DNA of 38,009 bases, taken from Chloroflexota bacterium. GTDB taxonomy: Bacteria > Chloroflexota > Dormibacteria > Dormibacterales > Dormibacteraceae. Both the position numbers and the translations under genes were made by a program. The notes under the pieces are model-generated. The model saw only the letters and a list, made by a program, of their open reading frames with translations, did not search any database and was not told the DNA's origin. The stretch is taken from NCBI GenBank assembly GCA_005880795.1, contig VBGP01000027.1, positions 1 to 38,009 on the forward strand, in the 5' to 3' direction. The stretch's first letter is position 1, and every line of letters begins with the position of its first letter. Shown here piece after piece: positions 1 through 38,009 of this stretch.

Positions 1-680
1 ATCGTCTTGTCGCTCACGATCGAAGGAGTGAACCCGGCCTTCCGCAGCATCCGCATCCATTCCGCCCGCGCGAACAGGCCGTGCTTCTGCCGCTCGTGCA
101 CCATTCGCACGCGACCGCGTGAGTCTTTCAGGAGGAACCCGAAGTCGACCAGGACGGTCGAGTCGTTCGGATTGGGATCGGTGACCCACTGCACGTAACG
201 CAGGCTGCGCTTATCTGTGTCATAGCCGCCGTGGTCGGTGCTGGGCACGAACGTCTCGCGCATCTCATCGGGGACGAACAGGGCAATGCCGCCGGGCCGG
301 CAGTGGACATAAGCCGTCTCCATCACGGCCAGCAGGTCTCTCGCGGTCGTCATGTGGGCGACGACGTCGTGAACGAAGACAGCGTCGAATGTCTTGCCCA
401 GGCGCACAGTCCGAATGTCGCCCAGGACGTGCTCGCATTCCGGGTTCACCTTTCGACTCACCGCCTGCATGTGAGGCGACAGGTCCACGCAGGTCAGCTC
501 GAACTGCGCCTTCAGATGAAATGCATTGTTCCCGCTGCCGGAACCGAGGTCGAGCAACGTTCGCGGCCGTGGCGTGACCGACCTGCGCAGCAGCCGGCCG
601 AAGAAAAGAGCCTCGTCCCGATACTCGTCGGGCCCCGCGATGTTCGGCCACCATGCGGCGAGCTCGTCGAAAAGCTTCAT
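1..680 (-). CDS. Class I SAM-dependent methyltransferase (3' end cut by window edge)
   Basis: Reading frame open from ATG at 680 to the left edge, giving about the first 226 residues. The SAM-binding glycine-rich motif LLDLGSGSGNN lies at residues 42-52, followed by an acidic strand end (CVDLSPHM, 64-71) and a GDIR/FDAVFVHD stretch (87-105), which is the usual order of Rossmann methyltransferase motifs I to IV. The protein is probably cytoplasmic and soluble; the substrate cannot be read from the sequence. It starts 40 bases after the TrpB-like gene stops, on the same strand, so it is likely the last visible member of that transcription unit. No clear Shine-Dalgarno sequence precedes the ATG. 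The fold is secure; the target (small molecule or sugar) is unknown. Confidence 0.85.
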   Translation of the reverse strand, partial: MKLFDELAAWWPNIAGPDEYRDEALFFGRLLRRSVTPRPRTLLDLGSGSGNNAFHLKAQFELTCVDLSPHMQAVSRKVNPECEHVLGDIRTVRLGKTFDAVFVHDVVAHMTTARDLLAVMETAYVHCRPGGIALFVPDEMRETFVPSTDHGGYDTDKRSLRYVQWVTDPNPNDSTVLVDFGFLLKDSRGRVRMVHERQKHGLFARAEWMRMLRKAGFTPSIVSDKT

Positions 681-719
681 GCGAACGTTAGGTTACCGAG
701 GGCTCGGCGCCCTCGACGG

Positions 720-2055
720 TCAGGACATGGCCGGGACTCGGGGCAGCTCCTCGATTGCAGCGTCGATGCGCGACTGGGAAAGCTCGACGTCCTCCAGCTT
801 GCCGGCGAAGTACGCGTCATACGCGGACATGTCGAAGTGCCCGTGCCCGGAAAGGCCGAACAGGATGGTCCGCTTCTCACCGGCCTCTCGTGCGGCGGCT
901 GCTTCCTCGGCCACGGCGCGCAGGGCGTGCGCCGACTCGGGAGCAGGCAGAAAGCCTTCCGAGCGCGCGAACCGCACCGCTTCCGCAAAGCATTCGTTCT
1001 GCTTGTAGGCACGCGCCTCCACGACTTTGTGGTCGACCAGGGCGCACAGCGACGGCGCGTCCCCGTGGTAGCGCAGTCCCCCCGAGTGAATCCGGTCCGG
1101 TATGAAGCTGTGGCCGAGCGTGAACATCTTCACGACCGGACCCATGCCGACCGCGTCGCCGAAGTCATACGCGTAGACGCCGCGCGTCAGCGTCGGACAC
1201 GCGGCCGGCTCCGCCGCGATAAAGCGCGTGCGCGGCTGGCGGCCTTTCAGCTTGTCGCCGATGAACGGGTAGGTCAAACCGGCGAAGTTGGAGCCTCCAC
1301 CGACGCAAGCGATCACGACGTCCGGATACTCGCCGGCCATCTCCATCTGCTTTTTGGCCTCTTGCCCCATCACCGTCTGGTGGAGCAGGACGTGGTTGAC
1401 CACCGACCCCAGCGAGTACTTGGCGTCATCGTGCGTGGCGGCGTCTTCGACAGCCTCTGAGATCGCGATGCCGAGGCTGCCCGGCGAATCGGGGTCGTCC
1501 TTTAATATGCCGCGCCCGGCGTTGGTCAGGTTGCTCGGGGACGCGTACACCGTCGCGCCCCAGGTTTCCATCATCGCCCGGCGATAGGGCTTCTGCTCGT
1601 ACGAGACCTTGACCATGTAAACGGTCACCTCGAGCCCGAACAGCGCGCCCGCAAACGCGAGCGCGGAGCCCCACTGGCCGGCCCCGGTCTCGGTGGTCAG
1701 CCGCTTCACGCCTTCCTTGGCGTTGTAGTAGGCCTGCGGTACGGCGGTGTTCGGCTTGTGCGAGCCCGCCGGGGAGACGCCCTCGTACTTGTAGTAGATG
1801 TGGGCTGGGGTGTCGAGCGCCTTCTCGAGGCGATCCGCCCGGTAGACCGGGCTCGGCCGGGATCTCGATCCACGGCTCGGCCGAGACCTCCTGAGCGATG
1901 ATCGCCTGCGGGAAGATCGGCGCCAGGTCGGCCGGCCCCATCGGCTGCAGCGTCTGGGGGTTCAGGTACGGGGCCGGCGGCGCCGGCATGTCGGGCAGGA
2001 TGTTGTACCAGCGCTCGGGGATGTCGTTCTCGTCGAGGAGAATCTTCTTGGTCAC
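720..2055 (-). pseudogene. trpB: TrpB2-like tryptophan synthase beta chain, frameshifted by an internal deletion
   Basis: Family role: a PLP enzyme that condenses indole with serine to make tryptophan. The N-terminal frame starts at GTG 2055, behind a good AGGAGG site, and reads MTKKILLDENDIPERWYNIL through to [10 protein letters not shown]. The rest of the protein ([11 protein letters not shown], the PLP-lysine motif [24 protein letters not shown], the VGGGSN phosphate loop) continues in a different frame down to 720. The break is at about 1852-1859. Homologues have roughly eight or nine more residues there (the VRE..Y...G segment), so an out-of-frame deletion removed them. Everything else is well conserved, so the lesion is recent, or it is an assembly error. 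The PLP lysine lies upstream of the first possible start in the second frame, so neither piece alone would be active. Confidence 0.85.
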
Positions 2056-2107
2056 GGCTCCCAGCCTCCTGAATCCGTTCGGAAGGTGCCCGGCCAGAAG
2101 CGTACCG

Positions 2108-4477
2108 CTACCGAGCCCCTCCGGGCCGCCACCGTTGGTGCCGCCCGCGGGTCGGCCCCTCGCGGATCAAGTCCAGCCGCGGCCGCGGACCGTCGGTGCG
2201 GCCGGAGGGCGGCTTGCGGCTTCCGCGCAGAAACTGCACGGGCCACTCGACGGAGACGTCCTGGTCGGCGGCGGCGTGCAGCGTCCACGCGGGGTCGTAC
2301 AGGTGCGCCCGGCCCAGCGCGCAAAGGTCCGCGCGGCCGGCCAGGATGATGCTGTTGACGTCGTCGTAGCCGCTGATCGCGCCGACCGCGATCGTCGCGA
2401 TGCCGGTCACGTTGCGGATCCGGTCCGCGAACGGAGTCTGATAGCTGCGGCCGAAGCTCGGCTGCTCGTCCGCCACCGTCTGGCCTGTCGAAACGTCAAC
2501 TGCATCGACTCCGTGGTCAGCGAAGGCGCGCGCAACTTCGATGGAATCCTCTGCGGTCAGCCCGCCCTCGTACCAGTCGACCGCCGACACGCGCACTGTC
2601 ATGGGTTTGCCCGCGGGCCACTCGGCGCGCATCGCATCGAACACCTCGAGCGGGAACCGCAGCCGGTCCTCGAGCCTGCCGCCGTATTCATCGCCACGCA
2701 CGTTGGTAAGAGGCGAGACGAAGCTGGCGAGAAGGTAGCCGTGCGCGCAGTGCAGCTCGAGGAGGTCGAAACCGGCCCTTATGGCCATGCGCGTTGCCGC
2801 GACGAACTGGTGCTTCACGAGGTCCATGTCCGCCCGCGTCATCTCCCGCGGCGTCTGGCTGACCGGAAGGTAGGGGAGAGGCGAGGGGGCGATCAGGTCC
2901 CAGTTGCCAGAAGCCAGCGGCTCGTCCATGCCTTCCCACATCAGCCTGGTGGAACCCTTGCGACCGGAGTGACCGAGCTGGATCCCGATCTTCGCCGGCG
3001 TGTGTCCGTGCACGAACTCGACCAACCGGGTGAAGGCGGCCTCGTGGTCCGGTCTGTACATTCCGGCGCATCCGGGTGTGATGCGGCCCTCGGGCGACAC
3101 GCAGACCATCTCGGTCATCACCAGCCCGGCGCCGCCCAGCGCCTTGCTGCCCAGGTGCACGAGGTGGAAATCGCCGATCAAGCCGTCCTCGGCCACATAC
3201 ATGTCCATCGGCGAGACGATCACGCGATTGGCTAGCTCGAGCTCACGCAGCCGGAACGGGGCGAACATCGGCGGCACCAGTTCGCGGCCTCTGCTGAACC
3301 AGCGGTCGACCTCGGCCACGAACTCGGGGTCGCGGACCTTGAGGTTCCAGTACGTGACGCGCCTGCTCCGGGTCAGCAGGTTGAACGCGAACTGGAGCGG
3401 TTCCTGCCGCGTGTACTGGGAGATGTTCTCGAACCACTCGAGGCTCGCCTGCGCCGCTCGCTGCGCGCTCTCCACCACAGGCCGGCGCTCGGCTTCGTAC
3501 GCGTGGAGCGCCGTCTCCACGGTTGGGTTTTCGTGCAGGCACGCGGCCAGCGCAAGGGCGTCCTCCATCGCCAGCTTGGTCCCGGACCCGATCGAGAAAT
3601 GCGCGGTGTGCGCGGCGTCCCCGATCAGGAGCAGGTTGCCGTCGCGCCAGGATCGCGTGCGCACGGTGGCAAAGCGGATCCAGCGACTGTTGTTGGCAAG
3701 CAGCGGCTGTCCCTGCAGCGCGTCCGCGAACACCTCGGCGCAAAACGCGATGCCCTGCTCGTCGCTCTCGCCTGGTTTCCAGGAGCGCTCCGAAGAGTCA
3801 ACCTGGCCGCTGCGCATCCAGCTGCCCTCCTCGAGCTCCACTATGAACGTGCTCATCGAGCTGCTGTAGGGATAAGCGTGGGCCTGCACGGTACCGATGT
3901 CGGTCTCGGCGATGAAGAACTTGAACGCCTCGAAAACCAGGGGCGTCCCCAGCCACATGTAGCGTGCATGCCGCGCATCGAGCTGCGGCCGGAAGACCTC
4001 GGCCCGGGCATTTCGGGTCGGGCTGTTGACGCCGTCCGCGCCGACGACCAGGTCGTACGAGCTCCGCAGCTGGTCGAGTGCAGGCGCGGGCTGGCGGTAG
4101 TGGATGCTGACCCCGGACTCCTCGCACCTCTCACGCAGGATCGCGAGCAGCCGCTGCCGGCTGATGGCCGCGAACCCGTGGCCGCCGGAGGTGAGGACCT
4201 CTCCATGGAAATGGACGTCGATGTCGTCCCAGATCGCAAAGTCCTTGGAGAGCCTCTGGTAGAAGGCGGCGTCGGCATGTTCGATGCCTCCGAGCGTCTC
4301 GTCGGAAAAAACGACCCCGAAGCCAAAGGTGTCATCGGAGGCGTTTCGCTCCCACACCTCGATCTCATGCTTCGGGTTTAGGAGCTTGACCAGCGTCGCC
4401 AGGTAGAGTCCCGCCGGCCCGCCGCCAACTATGCCAAGGCTGAGCGCGCGGTTGACTGCCGGCTTCGCCGCGCTCAG
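2108..4477 (-). CDS. Aryl-CoA monooxygenase-Old Yellow Enzyme fusion (2-aminobenzoyl-CoA monooxygenase/reductase or salicylyl-CoA 5-hydroxylase type)
   Basis: About 789 residues in two parts. The N-terminal part is a class A flavin monooxygenase with the FAD motif GIVGGGPAGLYLA near residues 15-27 and the second FAD motif LLIGDAAHTAHFSIGSG near 280-297. From about residue 400 there is an NADH:flavin oxidoreductase/Old Yellow Enzyme barrel (VIVSPMDMYVAEDG; HCAHGYLLASFVSPLTN at about 575-592). This fusion and length are characteristic of 2-aminobenzoyl-CoA monooxygenase/reductase and salicylyl-CoA 5-hydroxylase, which hydroxylate, and in the first case also reduce, an aromatic CoA thioester. 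The adjoining CoA ligase supplies such a substrate. No ATG, GTG or TTG lies between the ligase overlap and the FAD motif; the only candidate is CTG at 4477, overlapping the ligase stop as CTGA. The start is therefore uncertain. Substrate choice between anthranilate and salicylate is inference. Confidence 0.85.
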   Translation of the reverse strand: MSAAKPAVNRALSLGIVGGGPAGLYLATLVKLLNPKHEIEVWERNASDDTFGFGVVFSDETLGGIEHADAAFYQRLSKDFAIWDDIDVHFHGEVLTSGGHGFAAISRQRLLAILRERCEESGVSIHYRQPAPALDQLRSSYDLVVGADGVNSPTRNARAEVFRPQLDARHARYMWLGTPLVFEAFKFFIAETDIGTVQAHAYPYSSSMSTFIVELEEGSWMRSGQVDSSERSWKPGESDEQGIAFCAEVFADALQGQPLLANNSRWIRFATVRTRSWRDGNLLLIGDAAHTAHFSIGSGTKLAMEDALALAACLHENPTVETALHAYEAERRPVVESAQRAAQASLEWFENISQYTRQEPLQFAFNLLTRSRRVTYWNLKVRDPEFVAEVDRWFSRGRELVPPMFAPFRLRELELANRVIVSPMDMYVAEDGLIGDFHLVHLGSKALGGAGLVMTEMVCVSPEGRITPGCAGMYRPDHEAAFTRLVEFVHGHTPAKIGIQLGHSGRKGSTRLMWEGMDEPLASGNWDLIAPSPLPYLPVSQTPREMTRADMDLVKHQFVAATRMAIRAGFDLLELHCAHGYLLASFVSPLTNVRGDEYGGRLEDRLRFPLEVFDAMRAEWPAGKPMTVRVSAVDWYEGGLTAEDSIEVARAFADHGVDAVDVSTGQTVADEQPSFGRSYQTPFADRIRNVTGIATIAVGAISGYDDVNSIILAGRADLCALGRAHLYDPAWTLHAAADQDVSVEWPVQFLRGSRKPPSGRTDGPRPRLDLIREGPTRGRHQRWRPGGAR

Positions 4478-6087
4478 CTCCTTTCTCGCAGCCGGAACCG
4501 CTGCAGCTTGCCCGTCGCGGTTCGCGGCAGCGCCTCGGCGAACTCGATCGCCCGCGGATATTTGTAGGGAGCGATCTGGCTCTTGACGAAATCCTGCAGC
4601 GCCCTTGCCGGCTCCGGGCCGAGCTCCGCCCCGGGCTGGAGCACGACCACCGCCTTGACGAGCATGCCCCGTTCCTCGTCGGGCGCGCCGACCACCGCCG
4701 CCTCGGCGACCGCCGGATGCCGGAGCAGCGCCTCTTCGACCTCGGGGCCGGCGATGTTGTAGCCGGCGGACACGATCATGTCGTCGGCGCGGGCCTGGTA
4801 TTGGAAGTAGCCGTCGCCGTCGCGGACGTAGACGTCGCCCGTGACGTTCCACCCATCCTGCACGTAGGTGGCCTGGCGGTCGCCTCGCAGGTAGCGGCAG
4901 CCCGTCGGCCCCTTCACCGCGAGCCGCCCCAGCTCGCCGTCGGGCACCGGCCTGCCGTCCGGGTCCTGGACCTCGGCCACGTAACCCGGCACTGTGCGGC
5001 CGGTGCTCCCTGGCCGAATTTCGTCGCCTCCGGCGGAGATGAAGATGTGGAGCATCTCCGTCGAGCCGATGCCGTCGATGATGCGGATGCCACAGGCGTC
5101 GTGGACGGCCTCCCACGTTGCTTTCGGGAGCGTCTCACCCGCCGATACGCAGGCACGCAGAGAGTCGAGGCGCGCCGCGCCCAGGTTGGGCACCATCGCG
5201 CGATATGCAGTTGGCGCGGTCGCCAGCACGGTGATGCCGTGGCGCTCGACGGCCTCGAGCAGGTGGGGCGGGGACGGCTGCTCGAGAAGGTAGGCGGCGG
5301 CGCCGGCTCTCATCGGGAAGACGACGCTCTGGCCCAGCCCAAAGGTAAACGCCATCGGCGGGCTCGCCGCGAACAGGTCGTCCGGGGTCGGCTGCAGGAC
5401 GTGGCGCGAGAACGTGTCCGCGATGGCGAGGACGTCACGATGAAAGTGCATCGTCGCCTTCGGTTTCCCGGTGGTGCCAGACGTGAAGGCGAGCATGCAC
5501 ACGTCGTCGGCGGCCGTCGCGACGTTCTTGAACCTTGGCGTTTTGGTTGCCGCAACCTTCGTCAGGTCGCCTGCGTCGTCGCCCCCGTAGGTGAAGATCT
5601 GGAAGCCGTCCGGGGCGGCGGCGTCCAGGTCCTTGATGAATCGGTGGTCGCAGATCGCCATGGTCACGGCGGCTATGTCCACCATCGTCTCGAGCTCACC
5701 GGTCCGAAGCAGCGGCATCGTGGTCACCGCGACCCCGCCCGCTTTGAGGACGCCAAACCAGCTCGCCACCAGCCATGGGTTGTTCGGGCCACGGAGCAGC
5801 ACCCGATTGCCTGGGACCAGCCCCATCTCGTGCACGAGCGCGTGTGCGACCTGGTTGGACCTCGCCTGGAGGTCCGAGTAGGACCATTCCTCCGTATCCG
5901 TCACCAGGCAGCGCCTGGCTCCGGCTCCGGATTGGACGTGGCGGTCGAGCAGCTCGGCCGCGCAGTTCAGCGACGGCGGGTACTGGAGCTCGGGAAGGGT
6001 GAACAGAAACTCCGGCCACGTCGCTCGGGGAGGGAGGTTTTCCCGGGTGAAGGTGTCTACATGCGCCGATCGTGAGACCTGCGTCAA
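4474..6087 (-). CDS. Aryl-CoA ligase (benzoate/2-aminobenzoate-CoA ligase family)
   Basis: 537 residues, a normal length for the ANL superfamily. It should activate an aromatic carboxylic acid to its CoA thioester through an acyl-adenylate. Visible motifs in order: P-loop LAFTSGTTGKPKATMHFHRD near 195-214, adenylate motif GIGSTEML near 337-344, the GDVYVRDGDGYFQYQARADD hinge region near 410-430, and the catalytic-lysine motif PRTATGKLQRFR near the C terminus. The family member is suggested by the N-terminal LPPRATWPEF and PEL.YP segments and by the neighbouring monooxygenase/reductase. The start is TTG at 6087 with GAAGG about six bases upstream; the only nearby ATG (6101 region) hits a stop at once. 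The 3' end overlaps the next gene by four bases, indicating translational coupling. Divergent from ridA across only 23 bases. Confidence 0.88.
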   Translation of the reverse strand: MTQVSRSAHVDTFTRENLPPRATWPEFLFTLPELQYPPSLNCAAELLDRHVQSGAGARRCLVTDTEEWSYSDLQARSNQVAHALVHEMGLVPGNRVLLRGPNNPWLVASWFGVLKAGGVAVTTMPLLRTGELETMVDIAAVTMAICDHRFIKDLDAAAPDGFQIFTYGGDDAGDLTKVAATKTPRFKNVATAADDVCMLAFTSGTTGKPKATMHFHRDVLAIADTFSRHVLQPTPDDLFAASPPMAFTFGLGQSVVFPMRAGAAAYLLEQPSPPHLLEAVERHGITVLATAPTAYRAMVPNLGAARLDSLRACVSAGETLPKATWEAVHDACGIRIIDGIGSTEMLHIFISAGGDEIRPGSTGRTVPGYVAEVQDPDGRPVPDGELGRLAVKGPTGCRYLRGDRQATYVQDGWNVTGDVYVRDGDGYFQYQARADDMIVSAGYNIAGPEVEEALLRHPAVAEAAVVGAPDEERGMLVKAVVVLQPGAELGPEPARALQDFVKSQIAPYKYPRAIEFAEALPRTATGKLQRFRLRERS

Positions 6088-6110
6088 ATGCCCTTCGACA
6101 TACTACCTTC

Positions 6111-6521
6111 ATGCAGCCGAGCGGCCGGCCTGAGAACGTCAACCCTGACGAGCTCGCGCCGGCGCGTGGTTTCTCCCACGCGACGGTCGCCGGCGACACC
6201 GTGTGGGTCGGTGGCCAGATCGGGTCGGACAAGACCGGCAAGGTCCCCGAGCCGGGCGACGTCGTGGCCCAGTTCGCCCGCGCGATACGCAACGTCGCGA
6301 CCGCCCTGCACGCGGCCGGCTGCGGGCCGGAGGACACGGTCAAGCTCACCTACTACGTCACCGACCTGAAGCTCTACAAGGAGAACCTGCCCGCGATCGG
6401 GGCTCCTTATCGCGAGGTCTTCGGCCGCCACTACCCGGCGTCGACGCTGCTCGAGGTCAGCTCGCTTTTCGACCCGGATGCGCTGATCGAGATCGACGCG
6501 GTCGCGGTGCGCCCGGCATGA
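6111..6521 (+). CDS. RidA/YjgF-family enamine/imine deaminase
   Basis: 136 residues, slightly above the usual 125-130. RidA proteins hydrolyse reactive enamines and imines to ketones plus ammonia. The sequence shows the family pattern: FSHATVAGDTVWVGGQIG near the N terminus, QFARAIRNVATALHAAGC in the first helix, a VKLTYYVTDL strand, and a C-terminal PASTLLEVSSLFDPDALIEIDAVAV, where the family usually has R-T-x-V-x-V; here it is PASTLLEV, so the substrate-binding arginine seems to be missing or shifted. ATG at 6111 is chosen; a GTG at 6072 would add 13 residues reaching into the divergent ligase gene. No Shine-Dalgarno sequence is visible, so a leaderless transcript is possible (CATACT at 6099-6104). 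It overlaps the next gene as ATGA. In this context it may deaminate an aminocyclohexenone-CoA product; that is inference. Confidence 0.82.
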   Translation: MQPSGRPENVNPDELAPARGFSHATVAGDTVWVGGQIGSDKTGKVPEPGDVVAQFARAIRNVATALHAAGCGPEDTVKLTYYVTDLKLYKENLPAIGAPYREVFGRHYPASTLLEVSSLFDPDALIEIDAVAVRPA

Positions 6522-7315
6522 GGCGCTGGAAGCACTTCGAGTACGACGAGCGGGAGGGCGTCGCAACCCTCACCTTCTCGAGGCCGGAGCGGCTCAACGC
6601 TCTTACCTTCGAGGTCTACGCGGACATCCGCGACCTCACCGACTCGCTGCGGAGCCGTCAGGACGTCCGCGTGCTGGTCATCCGCGGCCAGGGCCGCGGT
6701 TTCTGCTCCGGAGGTGACGTCGACGAGATCATCGCCGAGCTGGTCAAGAGAGGTACGCGGGACGTCTACGAGTTCGCGCGCATGACCGGCGCCTGCGTGC
6801 GCAACCTGCGGGAGATCCCGCAGCCGGTTATCGCGTCGGTCAACGGCATCGCCGCGGGTGCGGGGGCTGTCCTGGCCACGGCGGCCGACATCCGCGTGCT
6901 GGCGGACTCGGCGAGCTTCCGATTTCTCTTCACCAGCGTCGGGCTCTCCGGCGGCGACATGGGCGTCTGCTGGCTGCTGCCGCGTATCGTCGGCCTGGGC
7001 AGGGCCACGGAGGCTCTGATGCTGGGGAGCAAGATCGCAAGCCAGGAGGCCCTCGCCTGGGGTCTTGCCTCCAGGGTGGTGGCCGACGATCAGCTCGACG
7101 CCGCAGTCGATGAATACGTCACCCGGCTGAAGGAGCTTGCCCCGTGGGGACTTGCGATGACGAAGGAAATGGTCAACCGCTCAGCCTCGAGCGACTACTC
7201 GAGCGCGATCGAGATGGAGGCGTTCACCCAGACGCTGCTCATGACGGCTGAGGACTTCCGTGAGTTCCATGCCGGCTTCACCGGCAAGCGCAAGCCCGAC
7301 TATCGCGGCCGCTAG
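6518..7315 (+). CDS. Enoyl-CoA hydratase/isomerase (crotonase fold)
   Basis: 265 residues. The crotonase family uses a CoA thioester enolate held in an oxyanion hole. Visible signatures: ATLTFSRPERLNALTFEVY near 17-35, the first oxyanion segment GRGFCSGGDVDEI near 60-72, and the second segment IAAGAGAVLATAADIRVLADSASFRFLF near 109-136, with GLSGGDMGVCWLLPRIVG following. The general-acid position of classical hydratases appears altered (GGDMG rather than a GxxPD/E context), so isomerase, hydrolase or ring-opening chemistry is equally possible. The start codon overlaps the RidA stop as ATGA, so the two are co-translated. Together with the divergent ligase and monooxygenase it fits a ring-processing step of an aromatic-CoA pathway. 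Confidence 0.85.
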   Translation: MRRWKHFEYDEREGVATLTFSRPERLNALTFEVYADIRDLTDSLRSRQDVRVLVIRGQGRGFCSGGDVDEIIAELVKRGTRDVYEFARMTGACVRNLREIPQPVIASVNGIAAGAGAVLATAADIRVLADSASFRFLFTSVGLSGGDMGVCWLLPRIVGLGRATEALMLGSKIASQEALAWGLASRVVADDQLDAAVDEYVTRLKELAPWGLAMTKEMVNRSASSDYSSAIEMEAFTQTLLMTAEDFREFHAGFTGKRKPDYRGR

Positions 7316-7706
7316 CTTCCCCCGCTCCCTTCCGCATGTCAGACGCCAACATGCGCTTGGGAGCGACTTTCAACCCCATGACAACAGGGACGAGAGCCTA
7401 CAGGCCCTCCTCCTTGACCTATTGGCGTGTCCATGCCCCCTGACTAGCATCCATGCCAGGGAGCGGCAGACCCGATTTGAGATGGGCGGCCGTCGAGGCG
7501 GGAGGCCCTGACCACGTATCGGTCAGTGAAGAGCCTGTCGCTCCCGCCAGAACCAGATCGCAGCCGCCGTGAGCGACCCGAAGATCGACCGCCCGGCCGA
7601 CGTGTCAGACGCCAGCAATTTCTGCAGCCCGCTGGCGACGGAAGCTGACACGTTCGCCCGGGCCACCGGTTATCCGAGAGCACATCATCGCAAGGCAGGT
7701 TAGGCA
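7316..7706. other. Intergenic region with short repeats, no convincing gene
   Basis: About 390 bases without a supported protein gene. I see a 12-base direct repeat TGTCAGACGCCA (7337-7348 and 7603-7614), an imperfect inverted repeat GGGAGCGGCAG/CTGTCGCTCCC (7459-7469 with 7535-7545), and a CATGT...ACATG hairpin (7336-7352) shortly after the hydratase stop that might act as a weak terminator. The segment AGCGACTTTCA (7362-7372) followed by CATGACAACAG (7377-7387) recurs in modified form upstream of the sugar transferase gene. It probably carries the promoter of the exopolysaccharide block that follows. Confidence 0.4.
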
Positions 7707-8684
7707 ATTCGCGCGGTAGTCACCGGAGCGGCGGGATTCATCGGGTCGCACCTTTGCGATCGGCTGCTCGCCGACGGCCACGACGTCGTCGGCATCGACT
7801 GCTTCAGGGACTACTACTCTCGAACGCTCAAAGAGCAGAACCTCGAGAGTGCGCGAGCGTTTCGAGGCTTCACCTTCTGCCACCTTGACCTCGTGGAGGA
7901 AGACATTCGCTGGGTCGTCGACGGGGCGGACGTCGTGTATCACCTGGCCGGCCGCTCCGGGCTCGGCGTTGCGTCGCGCTGGGAGTTTGGCCAGTACGTC
8001 CGTGACAACATACTCGCCACCCAGCGCTTGCTCGAGGCCTTGGTGACAAACCCGGTCAGGCGCCTTGTGTACGCCGGCAGCTCCTCCGTATATGGCGAAG
8101 CGGAAGCCTTTCCCACCAAGGAGACAGCTCTGCCGCGACCTCTGTCGTCATACGGGGTGACCAAGCTTGCCGCGGAAAACGTCGTCCAGCTCTACGGCCG
8201 GAGCTCCGGTTTGCCGGTCACCGTGCTTCGCTACTTCACCGTTTACGGACCCCGCCAGCGCCCGGACATGGCGGTCTCGCGATTCATGCGAGCGCTGGTT
8301 ACTGGCGAGGAAATCGAGATCAATGGGGACGGGGAGCAGACTCGTGACTTCACGTTTGTCGACGATGCTGTTACCGCAACCGTCCGAAGCGCCACGGCCG
8401 ATGTTGCAGGCAAAGTGCTCAACATCGGCGGAGGGAGCCGCTCCACGATCAACGCCGTCCTGGCGGCGCTCGAGGAGATCTCGGGGACTCGAGTTGGCCG
8501 TCGGTACCTGCCGTCAGGCGCGGCCGACCAGAGGCACGCCGCAGCCTCGATCAACCTGGCACGTGAGGGCCTGGGCTGGGAGCCCAGGGTTACCCTGCGG
8601 AAGGGGCTTACGAGCCAGTGGTCCTGGTTCCAAGGGTTGGGCGGGCGAGAGTCGGACATCAGCCGCGAGCCTGTGACTGTCTGA
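7707..8684 (+). CDS. NAD-dependent sugar-nucleotide epimerase (SDR family, UDP-hexose/uronate 4-epimerase-like) with apparent ATT start
   Basis: About 325 residues. Extended SDR enzyme acting on a nucleotide sugar in the cytoplasm. The frame contains the complete N-terminal Rossmann motif VVTGAAGFIGSHLCDRLL, then VVYHLAGRSG, the SSSVYGE strand, the catalytic YGVTK pair, the substrate-loop sequence RYFTVYGPRQRPDMA and the GDGEQTRDFTFVDD box. The Rossmann motif begins only three codons after an in-frame TAG at 7701, and between them no ATG, GTG, TTG or CTG exists. The natural start position is ATT at 7707 (ATT CGC GCG GTA GTC reads as M/I-R-A-V-V), with AAGGCAGG about 7-14 bases upstream. The first later start (GTG, 7890) would remove the NAD site. 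Either ATT is used or a point mutation has damaged ATG. Confidence 0.85.
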   Translation: MRAVVTGAAGFIGSHLCDRLLADGHDVVGIDCFRDYYSRTLKEQNLESARAFRGFTFCHLDLVEEDIRWVVDGADVVYHLAGRSGLGVASRWEFGQYVRDNILATQRLLEALVTNPVRRLVYAGSSSVYGEAEAFPTKETALPRPLSSYGVTKLAAENVVQLYGRSSGLPVTVLRYFTVYGPRQRPDMAVSRFMRALVTGEEIEINGDGEQTRDFTFVDDAVTATVRSATADVAGKVLNIGGGSRSTINAVLAALEEISGTRVGRRYLPSGAADQRHAAASINLAREGLGWEPRVTLRKGLTSQWSWFQGLGGRESDISREPVTV

Positions 8685-8732
8685 CGACTGGCCCAGGCGA
8701 GTCCCAGGGCACCGCCTTATGCTGGCGGCGCC

Positions 8733-9062
8733 TTGTCTGACCGCCGTCGCTTTCCGCGGGTCCAGGCCAACGTTATGTGCCGGCCCGCGGGTAACGACCT
8801 GTTGCATCACCGGCGCAACACCCAGGACATCAGCCTTGGCGGGATGCGCGTCTATTCGGACGAGGATTACCCGGTAGGCAGCCGTCTCGACCTCGACGTG
8901 CTGATTGCAGAACAAGAACCGGTCAGATGCTGGGCGACAGTGGTGTGGCGTACTGAGCTTGGCGCCGGCGCCCCCGCGAAATTCGACGTCGGGCTCAAAT
9001 TCACCGACCTGGCTCCGTCCGACCTCCAGCGTCTGGCGGGCGTGCTCGTCAGGGTTCGGTGA
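8733..9062 (+). CDS. PilZ-domain protein (probable c-di-GMP receptor)
   Basis: 109 residues, essentially one PilZ domain. The c-di-GMP binding signature is complete: RRRFPRV at residues 4-10 (the RxxxR element) and DISLGGM at about 33-39 (the D/NxSxxG element). The rest shows the usual six-strand barrel pattern, ending with VGLKFTDLAPSDLQRL. The start is TTG at 8733; no good Shine-Dalgarno precedes it, and a TATGCT hexamer at 8719-8724 could be the -10 element of a leaderless or near-leaderless transcript. Between a sugar-nucleotide epimerase and the priming sugar transferase, it most likely links c-di-GMP level to polysaccharide synthesis or to an enzyme complex at the membrane. Partner not known. 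Confidence 0.88.
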   Translation: MSDRRRFPRVQANVMCRPAGNDLLHHRRNTQDISLGGMRVYSDEDYPVGSRLDLDVLIAEQEPVRCWATVVWRTELGAGAPAKFDVGLKFTDLAPSDLQRLAGVLVRVR

Positions 9063-9074
9063 TTCAGGGTCGGC

Positions 9075-9164
9075 ATGTGGCAGTTTGCCGTGGGACTGCT
9101 CGTCGGGGTGGCGCTCGGCGTCCTCATAATGGCGGCCCTTGTCGCCGCGAGCAGGCGGCCGTAG
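9075..9164 (+). CDS. Small single-span membrane protein, 29 residues
   Basis: ATG at 9075 with CAGGG seven bases upstream, stop TAG at 9162. The product MWQFAVGLLVGVALGVLIM plus AALVAASRRP is one hydrophobic helix with glycine spacing and a short basic C-terminal tail (predicted inside). It resembles the very short DUF3789-type membrane proteins in overall look. It lies only 12 bases downstream of the PilZ gene and points the same way, so the two are probably cotranscribed. No function can be assigned; it may be a membrane anchor or a regulator of a larger complex. The call rests on the start signal, strand and composition, not on a known homologue. Confidence 0.5.
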   Translation: MWQFAVGLLVGVALGVLIMAALVAASRRP

Positions 9165-9299
9165 CGTCCCAGAACGACCGGGACAGTTGACTTCAATCAG
9201 GTCACCCGGTGGGGCATGACACGTATTGAAATGCCCATTCAAATCGTGACCATCAAGCGATTACTTTCATGACAACAGAAGGTGCAGCGAGCAGGGCGG
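9165..9299 (+). promoter_or_regulatory. Probable control region of the sugar transferase operon
   Basis: This 135-base gap contains an imperfect 20-base palindrome at 9225-9244 (ATTGAAATGCCCATTCAAAT; 14 of 20 positions pair) and a second element at 9256-9278 made of AGCGA, ACTTTCA and TGACAACAG, which recurs upstream at 7362-7387. Base composition is more AT-rich than the surrounding genes. The palindrome looks like an operator for a dimeric regulator. No confident -35/-10 pair could be fixed. Confidence 0.4.
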
Positions 9300-9956
9300 A
9301 TGAATCATGTCGACTCGAGTCTTGGCCTGCAGGTTTCCGCGCTCAAGCACTTTCCATATGAGAGCACCCTCAAACGAGTGCTGGATGTGGTGCTCGCGAG
9401 TGTCGGGCTGCTGGCGGCGCTCCCTATCTGGCTGGCGATCGTTGTTGCGATAAGGCTTGACTCGCCGGGGGGCGCACTTTTCGTCCAGGACCGGGTGGGG
9501 GTTCACGGTCGCCGTTTTCGCTTTTACAAATTCCGCTCGATGTACGCCGATGCGGAGCACCGTGTCGGGGAGCTTCAGTCCAGCAACGAGGTGTCGGGGC
9601 CGGTTTTCAAGATGCGAGTCGACCCTCGGGTGACCAGGGTCGGAAACGTGCTTCGCCGTACCAGCCTCGATGAGCTCCCGCAACTGCTCAACGTGCTGAA
9701 GGGAGAGATGAGCCTCGTCGGGCCGAGGCCGCCACTCCCCAAAGAGGTGGAGCTGTACCGACCGAGCGACACGATGCGGCTCAGCGTGAAGCCCGGCCTG
9801 ACGTGCCTGTGGCAGATCGGCGGCCGCTCGACGATTGGGTTCGACGAATGGATGGAGCTTGACCGCGAATACATTCGCCGAATGTCGCTGCGGGTTGACC
9901 TGACCATTCTGCTGCGCACCGTCTGGGCGGTCCTAAGCTGCAGGGGAGCGTATTGA
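9300..9956 (+). CDS. Polyprenyl-phosphate sugar (glycosyl-1-phosphate) transferase, priming enzyme
   Basis: 218 residues from ATG 9300 (GCAGGG four bases upstream; a GTG at 9282 is a weaker alternative). It transfers a sugar-1-phosphate from a nucleotide sugar to undecaprenyl phosphate, starting repeat-unit assembly. Only the catalytic half of the family is present: one N-terminal hydrophobic segment ([24 protein letters not shown]), [21 protein letters not shown], the acidic [25 protein letters not shown] block and [14 protein letters not shown]. The family's N-terminal four-helix and CoA-binding-like domains are missing, as in short WcaJ/PglC-type forms. The stop overlaps the next start as TTGA. 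First of the operon with the GT2-GT26 fusion. Confidence 0.92.
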
Positions 9957-11944
9957 CCGGAGTTCTGGGAGCGCTGCTGGCGATCCCGGGCGCGGTGTTT
10001 GCGGGCTTCGGCCTTTACCTCGTGATCCTCGCGGCCGCGAGCGCGCTCGTTCATCGCGACGGGGCCATCGCTCTCGGCCGACCCAGAAATCGGCTGCTGG
10101 TCATCGTTCCGGCGCACAACGAGGAACAGCTCGTCTCTCGCTGTGTCGCGTCGCTTTTCGCCCAGAGCTACCCACGGACCCTTTACCGGGTCGTCGTCAT
10201 AGCGGACAACTGTTCCGACAGCACCGCGGCGATCGCCGCCGGTTCGGGCGCCGAGGTCATGATCCGCACTGAGCCGGATGCCCGAGGCAAGGGTCGGGCT
10301 CTACGTTGGGCCCTCGACCAGCTTCTCGGGTCGCCGGATCAGCCCGACGCCGTGGTCGTCGTGGACGCCGACTCGGTGGCCGACCACCACCTGTTGACCG
10401 AGCTCGAGGCCGCGATGGGTCGTGGTGAATCGGTAGTCCAGGCCGACTACACGGTGCTCACGGACGAGCTGAGCTCGCGACGAACCCAGCTCGTCGCAGC
10501 CGGGTTCCTGCTGTTCCATCGAGTTCGCTTCTCGGGTCGCGCTCGGCTTGGCATGTGCGCCAACCTGGTTGGCAACGGCATGCTGTTCAGCCGGGCCACC
10601 CTCGAGGCCCACCCGTGGAGCGCGTTCACCGGCGTCGAGGATCTCGAGTACTCCATCGACCTGCGCCTGGCCGGCGTCCGCATAGGTTTCGCGCCCGCCG
10701 CCCATGTCTCCGGCCCCGGATCCGCGACACGGGCAGGCGAGTTTCGGCAGCGCCTGCGCTGGGAGGGCGGTCGGTTCCATGTGATGCGAAACCGCCTGTG
10801 GAGCATTGTGCGGGCCGCAGGAGCCAGGCGGGATCCGCGACTGCTCGACGCCGCCATCGACCTGGCGACCCCGCCGCTCGGCCTCCTCTCGATGGCCACC
10901 GGCGCGGGGTTCATCGCCGTCAGCGCTGCCACCATCGCCCGCATCGCGCCGGTGTGGGCGTTGATCCCCTGGCTGGTCGCTCTGGCTGCGATCCCGGCTT
11001 TCGTCCTGATCGGGCTGCACGCGGCGCGCGCCCCGCGCAGTGTCTGGATCGCGGTCGCGACGGGTCCGCTCTATCTCGCCTGGAAGTTGGCCACGTACAT
11101 GTCGCTGCTACGCGGGTTCGATCCCAACCGCTGGGATCGCTCCGAGCGGCGCGACACGTCCGCACCGCGGCGGGTTGACATCGCCGGCGTGCCCATCGAC
11201 GCCGTCGACATGGCGCAAGCGATTTCGCGGCTGCAGGCCGCGATCGGTGGCGGAAGACTTTTCCAGGTTTTGACCGTGAACCTCGATTTTCTCGTTCGCG
11301 CGCAGAGCGATCCAGGACTCATGCGCATTTTCCGGCGCACCGACCTGAACCTTGCGGACGGCGCTCCCGTCGTCTGGCTGGCCCGGATGCTCGGCGTTGA
11401 GATGCATGGTCGGGTTGCGGGAGCTGACCTCGTGCCGGCGCTGATCCGCGAGCTGGCGCACTCGGGCGCTCGATTGTTCCTGCTTGGAGGCGAGGACGGT
11501 GTCGCCGCCGCTGCCGGTGCGCGCCTCGGCGAGCTGTATCCCGGCATCGTGGTCGCGGGAACGTACGAGCCGCCGCGCGCCGCGGTCGAGGAAATGAACA
11601 ACGCGGAAATCGTGACGCGGATTGCCGAGGCGCGGGCCGACGTTTTGCTGGTGGCCCTCGGACACCCCAAGCAGGAGCGCTGGATCGACCTGCATCGGGA
11701 CCAGCTTTCGACGGTGTCCGTCGCCATCGGCGTTGGGTGCGTCCTCGACCTGATCGCGGGCCGAAGCCGGCGGGCGCCGCGGTGGATGCAGGCGGTTGGA
11801 CTGGAGTGGTTCTACCGGCTGGCGCGGGAGCCGCGGCGCTTGCTCGGTCGGTACGTGACAGATGCCGCCTGGCTCGTTCTGATCAGCGCTCGAGTGCTTC
11901 GCGGCCGGCTGGCTGGTGGAGATCGAGTCGCGGAGCCTGTCTGA
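9953..11944 (+). CDS. Glycosyltransferase fusion: membrane GT2 plus WecG/TagA/CpsF-type GT26
   Basis: 663 residues with two catalytic parts. Residues 1-30 are a membrane span; a GT2 domain follows with VIVPAHNEE (about 50-58), VVVDAD (about 135-140), [13 protein letters not shown] (about 228-240) and the processive-type QRLRW motif (about 265-269). Hydrophobic spans occupy about 305-390. From about residue 405 a complete GT26 domain runs to the end, with [40 protein letters not shown] and GHPKQERWI (about 569-577). The two parts could add successive sugars to the lipid-linked primer. The TTG start overlaps the preceding stop (TTGA) and has GGGGAG seven bases upstream. Its stop is one base from the stop of the convergent epimerase gene. 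Confidence 0.92.
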
Positions 11945-11945
11945 T

Positions 11946-13025
11946 CTAAGCGATCTGGCGCGGACTGATCGGGCTGGACGGTTGAAGGGCGAGCTGGCTC
12001 TCCACCAGCTGGTCGAGGATCCGGTCCAGGGACCAGGTGATCGACCATTTCGGATAGTCCGCGGCGAGATGGCGAAGGTCGCTGATGTAGCAGATGTGGT
12101 CGCCGACCCGGTTGCCTTCGACATAGCTGTGGTTCAGTCGCCGGCCGGCGCGCGTCTCGACTGCCGCGATCGCCTCCAGCACCGAGATGCTGTTCGCCCT
12201 GCCGCCACCAAGGTTGTAGACCGCACCGGCGTGGGGCTCGCGGATGAACGCTTCGAAGGCTCGCACCACGTCGAAGCTGTGGATCTGGTCGCGCACCTGC
12301 TTTCCCTTGTAGCCGTAGATCGTGAACGAGCGCCCGAGCACCGTGCACTTGACGAGGTAGGAGAGAAACCCGTGCAGCTCGACGCCCGAATGGTTGGGCC
12401 CGGTCAGGCAGCCGCCTCTGAAGCAAACCGTCGGCATGCCGAAGTAGCGGCCGTACTCCTGAACCATGACGTCGGCGGCCAGCTTGGACGCGCCGAAGAG
12501 AGAGTGCTTGCTCTGGTCCACACGCATCGATTCGCTGACGCCGTCATGGTCCCCGGCTCGCGCGTAGTCCCAGCGGGTCGCCAGTTCGACGAGCTGCAGC
12601 TCGTTCGGCGCGTCGCCGTAGACCTTGTTGGTGCTCATGAACACGAATGGAGCTTCGGCGGAGTAGCGCCGGTTCGCTTCCAGGAGGTTGAGTGTGCCGG
12701 CGGCGTTCGTTTCGAAGTCGTCGAAGGGACGCTTGGCGGCAAGGTCGTGGGATGGCTGCGCAGCGCAGTGGATGACCGCGTCCGGCCGGACACGCTCGAA
12801 CAGGTCGAAGACCGAGACTCGGTCCCTGATGTCCGTGTTGTAGTGGCGGAAGCGTGGGTGCGCCTTGCGGAGACGCTCGAGGTTCCACGTGGTGTCGCCG
12901 TCCGGGCCGAAAAAGTCGGCTCGCATGTTGTTGTCGACTCCGATGACCTCGGCTTCGAGTGAGTCGAAATACGCGACGGCCTCGGAGCCGATCAGGCCGC
13001 TGCTGCCGGTGACGAGGACCTTCAC
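11946..13025 (-). CDS. CDP-paratose 2-epimerase-like NAD-dependent epimerase
   Basis: 359 residues, extended SDR. The Rossmann motif [15 protein letters not shown] opens the protein. The [18 protein letters not shown] block, the [10 protein letters not shown] and [17 protein letters not shown] segments, [12 protein letters not shown] (catalytic Y of the usual YxxxK is in the [15 protein letters not shown] context) and [19 protein letters not shown] match my memory of CDP-paratose/tyvelose epimerases very closely. [15 protein letters not shown] and [17 protein letters not shown] follow. Such enzymes act on CDP-3,6-dideoxyhexoses, but other CDP- or UDP-sugar substrates are possible because no dideoxyhexose synthesis genes are visible here. 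The start is GTG at 13025 with no strong ribosome site. It is divergent from the Wzz-like gene. Confidence 0.85.
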
Positions 13026-13098
13026 AGCCAGATGAACCTACGCGAGGGTGCCAGGAACCGGTATCGGCAGGCGCGGCAGGGCGTAGGACAAACGCCTA

Positions 13099-14100
13099 TT
13101 GGGCGCCAATGCTGCCGATTCTCCAGTGGAGGGATGGCTGGGTAGCCTGATCGTCGTGGTCCATCGCTGGCTGGACGTCTTTTTCGAATGGGCGATGTGG
13201 TTCCTTATCGCGCTGATCGCGATCCCGGCGGTCACGGGTGGGGTGGCATTGATCGGCGATCGATCCCAGCTCGTGACCGCCAGGGTCTGGGCTGATCGCC
13301 CAGTTCTGTTGCAGGCGGCCGGCCTTGCCAACCAGTGGTCGAACGGTACGCCGTCCAGCGACGCTGATGCGCTGTTGACCGAGCTCGTCGGATCGGACTG
13401 GTTTGTGGACCAGGTGCTCACCGATTCCGCCGTGGGTTTCAAGATCCTCGGCTCTGACCAGAAGGCTCAGCAGCGCCTGGCCATGCGTCAGAGCTTCAAG
13501 CACGGCACGATCGGCGACCACGTTCTGCAAGTGAGCTACGTGACCGATCGGCCCGCGGTGGGCAGTGGGCTCCTGAACAGCGTGATCATCAGGCTCGGCG
13601 ATTCGATCGAAACGCTGGATTCGATTCAGACCACGGCCGCGGTCGGTCTGCTTGACAGCCAGGTGGCGGAAGCCCGGGCGACCATGCAAAAGGCTTTGGC
13701 CGACGCCACCGCGTATGCGGCCGGCAAGAGCTTGACCCAGCTCCTGGACGACGCGCATTACCTGACCTTGCAGGCGGACGCCCTGGCGGCCACAAACTAT
13801 TACGTCAGCCTCGACCGCCAGGCTCATCAGGCGCACCTGGCGCAGTCGGCTCTCCCGTCGATTCGCGACTCGACCTTCCGTGTGATGGATCCGCCGAGCG
13901 TCAGTCCGAAGCAGATCGACCTACGCTCGCCCGCCATCAAATACTCCATGGAGGCGCTGGCCGGGGTCGCGGTCCTGGAGTTCGTGATCATCTACGTGAT
14001 CGGCCTGCGCGACCCCCGCGTCCGCAGCGGTGAGGAAGTCCGCAAGAAGCTCGGCGTTCCCTATCTCGGCAGCACGCCGGATTTGCGGTCGGCCGCCTAG
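13099..14100 (+). CDS. Wzz-type chain-length determinant (copy 1)
   Basis: Up to 333 residues with the Wzz layout: an N-terminal membrane helix (WAMWFLIALIAIPAVTGGVALIG), a long periplasmic or extracellular alpha-helical part (residues about 60-275, with ARVWADRPVLL after the first helix), and a second helix near the C terminus (LAGVAVLEFVIIYVIGL). It ends with a short cytoplasmic tail (EEVRKKLGVPYLGSTP), the typical contact region for the ATPase. It shares the xxIW/VW-x-DRPxL element with the Wzz copy at 20395-21414. The start is uncertain: TTG 13099, GTG 13126 or GTG 13156, with a TGGAGGGA stretch at 13127-13134. The ATPase gene begins three bases after the stop. It should set polymer length together with the Wzy-like polymerase. 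Confidence 0.85.
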   Translation: MGANAADSPVEGWLGSLIVVVHRWLDVFFEWAMWFLIALIAIPAVTGGVALIGDRSQLVTARVWADRPVLLQAAGLANQWSNGTPSSDADALLTELVGSDWFVDQVLTDSAVGFKILGSDQKAQQRLAMRQSFKHGTIGDHVLQVSYVTDRPAVGSGLLNSVIIRLGDSIETLDSIQTTAAVGLLDSQVAEARATMQKALADATAYAAGKSLTQLLDDAHYLTLQADALAATNYYVSLDRQAHQAHLAQSALPSIRDSTFRVMDPPSVSPKQIDLRSPAIKYSMEALAGVAVLEFVIIYVIGLRDPRVRSGEEVRKKLGVPYLGSTPDLRSAA

Positions 14101-14103
14101 GGG

Positions 14104-14841
14104 ATGGTAGTCACCAAGCTCGGGCCGTCCTCCTGGCGCGACGCCCTGGACGGAGCCACGGCGGGGGTGCTGGCGCCGCATGGCTATGCCTTGAAGCCGA
14201 GGGAATCGCTGGGGCAGCCGGACCTCGACCGCATCTTTCTCGAGCGCTGCCGAGAGGCGTTCGCGAAGCTCAACAGGACAGTCGGACAGGGCGTGATCGC
14301 AGTCGTCAGCCCGCATCGCTCCGAAGGCCGTTCCTCGGTCGCAGCCGGGCTTGCCCTGTCGCTGGTGCAAGATCTCGAACGCCAGGTCTTGCTGGTCGAC
14401 CTCGACCTTCGGCGGCCAGGCCAGGGTGTCCTGTTCGACGTCAACGACAGTCCGGGCATGGTCGAGTACCTCGAAAACGATGCTCCGTTGAGGCTGACCG
14501 CCGGAGGCATGTCGCGTCGGCTGTGGCTGCTCACCGCCGGCGCGACAACAGGTGATCACGTCGCCCGGATGGCGCACCTGGTGGCCCACAGCGAGTTCTT
14601 TGCCGCGTGCCGCCAAAGCTTTGGATGGACTGTGGTCGACCTACCACCCCTGCTCGAGACGTCTGAAGCGTCCTATCTCGCGGGCCTGGCCGACGCCTGC
14701 GTGTTGGTCGGTCGCTACCGGCGTTCGTCGATCCACGCGCTCAGTCGTGCCGTCGCACTCATTCCAAACGACCGGCCCACAGGCTTCGTGCTTACAGGAA
14801 ACCAGTCGCGGGTTCCAGCCTGGATCAATCGGCTGATCTGA
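14104..14841 (+). CDS. CpsD/Wzc-like P-loop ATPase (copy 1), Walker A lysine replaced by arginine
   Basis: 245 residues of the bacterial tyrosine-kinase/ParA-like fold that partners Wzz. The Walker A region reads SPHRSEGRSSVAAGLA (residues about 69-84), with arginine where the family normally has lysine in GEGKS. Walker A' is VLLVDLDLRRP and Walker B is WTVVDLPPLLETSEA. No tyrosine-rich C-terminal tail is present; the protein ends GNQSRVPAWINRLI, similar to the end of the second copy at 19727-20398. It may regulate polymerisation by nucleotide binding without tyrosine autophosphorylation. It follows the Wzz-like gene by three bases and is convergent with the flippase gene, leaving 25 bases between the stops and no strong terminator. 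Confidence 0.85.
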   Translation: MVVTKLGPSSWRDALDGATAGVLAPHGYALKPRESLGQPDLDRIFLERCREAFAKLNRTVGQGVIAVVSPHRSEGRSSVAAGLALSLVQDLERQVLLVDLDLRRPGQGVLFDVNDSPGMVEYLENDAPLRLTAGGMSRRLWLLTAGATTGDHVARMAHLVAHSEFFAACRQSFGWTVVDLPPLLETSEASYLAGLADACVLVGRYRRSSIHALSRAVALIPNDRPTGFVLTGNQSRVPAWINRLI

Positions 14842-14866
14842 GCCGCCGCCGGGCGTCCGGGCCGAT

Positions 14867-16354
14867 CTAGCTGGCGATTGGCGCGGGAGCGGTGGTCGTG
14901 ACGGCGGGACGCTCCTTGCGAAGGAGCTGAACCACCGATCGTGCGTCGCCGACGGTGAGCGTACGCAGGGCAACCGAAAGCAGGCCGTAAGCCAGGGCGC
15001 CGATCGCGATCAACAGCGGGAGCGAGAGCCCACCGGCCATGCGTACCGCAACCACCATTCCTAGCGTCGCAAGGCCGACCCGAGCGAAATAGAGTGCTTC
15101 GCGCCATCCCAGGAACCGCTCCTGAACGATCGCGAGCGCGACGACGGCGAAGACGAGCTCGCCGACAAGGTTTGCGACCGCGGCACCGATCCCGCCGTTC
15201 GACCATAGTCGCGTCGCAAGTGGAATCAGCCCGAGGTTCAGTGCCCCGAACAAGAAGAGCATGGCCCCACTTGCGGTGGCCCACGAGCGCTGACGACCTG
15301 TAGCGACCACCGTGCACGCCAGGACCATCACCACGGCAGTCACGACCCAGCTGGCGCTCAGCACGATGAGGATCGGAATGCTTCGGGAGAATGTTTCGGG
15401 GTAGTGCAGGAACGCGAAAAGCGGTTGGCCCACGGCGCTCAGGCCGGCCGCGAGGGGCATTGCCAGCATCAGGACCGCTTGCAAAGCGCGTCGCGAAGCG
15501 AGAGCGGCCGCCGCCGGCTGGGCCGCTCCCAACCGCGTCAGCACCGGTAGAAGTGCCGACGTCATCACCACTGGAACGAGCAAGACGGTGGTACTCAGGC
15601 GGGCGGCCGCCGCGAACCAGCCGACGGTAGCGTCGTTGGTCATCAAGCCCATGAATATCGTGTCGATCTGGCTGTAGAGGCCCTGCGACAGCGCGAGCGC
15701 GAGGAACGGCATGGCGCCAATCGCAATCTCGCGATAGTCCCCGCGCGAAGGGAGCGAGAGCGGCAGGCGCCTGCGGATGAAGTAGAAGGCGTTCACCGCG
15801 AGCCCTGCAATCGCGCCCGCCAGCAACGCGACGCAGAACCACACCGGACTGTGGGTCAAGACAAGGAGCGGCAGGCCGGCGAGCAGGACGATCATGCTGC
15901 TTGCAACCGCGGCAACCGAGCGCCAGCGCATCTCCTCCAACCCCTGCAGCGCCGAGGCGAGCACACCATTGAGGACGTTGAACAGGGTGACCGCGAACAG
16001 CACTGCGAGCACAACCATTGCCTGGTGTGACGTGCCCCGCAGGCTGATGTAGACCCAGGTGATCACGACCAGGACAGCCCAGACCGGTGCTCGCATCACA
16101 AGGCCGGCCGCGATCAGCTGCGACGAACGGCCGCGGTTCGCCGCCACTTCGCGAACGATGTACAGGTTCGTCCCCGCTACGGCAACCGCACCCAGGACGG
16201 TGCAAATCGAAAGGGCGAATGCCAGCTGGCCAAGACCTGCGTCGCCCAGATAAACGGGCAGGAGAACAACGGTGAGAAAGCCGAGCAGGGAAGTGATGAG
16301 CTGCGACGAAAGCAGAACCGCGACGTGGTTGACCAGCGAACGGGCCGCGTCCAT
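14867..16354 (-). CDS. Wzx-type polysaccharide flippase (MOP superfamily)
   Basis: 495 residues with about a dozen to fourteen hydrophobic helices spread over the whole length, starting with VNHVAVLLSSQLITSLLGFLTVVLLPVYLG, the N-terminal pattern of the MATE/Wzx superfamily (helix 1 with a conserved G and an L-P-xYLG end). Its job is to flip the lipid-linked repeat unit across the cytoplasmic membrane. The short hydrophilic C-terminal tail ends in TTTAPAPIAS. The ATG at 16354 overlaps the stop of the upstream GH44 gene by one base (TGATG), so translation is coupled. It is the last gene of a six-gene minus-strand operon, 21414 to 14867 (Wzz, ATPase, small membrane protein, Wzy, GH44, Wzx). Confidence 0.92.
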   Translation of the reverse strand: MDAARSLVNHVAVLLSSQLITSLLGFLTVVLLPVYLGDAGLGQLAFALSICTVLGAVAVAGTNLYIVREVAANRGRSSQLIAAGLVMRAPVWAVLVVITWVYISLRGTSHQAMVVLAVLFAVTLFNVLNGVLASALQGLEEMRWRSVAAVASSMIVLLAGLPLLVLTHSPVWFCVALLAGAIAGLAVNAFYFIRRRLPLSLPSRGDYREIAIGAMPFLALALSQGLYSQIDTIFMGLMTNDATVGWFAAAARLSTTVLLVPVVMTSALLPVLTRLGAAQPAAAALASRRALQAVLMLAMPLAAGLSAVGQPLFAFLHYPETFSRSIPILIVLSASWVVTAVVMVLACTVVATGRQRSWATASGAMLFLFGALNLGLIPLATRLWSNGGIGAAVANLVGELVFAVVALAIVQERFLGWREALYFARVGLATLGMVVAVRMAGGLSLPLLIAIGALAYGLLSVALRTLTVGDARSVVQLLRKERPAVTTTAPAPIAS

Positions 16355-18075
16355 CAGTGCGCCACCGGCACTCGCAGCAGGGTGATCGATGCCCGCGGAA
16401 CCTCGAGGGTCAGGGAAGCCGACGCGCTCGTATCGGCAAGGCGGACGATCGCGGACGAGTTGGCGTCCGAGTACTGGAATCGCTGAACGGGCCCTACCGC
16501 TGAGACTTTGCCCAGTCCGACGGTTAGGTTGTGAGCTGCCTGCAGATCCTTGTTGATCAATATGAGATCCACATATCCGGATCCCTTGCTGGCGAAAACC
16601 GAGACCGTGTCCGAAGCCGATGACGTTGCCCGCACTGACTGACTGCCGAACGTACCCTGCTTGCCGTCAGCGTTGCGGTACATGCGAAACGCGAACCAGG
16701 CCGGCGAACCGGGCTTCGGGGCGGTCCAATACGTGGCGATGTAGACGCCCTCCCGGCCGAATATTCCCAGGGCTTCCGCCTCGGCCAGTCCGGCGCTCGG
16801 GCTGTCGCCGCCGCCCATGTTGTACTCGGTAATTCCGACGCGAGTCCCGGGATACTCGGCTGCAACCCAGCTCTTGAGCCGCGGAATCAGGTTGACGGGC
16901 TGCTTGATCCAGGACTCGTCGACGTAAGTCGGATCCCACAGTGCGCGTGTGGCACGCATGCGCAGGGCGTCGATGTCCGGATTGGAGGTGTCGGTTGCGA
17001 CGCCGCGAGCCTCGGGGTAAAAGTGCACTGTGAGCACGTCGAGCGACCGCGTTCCAGTGGCCGCGTCGTGCTGCCGCGCGGCGTCGAGAAACCAGGGTAT
17101 GAGAGGCATCCCACCGTGCGCGTTCCGGTCGGGCTGGGTCGCAAAGTTGTCCGTCCCACGGTCCAGCTCCGAGTCCCAGTAATCCGTCCAGCAGCAGCTC
17201 TCGGGCCCCAGGAGCTGGGCTGTGGGGTCGACGCTCTTCACTGCAGCTGCGTACTGCAGGTAGGTGCGGGCGAGCTCGTCGTAACCGACCCGTGCCGGGT
17301 GCACGTCGCGATGCGTCTGCGACCAGAGCATCGGCTCGTTGTCGATGGCGTAGAAACCAACGCCGCCCGCGCCGGCGCTCCCAAACAGCGTGCGCAGGTG
17401 ATTCACCCACTCGTCCTGGTACACCGCCGCGCTGCCGGAATCGGGATTGAGCACGAATGGGGCGTTCTTGCGGGGTAAGGAGGGCACGCTGGTGCGCTGC
17501 CGGTTCGCCGCGGGGTCGTAGCCGGCGACGGCGCCATCGCTGGAGATCGCGGGCCCGCCGTCGCCGGGCACGTTCAGGGATTGGTCGGAGTTCTTGTCCG
17601 AGCGCGCCACCCAGCCGGTCGCCGGGATCGTGATGATCGAGGCCATGCCTCCGCTGCGGTCGCCGCTCACGAATCGGTCTGACTCAGATCCGCCCTGGTC
17701 GCTGTAGTTGAGATTGCGGAACTCCCAGTCGGAAGCGGCGTTCCAGGCGTGGCCGATCACCCAGTTGTAGCGGCTGCTTGGGTTGCCTCCCCAGCGATTG
17801 ATGGTGGCGTCGAGTCCCGCCACGGCGCCTGGGTCGCGCTTGGCGACCCCGTAGATGTACGGGCTGATGTCGTGCACGTCGGCGCTCGGGTCGACAACGA
17901 TCAAGATCTCGCCCGTCGCCATCGGCACCACGACCGATGGCGTCCCAGAGGTTCCCATCAGGTCATGCCAGAAGACTCTTGCGTCGTGCATCAGGACCCT
18001 GTGTTCGAGCAAGCCGACACTGGCAAGCAAGAGCACGTTGAAGACCAGGCTGAGCGCGAGGAGCTTGCGCCTCAT
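16354..18075 (-). CDS. Membrane-anchored glycoside hydrolase, family GH44-like
   Basis: 573 residues. A hydrophobic N-terminal helix (about 5-23, after MRRK) acts as signal or anchor, so the enzyme faces outward. The catalytic core resembles GH44 endoglucanase/xyloglucanase: ATINRWGGNPSSRYNW (90-105), YAIDNEPMLWSQTH (242-255) with the likely acid/base E247, and VGITEYNMGGGD (413-424) with the likely nucleophile E417. A beta-rich C-terminal part follows (about 480-573). GH44 enzymes cleave beta-1,4-glucans and related polymers by a retaining mechanism. Placement between Wzy and Wzx, with four-base and one-base overlaps to them, suggests it trims or releases the polymer made by this locus instead of scavenging plant material. 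Substrate is inference. Confidence 0.85.
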   Translation of the reverse strand: MRRKLLALSLVFNVLLLASVGLLEHRVLMHDARVFWHDLMGTSGTPSVVVPMATGEILIVVDPSADVHDISPYIYGVAKRDPGAVAGLDATINRWGGNPSSRYNWVIGHAWNAASDWEFRNLNYSDQGGSESDRFVSGDRSGGMASIITIPATGWVARSDKNSDQSLNVPGDGGPAISSDGAVAGYDPAANRQRTSVPSLPRKNAPFVLNPDSGSAAVYQDEWVNHLRTLFGSAGAGGVGFYAIDNEPMLWSQTHRDVHPARVGYDELARTYLQYAAAVKSVDPTAQLLGPESCCWTDYWDSELDRGTDNFATQPDRNAHGGMPLIPWFLDAARQHDAATGTRSLDVLTVHFYPEARGVATDTSNPDIDALRMRATRALWDPTYVDESWIKQPVNLIPRLKSWVAAEYPGTRVGITEYNMGGGDSPSAGLAEAEALGIFGREGVYIATYWTAPKPGSPAWFAFRMYRNADGKQGTFGSQSVRATSSASDTVSVFASKGSGYVDLILINKDLQAAHNLTVGLGKVSAVGPVQRFQYSDANSSAIVRLADTSASASLTLEVPRASITLLRVPVAH

Positions 18076-19598
18076 CTGGCGTGCCGGACGGCCGTAAGCC
18101 GATGTGCGGCCTCGACGGTCCCTAGAGCTGCGCCGATAACGATTGACACACGCAGGCTGACGAGGCCCTGGTCGTACCAGCCCTCGATCAGATAGGCGGC
18201 TATGGCCACCAATACCACGATTCCGATCAGGGCAATCTGCGGATCACTTCGCCGGGCAAGCCGGCAGGCCGCGATGACGGCGGCAGCGACCATCCACCAG
18301 AACGCGATGGCTCCCAGGATTCCCAGCCGCAACCAGAGATAAAGGATCGTGTTGTGCGGCTCATATGCGATGAAAGCGTCGATGTTGCTCAGGTTGGGCA
18401 GCCCGATCGTGGTTGGTAACGGCTTGCCAAATCCGAGGCCGAAAGGCGTCGTAGCGCGGATGTCGATCCCAAGGTCGGTGTTCTCAATCACTCGATAGAG
18501 GTCCGACGCAGCGTCTCGCCGATTTGGGTCGATCGCCGAGCGAATGGCGCTGGCGGGCTCCGCCAGGACGCCCGTGCGGTTCCAGAAGAAAGGCAGGTAA
18601 AGGGCGGTGAGGCTGAGAATCGCTACAGCGATTCCACCAGTCATCCAACGCCGCCGCGGCGAGCGGGCCCACGCGACCGCGAGCAGGATGGCAAGCCCCG
18701 CGCCCAGCACCACGTACGCGGTTCGCCGGTTGTTGACAAGGTTGGCGAACACCACCATCGGAAGCAGCGCGGTCGCCACTTGCCGCATGCGACCCTTGAT
18801 TCCGTACATCCACAAGGCCGACGTGAGGAGGATGTACACGCCGAGGAAAACCGCTTCCTCGTGAGCGATCACGTTTGCTGCAGGTGGACTCGCCCCACGC
18901 AAGGCAAGGAGATACCTGAGCGTGCCTTCCAATCCCTTCAACCCGCTAGCGATGATCAGGGTCCACAAGAAGGCGAGGATGTTTCGACGCGAGACGAAGA
19001 GCTGCGCGGCGAGAAGGTACAGGCAGGCGAGATACGCCCACGGGCGCAGCTCCCACAGTGATGCGGTCAGGTTTCCTCCGGTGGCCAGTCCGTGCAGCTC
19101 GCCCGCGATGACCGCCACGACGACCAACGCGACGCCGGCGGCGAGATGGGATCGCGGCGCGGCAAGCGTCCCTTCGGCCGCGGCCTTCGCGATCCAGGTC
19201 ATCGCTACCGTCGCCACGATCAGCTCCGCCGGGTTGACTGCGAGACCGGAAAGCCCGGCCCCCACGGTAAGGCTCTTGAATATCGGGACCGCCTCGGTGA
19301 TCGTCTTCAGGCCGGCGATCGACGGGTATTCCTCGAACAGCAAGGCCAGCCCGACGAGCATCACCACGCCAGCCGGTGGCCACCGCCAGGTGATGACAGG
19401 GACCAGGAACCAGATCAGCACGGCGATCCCGAAGGTGTAGCCGCTCAGAGTGAGCTCGCCGATCAGAATGCCGGCCAAGGCGGCGAACACGAGGAATGCC
19501 GCGCCGAGGATCAGAGTCCGATCGCGTGACGCGCGCGCGACTTCGCGCACAGAGGGTCCTGATGCCGCGGGAGAAAGCTCAGCGTCCAAGGCCGGCAT
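18072..19598 (-). CDS. O-antigen ligase/Wzy-like polysaccharide polymerase
   Basis: 508 residues from ATG 19598 (TTG 19607 would add three). About ten to twelve membrane helices and one large outward loop near residues 320-420 containing RRDAASDLYRVIENTDLGI and PFGLGFGKPLP, then EPHNTILYLWLRLGILG, the H-N-x-x-L pattern typical of the O-antigen ligase/Wzy_C family. It should join lipid-linked repeat units on the outer face of the membrane. The gene overlaps the upstream small membrane protein gene by 20 bases and the downstream GH44 gene by four (ATGA), so the whole block is translationally coupled. Polymerase rather than ligase is the more likely role because Wzx and Wzz are adjacent and no other polymerase is present. 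Confidence 0.88.
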   Translation of the reverse strand: MPALDAELSPAASGPSVREVARASRDRTLILGAAFLVFAALAGILIGELTLSGYTFGIAVLIWFLVPVITWRWPPAGVVMLVGLALLFEEYPSIAGLKTITEAVPIFKSLTVGAGLSGLAVNPAELIVATVAMTWIAKAAAEGTLAAPRSHLAAGVALVVVAVIAGELHGLATGGNLTASLWELRPWAYLACLYLLAAQLFVSRRNILAFLWTLIIASGLKGLEGTLRYLLALRGASPPAANVIAHEEAVFLGVYILLTSALWMYGIKGRMRQVATALLPMVVFANLVNNRRTAYVVLGAGLAILLAVAWARSPRRRWMTGGIAVAILSLTALYLPFFWNRTGVLAEPASAIRSAIDPNRRDAASDLYRVIENTDLGIDIRATTPFGLGFGKPLPTTIGLPNLSNIDAFIAYEPHNTILYLWLRLGILGAIAFWWMVAAAVIAACRLARRSDPQIALIGIVVLVAIAAYLIEGWYDQGLVSLRVSIVIGAALGTVEAAHRLTAVRHAR

Positions 19599-19719
19599 AC
19601 ACCACAAGCAGAGTCACCAGGACCACTACCAGGGCACTCAGATGGGTCGAGCCCCCGAATCTGCGGTCGCGTAAGCCGAGGAACATGAAGGCCGCCAGGA
19701 GGACGGCAATCCAGGTCAC
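19579..19719 (-). CDS. Small two-helix membrane protein, 46 residues
   Basis: GTG at 19719 with AGGTAAG about nine bases upstream, stop at 19579. The product begins VTWIAVLLAAFMFLGLRDRR, has a short basic loop RDRRFGGST, then a second helix LSALVVVLVTLLVVYAGLGR, so it is a helical hairpin. It lies between the ATPase gene (7 bases downstream of its stop) and the Wzy-like gene, whose start it overlaps, in a block where every junction is overlapping or near. This arrangement supports it as a real gene. I recognise no family; a role as a partner of the polymerase or of Wzz is only a guess from position. Confidence 0.6.
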   Translation of the reverse strand: MTWIAVLLAAFMFLGLRDRRFGGSTHLSALVVVLVTLLVVYAGLGR

Positions 19720-19726
19720 GAGTTTC

Positions 19727-20398
19727 TTACCTGCCGGTCAGGTTGCGCAGCCAGCGTGGCAGGTCGGATTGCGCGCCGTTCAGCAGGACGCGTGGCTCGA
19801 CGGACAAGTGCGCGGTCGCCTCGCGAATGCGCGCCACCGGCGTGACTCGCGTGCGCACGACCAGCAGCAGGTCGTTGAACCAGGCGGCCACATTCTGGCC
19901 GAACGTGCAGCCGAGAAGGGGCGGTAGGTCGGCGATCACGACGTCGTAGTGCTTCCCGACGCGCTCGAGCATCTTGCCCCGTTCCAGATCCATGACAATG
20001 CGAGGCGCTGAACCATCCGGCGCCCCGGCGGCGATGACAGTGATGCCTTCTTCGACCGTCTGCGTAACGTCGGCCAGCAGTGCTTCACGGCTCAGCTCGG
20101 CCATGCCCGGCCACGAGTGGCAGCCGCACAACCTGGCCAGCTTCGGGTTGTCGAAATCGAGGTCGATCAGGAGCACGCTCCGGCCGTAGTCCTCGCGCTG
20201 GACGTGCGCCATCGCCAGAGCCACGCTGGTCCGCCCTTCTCCACGCATAGTGCTGGTGATGCCTAGTTGCGACAGTGTTGGCCCCCCAATCTGCAGGCTT
20301 GCGGCACGACATGCCTCCAACATGACGGGCGCCACCCCTGCCGGGGCAGACGTTTCTCTGCGATCGTGGACCACGACCTGCCGCTGGACCAGGCTCAT
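19727..20398 (-). CDS. CpsD/Wzc-like P-loop ATPase (copy 2), Walker A lysine replaced by arginine
   Basis: 223 residues, same family as the protein at 14104-14841. The Walker A region is STMRGEGRTSVALAMA (about 49-64), again with arginine instead of the usual lysine; Walker A' is VLLIDLDFDNP and Walker B is YDVVIADLPPLLG. The C terminus NGAQSDLPRWLRNLTGR parallels GNQSRVPAWINRLI of copy 1 and carries no tyrosine cluster. The start ATG overlaps the stop of the Wzz-like gene upstream by four bases (ATGA), so a Wzz/ATPase complex is made in fixed ratio. It is presumably cytoplasmic and docks on the C-terminal tail of that Wzz protein. Confidence 0.87.
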   Translation of the reverse strand: MSLVQRQVVVHDRRETSAPAGVAPVMLEACRAASLQIGGPTLSQLGITSTMRGEGRTSVALAMAHVQREDYGRSVLLIDLDFDNPKLARLCGCHSWPGMAELSREALLADVTQTVEEGITVIAAGAPDGSAPRIVMDLERGKMLERVGKHYDVVIADLPPLLGCTFGQNVAAWFNDLLLVVRTRVTPVARIREATAHLSVEPRVLLNGAQSDLPRWLRNLTGR

Positions 20399-21414
20399 GC
20401 GATCTTGGGCACTACGCCGGCCAGGCGGTAGCCAATGCTGGCTTCAACGTCCTGCGCGCTGCGGATCGAGGTGTCCATGAGCGTCAGCGCGATGAGACAC
20501 AGCACCGAAAGCATCAATCCGGCGCCGAGGCCCGCCCCACCACCTTCGAGCAGCAGCTTCAGGCGCGAGATCGGTGCGTTCGGGGCCAGCGGTGGATCAA
20601 TTAGACGGAAACCGTTCGGGGTCGATTGCTGCACGATCGCGGCCTGCAGCTCGGCATCGTCAAGTTTTGCCTGCAGCCCCTGGTAACGCTGGCGCGCCTC
20701 GTCGTCGTCCAGCTTCAGCTGGGTGACACTTGCGTCTGGGATTGCGGTCGGAAGGCGCTGCTCAGGATGGGCGTCCAGGTAGCTCAGGACCTTGTTGTCT
20801 GCCGCTGACAGGTCGACACGTGCCGCGGCGACCTGGCCGGCGTAGAAGTCGACGGCCGCCTTCGCCTCCGCGCGCCGGCCGATCAGCTCCTCGTCGACGT
20901 ACTGGTCGATGATCGCGTGCGTGGTTACGGCCGCCACGGCAGCATTTCCGTACTGAAAGGTCACTGTGACGATGTTCGGCCCGCTCGCGACGACCGTGGT
21001 GTCGCGACTGATGGTCTGGAATACGAGGTTGTCCAGCTGGTCCTGGGTGAGCGGGCCGCCGGTCGAGTGCTGGCCGGGCAGCAACGCCAGCGCGCGGTTC
21101 ACCGGGTCGTGCGCCGACAAGAGCTGCTCGTGTTGCAAGTCCGCGGGAAGGGTCCCGCGCTTGGCGGCCAAGATGCTAAAGCTGCGCGACTTCACGAGCT
21201 CCTGCAGGACGGCCGTCTCCTCATCCGCCGGTGTTTGGTAGATGTTCGACGGCGCGCTCGTCGCCAGCAGCGGTCGATCAACCCAGATCTTCGCCGTCGA
21301 GGCGAAGGAGCGTGGCTGCACAGCCACAATCCCGAGACTGATCACCAGGCAAATCGCTAGGGGGGCGACGACAAGCAGCCGGTGACGGTAGAAGGTCTCG
21401 AGGTAACGGACCAT
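20395..21414 (-). CDS. Wzz-type chain-length determinant (copy 2)
   Basis: 339 residues. First helix LLVVAPLAICLVISLGIVAV follows a short basic N terminus (VRYLETFYRHR); then STAKIWVDRPLL, a long helical external part rich in alanine (about 150-260, including VDFYAGQVAAARVDLSAADNKVLSYLDAHPEQ), and the classical pre-helix segment FRLIDPPLAPNAPISRLKLL. A second helix (GAGLGAGLMLSVLCLIALTLM) leads to a short tail. This is the standard Wzz topology, and the R-L-I-D-P-P-x-x-P element is highly typical. Start is ATG 21414. It is the first gene of the minus-strand block, divergent from the GT2 gene at 21638, so its promoter must lie in 21415-21637. Confidence 0.9.
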   Translation of the reverse strand: MVRYLETFYRHRLLVVAPLAICLVISLGIVAVQPRSFASTAKIWVDRPLLATSAPSNIYQTPADEETAVLQELVKSRSFSILAAKRGTLPADLQHEQLLSAHDPVNRALALLPGQHSTGGPLTQDQLDNLVFQTISRDTTVVASGPNIVTVTFQYGNAAVAAVTTHAIIDQYVDEELIGRRAEAKAAVDFYAGQVAAARVDLSAADNKVLSYLDAHPEQRLPTAIPDASVTQLKLDDDEARQRYQGLQAKLDDAELQAAIVQQSTPNGFRLIDPPLAPNAPISRLKLLLEGGGAGLGAGLMLSVLCLIALTLMDTSIRSAQDVEASIGYRLAGVVPKIA

Positions 21415-21637
21415 GGCCGAATCCGAGTCTATCCAGCGACTTTCATGGGCGAAATGGGCCAGGCCGCCGGGCCTGGGCAGGGCGTCCCAGGCTCTTTGGG
21501 GCTGGGGTCCCTAAGGCAATCGACATAGTGGGACAGCCCGCTCGGATTGCCCATTTACCGAATTTCACCCCAGTTTCAGCATTCGAGCATGCGTTGTTGC
21601 GGCTATGCCGTCCGCGTCTGCCGGCAGGGGGAGTGGA
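21415..21637. promoter_or_regulatory. Divergent control region between Wzz copy 2 and the GT2 operon
   Basis: 223 bases between two operons reading outward. It contains ATGGGCGA immediately followed by AATGGGCC (21445-21460), ATTGCCCATTT (21546-21556), and AGCGACTTTCA (21435-21445), all related to elements found upstream of other genes in this locus. GC-rich partial dyads (GGCCGCCGGGCC, 21461-21472 area; GGCTCTTTGGGGCTGGGG) lie between them. The strong ribosome site AGGGGGAG at 21626-21633 belongs to the plus-strand gene. No -35/-10 pair is convincing by eye. Confidence 0.4.
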
Positions 21638-22747
21638 ATGGGCAGCATCTATGAGGGCGCGGTGCGCATCCTGGACAAGGAAGGCCACGAGCTAAGCGCC
21701 GCGTCAGCCCACCACTTCAGGCCGCTGATCAGTGTCGTGACGCCGACTCACAACCGGATCGAGCTGCTAACCCGGACCCTCCGGTCGCTGGCCGGCCAAG
21801 AAGGTGTCTCGGCCGGCGAGTACGAGGTCATCGTCGTGGTCGATGGGGACTATGACGGTACGGCCGACGCTCTCCGGCAGATGACGTTTCCGTTCCGGCT
21901 GACGGTCATCCCGCAGGTCCGATCGGGGGTTGCGGTCGCCCGCAACACGGGTTGGAGGGCGGCCCGCGGCGACCTGGTCCTGTTCCTCGACGACGACATC
22001 GTTCCGAAGCCGAACCTGCTCCAGGAGCACCTGAAGGCGCATCTGGTCCAGACGCGCGCAGTTGTGATAGGTCGTTTTTCCCCGGACACCTCAACCCGCC
22101 GCAACGCCTGGACGCGCTATGACGAGCTTACGCAAGAAAAGAAATACAAGGCAATGGGCCGTACCGAGGCGCCATCGGGAATACGGCTGTACACGGGCAA
22201 CGTCTCCATGCCAAAAGAGGCACTGGGGGCCGCTGGAGGATTTGATCACACGCTTCCGCGCAACGAGGACGTTGATCTGGGACTGCGTTTGCAGGATCTC
22301 GGATACGGATTCGTCTACGCGCCTGCGGCGGACGGCCTGCATTGCGGCTACCACGACTTTGATGGCTGGCGGCGCATGCCGCCGATGTACGGCCGTCTGG
22401 ACGTGGCGATGTATCGAGACCGTGACTCAATCGGCGGCCTAGAGACCATCGTGGCGTGCTACCACGACCGGCATTTGTTGAACCGAGTCGCGATCCGGCT
22501 CGCGATCCTACGCCCTTCGCTCGCACGCGGCCTGCAGGGCGCGCTCGCATGGACGGGACTGACCAGCTACTCCTGGCGAATGGAACGCGTTTCGTATCTC
22601 TCCTTGAGCGCGCTGTGGAACATTCTGTACTGGACCGGTGTGCGCGATGGCTTTCGCGGCAACCGGCCCTTCGTGCAGATGTTGCGCAAGACCCGCAGGC
22701 ATCGGCGGCGGCCGTACCGACGTCTCTCGCCCTCGTCGGAACGTTGA
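21638..22747 (+). CDS. GT2-family glycosyltransferase
   Basis: 369 residues from ATG 21638, chosen because AGGGGGAG lies five bases upstream (ATG 21605 would add eleven residues without a ribosome site). GT-A fold: SVVTPTHNRIELLTRTLRSL (about 33-52), VVVDGDYDGT, the donor-site DXD variant LVLFLDDDIVPKP (about 117-129), TGNVSMPKEALGAAGGFD and the acceptor-side ED motif NEDVDLGLRLQDLGYGF (about 211-227). The C-terminal 80 residues carry a hydrophobic stretch and a very basic tail (RKTRRHRRRPYRR), suggesting peripheral membrane attachment. It adds one sugar from a nucleotide donor to the lipid-linked oligosaccharide. The stop overlaps the next start as TTGA. Confidence 0.9.
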   Translation: MGSIYEGAVRILDKEGHELSAASAHHFRPLISVVTPTHNRIELLTRTLRSLAGQEGVSAGEYEVIVVVDGDYDGTADALRQMTFPFRLTVIPQVRSGVAVARNTGWRAARGDLVLFLDDDIVPKPNLLQEHLKAHLVQTRAVVIGRFSPDTSTRRNAWTRYDELTQEKKYKAMGRTEAPSGIRLYTGNVSMPKEALGAAGGFDHTLPRNEDVDLGLRLQDLGYGFVYAPAADGLHCGYHDFDGWRRMPPMYGRLDVAMYRDRDSIGGLETIVACYHDRHLLNRVAIRLAILRPSLARGLQGALAWTGLTSYSWRMERVSYLSLSALWNILYWTGVRDGFRGNRPFVQMLRKTRRHRRRPYRRLSPSSER

Positions 22748-25446
22748 TCGAGGTCGACCCGCACCCATCAGTTGACCTGGCGCGGTACGGCTGGGCGAGG
22801 AACCTGCTCCTCAAATTCAGCTCGCTTCGTACTCATGCGCTTGCAGAGGCCCAGGCGGCCGCAGGTGGGGTGGCCGAGGGAGCGCCGGAGGCCCAACTCA
22901 ACCTGCTTCTGCTGCTCTGCGCAGCCGAACAGCTGGCCGCCGACCACCTGGCGCGAGGCGGGCTCGAGCTGTCATCCGTACGTCGCATCGTGCGCCGAAA
23001 CGGGTTGATGAACGCCTTGTTGACCACGCTGGAGAACGCTTCAGCGAGGCTGTGCTCGGTCCGCGCTTCTATAGGCGATCACCGGACGGTTCACCGCCTC
23101 GCCCTGGTTCGCGCGCTCGCCCTGAAGGTGGCCGAGTCGGTTGCCCGTGGTGAAGCTTCGACTGCTTTCGAACCGTCGGCGATCGCGGAGGTGTTCGCCG
23201 ACGCGGATCCGGTGCTTGCGAACTCCAGCATGAAGATCCCGTCCTGTTTTCGCGCTCAAGACCTTACCGCCGCCGACTGCTTCGAGCTGGCGGCCCGATT
23301 CGTGAGGGAGTCAGGAGGGCGCGGTCAAATCCTGGTGGTCGGCGTGCGGACCTCAGGTTCGTACATGGCCCCCCTGATCGCAGGATGGCTCAGGGCACAC
23401 GGTTGCTCGGCCGGATATACGACCATCCGGCCCAAAGCCCCGCTCGTCGCAGCGGAGAGAGCTGTGATCAGGCGCGTTCATCCCCGGTCGGTCCTGATTG
23501 TCGACGATCCGCCTATGACCGGGGCGTCGTACCTGCGGACCGCCATGCGTCTGGAGGAGTGCGGCGTTGACCGCGACGCGATCTGGTTGCTGGTACCGGT
23601 CGGGGCGGAAAATGCGCTGGACGCCGAGGCATTGGCCCGGCTAGCGGCCTATCGGCGCGTCGAGCTTCCGCACCACGAGCTCGCCATCCGAAGGCAGCTC
23701 GCGTGCTCCGAGCTGCTGGCCTTCATCGCCTCCATCGCGGGACAGCCGGGTGCGGCTGTCACACCGATCCTTTCCCCGGCCGAGGTCGAGCGGCACTCGC
23801 GGCGCCGACACGTCAAGCAGGTCTACGACGTTGCGGGCTGGGGCCGGGTGCACGTCAAGGGCGTCGGCCTGGGCTGGTTTGGGTACCCTGCACGCCACGC
23901 GGCCGTTGCGCTCGCCGGCCGAATCCCCAAGCCGTTGGGTTTCTGGAAAACCCTGATGGTCACGCGGGAAGAGCCGGAAATGCCGCAAGCGCGTCCGGCA
24001 CTCGCCGACGTGGCGGAATACGTCGCCAAGCGATCGCGCGGCCTTCGTGTGATGGCGCAGCGGCCGTCGCAGAAATTCCAGAAAGACGGCTTTTACCGCC
24101 TGGCGAAAGTCCTGGCCCGTGTCCACGGCCCGCTCGCTGCTTTGAGCATGGGTCGTGTCCGCCGTTTGCTCGTCGAAGCGGCGAGTGAGGCCCCGGCAAG
24201 CCTGATCGATGGCCGCATGGGCGTCGAGGAGTGGCTTGGCCAATCGCCCGCGCTGAAGCGCGACTTTGAAGAGCACGCGTTCGACAAGGACGATCTCGGT
24301 CTCTATGACGCCGCCTATGACCTGGCGGGCGCCGTGCTCGAGCTCGGACCAGGTCGTGACGCGGAAGCGACGCTGGTCGATCGCTACATCGAACTTTCTG
24401 GTGATGCAGATGTACGCTCCCGACTGTCCCTCGCCCTTCTCCTGTACGGCGCCTTCTTGCTGGAGAGGCGCTCGTGGGAGGTCCAAGGCGAGCGCGGAAC
24501 GCCCGGCTGGTCTGCCGCCGTGCAGGCATGGTTGGAAGCCGAGGCCGCGATGACCTGGGCCACCGACCGGTTCCTGGGTGACGCTTTCCCGGGTCGCCGC
24601 ACCATACCGGCAATGCTTCTGTGGTCGATCGACGTCGACGGCGTGCTCGAGGATGCGGGACTGGGATTTCCGGCCACGACCCCGAGCGGCGCCCTCGCGT
24701 TGCAGCTGGCCCGGGAGGCCGGCGCGGCGGTGGTCCTCAACAGCGGGCGCAGCCTTCCGGAGCTCGTCGCCAGGTGCGATGCGCTTTATCTGGACGGGGC
24801 CGTCGCGGAGTACGGATCGGCGATCTGGGACGCGGTGACCGGGGTGTCGGAGTCCCTCCTCGACCCCGATGAGGCGGCGGGCCTGGAACGGGTTCGAGCC
24901 GCCGCACTGGGTCTATCCGAGGTACATGTCGATTCGCGCTATCAGCACTCCGTCCGCCTGCGCCGATTCGTCCAGGGTCGTGCGCGGTCGCTGGAGCCGT
25001 CACAGATCGAGGACTTGCTCGAGGCGGGGTCAGGTCGGGTCTCCGCTGTCCAGGGAATAAGGCAGACCGACATAGTCGGCGCGGCTCGCGACAAGTTTTC
25101 AGGACTGGAGCGACTGCGCCGGCGGATGGGCTGGCGAGGAGACGTCTTTGCGTTAGGGGATGCCCAACCGGACATTGCTGTCGCAAGGCACGCGACTCGC
25201 GCATACGCGCCGCGCTACTACGATGACGCGCTCAACGGCGTTGCCATCCATTTGCGGGCTGACCGGCAGAAAGCCGTGCTGGAAGCCGTCCGCAGGGAGC
25301 ACGGATCGAGGTCCAAACACGCCCTTCCAACCTGGCCGGCCGCGGATAGCGCCGTCATCAAGCTGCTGGCGCTTCGCGACGCACCGCGGCTGTGGCGGGC
25401 AGTGCGTGCGTTTGGTCCTGGACTTGTAGAGGTGTTCCGCACCTGA
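22744..25446 (+). CDS. Phosphoribosyltransferase-(kinase-like)-HAD phosphatase multidomain protein
   Basis: About 900 residues from TTG 22744, which overlaps the GT2 stop as TTGA; earlier starts would lie inside that gene. Three regions: an alpha-helical N terminus (1-165); a type-I phosphoribosyltransferase domain with VVGVRTSGS (198-206) and the PRPP loop VLIVDDPPMTGAS (250-262); a middle part (about 357-584) with VHVKGVGLGWFG and YDAAYDLAGAVLE that resembles an aminoglycoside-phosphotransferase-like kinase but lacks a clear catalytic HGD loop; and a HAD domain with SIDVDGVLED (nucleophile D630, D632), LNSGRS (S667), K784 in RDKFSGLERL, and GDAQPD (805-810). It sits among glycosyltransferases and is coupled to GT2 and GT9. 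A plausible job is to attach ribose-5-phosphate from PRPP to the glycan and then remove the phosphate; an unrelated nucleotide-like pathway is the alternative. Confidence 0.8.
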   Translation: MIEVDPHPSVDLARYGWARNLLLKFSSLRTHALAEAQAAAGGVAEGAPEAQLNLLLLLCAAEQLAADHLARGGLELSSVRRIVRRNGLMNALLTTLENASARLCSVRASIGDHRTVHRLALVRALALKVAESVARGEASTAFEPSAIAEVFADADPVLANSSMKIPSCFRAQDLTAADCFELAARFVRESGGRGQILVVGVRTSGSYMAPLIAGWLRAHGCSAGYTTIRPKAPLVAAERAVIRRVHPRSVLIVDDPPMTGASYLRTAMRLEECGVDRDAIWLLVPVGAENALDAEALARLAAYRRVELPHHELAIRRQLACSELLAFIASIAGQPGAAVTPILSPAEVERHSRRRHVKQVYDVAGWGRVHVKGVGLGWFGYPARHAAVALAGRIPKPLGFWKTLMVTREEPEMPQARPALADVAEYVAKRSRGLRVMAQRPSQKFQKDGFYRLAKVLARVHGPLAALSMGRVRRLLVEAASEAPASLIDGRMGVEEWLGQSPALKRDFEEHAFDKDDLGLYDAAYDLAGAVLELGPGRDAEATLVDRYIELSGDADVRSRLSLALLLYGAFLLERRSWEVQGERGTPGWSAAVQAWLEAEAAMTWATDRFLGDAFPGRRTIPAMLLWSIDVDGVLEDAGLGFPATTPSGALALQLAREAGAAVVLNSGRSLPELVARCDALYLDGAVAEYGSAIWDAVTGVSESLLDPDEAAGLERVRAAALGLSEVHVDSRYQHSVRLRRFVQGRARSLEPSQIEDLLEAGSGRVSAVQGIRQTDIVGAARDKFSGLERLRRRMGWRGDVFALGDAQPDIAVARHATRAYAPRYYDDALNGVAIHLRADRQKAVLEAVRREHGSRSKHALPTWPAADSAVIKLLALRDAPRLWRAVRAFGPGLVEVFRT

Positions 25447-26564
25447 TGAGGCGGAAGCGATTCCTCGTCTGCGTCCAGGGCGGGCATGCCGACGGCCTGC
25501 GATCGGTACCGTTCATCCGCGCCCTGCGCAGGGCGGAACCCGACGCTTACATTGCCGTTCTCGCGTACGAGTTCGCGCGCGACCTGTGGACGTCCTGCCC
25601 GTACGTCGATGATTTCATCGCCACCGGAGAGGACGCCGTGCTGGGACGGGGCTGGGAGACGCGGCTCAAGAAGATTGGCCGCACCGCCGCTCTGGCCGCC
25701 CGACTGTTTGCCCGATTCGACGTCTTCCTGAACCTGGAGGTGCAGGCGGAGGGAGGATTCCCCGGACTGCTCGCCATCTGCTCCGCCGTCCCTGTCCGCG
25801 TCGGTCACGGAGGGCTGCGCCGCGGCATGAACCGCTCGCCAGGTCGCGCCGACATGCGCGTCCCGTACGAGGACCGTATGCGCGACCTGATGGGCGAGCT
25901 TGGCGTTTCGGTCACTGACACCAGCCTCGAGGCGTGGTGTGAGGACGAGGATCGTGGCACCGTTCGCGATGCTCTGATGGCCGCGGGCTGGCATCCGGGC
26001 CGGCGCGTGGTCGTCTGCCACGCTGGCAGTGACTGGTCTTGTCAGACCTGGTCAGCCGGCTCATGGGTCACGGTCGCGCGGAGCCTGATCCAGAATCACG
26101 ACGCCATGGCCGTCTTTACGGGCGTGGTAGCCGAGGCGGCCAGCGTCGATACCATCGTCCAACGCTGCGGCGGGGCAGCGGTCAGCCTGTGCGGCCTGAC
26201 CTCGTTCCGGCAGCTGTGCGCCCTGCTCGAAATGGCAGACCTGGTCATCTCCGGGGACACGGTGGTGGCGCCGCTGGCGCTGGCGATGGGTGCGCCGACG
26301 ATAACTCTGGCCGCTTACGACACCTCCAACTGGAGCACGTCCCGCTTACGTGAGCTCAACGCGATTTCTGGCTTTGAGGTCCGCGAGCCACTTCCCTGGA
26401 GCGTTCGCTGTCACTGGAACCGGATCGGGCGCGTCCACGGTTGCATAAGCGAGTCGTGCGTGGGCGTCCATGGCATGGGAAAGATCCAGGCCCGCGACGT
26501 CCTCGAACTGGCCCAAAGCGTCATCGCCCGCTCGGACGCACAGCTCGGAGCGGTGCTGCCTTGA
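25446..26564 (+). CDS. GT9-family glycosyltransferase (heptosyltransferase-like)
   Basis: 372 residues from ATG 25446, overlapping the previous stop by one base (TGATG). GT-B fold of the ADP-heptose:LPS heptosyltransferase family: N-terminal FLVCVQGGHADGLRSVPFIRALRRAEPDAYIAVLA, the domain-swap strand VVVCHAGSDWSCQTWSAGSWV (about 190-210), the C-terminal LCGLTSFRQLCALLEMADLVISGDTVVAPLALAMGAPTI (about 255-295), where SGDTVVAPLA replaces the usual SDTGPMHLA. Gram-positive and capsule loci use this family for sugars other than heptose, so the donor is unknown. The C-terminal Cys-rich segment (CHWNRIGRVHGCISESC) is unusual. Its stop overlaps the next start (TTGA). Confidence 0.85.
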   Translation: MRRKRFLVCVQGGHADGLRSVPFIRALRRAEPDAYIAVLAYEFARDLWTSCPYVDDFIATGEDAVLGRGWETRLKKIGRTAALAARLFARFDVFLNLEVQAEGGFPGLLAICSAVPVRVGHGGLRRGMNRSPGRADMRVPYEDRMRDLMGELGVSVTDTSLEAWCEDEDRGTVRDALMAAGWHPGRRVVVCHAGSDWSCQTWSAGSWVTVARSLIQNHDAMAVFTGVVAEAASVDTIVQRCGGAAVSLCGLTSFRQLCALLEMADLVISGDTVVAPLALAMGAPTITLAAYDTSNWSTSRLRELNAISGFEVREPLPWSVRCHWNRIGRVHGCISESCVGVHGMGKIQARDVLELAQSVIARSDAQLGAVLP

Positions 26565-27622
26565 GCAGGGTCGGTGTCTTCTTTGCGAGCCGGCCTCCCG
26601 ACCCACGTGGCCCACACCGCGATCATCTCGAGTTCTGCCGCGCGACCGGCGCGGAGCTCGTCTGCCTCGAGCCGAAAGTCCCACCAGCGCTGAAGAGACG
26701 GCTTCGTCTACGACATCCACTGATCGGGATGTGGATGGCGTGGTCGATCTTCCGCGTGCGGCGCCGTTACGACGTCTTGATCACGGACTCCGAGCACGTC
26801 GGCCTACCCCTTGCTTTGATGCTCAGGGTTTCCCGGTCGCGCTGCCGCCATGTTCTCGTCGTGCACCTGGTGTCCACACCGCTGAAGGCCTTTTTCATCA
26901 GGTACCTCGCGGGCAGGGGCGTGAGCTGCTACGTGTACCACTTTCCCTCCGCCGAGCCCGTGCTGGAGCGACTTGGGGTGCCGCCCGAGCGGCGCCGTTT
27001 CGTGCCCTACATGGTCGATTCCGAGTTCTGGTCTCCGGTCGATGTCCCTCAGAAACGTCAGATCTGCGCTGTCGGGCTCGAGTATCGCGACTATCCGACG
27101 CTGCTCGAGGCTGTGCGCGGGGTCGATGTCGCGGTCGACATCGCAGCCGGCAGTCCGTGGTCGCAGAAGGCTGACGGCACTCACCGCGCGGAGCTGCCGC
27201 CCAACGTCCGTGTCGGCCGGCGCGACTACGCGGAGCTGCGGCAGCTCTACGCTGAATCCCTTTTCACCGTCGTCCCACTTCTTGAAAACGAGATGCAGGC
27301 AGGCATCACCACGATCGTCGAATCGATGGCGATGGGGCGGCCGGTCGTCGTCTCCCGGACACGCGGCCAGGTCGGGACCGTCCGCGACAGCCACAACGGG
27401 CTCGAGGTTCCGCCAGGAGACGTGGCCGCACTCCGGCGGGCGATCCACTGGTTGCTCGACCACCCGGAAGAGTGCCGCCGCATGGGAGCCGAAGGCCGCC
27501 ACACGATCGAGTCGGGAATGACCCTCGAACATTTCGTCGAGCGGATGTCGGCCGTCGTCGCAACAGTGTCTGATCCAGGCCCGCGCCTCGCGTCAGGCGT
27601 CACCCCTGAGGCCGCACGGTGA
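26561..27622 (+). CDS. GT4-family glycosyltransferase
   Basis: 353 residues from TTG 26561, overlapping the preceding stop as TTGA. GT-B fold with a weak N-terminal half (RVGVFFASRPPDPRGPHRDHLEFC, then ITDSEHVGLPLALML) and a clear C-terminal GT4 half: VRVGRRDYAELRQLYAESLFTVVPLLENEMQAGITTIVESMAMGRPVVVSRTRG, NGLEVPPGDVAALRRAIHWLLDHPEECRRMGAEGR. The E-x7-E type motif is present in the ENEMQAGITTIVE stretch (E plus seven residues plus E pattern visible). It probably adds a further sugar to the repeat unit. The stop overlaps the deacetylase start as GTGA. Confidence 0.87.
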   Translation: MSRVGVFFASRPPDPRGPHRDHLEFCRATGAELVCLEPKVPPALKRRLRLRHPLIGMWMAWSIFRVRRRYDVLITDSEHVGLPLALMLRVSRSRCRHVLVVHLVSTPLKAFFIRYLAGRGVSCYVYHFPSAEPVLERLGVPPERRRFVPYMVDSEFWSPVDVPQKRQICAVGLEYRDYPTLLEAVRGVDVAVDIAAGSPWSQKADGTHRAELPPNVRVGRRDYAELRQLYAESLFTVVPLLENEMQAGITTIVESMAMGRPVVVSRTRGQVGTVRDSHNGLEVPPGDVAALRRAIHWLLDHPEECRRMGAEGRHTIESGMTLEHFVERMSAVVATVSDPGPRLASGVTPEAAR

Positions 27623-28362
27623 GCGAGCTCACATGGATGCCGATCCTGATGTACCACCGCATCGTGGAACAAGAGCCGCCGGTCGATCCGGACCGAATCT
27701 GCACATCGGTGGGTCGACTGGCCGATCACCTTGATTTGCTGGCCGCACACGATTTCGCGGCAGTGCCGCTCGAGCTCGCCTGTCGACCGCCGGAGCATGG
27801 GGAAGGACGGCGCTTTGCGATCACATTCGACGACGGCTACGAGGAGACCCTGCGACTGGCACAGCCCGTGCTCGAGGCCCGATCCCTCCCCGCCACGGTA
27901 TTCGTGGTGAGCAGCATGATCGGCGGGAATGCGACCTGGAACGACGAGCCGCGGCCGCTCTTGACGCGGACGCAGCTGCTCGATCTGCATGCGAGCGGAA
28001 TGTTCATCGGCAGCCACGGCCGGAATCATCGCCGGCTCTCGACGTTGGAACCCCCAGCCATCCAGGACGAGGTGCAAGGCTCGCGGGAAGAGTTGGAGCA
28101 ATTGCTCGGAGTCGCGGTGAGGTTTATTGCCTACCCGCATCACGACCTCGATGCTCGCGTGGCAGCGGCCGCGGCGAGTGCAGGTTATGCGGGCGCGGCG
28201 GGCGGCCGCGCGGGGCGGCATGAGCGATACAACCTGCATCGCATCGACGCCGGGCGGATGAGCACGCGGGAGCTCTTGCTCCACGCGTCGGGCCTGCATC
28301 GCTGGGCGCGGCGGCAGCCAATGGCGCGCGCTGTACGCCGCGCCGCGGTTCGGTTCTTCTGA
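27619..28362 (+). CDS. Polysaccharide deacetylase (NodB/CE4 domain)
   Basis: 247 residues from GTG 27619. CE4 metal-dependent deacetylase that removes N-acetyl (or O-acetyl) groups from a polysaccharide. Motifs: MYHRIVEQ near the start, catalytic motif 1 FAITFDDGYEET (about 71-82), metal-binding motif 2 SHGRNHRRLS (about 133-142), and motif 3 FIAYPHHDLD (about 172-181), where R-P-P/Y is replaced by Y-P. No signal peptide or membrane segment is visible, unlike secreted CE4 enzymes, so it may act on the lipid-linked unit inside the cell or belong to the cytosolic subset. It suggests that the polymer contains an N-acetylated sugar made cationic. Followed after two bases by a GNAT gene. Confidence 0.9.
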   Translation: MSELTWMPILMYHRIVEQEPPVDPDRICTSVGRLADHLDLLAAHDFAAVPLELACRPPEHGEGRRFAITFDDGYEETLRLAQPVLEARSLPATVFVVSSMIGGNATWNDEPRPLLTRTQLLDLHASGMFIGSHGRNHRRLSTLEPPAIQDEVQGSREELEQLLGVAVRFIAYPHHDLDARVAAAAASAGYAGAAGGRAGRHERYNLHRIDAGRMSTRELLLHASGLHRWARRQPMARAVRRAAVRFF

Positions 28363-28364
28363 CG

Positions 28365-29543
28365 GTGGACGTTTCAGTCGAGACTCCAGGCCCGGGTCTC
28401 TTCCTCGATGAGTGGGACGCGCTGGCGCGCACATCGCCATCGGGAGTGTTCGGCACCGCGGAATGGCACGCAGCAGTGCAGAAGGCGTACGGAGACCGCG
28501 GCCGCGCCGCTGTTGCTGCGTTCCGCGAACATGATCGCCTCCTCGGGGTCGCGCCATTTCGCTTCGGCTCTCGACCCTTGATACATGACGCCACTTTGCT
28601 CGGCATGGGAGAGGGCGGATACGGCCTGGGCGACTACGCCGGAATCCTTGCCGCACCAGGACGCGAGGGGGACGTTGCCGATGCCGTCGTCTCGTGGCTC
28701 GCCGCGAGCGCTGGATGGGATCTGCTCGATCTGCAGCAGCTCCCCCCGGGGCGATTGACCAAGGCGCTGCTCGAATCGATCCGACGCGCGGGCCTGAGGT
28801 CTTTGGTGCGCCGGCACAACATCTGCCACGTGATCGAGCTGCCGTCGACGTGGGCGGAATATCGATCTCGGCTTTCGCCCGGCGCCCGCGACTGGCTCGA
28901 ACGCAAACCGCGCAAGGCGGAACGTGAGCTCGGCGCGACAATCGAGCTCATCGAGCCGGACCGCTTGATCGAAGAGTACCGGACGATGCGCCGGTTCCAG
29001 GCCCAGCGCTTCGGAGGGCAGCCGCCGGAAAGGGAGAGCAAGCTGGCAGCCGTCATCTCGGCGTGGCTGCCCGTGGCTTACGAGCGGAACTGGCTGCGGA
29101 TGTTCCGGCTCAGGAGCGGCTCCCGAACCATCGGCGTTCTGCTCGGCTACGAGTACGAGGACGCTTTCTATTTCCACTCGGCGGCGTTCGAATCACTTGG
29201 CGAGGGAGCCAAGTACAGTCTCGGCGCATCGCTGCTCGCCGCCGCCCTGCACTACAGCATCGACCACGGGCTCGAGCGCTTCGACATGCTTCGCGGCCAT
29301 TACGACTACAAGGTCCGTCTGGGCAGCGAAAAGCGCTACAACTACCGCGTCATGGTTTTCCGCGACTCGCTGATGGGTCGCGGGATCGAGGCGGCACTTC
29401 ACATCCGCACCATTCTCAAAGGCAAGCGACCGTGGCGGACCGAGCTGGAAGGGCCTCTCGATGTGGAGGCCGGTTCCGACGACTCAGATCGCTCGGCGCG
29501 CGCGCCGGAGCACCTGGCGACCTCCCCGGTAGGAGTCGAGTAA
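28365..29543 (+). CDS. GNAT acyltransferase of the FemAB/BioF2-like (Acetyltransf_6) type, copy 1
   Basis: 392 residues from GTG 28365. Two tandem GNAT folds are expected in this family. Typical stretches: VFGTAEWHAAVQKAYGDRGRAAVAAF and LLGVAPF in the N half; RRFQAQRFGGQPPERESKLAAVISAWL, FRLRSGSRTIGVLLGYEYEDAFYFHSAAFESLGEGAKYSLGASLLAAALHYSIDHGLERFDMLRGHYDYKVRLGSEKRYNYRVMVFR in the C half. Members such as CelD/BcsL-like proteins in polysaccharide loci transfer acyl groups, or amino acids from tRNA in FemX proteins; here a polysaccharide acylation is likely. The acyl donor is unknown. The last 60 bases overlap the 3' end of the convergent GNAT gene. Confidence 0.85.
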   Translation: MDVSVETPGPGLFLDEWDALARTSPSGVFGTAEWHAAVQKAYGDRGRAAVAAFREHDRLLGVAPFRFGSRPLIHDATLLGMGEGGYGLGDYAGILAAPGREGDVADAVVSWLAASAGWDLLDLQQLPPGRLTKALLESIRRAGLRSLVRRHNICHVIELPSTWAEYRSRLSPGARDWLERKPRKAERELGATIELIEPDRLIEEYRTMRRFQAQRFGGQPPERESKLAAVISAWLPVAYERNWLRMFRLRSGSRTIGVLLGYEYEDAFYFHSAAFESLGEGAKYSLGASLLAAALHYSIDHGLERFDMLRGHYDYKVRLGSEKRYNYRVMVFRDSLMGRGIEAALHIRTILKGKRPWRTELEGPLDVEAGSDDSDRSARAPEHLATSPVGVE

Positions 29544-30554
29544 AACCCTCAGCGTCCTCGCCCGCCGGGCCCAGGTCATCTCGAGCTGGTACCGCCTGCA
29601 CGTGTCCCATCTGGTCTTGAAGTGGCCGGTGCCGCGCAGGAACTCGACCCGATCTTTGCCCCTGGCGATTCCATATTTCAGGATCTCCGAGGTCGTGATC
29701 ATCGCGACTGAGAAGCGGGACCACTCGGGCAGATAACCTGAGTAGTAGAGAAAAATCGTCCTGTCGCTCTCGAGCCAAACCTGGCCCGCTATCACCTGGC
29801 CCCGCACCTCGAGCAGAGCGACTTTCATCTCACCTCGGGCCGCGAGAATTGGCGCCACCTCATCCAGAAACGCGCGGTGGTCGGCCCGCTCCAGGTAGTC
29901 CTTGTGGGTGACGCCGTCTTGCGTGGCCGCCCTTGCTGAGTGGAGCCGGTAGATCGTGGGGAGCGCCGCCGAAACGTCGGCCGCGGACTCAGCGAATCGC
30001 AATTCGAAAGGGAGGCCTTCGCGAAGCATCAGCCGTGGGTAGTACTTCACATTGCCGCGCATGCTGCGGTTCAGCCCCCGGACCATCTCATCCCACGTCG
30101 CCGGCAGCTCCCGGTACTCGAAGGGCATGTTGACCGTGCTCGCCACTCCTAGCCCGTCGAGGCCCTCCGCGAGGTCACCGTCTTCCAGACCGGACAGCCC
30201 GACCCATCCCCACCTCGACTCCGCGAGGTGGCCCCGGAGCGCGGCCATGAGCCGCGGCCGTTGCGCCCGTGGAAACAGCAGCTCCAGCTGCTCGGTAAGC
30301 AGGTTGCCCCACCCGATCGGGACCAGCGAGGTCACCCAGCCGTGCCTGCGCTCCTGGAGCTGCGCGAGGCCCACGAGCCGGCCGTCAGAACGGAAAACCA
30401 CGAGGTGCGGGCGCCGGCCGAAGTGCTTCCACCAGACGTAGTTCCAGTCCCAGGAATGGAAGGGGGAGGGGAGGTCGAGCGTGTCGGCCAGCGAATCCCA
30501 CTCCGAATGGAGGCTGACAAACCCCTGCTCTGTCGTGATGACCGAGGTCTCCAT
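29484..30554 (-). CDS. GNAT acyltransferase of the FemAB/BioF2-like type, copy 2
   Basis: 356 residues from ATG 30554, chosen for the GGGA five bases upstream (GTG 30596 would add 14 residues). N-terminal half includes SPFHSWDWNYVWWKHFGRRPHLVVFRSDGRLVGLAQLQ, the classic start of this family; C-terminal half has EVRGQVIAGQVWLESDRTIFLYYSGYLPEWSRFSVAMITTSEILKYGIARGKDRVEFLRGTGHFKTRW. It is about the same size as its convergent neighbour, and both may modify the same polymer. Strand inversion and the 60-base tail-to-tail overlap mean the two transcripts are antisense to each other at their 3' ends. Substrate unknown. Confidence 0.85.
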   Translation of the reverse strand: METSVITTEQGFVSLHSEWDSLADTLDLPSPFHSWDWNYVWWKHFGRRPHLVVFRSDGRLVGLAQLQERRHGWVTSLVPIGWGNLLTEQLELLFPRAQRPRLMAALRGHLAESRWGWVGLSGLEDGDLAEGLDGLGVASTVNMPFEYRELPATWDEMVRGLNRSMRGNVKYYPRLMLREGLPFELRFAESAADVSAALPTIYRLHSARAATQDGVTHKDYLERADHRAFLDEVAPILAARGEMKVALLEVRGQVIAGQVWLESDRTIFLYYSGYLPEWSRFSVAMITTSEILKYGIARGKDRVEFLRGTGHFKTRWDTCRRYQLEMTWARRARTLRVLLDSYRGGRQVLRRARRAI

Positions 30555-30734
30555 CGATTCCCATGCCTGACCTGTCTCGAGGCGGACGGCTACCACAGTT
30601 CCCCCTGCATCTTATGGAGCCTCGGCCTGGCTTCAGAATGGGCGATGACGTGCCGGGCCGGACGGGGGGCCCAAACGGGTCCCAGGATGTCCCATTGCGC
30701 CGGTCGGGACCGCCTGTTACCAATTGCTCCAGCG
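30555..30734. promoter_or_regulatory. Divergent intergenic region between GNAT copy 2 and the small membrane/acyltransferase pair
   Basis: 180 bases. AATGGGCGAT lies at 30637-30646, the same core as elements at 21445-21452 and (reverse strand) 35028-35035. GTCCCATTG lies at 30689-30697 area, a weaker relative. A CCCATT/AATGGG partial dyad and the GGGGGGCCC run at 30664-30672 are the only other features I see. Promoters for both directions should be here, but none can be fixed. Confidence 0.35.
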
Positions 30735-30884
30735 GTGATCAAAGATCCTGGTGATCTCATCGAAAAGCCCCTGCATCTGCTGGGTCTCCACCATTCGTCG
30801 GCCATTGCCGTCGCAGCGGTGATCGGCCTCGTGCTGGGGGTCGGGTTGATCCTGCTCATGCGGAGGCGAACCTTGCTCAGATGA
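30735..30884 (+). CDS. Small single-span membrane protein, 49 residues
   Basis: GTG at 30735 to TGA at 30884, where the next gene starts as ATGA. The product reads VIKDPGDLIEKPLHLLGLHH, then a hydrophobic helix SSAIAVAAVIGLVLGVGLIL and a basic tail LMRRRTLLR, so it is N-out/C-in by the positive-inside rule. The four-base overlap with the acyltransferase gene is the best evidence that it is real; no Shine-Dalgarno sequence is visible and a leaderless transcript is possible. No family recognised. It might anchor the soluble acyltransferase or another enzyme at the membrane. Confidence 0.55.
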   Translation: MIKDPGDLIEKPLHLLGLHHSSAIAVAAVIGLVLGVGLILLMRRRTLLR

Positions 30885-31471
30885 GCGAACGCTTGCTGCC
30901 CGCGCTTTTCCGGTTGCCCAGGCCCCCCATCGATTACCTGCGTGAGCCGCGGCGAAGCGTGCGCCGGTTGTTTCGCTTCTTCAATGCGCGATGGCAGCTG
31001 CGCAGCAGCGACCACCTTGGACCCTGGGTTCGCGTGCAAGGTCGCATGCACGTCAGCAATCGCGGCCACCTCAACGTCGGCGAGCGAGTGGCCTTCCTCT
31101 CGCACCCGGTACCGATCATCCTCCACACCCTTCCTGGCGCTCGCCTGGACATTGGCGACCGGACAGTGCTCAATTACGGGATCGACATCTCGGCCGTGAA
31201 GGAAGTCCGTATCGGCGCTGACTGCCTCCTTGGAACTCATGTCTCGATTCTCGACAACGATTTTCACGAGCTGACGGCTCGTGACCGCATGCCGGAGTCC
31301 CGCCCTGTCCTGATCGCGGACGGTGTCTGGATCGGCAACCGTGTTCTGATCCTGCCGGGAGTCAGCATCGGGGCCGGCGCGGCTGTTGGAGCCGGCTCCG
31401 TGGTGATGACCGACATTCCGGAGCGATGCCTCGCCCTGGGCAACCCCGCGCGCGTGATCAAGAAGTTCTGA
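30881..31471 (+). CDS. Hexapeptide-repeat O-acyltransferase (left-handed beta-helix)
   Basis: 196 residues from ATG 30881. The middle and end show hexapeptide repeats: LNVGERVAFLS, ARLDIGDRTVLNYGIDISAVKEVRIGADCLLGTHVSILDNDFHEL, PVLIADGVWIGNRVLILPGVSIGAGAAVGAGSVVMTDIPERCLALGNPARVIKKF, the standard C terminus of maltose/galactoside O-acetyltransferase-type enzymes. The catalytic His is probably that of NDFHEL. These enzymes form trimers in the cytoplasm and use acetyl-CoA or acyl donors. It probably acylates a sugar of the repeat unit. The 3' end overlaps the convergent acyl carrier protein gene by 14 bases; acyl-ACP use is possible but not shown. Confidence 0.9.
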   Translation: MSERLLPALFRLPRPPIDYLREPRRSVRRLFRFFNARWQLRSSDHLGPWVRVQGRMHVSNRGHLNVGERVAFLSHPVPIILHTLPGARLDIGDRTVLNYGIDISAVKEVRIGADCLLGTHVSILDNDFHELTARDRMPESRPVLIADGVWIGNRVLILPGVSIGAGAAVGAGSVVMTDIPERCLALGNPARVIKKF

Positions 31472-31730
31472 CCGAATCCGACCTTGGAGCCGGCGCGCGG
31501 CTCTCGAGTACCTGGACGATCGCCTCGGCGCTGGTCATCTCCACTATCTCTTCGGTGGTGAACGGAGTCCCGAAGTACTCTTCGAGCGCGACCACGACGG
31601 TCAGGTGGTACAACGATGTCCACCTAGGGCATGTGTCCTGGGTCAGGTGCGCCGGTAGTTCCGCCTCGTCCACAAAAAGAGCGCCCGCGATGATCCGCCT
31701 CACCTCGGCCGCTATCTCGGTGTTGCTCAC
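31458..31730 (-). CDS. Acyl carrier protein, stand-alone
   Basis: 90 residues, the normal size. Four-helix ACP pattern: IAAEVRRIIAGALFVDEAELPA, then the phosphopantetheine site WTSLYHLTVVVALEEYFGTPFTTEEIVEMTSAEAIVQVL. The usual D-S-L is T-S-L here, with the modifiable Ser39. This W-x-S-L-x-H-L form is seen in ACPs that partner FkbH-like enzymes. The start ATG overlaps the FkbH stop as ATGA, so the pair is produced together; AcpS, encoded two genes upstream, would install the phosphopantetheine arm. Likely cargo is glyceryl or another short hydroxyacyl group. Confidence 0.87.
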   Translation of the reverse strand: MSNTEIAAEVRRIIAGALFVDEAELPAHLTQDTCPRWTSLYHLTVVVALEEYFGTPFTTEEIVEMTSAEAIVQVLESRAPAPRSDSVRTS

Positions 31731-33583
31731 GCGACCACCGCCGCGTCTTCCATCTCGATCCAGGAGGGAACTGTGATTGGGTTTGTCTCGAGGCCAATCT
31801 CCCAGAGCTCGCCGCCGTCCGTGGTTGCGGTGTGCAGGCGAAAACCGTGTCGCGCGTAGCAGTCACGGGCGGGTCCATTCCGCTCGGTGGGTAAAAACCA
31901 ACCCTGAATTCGTGCGCCCCCACGAGCACGCACTGCTCTTGCAACATGCGACAGCAGGCCCGATTCAACGTCGCGGCCGATGACACGGCAGCTCAGAAGG
32001 AGCACGTCGAGCTCCCACGTATCGTGCGACCGTGCGACCGCGATCGCCAGCCCGACGATGCCGTTGTCCCCGAAGCGATCGACGACGCGCAGTGCGGACA
32101 CTATGGCGCCGTCGGATTGCAGGGCACGGATCTCCGTCTCGGTGTAGCGCCGAGTCGTCAGGTTGAACTGATTGGTCTTCTGGGTCAGCTGAGCCAATCT
32201 CGGCAGAACGCCGGCGGAGGCCGCGGTGATCTCCACCCTGGTTTCCAGCTTGGAGAGGTAGCTCTCGACAGAACCATCGGAGTTGTCCGCTTCCAGCCTC
32301 CTTCGGTGCGTGCGCGCCGTGTACGCCGCGTTCCGGCGAAGGTCCTCCTCGGTGACGGCAAGCGTGTCGAATGCGCTGAGCTCCACGAGCGCTTGGCGGT
32401 AGTAGGCCGGATCGGTGGGGAGGTCGGGGCAAAGCACCTGGGGCAGCGCTGCTCGTACCGCGGCCCTCTCCACGGGGTTGTCATCGAGGAACACCATGCT
32501 GTCGAGGCCGATGTCGAGCTCGGCGGCGATCTGCCGCAGATTGCTGGGCTTGGGCTCCCAGTTGATGCGTTGGGCGGCAAAATGTGACTCGCGCAGCACC
32601 ATCGCCGGGTGGCGGAACGCCGCCATCGCCTGATCGGGGTCGTTCTTGCTGCAGATCGCAAGCAGGACGCCACGGTTCCACAGCCTCAGGATTTCGCGCT
32701 GGAACATCACGTAGGCGTTGCCCGGAGCGTCAGCGCCCAGCTTCAGGCCCTCGACCCCATCCTCGCCGACGACCCCACCCCACAGGGTGCCGTCCAGGTC
32801 CAACACCAGGCACTTGCGGGCGCGCCCGAATGCGGCGCCGAGGTAGCGCATGTGCTCGGTTGTCAGCTCTTGCAACATGGTCTCGCTCCACGGCAGGCGT
32901 GCGGCGAGCCAGAGGCGGACATCGGTTGCTCGCGACTTACCGCATCGGGCCTGCACCGCATCGGCATCGAGAATGTGAACCCCGAGGAATTCGTCTCGCG
33001 CCAGGCGCGCCATGCGCATGTTGATCTCGTTGAAGATCGCCCGCTGGCCGAACGGATCGCGCCAATCGGCGATGCCAAGGGCCGGGTGCTGCGGCTGGAC
33101 CATGTTGTGCAGAATGACCACCGCCTGGCTCTGCCTTCGAAAAGCGGTTAGCAGCTGACGGACGGTGTCGAGACCAGCCTCGATGGCCATCTCCCGCTCG
33201 CTGACCGTGATTTCGAACGGGTACTCATGCAGGACGGGAAACAGCTGCCGCGGGTGCACGGCAAGGATCAAGACCTGTGGATCGAAGCGGTAAAGTGCGC
33301 TGGCCGGAACCAGCATCTCCTGGGCATACTGATCGAATCCGGACAGATGGATTCGGGGCCGCCAACCATCGCGGTAGCAACCGACGGCCAGACAATCGCG
33401 CAGCTGATCGAGCGTGCCGCTTCCCAACAAGGCAAATCGCAATTCGGCATGCGGATCGGGGGGAGAGCCTTGCTGCAGGGCAGCAAGACGCGGCGCAACC
33501 ATGAGGGCCGTGCGGGCGCTGCGATCGTCTCGGATCAATCGGAGGTAGTGGTCCAGGGTTTCCTCGGTGTCGACGTTGTCCAT
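31727..33583 (-). CDS. FkbH-like HAD-IIIC/acyltransferase protein (probable glyceryl-ACP forming enzyme)
   Basis: 618 residues, full length for FkbH with its N-terminal extension. An SGNH-like N-terminal part (about 45-240, RFALLGSGTLDQL; FDPQVLILAVHPRQLFP) precedes the HAD domain with KCLVLDLDGTLWGGVVGEDG (about 252-272), ICSKND, and SMVFLDDNPVERAAVRAALPQV. A C-terminal GNAT-like part follows (VVDRFGDNGIVGLAIA; LLLSCRVIGRDVE; ARDCYARHGF). FkbH proteins take 1,3-bisphosphoglycerate and load a glyceryl unit on ACP, releasing phosphate, in polyketide and some polysaccharide pathways. Start ATG 33583 lies two bases after the AcpS stop. Context within an exopolysaccharide locus suggests a glyceryl-derived decoration. 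Confidence 0.9.
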   Translation of the reverse strand: MDNVDTEETLDHYLRLIRDDRSARTALMVAPRLAALQQGSPPDPHAELRFALLGSGTLDQLRDCLAVGCYRDGWRPRIHLSGFDQYAQEMLVPASALYRFDPQVLILAVHPRQLFPVLHEYPFEITVSEREMAIEAGLDTVRQLLTAFRRQSQAVVILHNMVQPQHPALGIADWRDPFGQRAIFNEINMRMARLARDEFLGVHILDADAVQARCGKSRATDVRLWLAARLPWSETMLQELTTEHMRYLGAAFGRARKCLVLDLDGTLWGGVVGEDGVEGLKLGADAPGNAYVMFQREILRLWNRGVLLAICSKNDPDQAMAAFRHPAMVLRESHFAAQRINWEPKPSNLRQIAAELDIGLDSMVFLDDNPVERAAVRAALPQVLCPDLPTDPAYYRQALVELSAFDTLAVTEEDLRRNAAYTARTHRRRLEADNSDGSVESYLSKLETRVEITAASAGVLPRLAQLTQKTNQFNLTTRRYTETEIRALQSDGAIVSALRVVDRFGDNGIVGLAIAVARSHDTWELDVLLLSCRVIGRDVESGLLSHVARAVRARGGARIQGWFLPTERNGPARDCYARHGFRLHTATTDGGELWEIGLETNPITVPSWIEMEDAAVVA

Positions 33584-33585
33584 CC

Positions 33586-34008
33586 TCAGACGCGTTCTTC
33601 GCAGAGCATGACGACTGCCGTCGCCAGCGCTTCAACGTGCGAAAGGCTCACGTATGCGCGGTGACCCGCCAGCAGAGACCGCCGCTCTTTGTCGATACCT
33701 TCTCTCAAGCGCAACGAAGGGCTTCCCGAACCCGAGCGAGTTACCTCGAAGTGCCAGGGCAGCAGCGTGGCAATCGCGCCAGCCGCCTTGACCGCGGCCT
33801 CCTTGGCCGCGAAGCGCGCCGCGAAATGCCGTGCGGGTACCGCCCTCGACTGGCAGTAAGTGATCTCAGCCTCGGTGAAGCAGCGACTGTAGAAGCGTGG
33901 GTTCGATTCATACGAAATGCGTTCAAAATCGGCCACGTCGACGACGTCAACTCCAACACCGACGAGTTGCCGGTGCTGGTTCTCCCCAGCCAACGATGGG
34001 CGATTCAT
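33586..34008 (-). CDS. acpS: Holo-ACP synthase (phosphopantetheinyl transferase, AcpS type)
   Basis: 140 residues from ATG 34008, which overlaps the methyltransferase stop as ATGA. It transfers the 4'-phosphopantetheine arm of CoA to the serine of an ACP. The motifs are complete: VGVGVDVVDVADFERI (Mg-binding aspartate, about 17-32), FTEAEITYC, and ARFAAKEAAVKAAG (about 68-81), plus the C-terminal YVSLSHVEALATAVVML. The first 16 residues are extra compared with typical AcpS and rich in polar residues; a later start is possible but the overlap favours this one. Being in one operon with FkbH and ACP indicates a dedicated enzyme for that ACP, or simply the only copy in the genome; the window cannot tell. 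Confidence 0.9.
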   Translation of the reverse strand: MNRPSLAGENQHRQLVGVGVDVVDVADFERISYESNPRFYSRCFTEAEITYCQSRAVPARHFAARFAAKEAAVKAAGAIATLLPWHFEVTRSGSGSPSLRLREGIDKERRSLLAGHRAYVSLSHVEALATAVVMLCEERV

Positions 34009-34895
34009 CGATGGGCGACCGCAAACAGCAGCTCGCCTGATTGCACGGCGAGCGGAGGCAGCGCGCGAATGACTCGATCCAGAGCCGGTACAGCGAGGCG
34101 CTTTGGGAGGTTGAGAATGCCACTCACGCGCGGGTTGCGAAAGTGCCCGAGCAGGCCGGCGAGCTCGGCTCCTTCGAAGCGGTAGAAGTACAGATCGCCA
34201 TTGTGTGACCCTTCGCGGGGAGCACGTCGCCGCCTCAGGCTCCAGGAGTAGTTGTACGCGGTGATGGCCATCCGGCCGCCGGGGCGAAGCACGCGGTGGA
34301 TCTCCTCGACGCATCGCTTTCTCTCTTGAGCAGGAGTGATGTGCTCGAGGAGCATTCCGCTACCCAGCTTCTCGATGCTGGATGTGCGGATCGGCAGATG
34401 GCAGGCATCGGCCATGACGTGAACCACCTGGTCGCCCAGGCCGGCCTCTTCGCATTTCTGCCGGTTGATTTCCAGTGATCGCAGTGACAGGTCTACCGCC
34501 ACCACCTTCGCACCGCGACGAGCAAGCGGAAGAGTCAATCTTCCAGTTCCCGCGCCGAGGTCTACGACAGTCTCGCCGCGCGCCGGGCGAAGTGCTGAAA
34601 CGATCGCGCGCACCTCGATCGCGTTGTGGCTCGGCGATAGGGACTCGTCATACCGGTTGGAATCGTTGTCACGAGCTCTTCTCTCCAGCATCCTTGGGCC
34701 CCGGGCTGCTGGCGCAAGGTTCTGGAGCGCCATGAGAAGAGGAATGCCGTTAGAGATCGGATATACGGCGGAGCAGTGGTTGCAGCGAATGGATCCGGAG
34801 ACGACTTCCCGATCAATTGTTTTCGTTGCCTCAAATCGCAAGTCCCCCGAATGGTCGATGGGACAGCAAAGCCAAGAGAGAACGTCGGGCTTCAT
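34005..34895 (-). CDS. SAM-dependent methyltransferase with N-terminal Trm112-like zinc ribbon
   Basis: 296 residues from ATG 34895. The N terminus MKPDVLSWLCCPIDHSGDLRF...SIRCNHCSAVYPISNGIPLLM (about 1-55) is a Trm112-like zinc-ribbon segment with two cysteine pairs (CC and CNHC). The methyltransferase core has TVVDLGAGTGRLTLPLARRGAKVVAVDLS (about 108-136), ADACHLPI and LLEHITPAQERKRCVEEIHRVLRPGGRMAITAY. A TTG start at 35027 would add 44 residues without conserved features, although GGAG lies nine bases before it. Zinc-ribbon methyltransferases of this kind are common in polysaccharide and secondary-metabolite loci. First gene of the methyltransferase-AcpS-FkbH-ACP operon; substrate unknown. 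Confidence 0.87.
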   Translation of the reverse strand: MKPDVLSWLCCPIDHSGDLRFEATKTIDREVVSGSIRCNHCSAVYPISNGIPLLMALQNLAPAARGPRMLERRARDNDSNRYDESLSPSHNAIEVRAIVSALRPARGETVVDLGAGTGRLTLPLARRGAKVVAVDLSLRSLEINRQKCEEAGLGDQVVHVMADACHLPIRTSSIEKLGSGMLLEHITPAQERKRCVEEIHRVLRPGGRMAITAYNYSWSLRRRRAPREGSHNGDLYFYRFEGAELAGLLGHFRNPRVSGILNLPKRLAVPALDRVIRALPPLAVQSGELLFAVAHR

Positions 34896-35246
34896 CGGAG
34901 CGAGTGGGACGTCGCGCGGTCGCCAATATCCTGTTGCACGCCGTCGTCCAGTATCCGAACCGGGGCGCGCGCTACGAATCGGCAAGATCGGCGGGTCGTT
35001 CGGAAAGTCCAGTTCGTCTTGGGACAATCGCCCATCTCCGGCTGGGCCGGGGGACTAGGCAAGACGGGACTCGGGCGGTTAGACTGGCCCACCATGCGAG
35101 GGAGTCAATTAACTTTCCTTTACCCGCGCCTGTCGATATGTGCGCGCACGGCGAAGGGTTTCGAGCGAATCCGCGTTAGAGCGGCTTAGTGTACCCGCGC
35201 CCTGGAGGCAAGCCTCCCGGGTAGCAACACGGAAGGGGTAGGCACT
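34896..35246. other. 351-base divergent intergenic region with leader of the secreted phosphoesterase gene
   Basis: No supported protein gene. It must hold the promoters for the methyltransferase operon (minus) and the secreted protein (plus). TCGCCCAT at 35028-35035 is the reverse complement of the ATGGGCGA element at 21445-21452 and 30638-30645. An AT-richer patch TCAATTAACTTTCCTTTACC at 35104-35123 stands out from the GC-rich surroundings. The last 60 bases form a structured leader (separate entry). Exact promoter positions are not clear by eye. Confidence 0.45.
35193..35243 (+). promoter_or_regulatory. Leader hairpin with alternative pairing that covers the ribosome binding site
   Basis: Hairpin: outer stem ACCCG (35193-35197) with CGGGT (35218-35222), bulge CGCCCT, inner stem GGAGGC (35204-35209) with GCCTCC (35212-35217). 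Downstream is the ribosome site GGAAGGGG (35231-35238). The 3' arm GCCTCCC (35212-35218) can instead pair with GGGG-U-AGGC (35235-35243): seven base pairs with one bulged U. The two folds exclude each other, so the first would free and the second would mask the ribosome site. No known riboswitch core is recognised. Confidence 0.4.
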
Positions 35247-38009
35247 CTGAGAAATCAGTACCTAGGTGCCGTAAGACGCTCGTTCAAGAGCATGGCGACG
35301 GCCGCGTTGATCGGCGGGGTAGCCGTCACGGCATTCGTGCCCGCGGCCGCGCTGGGCGCCGAGCTGCGACCGCAACCGGGCGCGGGGGCCAGGCTCGCGA
35401 TCGCCACCGCTCGCACCCCGCTTCCGACCGACCGGCTCCACTTCGGCCTGCAGAGCGATGAGGGCGCTCAGCTGACGTGGCTGCAGACAACCAACGTCCC
35501 GGTCAAGTACCGGTATCAGTACCTGGTCGACGGTGTCAACACGGGCGGAGGAAGCAGCGATCCCAACTGCGGAAGCAATGCAGGGTGGCAGACATGGGCA
35601 TCGCCGGCGGGCGCCTTTGCAACCAACTACATCAACGACACGGTGCCGAGCCGGATCCCCGTCTTCACCTACTACCAGATCGTTCCGTCGAATCCCGCCG
35701 CGGGAAGCGACGCAACAGGCAACGAGCTGACCAAGATCACCACGCTCTGCACCATGCGCGCCTACTGGGCCGATTTCACCGTCCTCCTCCAGAAAGCCGG
35801 CGCATACGGAGGACAGGTTGTCATCCAGGTCGAACCCGACTTCTGGGGCGGCATGGAGGGAGCCAACTCCGATGTCACCAAAATCGCGGCTGACGTCGCC
35901 AACACAGGCAACGCCGACCTGGCCGGTTTGCCCAACACCGTGCAGGGCATGGCATGGGCATACCTGACGCTCCGGGACAAATACGCACCCAACACGCTGT
36001 TGGCCATCCACGTGAACAACTGGCAGGGAGGCACCGACCTCTCAACCGATCAATCGACCCCGGTCAGCGGCGCTTCATCGGTGGCGGACACGGTCTCCAC
36101 CTGGATCAAGCCGGCCGGTTTCGTTGGGAACCCGGCGGGCGTCAGCACCTGGGACCTCGTCTTCAACGATGTGGCCGACCACGACGCGGCCTCTTACAAC
36201 GCAATATCGGACGCGCACTGGTGGGACAAGAACAATGTGCTGCTGCCGAACTTCTCACGCTGGCTCGCGTTCATGTCACGCCTGCACACCGACCTCGGTG
36301 TGCCGCTCGTCGTGTGGCAGGTGCCGGTCGGTAACCAGTACTACGCCACCGAGAACAACACCAGCGGTCACTACCAGGACAATCGGCTCGAATACTTCCT
36401 CGCCCACCCGGCGGACCTGACGTCGGCGGGCATCGTCGCGGCCCTGATCGGCAAAGCCAATTCCGGCCAGACGAACTACATCGACGACGTCGGTGACGGC
36501 ACCACCAACCCAGCGTCGGTCGTCTCCTGGCAGTGCAACCTGTGCAACAGTCACACATCGGCCGTCTCCGACGATGACGGTGGCTACATCCGCACCTTCA
36601 TCACGGCTTACTACAACGGTTCTGGTCCTCCACCATCACCAAGTCCGTCGCCCAGCCCCAGCCCTTCGCCAAGCCCGGCGCCGGGCGCGAGTTGCCCCTC
36701 GAGCTCGAGCGTGCCCTGCTACGACCACATCTTCACAGTCCTCATGGAGAACACGTCCTACTCGTCGATCATCGGGAGCTCGAGCGCGCCCTACATCAAC
36801 AGCCTTGCTGTCAGGGGTGCGGTCGCAGGCAACTACTTCGCGACCGATCACCCGAGCCTGCCCAACTACCTTGAGCTCACCTCGGGCACAAATGCCGGGA
36901 TCACCAACGACTGCACGCCCCCCGGGTCGGGCTGCACCGCCAACGTGACCAATATCGCCGACAGGGTCGAAGCATCGGGCCGCGCCTGGAAGGCATATGA
37001 GGAAGATGCTCCAGGCACGTGCGCGACATCGGACTCCTCTCAGTACGTGACCAAGCACGATCCCTTCGTCTACTACAACGACATCCGGACCAACTCCGCA
37101 CGCTGCAACAGCCACGTTGTCCCGTATACACAGCTGTCGACGGACCTGGCCTCGGCGGCTGCGACGCCGAACTACGCCTTCATCACCCCCAACCTCTGCA
37201 ACGACATGCATGACTGCTCGGTTCAGACGGGCGATACCTGGCTCTCGACCCAGATCCCTGCCATCCTCGCCTCGCCGGCGTTCACGACTCAGAAGTCTCT
37301 GCTCGTAATCGTCTGGGACGAGGATGACTTCAGCGGCAATAACCAGGTGGCCTGGATCGCAATCGGCTCCGGTGTCAAGACGAATTACGTGTCTTCAGTC
37401 CAGTACGACCACTACTCGTTCCTGCGGACAGTTGAGTCCGCGTGGGGTCTGTCGACGCTTACGGCCAACGACGGCGGCGCGAGCGTGATGTCAGATGTGT
37501 TCGGCACCAGCGGCGTCGCGCTATCAGCTAGCGCCAATGCCAGTCCGACGTCGGGCGTGGCGCCGCTCACGGTTGGCTTCACCGGGTCGGCCTCCGGCGG
37601 GACCGCACCTTACACGTACTCGTGGAACTTCGGCGACGGATCCACCGTGAGCGGCCAGAATCCCTCGCACGCCTACTCCTCGGGGGGTACGTTCACAGCC
37701 AAGCTCACTGTCACCGACGGCGCTTCTCACACCGCGACAGCGAACGCTCCCGCTGTGACCGTCACGACGGTGCCGCTGACGGTCACGGCCGGGGGCAATC
37801 CTCTCGCTGGTGATGCGCCGCGCCCAGTCGTCTTCAGCTCCTCCGTCAGCGGCGGCGTCGCACCCTACAGCTACGGGTGGGTGTTCGGGGATGGAAGTTC
37901 GGGCACCGGTGCCGCGCCGAGCCACACCTACAGCGCGGCGGGGACCTACACGGCCACCCTGACTGTGACCGACGCCACCGCCAAGCAGGCGACCACGCAG
38001 GTCACGGTG
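35247..38009 (+). CDS. Secreted multidomain protein: glycosidase-like domain, Pro-Ser linker, phosphoesterase domain, PKD repeats (3' end beyond window)
   Basis: 921 residues visible; the frame is open at the right edge. The probable start is CTG 35247, nine bases after GGAAGGGG, because it gives a proper signal peptide (LRNQYLGAVRRSFKS, hydrophobic core ATAALIGGVAVTAFVPAAAL, cut near GAE); ATG 35292 would lose the basic n-region. Residues about 45-455 look like a secreted TIM-barrel-type glycosidase (VVIQVEPDFWGGM, HVNNWQGG, VPLVVWQVPVG), family not recognised. A (Pro-Ser)n linker at 36627-36675 leads to a phosphoesterase (acid phosphatase/phospholipase C-like) domain: IFTVLMENTSYSSII, YFATDHPSLPNYLELTSG, LLVIVWDEDDF. 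Two PKD domains follow (YSWNFGDGS; YGWVFGDGS). It probably acts outside the cell, removing phosphate or phospho-groups from a glycan or lipid. Link to the exopolysaccharide locus is by proximity only. Confidence 0.85.
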   Translation, partial: MRNQYLGAVRRSFKSMATAALIGGVAVTAFVPAAALGAELRPQPGAGARLAIATARTPLPTDRLHFGLQSDEGAQLTWLQTTNVPVKYRYQYLVDGVNTGGGSSDPNCGSNAGWQTWASPAGAFATNYINDTVPSRIPVFTYYQIVPSNPAAGSDATGNELTKITTLCTMRAYWADFTVLLQKAGAYGGQVVIQVEPDFWGGMEGANSDVTKIAADVANTGNADLAGLPNTVQGMAWAYLTLRDKYAPNTLLAIHVNNWQGGTDLSTDQSTPVSGASSVADTVSTWIKPAGFVGNPAGVSTWDLVFNDVADHDAASYNAISDAHWWDKNNVLLPNFSRWLAFMSRLHTDLGVPLVVWQVPVGNQYYATENNTSGHYQDNRLEYFLAHPADLTSAGIVAALIGKANSGQTNYIDDVGDGTTNPASVVSWQCNLCNSHTSAVSDDDGGYIRTFITAYYNGSGPPPSPSPSPSPSPSPSPAPGASCPSSSSVPCYDHIFTVLMENTSYSSIIGSSSAPYINSLAVRGAVAGNYFATDHPSLPNYLELTSGTNAGITNDCTPPGSGCTANVTNIADRVEASGRAWKAYEEDAPGTCATSDSSQYVTKHDPFVYYNDIRTNSARCNSHVVPYTQLSTDLASAAATPNYAFITPNLCNDMHDCSVQTGDTWLSTQIPAILASPAFTTQKSLLVIVWDEDDFSGNNQVAWIAIGSGVKTNYVSSVQYDHYSFLRTVESAWGLSTLTANDGGASVMSDVFGTSGVALSASANASPTSGVAPLTVGFTGSASGGTAPYTYSWNFGDGSTVSGQNPSHAYSSGGTFTAKLTVTDGASHTATANAPAVTVTTVPLTVTAGGNPLAGDAPRPVVFSSSVSGGVAPYSYGWVFGDGSSGTGAAPSHTYSAAGTYTATLTVTDATAKQATTQVTV
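36627..36683 (+). repeat. Pro-Ser linker-coding repeat
   Basis: Tandem CCN-AGC/TCG codon pairs encode a run of Pro-Ser dipeptides ending PAPG. The codons vary, so selection is on the protein linker. It joins the glycosidase-like and phosphoesterase domains and is typical of extracellular multidomain enzymes. Confidence 0.85.

Follow-up and report, generated by a model that had tools for sequence, protein, structure and literature searches.

We found that a gene in the exopolysaccharide locus of a Chloroflexota bacterium encodes a 900-residue protein (the core) in which a helical N-terminus, a type-I phosphoribosyltransferase (PRTase), a domain with the choline-kinase/APH fold and a HAD-IIB phosphatase follow one another in a single frame, and that this protein represents a so far undescribed family in scattered soil bacteria. 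Judging from the combined analysis, the core may carry out PRPP-dependent transfer of ribose-5-phosphate to a glycan, probably lipid-linked, followed by 5-dephosphorylation and export, a tentative reading that we regard as close to an even prospect.

The core gene and its locus

The window, that is, the whole stretch of 38,009 nucleotides analyzed here, contains the following genes around the core:

9300-9956, + strand: initiating sugar-phosphate transferase (Bac_transf; PF02397, E 1.2e-65)
14867-16354, - strand: Wzx-type flippase (PF01943, E 1e-26)
18072-19607, - strand: Wzy/O-antigen-ligase-like polymerase (PF04932, E 4.3e-9)
21605-22747, + strand: GT2 glycosyltransferase, EpsD-like (PF00535, E 2.6e-27; NF041875 EpsD, E 4.4e-80, below its cut-off)
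22744-25446, + strand: core protein, 900 aa (ORF, homologue family, AlphaFold model)
25446-26564, + strand: GT9 (heptosyltransferase-like) glycosyltransferase (PF01075, E 1e-14)
26441-27622, + strand: GT4-type glycosyltransferase (PF13692, E 2.4e-13), whose actual start is probably close to the GT9 stop
27619-28362, + strand: polysaccharide deacetylase (PF01522, E 5.7e-23)
28365-29543, + strand: FemAB/GNAT-like acyltransferase (PF13480, E 2.7e-16)

The overlap coupling of the core frame to the GT2 and GT9 genes, claimed in an earlier note on this DNA, was confirmed at both ends: the core begins with a TTG at 22744 that overlaps the stop of the upstream GT2 ORF, and its stop (25444-25446) overlaps the downstream GT9 ATG at 25446 (TGATG), so that the core is translationally coupled to both. 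Its frame stays open upstream as far as 22456; however, starts at 22456 and 22549 were rejected because they would imply an overlap of about 200-290 bases with GT2 and because homologues begin near 22744 in the alignment. The parts of the core are as follows:

22744-23193, + strand: N-terminal helical region, residues 1-150 (alignment; all-helical in the AlphaFold model)
23221-23748, + strand: type-I PRTase domain, residues 160-335 (PF00156, weak PDB matches, model)
23341-23373, + strand: pyrophosphate loop G-V-R-T-S-G-S-Y-M-A-P, residues 200-210 (residue table)
23491-23529, + strand: PRPP loop VLIVDDPPMTGAS, residues 250-262 (residue table)
23749-24588, + strand: middle domain with choline-kinase/APH fold and degenerate metal site, residues 336-615 (model, Foldseek, residue table)
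24607-25308, + strand: HAD-IIB (C2B cap) phosphatase domain, residues 622-855 (PF08282, Foldseek, motif table)

Full-length relatives were identified in other genomes (E down to 2.6e-60), a 900-residue profile matched the family at E 3e-296 and below, and the AlphaFold model of the whole protein was confident (pLDDT 83.7, pTM 0.87); the observation is thus real and far beyond chance. The 25 members that we aligned, from Dormibacterota/Chloroflexota, Anaerolineales and Actinomycetota, showed 27-31% identity to the core, and L56, Q63 and D67 were conserved in the N-terminal helical region. Homologues are also present in two isolates, Pseudonocardia asaccharolytica DSM 44247 (L026:8542-11229) and Rhodococcus spelaei C9-5 (L038:8632-11304). 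The three-domain order with intact PRTase and HAD active sites, as first proposed from the window alone, was borne out by alignment, model and motif tables. A literature search found no description of this three-part architecture, and no relatives were found in viral contigs or, by tblastn, in plasmids. A PHROGs search returned a weak HAD match only, and single-sequence phmmer of the core against the PDB gave nothing useful.

PRTase and phosphatase domains with intact motifs

PF00156 matched 17 of the 21 core-family members (best E 9.6e-8); the domain in the window scored 20.8 bits against a curated cut-off of 26.3. Sequence-profile search gave weak PDB matches to PyrR, OPRT, APRT and UPRT, and the AlphaFold model showed the beta/alpha order of a PRTase core. 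Because the HAD domain dominates a fold search with the whole model, the PRTase fold was assessed by sequence profiles and secondary-structure order, without a fold search of its own. The fold expected around residues 190-300, whose absence the earlier note had named as grounds for abandoning its proposal, is supported by the profiles, the PDB matches and the model. With regard to the pyrophosphate loop, R202 and S204 (23/24 each), G205 (24/24) and P210 (23/23) were conserved among aligned members. The PRPP loop, in frame where it had been reported, follows the type-I pattern of a hydrophobic strand, two acidic residues and then T/S-G, with D254 and D255 in 23/23 members, T/S259 in 22/23 and G260 in 19/23. 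Both loops and the beta/alpha order are common to the core and to type-I PRTases (PF00156: OPRT, APRT, UPRT and PyrR), but the core PRTase differs in being fused to kinase-fold and HAD domains and in lying in a glycan locus. Type-I PRTases with a canonical DD loop are known to act on nitrogen bases, and O-transfer by such an enzyme is not an established reaction to our knowledge, which weighs against the glycan reading. A nucleobase is nevertheless an unlikely acceptor for the core PRTase; with PRPP as the putative donor, the domain would transfer ribose-5-phosphate to a cell-surface glycan acceptor.

The C-terminal domain was assigned with PF08282, which scored above its cut-off in core homologues, and the HAD part of the model matched 1kyt (Foldseek, E 1.1e-8) as well as sucrose phosphatase, MpgP and T6PP. 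HAD motifs I-IV are complete (D630, D632, K784, D806 and D810, as well as T/S667, all in 24/24), and the motifs listed earlier for the window (DVDGVLED at 630-637, S667, K784 and GDAQPD at 805-810) do lie in frame. The cap is an alpha/beta insert at about 690-780 in the model, between motifs II and III, and the best Foldseek matches were C2B enzymes. The C-terminal domain comes closest to phosphatases of the HAD-IIB class whose substrates are small sugar phosphates and phospho-glycosides, such as sucrose-phosphate phosphatase, MpgP and T6PP. The four motifs and the C2B cap are common to the sugar-phosphate phosphatases of this class (PF08282; SPP, MpgP, T6PP and TA0175), which finish glycoside synthesis by phosphate removal, whereas the core HAD is covalently joined to a PRTase and not paired with an NDP-sugar transferase. 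This domain would act second and strip the 5-phosphate to leave a ribofuranosyl residue.

A stand-alone HAD copy was also present in a glycan locus of another genome (G038, L022:9016-10092). It would suit a different arrangement, in which the PRTase and middle domains are non-catalytic sensors controlling a HAD that trims a pathway sugar phosphate, and PRPP does serve as a signal for proteins of the PRTase fold, for example PyrR and PurR. However, the essentially invariant pyrophosphate and PRPP loops fit catalysis better than sensing, and we consider such a control function highly improbable.

A kinase fold with a degenerate metal site

The middle domain (model pLDDT 83.7) matched choline kinase (8bi6; Foldseek E 2.1e-6, probability 1.0) as well as LicA and APHs, with a TM-score of up to 0.59 by query length. 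No kinase family emerged from a Pfam scan of all 24 middle domains, and profile-profile comparison with the true APH domain of a neighbouring flippase fusion revealed no relationship (probability about 0); as no Pfam or profile method detects a kinase, the assignment was made by structure. R354, H356, the GxG glycines (G375 and G377), D489, K505 and D522 were invariant in 25/25 members, which on alignment evidence indicates a constrained site. Overall fold, catalytic-loop Asp (D489) and F-helix DLA motif are common to the middle domain and choline kinase, LicA and APHs, and the YDLAGAVLE signature does lie in frame at residues 525-533. On the other hand, the metal-binding Asn of HxDxxxxN (+5) is absent, the DFG-position Asp occurs in 14/25 members only, beta3 and alphaC flank the Gly-rich loop, and an invariant Lys precedes the DFG position. 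The catalytic loop also weakly resembles PxxxDxKxG of inositol polyphosphate kinases (E 0.41).

Of the earlier description of this region as kinase-like, the fold stood by structure, but the usual Mg/ATP residues are missing. Because the metal ligands are not conserved, an ordinary kinase is improbable here, and a repurposed binding domain appears more likely; it may hold the acceptor or position the two active sites. The fold and the constrained site could instead serve a non-canonical kinase using D489 and K505, which would phosphorylate a sugar or lipid later dephosphorylated by the HAD, with PRPP as co-substrate or regulator. The missing Asn and the variable DFG Asp speak against this, and a genuine APH gene often adjoins the core (PF01636, E 2.8e-19) and may supply any kinase activity; we therefore find such a kinase very unlikely.

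Genomic neighbourhoods of the homologues

Among the genes that accompany core homologues, Wzx flippases stand out, next to glycosyltransferases and polysaccharide deacetylases. Among 118 neighbours within three genes of cores, GT2 was the commonest Pfam family (17), followed by APH (9), GT1/GT4 (7), polysaccharide deacetylase (6) and epimerase (5). Flippase-type neighbours occurred within about 10 kb of 16/24 cores compared with 0/20 stretches of 20 kb that served as controls in three of the genomes, a contrast biased by the seeding of the flippase and glycosyltransferase profiles from core loci. A PF01943 flippase lay within 10 kb of the core in 5/6 Dormibacteria genomes, where a share of about 3% would be expected, given 4-6 copies in roughly 3-4 Mb. 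One homologue (L013) is fused to a flippase (PF01943, E 7e-12) and several others overlap a flippase gene; in our preferred reading, the product would pass to a Wzx flippase for export. At another locus (L017), two core copies 4 kb apart each adjoin their own glycosyltransferase. Homologues lying outside glycan loci would have weighed against the earlier proposal, and the neighbourhoods proved largely glycan-linked; the exceptions were L015, L031 and L072, where the DNA covered showed no glycan genes and two of which lie near contig ends.

These three loci, together with the fact that most PRTase relatives detected by sequence use bases (PyrR, OPRT, APRT and UPRT), could be explained if the PRTase coupled PRPP with an acceptor resembling a base, from which the HAD made a nucleoside, glycan genes then using or decorating the product; such a pathway has been proposed for the PRTase-HAD pairs of tellurium-type operons. 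However, this leaves the flippase fusion unexplained, and the neighbours are mainly glycan enzymes. In particular, the tellurium-type variant raised earlier received no support, as PRTase_2 (PF15609, Ter type) reached E 0.052 in only 2/21 members and no Ter or nucleotide-metabolism family was among the top 25 of 104 neighbour families. A nucleoside-like metabolite thus appears quite unlikely.

Comparison with known PRPP-dependent glycan systems

In the literature covered here, PRPP-derived pentose enters bacterial glycans through a single soluble enzyme family, gPRT/PRP, and a single membrane route of the UbiA type. No gPRT/PRP enzyme, a group whose structures are presumably present in the PDB, was found among the PDB matches of the core at E <= 1; since no sequence relation was detected, our analogy to this group is one of logic and not of homology. 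The core and the gPRT-PRP proteins (Klebsiella O4 ORF5, Hib Bcs3 CriT-CrpP and C. jejuni Cj1432) have in common PRPP-transferase-like and HAD domains in one protein, a polysaccharide-locus setting, helical extra domains and the proposed two-step chemistry. In contrast, the core has an extra choline-kinase-fold domain, the order PRTase-kinase-HAD and a Wzx flippase linkage. Its PRPP loop is canonical DD, whereas CriT has D/E in this place. Its HAD belongs to class IIB, the C2B cap being inserted between motifs II and III; in CrpP, a mostly helical cap follows motif I (PMC10299916). The opposition of a divergent to an ordinary fold drawn in the earlier note was too strong, because CriT likewise has a catalytic domain with an alpha/beta core similar to PRTases (PMC10299916).

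The Citrobacter youngae PPPRS-PRP/flippase/GT136 system likewise combines a PRPP user, a HAD phosphatase and a flippase association, with a polytopic protein often close by, but there the PRPP user, PPPRS, is a UbiA protein integral to the membrane whereas the core PRTase is of the type-I family, and core-linked flippases are Wzx-like where identifiable. Alternatively, the core might correspond to the three-component pentofuranose system but with a soluble PRTase, and would match its logic of PPPRS and phosphatase, flippase and GT-C (PMC11127046). In some loci, a flippase is the closest partner, on its own (L023 and L025) or fused to the core (L013). A polytopic protein of about 617 aa, for which 9-12 TM segments are predicted, recurs next to the core (L028, L036 and L040; GT2-fused in L039); of the two that were scanned, from L036 and L028, neither had a Pfam match. 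However, a Pfam scan of the core and its homologues found no UbiA domain, the family has mostly 0-1 predicted TM segments, and the Dormibacteria flippases are of the Wzx type (PF01943), usual for lipid-PP-oligosaccharides and not for lipid-P-monosaccharides; in addition, the flippase of the window lies 6 kb off on the opposite strand. We consider this version unlikely.

As a further point against ribosyl transfer to a glycan, our literature search turned up no account of a polysaccharide with ribose from core-bearing organisms. It is possible, though somewhat doubtful, that the core is a second, independently evolved PRPP-dependent glycan or glycolipid ribosyltransferase, in which a type-I PRTase was recruited from nucleotide metabolism for O-transfer and combined with a HAD of a different class, an acceptor-binding choline-kinase fold and a flippase partner. 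If so, a non-homologous family with a nucleotide-type PRTase would have converged on the same two-step chemistry, and the kinase fold would be an unusual case of apparent reuse for a role other than phosphorylation. Ribose-containing glycans would also be extended to Dormibacterota, Chloroflexota and Actinomycetota, with the core family as a sequence marker for finding them.

The core gene and its locus in the window

The open reading frame proposed in the earlier note, together with all of the motifs quoted there, was found in the window sequence. It encodes a 900-aa protein (22744-25446, +), here called the core, which combines a phosphoribosyltransferase (PRTase), a choline-kinase-fold middle domain and a HAD-IIB domain. 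Its TTG start at 22744 lies within the stop codon of the GT2 gene, and its own stop codon overlaps the GT9 start at 25446, within the following operon:

21605-29543, operon encoding GT2, the core, GT9, GT4, a polysaccharide deacetylase and a FemAB-like protein

Other genes of the surrounding exopolysaccharide locus code for an initiating sugar-phosphate transferase, a WecG/GT2 protein, and Wzz-like, ParA-like, GH44, Wzy-like and Wzx (flippase) proteins. The GH44 glycoside hydrolase gene (16354-18075, -; PF12891, E 4e-62) is situated between the Wzx and Wzy-like genes. Elsewhere in the window, a 618-aa protein with weak N-terminal HAD/FkbH-type matches (31727-33583, -) adjoins a short ORF of 90 aa with the appearance of a carrier protein (31458-31730).

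Domains of the core protein

First, PF00156 matched the PRTase domain in 17 of 21 core members (best E 9.6e-8), comparison of this domain with the PDB retrieved ancestral PyrR, OPRT, UPRT and APRT at E 0.003-0.7, and the PPi and PRPP loops were essentially invariant across the family. Second, most of the core homologues tested exceeded the cut-off for PF08282, and the HAD domain matched HAD-IIB structures in the PDB down to E 2e-12, with TA0175, PH1421 and sucrose phosphatase as the top Foldseek matches. A C-terminal GHxPGxCxxC motif, both Cys columns of which are kept in 90% or more of the homologues in the alignment, is missing from the window core (window 25297-25365, near residue 855).

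Finally, neither profile-profile comparison with true APH nor a Pfam scan placed the middle domain (residues 336-615) in a sequence family. Its AlphaFold model (pLDDT 83.7) matched choline kinases, LicA and APHs (E 2e-6, probability 1.0). Based on our overlay on the choline-kinase motif, not on coordinates, we read D489 as the catalytic-loop Asp and YDxxxDLA as the F-helix motif. The domain lacks the Asn five residues past D489, and the DFG Asp occurs in 14 of the 25 members of the core alignment; K505, two residues before the DFG Asp position, is present in all 25, and R354, H356, G375 and G377 are also invariant. We read this site as repurposed or non-canonical, rather than decayed.

Distribution of the core family

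When 60 relatives were searched with a single sequence, 11 further genomes had matches to the core. An alignment-based scan placed it, among named genomes, in four Pseudonocardia, Rhodococcus spelaei, two Solirubrobacterales, a Nocardiopsaceae, Anaerolineales and Dormibacterota/Chloroflexi members. Within the window's class, 14 of 110 genomes had a strong match (E <= 1e-40), a few of these to fragments. The family was rare outside this class, with one of 200 genomes in the order of R. spelaei and two of 201 in that of the Solirubrobacterales members.

The core alignment comprised 25 members. In the core tree, the window protein formed a divergent pair with a copy from genome G023 (L017:14249-17074; support 100/99), and the Actinomycetota members grouped together with moderate support. 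Locus L017 carries two diverged cores (7366-10053 and 14249-17074) in one glycan locus, each adjoining its own glycosyltransferases.

Association with flippases and glycan genes

We surveyed the neighbourhoods of 24 cores with our own gene calls and profiles, and used 20 stretches from three of the genomes as controls. Of the 24 cores, 16 had a flippase-type protein nearby, 18 a glycosyltransferase and 11 a deacetylase, against none in the 20 control stretches. Since core loci served as seeds for the profiles, this control is biased. When flippases were counted independently, with Pfam PF01943, there were four to six per Dormibacteria genome; in five of six such genomes one lay within 10 kb of the core, for which about 3% would be expected per genome. 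The commonest family among 118 core neighbours in an unseeded Pfam scan was GT2. The flippase gene overlaps the core in four loci (L018, L023, L025 and L039), and in another a 1406-aa ORF (L013:9676-13896) fuses the PRTase-kinase-HAD core to a Wzx-type flippase (PF01943, E 7e-12). No glycan genes were seen in the available flanks of L015, L031 and L072, although two of these loci (L015 and L072) are close to a contig end. A nucleoside-like product, the main alternative in the earlier note, is the second rival reading; by the tests available, the core is not a Ter-type PRTase.

In Actinomycetota and Anaerolineales core loci, a true APH kinase domain often resides on the flippase. Wzx-like proteins of about 750 aa carry a canonical C-terminal APH kinase (PF01636, E 2.8e-19 in L038) and adjoin or lie close to the core; in L026 the flippase and the kinase are two separate genes.

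Flippase-APH fusions in core loci
L038:6302-8635
L025:11175-13475
L035:2410-4683
L036:11319-13562
L028:12653-15013
L039:2640-4952
L040:6030-8264

A protein of about 617 aa with 9-12 predicted TM segments also recurs in core loci. Pfam matches were absent in the copies scanned, and it is a candidate GT-C or polymerase. In addition, an 873-aa ORF (L016:12994-15615) fuses GT9 (PF01075) to a Wzx flippase (PF01943).

Recurring TM protein of about 617 aa
L028:15020-16873
L036:5050-6909
L040:629-2512
L039:4949-8251, fused to GT2

Proposed reaction and relation to known systems

HAD-IIB enzymes (SPP, MpgP and T6PP, all among the fold matches of the HAD domain) commonly finish glycoside synthesis by taking off phosphate. 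Because a PRTase and a HAD-IIB phosphatase are joined in the core, we suggest that ribose-5-phosphate would be transferred and its phosphate then removed, as has been proved for the gPRT/PRP ribofuranosyltransferases (PMC10299916, PMC11127046, PMC12096443). The link between core and flippase suggests that, on the cytoplasmic side, a lipid-linked precursor would serve as the acceptor. The main rival takes polyprenyl phosphate as the acceptor; by the tests available, the core is not a UbiA-type PPPRS. We infer the donor, acceptor and product of the core reaction.

The earlier note had set a divergent gPRT fold against an ordinary type-I PRTase fold in this protein. Since the core of CriT is itself PRTase-like, this contrast was too strong and should be toned down. 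By the tests available, the window's core protein lies outside the gPRT/PRP family, with no sequence match and a different HAD cap class. Despite falling outside that family, the core may work like gPRT/PRP.

Follow-up and report, generated by a model that had tools for sequence, protein, structure and literature searches.

A candidate acyl-donor module of AcpS, FkbH, ACP and a hexapeptide acyltransferase in a glycan locus of a Chloroflexota bacterium

FkbH and a lone acyl carrier protein (ACP) are core parts of the tetronate and methoxymalonyl pathways of polyketide biosynthesis (PMC7489565). In the flagellin of Campylobacter jejuni, di-O-methylglyceric acid is carried on pseudaminic acid, a surface sugar (PMC3068675), and the flagellin locus includes an fkbH-domain gene, cj1302 (PMC7099621). 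Glyceroyl groups are known on bacterial O-antigens and glycoproteins, and the genes that attach them, including those for the glyceroyl-bearing surface glycan of Tannerella forsythia (Pse5Am7Gra), have been called “elusive” (PMC6120980); a glyceroyl group is also present in a Pragia fontium glycan as Qui2NAc4N(D-glyceroyl) (PMC10609480).

The DNA analysed here (hereafter, the window) is a stretch of 38,009 nucleotides from a Chloroflexota bacterium (assembly GCA_005880795.1, contig VBGP01000027.1). An earlier note on this stretch described genes for a holo-ACP synthase (AcpS), FkbH and an ACP as one tight operon at 31458-34008, next to a methyltransferase gene and convergent with a hexapeptide acyltransferase gene. 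The genes, coordinates and layout were borne out, the operon lying on the minus strand with the methyltransferase gene upstream, and the following features are relevant to their interpretation:

9282..11944, plus strand: two genes, an initiating sugar-phosphate transferase (Bac_transf) and a GT2-WecG glycosyltransferase
14867..16354, minus strand: Wzx-type flippase of the glycan locus (Polysacc_synt)
18072..19607, minus strand: Wzy_C / O-antigen-ligase-like polymerase
27619..28362, plus strand: NodB-fold polysaccharide deacetylase (PF01522, 5.7e-23)
28365..29543, plus strand: FemAB/BioF2-like protein, rival acceptor transferase (PF13480)
29484..30596, minus strand: FemAB/BioF2-like protein, rival acceptor transferase (PF13480)
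30881..31471, plus strand: hexapeptide-repeat (left-handed beta-helix) acyltransferase, the proposed acyl-group transferase (PF00132)
31458..31730, minus strand: dedicated ACP of 90 aa, GTG start, site Ser39 (weak NCBIfam match, homology to the fusion at locus L251)
31727..33583, minus strand: FkbH of 618 aa (TIGR01686, match to 3slr, invariant residues, AlphaFold2 model)
33586..34008, minus strand: dedicated AcpS of 140 aa (PF01648, tree, similarity to 2wdy/2jbz)
34005..35027, minus strand: Trm112-like zinc ribbon plus class I SAM methyltransferase, gene 1 of the operon (PF08241, PF03966)

The AcpS and FkbH genes are separated by 2 nt, the FkbH and ACP genes overlap in a GTGA because the ACP starts with GTG, and the methyltransferase gene is translationally coupled to that of AcpS by an ATGA overlap. 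The methyltransferase, which combines Trm112-like and Methyltransf_11 domains, probably starts at the ATG at 34898 rather than at the TTG at 35027. The hexapeptide gene converges with the ACP gene, their 3′ ends overlapping by 14 nt, and the surrounding locus holds GT2, GT4 and GT9 glycosyltransferases besides the Wzx, Wzy-like, Bac_transf, WecG and polysaccharide deacetylase proteins.

We consider it reasonably probable (about 60%) that AcpS, FkbH, ACP and the hexapeptide acyltransferase constitute a self-contained acyl-donor module, in which a C3 unit, probably D-glyceryl, is moved via the ACP to a sugar. AcpS would arm the ACP with phosphopantetheine; FkbH would take 1,3-bisphosphoglycerate, its HAD domain removing the phosphate, and Cys532 of its GNAT-like domain would relay the C3 acyl group to the ACP thiol to give D-glyceryl-ACP. 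The beta-helix transferase would then take this group off the ACP and attach it, at a hydroxyl or an amine, to a sugar precursor or lipid-linked repeat that the surrounding glycan locus would make. This reading draws on points established at the level of sequence, namely the gene set, the intact residues, the recurrence of the cassette, an ACP-transferase fusion, the AcpS lineage and the lack of polyketide partners. The glyceryl identity of the acyl group is suggested by membership of the FkbH family, and the path through Cys532, the use of acyl-ACP by the beta-helix enzyme and a sugar as the acceptor are likewise predicted.

The FkbH protein matched TIGR01686 over residues 255-583 with 297 bits (cut-off 146.65) and comprises an N-terminal BF1531/SGNH-like domain, a HAD-IIIC phosphatase domain and a C-terminal GNAT-like domain. 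Its HAD catalytic residues (D262, D264, S312, K345, D367 and D368), which the earlier note had named as the place to look for inactivation, are all kept and, together with C532, are identical in 85/85 FkbH homologues. An AlphaFold2 model (pLDDT 90.3) predicts that strands and helices follow each other in a GNAT-like manner in the C-terminal domain and places C532, in the sequence SCRVIGR, directly after its fourth strand and before RxxGR. Transfer of this gene from Asgard archaea was ruled out, as the window FkbH groups with bacterial sequences; a Stutzerimonas FkbH gene found no match in E. coli genomes.

The ACP is divergent, having no Pfam match and matching NCBIfam ACP models only at 8e-4. 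It is homologous to ACPs adjoining FkbH elsewhere, and its phosphopantetheine serine is Ser39 in RWTSLYHL. In a survey of 80 FkbH loci, 64 had an ACP no more than 200 bp away from FkbH and none had a ketosynthase (KS) motif; the ACP assignment is sound because of this proximity and the placement of Ser39 in RWTSL. The AcpS (PF01648, 4e-16, 59.5 bits, cut-off 25) resembles the solved S. coelicolor-type AcpS 2wdy/2jbz (E 1.1e-14 for 2wdy) and is the second AcpS of the genome, the housekeeping enzyme being encoded elsewhere. In a tree, it groups with FkbH-linked AcpS proteins (100/90; 97/83), apart from its own housekeeping counterpart, and on this placement belongs to an FkbH-linked AcpS lineage.

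The hexapeptide protein matched PF00132 with 36.3 bits (cut-off 27), and its top solved match is the polysialic acid O-acetyltransferase 3jqy. Enzymes of this family occur widely in EPS loci, and those of solved structure that come nearest to the window protein are O-acetyltransferases that use acetyl-CoA, so it could do no more than acetylate. Use of acyl-ACP rather than acyl-CoA is suggested by an ACP fusion in a homologue: in a genome of the same phylum (G119, locus L251), one ORF located 4 nt upstream of FkbH encodes an ACP-hexapeptide fusion, of which the ACP part is 39% identical to the window ACP and the transferase part, 55-57% identical, is the nearest relative of the window hexapeptide protein in that genome. 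The fusion is a single case; long ACP-containing ORFs at two other loci (L066 and L071) were rejected as fusions, as only an ACP domain was found in them, and are probably overlapping frames. In another genome (G302), the hexapeptide, AcpS and FkbH genes form one operon in that order, and the three FkbH-linked hexapeptide proteins form one group (99/96, then 83/81) in a comparison of 21 rows. Of the FkbH loci with an AcpS, 5/11 have a directly convergent hexapeptide gene and 11/11 have one within 10 kb, versus 0/69 and 19/69 of those lacking AcpS, these being raw counts that ignore shared ancestry; Hexapep is also the commonest Pfam family among the immediate neighbours of FkbH in the surveyed loci. 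The fusion, the operon and the recurrent co-occurrence single out the hexapeptide protein, the acyltransferase that the earlier note had put forward as its first candidate, and the polyketide-free FkbH-ACP route feeding an acyltransferase that it had proposed gains sequence-level support from these together with the intact FkbH and the absence of a polyketide synthase (PKS).

The “two GNAT proteins” that the earlier note had named as other candidates are in fact the FemAB/BioF2-type PF13480 proteins. It is conceivable, if unlikely, that the same glyceryl-ACP is used by such a FemAB/GNAT protein to N-acylate an amino sugar that either the NodB-like deacetylase has unmasked or an aminotransferase has produced, with the hexapeptide protein acting as a common O-acetyltransferase. 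Deacetylation could free an amine as the site of N-acylation, the deacetylase and both PF13480 genes lie 1-4 kb from the cassette, GNAT families are frequent among the surveyed FkbH neighbours, and FkbH-ACP pairs in relatives adjoin GNAT and FemAB (L009, L011), DegT (L010) or deacetylase-like genes. However, FemAB proteins classically use aminoacyl-tRNA, no PF13480-ACP fusion was seen, and it is to the hexapeptide protein that fusion and operon tie ACP and FkbH. The same ties, with the hexapeptide clade and the co-occurrence counts, make it improbable that only AcpS, FkbH and ACP belong together and that the hexapeptide gene is a chance neighbour, the acceptor being something else such as a lipid or protein, even though such genes abound in glycan loci and a geranylgeranyl-reductase-like gene is found close to the Thorarchaeal cassettes.

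The coupling of the methyltransferase to AcpS raises a further reading, to which we give rather little weight: the loaded group would be another small hydroxyacid, or glyceryl O-methylated on the ACP, and would become a hydroxyacyl or methoxyacyl substituent of a sugar. The methylated glyceric acid of C. jejuni flagellin and an ACP-FkbH-methyltransferase set on a Paroceanicella plasmid favour it, but the plasmid and window methyltransferases are barely similar (E 0.013) and unrelated beyond their fold, no dehydrogenase or reductase adjoins the window cassette, and a search of 85 other FkbH loci turned up no homologue of the methyltransferase, which rules it out as a conserved cassette partner; that it O-methylates the cassette product is speculation. 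Membership of the cassette in a tetronate- or methoxymalonyl-type pathway, placed in a glycan locus by chance, is very improbable. It has in its favour the core role of FkbH and ACP in both pathways and the full tetronate set, including KASIII-like and E2-like enzymes, beside a PKS on the Methylosinus plasmid pOB3b3. Against it, no FabH/KASIII-like enzyme or E2-like acyltransferase lies next to the window cassette, on which ground a tetronate glycerate-utilisation operon was rejected, and the methoxymalonyl-ACP extender pathway, which has two dehydrogenases and an O-methyltransferase alongside a PKS, was rejected for the lack of a nearby dehydrogenase and of a modular PKS in the genome; as the earlier note had stated for the locus, polyketide partners are missing, no ketosynthase adjoining the cassette and the 95.5%-complete genome containing no PKS and only two FabF-sized ketosynthases, and relatives and archaea have the cassette without a PKS.

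The layout of AcpS, FkbH and ACP followed by a convergent hexapeptide gene recurs in Lokiarchaeota, Thorarchaeota, Bathyarchaeota (Bathyarchaeum) and one Dehalococcoidia MAG, and most of the Asgard FkbH loci that were sampled have it; the four genes are adjacent in other phyla at L016, L018, L019, L021, L042 and the Asgard loci L136-L164. The window hexapeptide protein shows no special closeness to the archaeal convergent ones, so the shared layout could be partly convergent. Glycosyltransferases lie within 10 kb of FkbH in 46/80 surveyed loci. Thorarchaeal cassettes adjoin a helicase gene and the geranylgeranyl-reductase-like gene, not glycosyltransferases, indicating that a polymer acceptor is not general; there, a Polysacc_deac_1 gene comes next after the convergent hexapeptide gene. 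Other FkbH-ACP pairs adjoin MBOAT, GNAT or SDR/MaoC genes, so the end use appears to vary. On pSymB of Sinorhizobium meliloti, such a pair is located close to the rkp capsule genes. Literature searches pairing FkbH with O-antigen or archaea brought up nothing relevant. Tentatively, and at somewhat less than even odds, the cassette may be a portable carrier-dependent glycan-acylation module of bacteria and of archaea that otherwise use ACPs little, which in many Asgard archaea would be the chief stand-alone system based on phosphopantetheine, would place glyceric acid on surface sugars or glycolipids and would name the missing glyceroyl genes.

The cassette is a compact, testable candidate for glyceroyl attachment, with the transferase named, and would extend to the decoration of glycans a chemistry that is familiar from the FkbH enzymes of polyketide pathways. 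That Asgard and other archaea have the cassette, complete with an enzyme that activates its carrier, would show a use of ACPs in them that is distinct from making fatty acids and polyketides.

Among known systems, LpxA and LpxD are acyl-ACP-dependent left-handed beta-helix acyltransferases that acylate a sugar with a hydroxyacyl group taken from ACP and thus provide a mechanistic precedent, whereas by family the window protein comes closest to WbbJ and the maltose and polysialic acid O-acetyltransferases. The only solved relative of the window FkbH found by sequence, B. fragilis BF1531 (PDB 3slr, titled as an uncharacterized protein), shares the N-terminal and HAD domains, the match being limited to FkbH residues 47-412. 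The polyketide FkbH loading systems (FkbH, OzmB, Mad7/Mad14; PMC7489565) share with the window the family, the catalytic residues and the paired lone ACP; in contrast to them, the cassette is without dehydrogenases, KASIII, E2 and PKS, includes a dedicated AcpS as well as a hexapeptide acyltransferase, and lies in a glycan locus. The C. jejuni flagellin locus resembles the window in having an fkbH-domain gene in a surface-glycan locus whose glycan carries a C3 acid, and a methyltransferase gene occurs in the window too, but the papers on it (PMC3068675, PMC7099621) describe no unit of AcpS, FkbH, ACP and hexapeptide protein there and do not assign the glyceric acid to an enzyme. Compared by product only, the glyceroyl glycans of T. 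forsythia and Pragia fontium represent the kind of product proposed for the window.

The genes of the cassette and its flank in the window, which is contig C147 of the source genome, are as follows:

34005-35027, minus strand, methyltransferase, first of four consecutive minus-strand genes
33586-34008, minus strand, AcpS (PF01648 match)
31727-33583, minus strand, FkbH (TIGR01686, 297 bits)
31458-31730, minus strand, ACP, divergent in sequence, with Ser39 in RWTSL
30881-31471, plus strand, hexapeptide acyltransferase, convergent on the ACP gene

The close coupling of AcpS, FkbH and ACP beside a methyltransferase and a convergent hexapeptide gene, described in the earlier note, was confirmed: the methyltransferase and AcpS genes overlap by ATGA, AcpS and FkbH are separated by 2 nt, FkbH and ACP overlap by GTGA, and the ACP and hexapeptide genes share 14 nt at their 3′ ends. 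The remaining contig encodes Wzx, a Wzy-like protein, Bac_transf, WecG, GT2, GT4, GT9, a deacetylase and two FemAB-like proteins (PF13480). A GH44 family glycoside hydrolase gene (16354-18075) is positioned between the Wzx and Wzy-like genes, and a gene for a secreted-looking phosphoesterase with PKD domains (35292-38009) extends past the contig end. The left end resembles an aromatic acyl-CoA catabolic cluster (2108-7315), in which an Oxidored_FMN and FAD_binding_3 fusion (1002 aa) and an AMP-binding ligase (2108-6087) lie beside an enoyl-CoA hydratase (6203-7315). Elsewhere in the source genome (3.22 Mb, 217 contigs), a separate second AcpS, on C76, and two further ACPs were identified. The only ketosynthases are two FabF-sized proteins; therefore, no modular PKS was found in this 95.5% complete genome, consistent with the absence of a polyketide synthase noted earlier.

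Loss of the FkbH active site had been named as an observation that would speak against the proposal. All of the HAD residues (D262, D264, S312, K345, D367 and D368) are retained and identical in 85 homologues, as is C532 (“SCRVIGR”) in the C-terminal domain; the predicted catalytic residues are intact, and the loading set of AcpS, FkbH and ACP, judged from its sequence, was shown to be complete and intact in the window. In an AlphaFold2 model of FkbH (32 sequences, mean pLDDT 90.3), the C-terminal domain has the order b-a-a-b-b-b-a-b-a-b-b, the same as that of GNAT enzymes, and C532 directly follows the fourth strand and precedes RxxGR, a position that we interpret as the pantetheine-donor binding site of GNAT enzymes. 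The sole solved FkbH relative found by sequence, B. fragilis BF1531 (3slr), spans the first two domains only.

Either the hexapeptide acyltransferase or a GNAT protein had been proposed to move the acyl unit, and the hexapeptide protein is now favored, as three lines of evidence, all from genomes of the window's phylum, point to its being the transferase. In genome G119, a single frame of 381 codons (L251:6185-7327, on a 218-kb contig) encodes an ACP, a linker and a hexapeptide transferase, which are 39% (ACP) and 55% (hexapeptide) identical to those of the window. Only 4 nt separate this fusion, found in one case, from the following FkbH gene, whose product is among the two nearest to the window FkbH in the tree, so that ACP and FkbH are shown, as predicted genes, to be physically linked to a beta-helix transferase in one relative. 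An AbiEi/AbiEii type IV toxin-antitoxin pair is located directly upstream of the fusion (L251:3887-5508). In genome G302, the hexapeptide gene shares one operon with AcpS and the beginning of FkbH, where the contig breaks off. Among 21 hexapeptide proteins placed in a tree, almost all of them gathered by similarity to the L251 fusion alone, the window and fused proteins are sisters (99/96), joined next by the G302 protein (83/81). These are the three proteins seen adjoining FkbH, and a distant paralogue from L042 (Dehalococcoidia) falls outside. LpxA and LpxD, beta-helix enzymes that accept hydroxyacyl groups from ACP, are precedents for such a reaction. Background on the mechanism is given in PMC8949500. 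In the window, glyceryl-ACP would be the acyl donor for the hexapeptide transferase, which would acylate a sugar of the neighboring glycan pathway. Since the window protein has O-acetyltransferases as its nearest relatives of known structure, ester formation appears somewhat more likely than amide formation, which is possible given the nearby deacetylase.

Scanning 84,980 species genomes yielded at least 550 FkbH relatives, and the best 80 loci were read using ORF-based gene calls; these derive from many bacterial phyla as well as Asgard, Bathyarchaeota, Nitrososphaerota, nanoarchaeal and methanogen MAGs. This survey, of a kind that the earlier note had called for, showed 64 of the 80 loci to have an ACP no more than 200 bp from FkbH and 46 to have a GT2 or GT4 within 10 kb, and a pattern search found the ketosynthase motif in none. 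The commonest Pfam family among 135 immediate FkbH neighbors was Hexapep (15), followed by short-chain dehydrogenases (13), MaoC (10), GT2 (9) and MBOAT (7), with about 7 each for the GNAT and methyltransferase families. Because of these counts, the presence of FkbH-ACP within glycan loci is a broad pattern. Several relatives from the window's own family carry FkbH-ACP beside DegT, hexapeptide, GNAT, FemAB or deacetylase-like genes. Short-chain dehydrogenase/KR and MaoC genes are often immediate neighbors, pointing to another, putatively reductive version of FkbH-ACP. An ATP-sulfurylase/APS-kinase fusion near FkbH-ACP in a same-genus genome (L011:6815-9796) suggests a sulfated glycan, and ACP-FkbH-methyltransferase-VOC genes on the Paroceanicella plasmid pD4M1C (L276:7540-11242) are immediately followed by MprF and AcvB/VirJ lysyl-phosphatidylglycerol genes.

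AcpS adjoins FkbH in 11 of the best 80 loci, and five of these 11 have the window layout, AcpS>FkbH>ACP with a directly convergent hexapeptide gene: L016 (Lokiarchaeota), L018 and L019 (Thorarchaeota), L021 (Bathyarchaeum) and L042. No hexapeptide gene converges directly on the ACP gene in the 69 loci lacking AcpS. A hexapeptide gene is found within 10 kb in 11/11 AcpS-bearing loci versus 19/69 others (Fisher p 5e-6, loci uncorrected for shared ancestry). FkbH exceeded the cut-off in 36 of 195 Asgard genomes; in each of the best 29 Asgard loci of cassette type (L136-L164) an ACP adjoins FkbH. A hexapeptide gene converges in 26 of these loci, and AcpS is adjacent in 26, the three without it being truncated by contig ends. 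By our count, FkbH is no further than about 2 kb from 26 of the 39 short AcpS frames in the searched Asgard genomes. Other Asgard AcpS matches fall mostly within far longer frames, many of which encode about 3,300 aa (L170, L175-L177, L189), suggesting megasynthases. In L018, a Polysacc_deac_1 protein gene is next after the hexapeptide gene, and a geranylgeranyl-reductase-like gene (5191-6426) lies a few kb from the cassette; the surroundings of the Asgard cassettes L016, L018 and L019 gave no glycosyltransferase matches. A variant in four Nitrososphaerota loci (L024, L029, L030, L033) comprises FkbH-ACP, a gap of ~400 nt and AcpS, and has a hexapeptide gene lying upstream in divergent orientation.

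A tree of 57 rows pairs the window AcpS with the FkbH-linked one from Dehalococcoidia as sisters (100/90) and places both among archaeal AcpS rows (97/83), apart from the C76 AcpS and other bacterial AcpS. The window FkbH lies outside the archaeal clade of the FkbH tree; therefore, simple import of the cassette from Asgard archaea was rejected. In genome G195, which has the FkbH closest to that of the window, FkbH precedes the N-terminal part of an Sfp-type phosphopantetheinyl transferase (L252:2-481, PF22624), suggesting more than one gain of a dedicated carrier-activating enzyme.

A limited search of the open-access literature found no description of the AcpS-FkbH-ACP-hexapeptide unit or of its archaeal occurrence. 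Among known glycans, Qui2NAc4N of Pragia fontium bears D-glyceroyl (listed in PMC10609480), T. forsythia contains Pse5Am7Gra, for which “a candidate gene ... remains elusive” (PMC6120980), and C. jejuni flagellin bears di-O-methylglyceric acid (PMC3068675), its locus including the fkbH-domain gene cj1302 (PMC7099621). The tetronate set of Methylosinus pOB3b3 is absent from the window. S. meliloti pSymB, in which MBOAT and ACP-FkbH genes lie near capsule export genes, provides a parallel with an acyltransferase different from that of the window.
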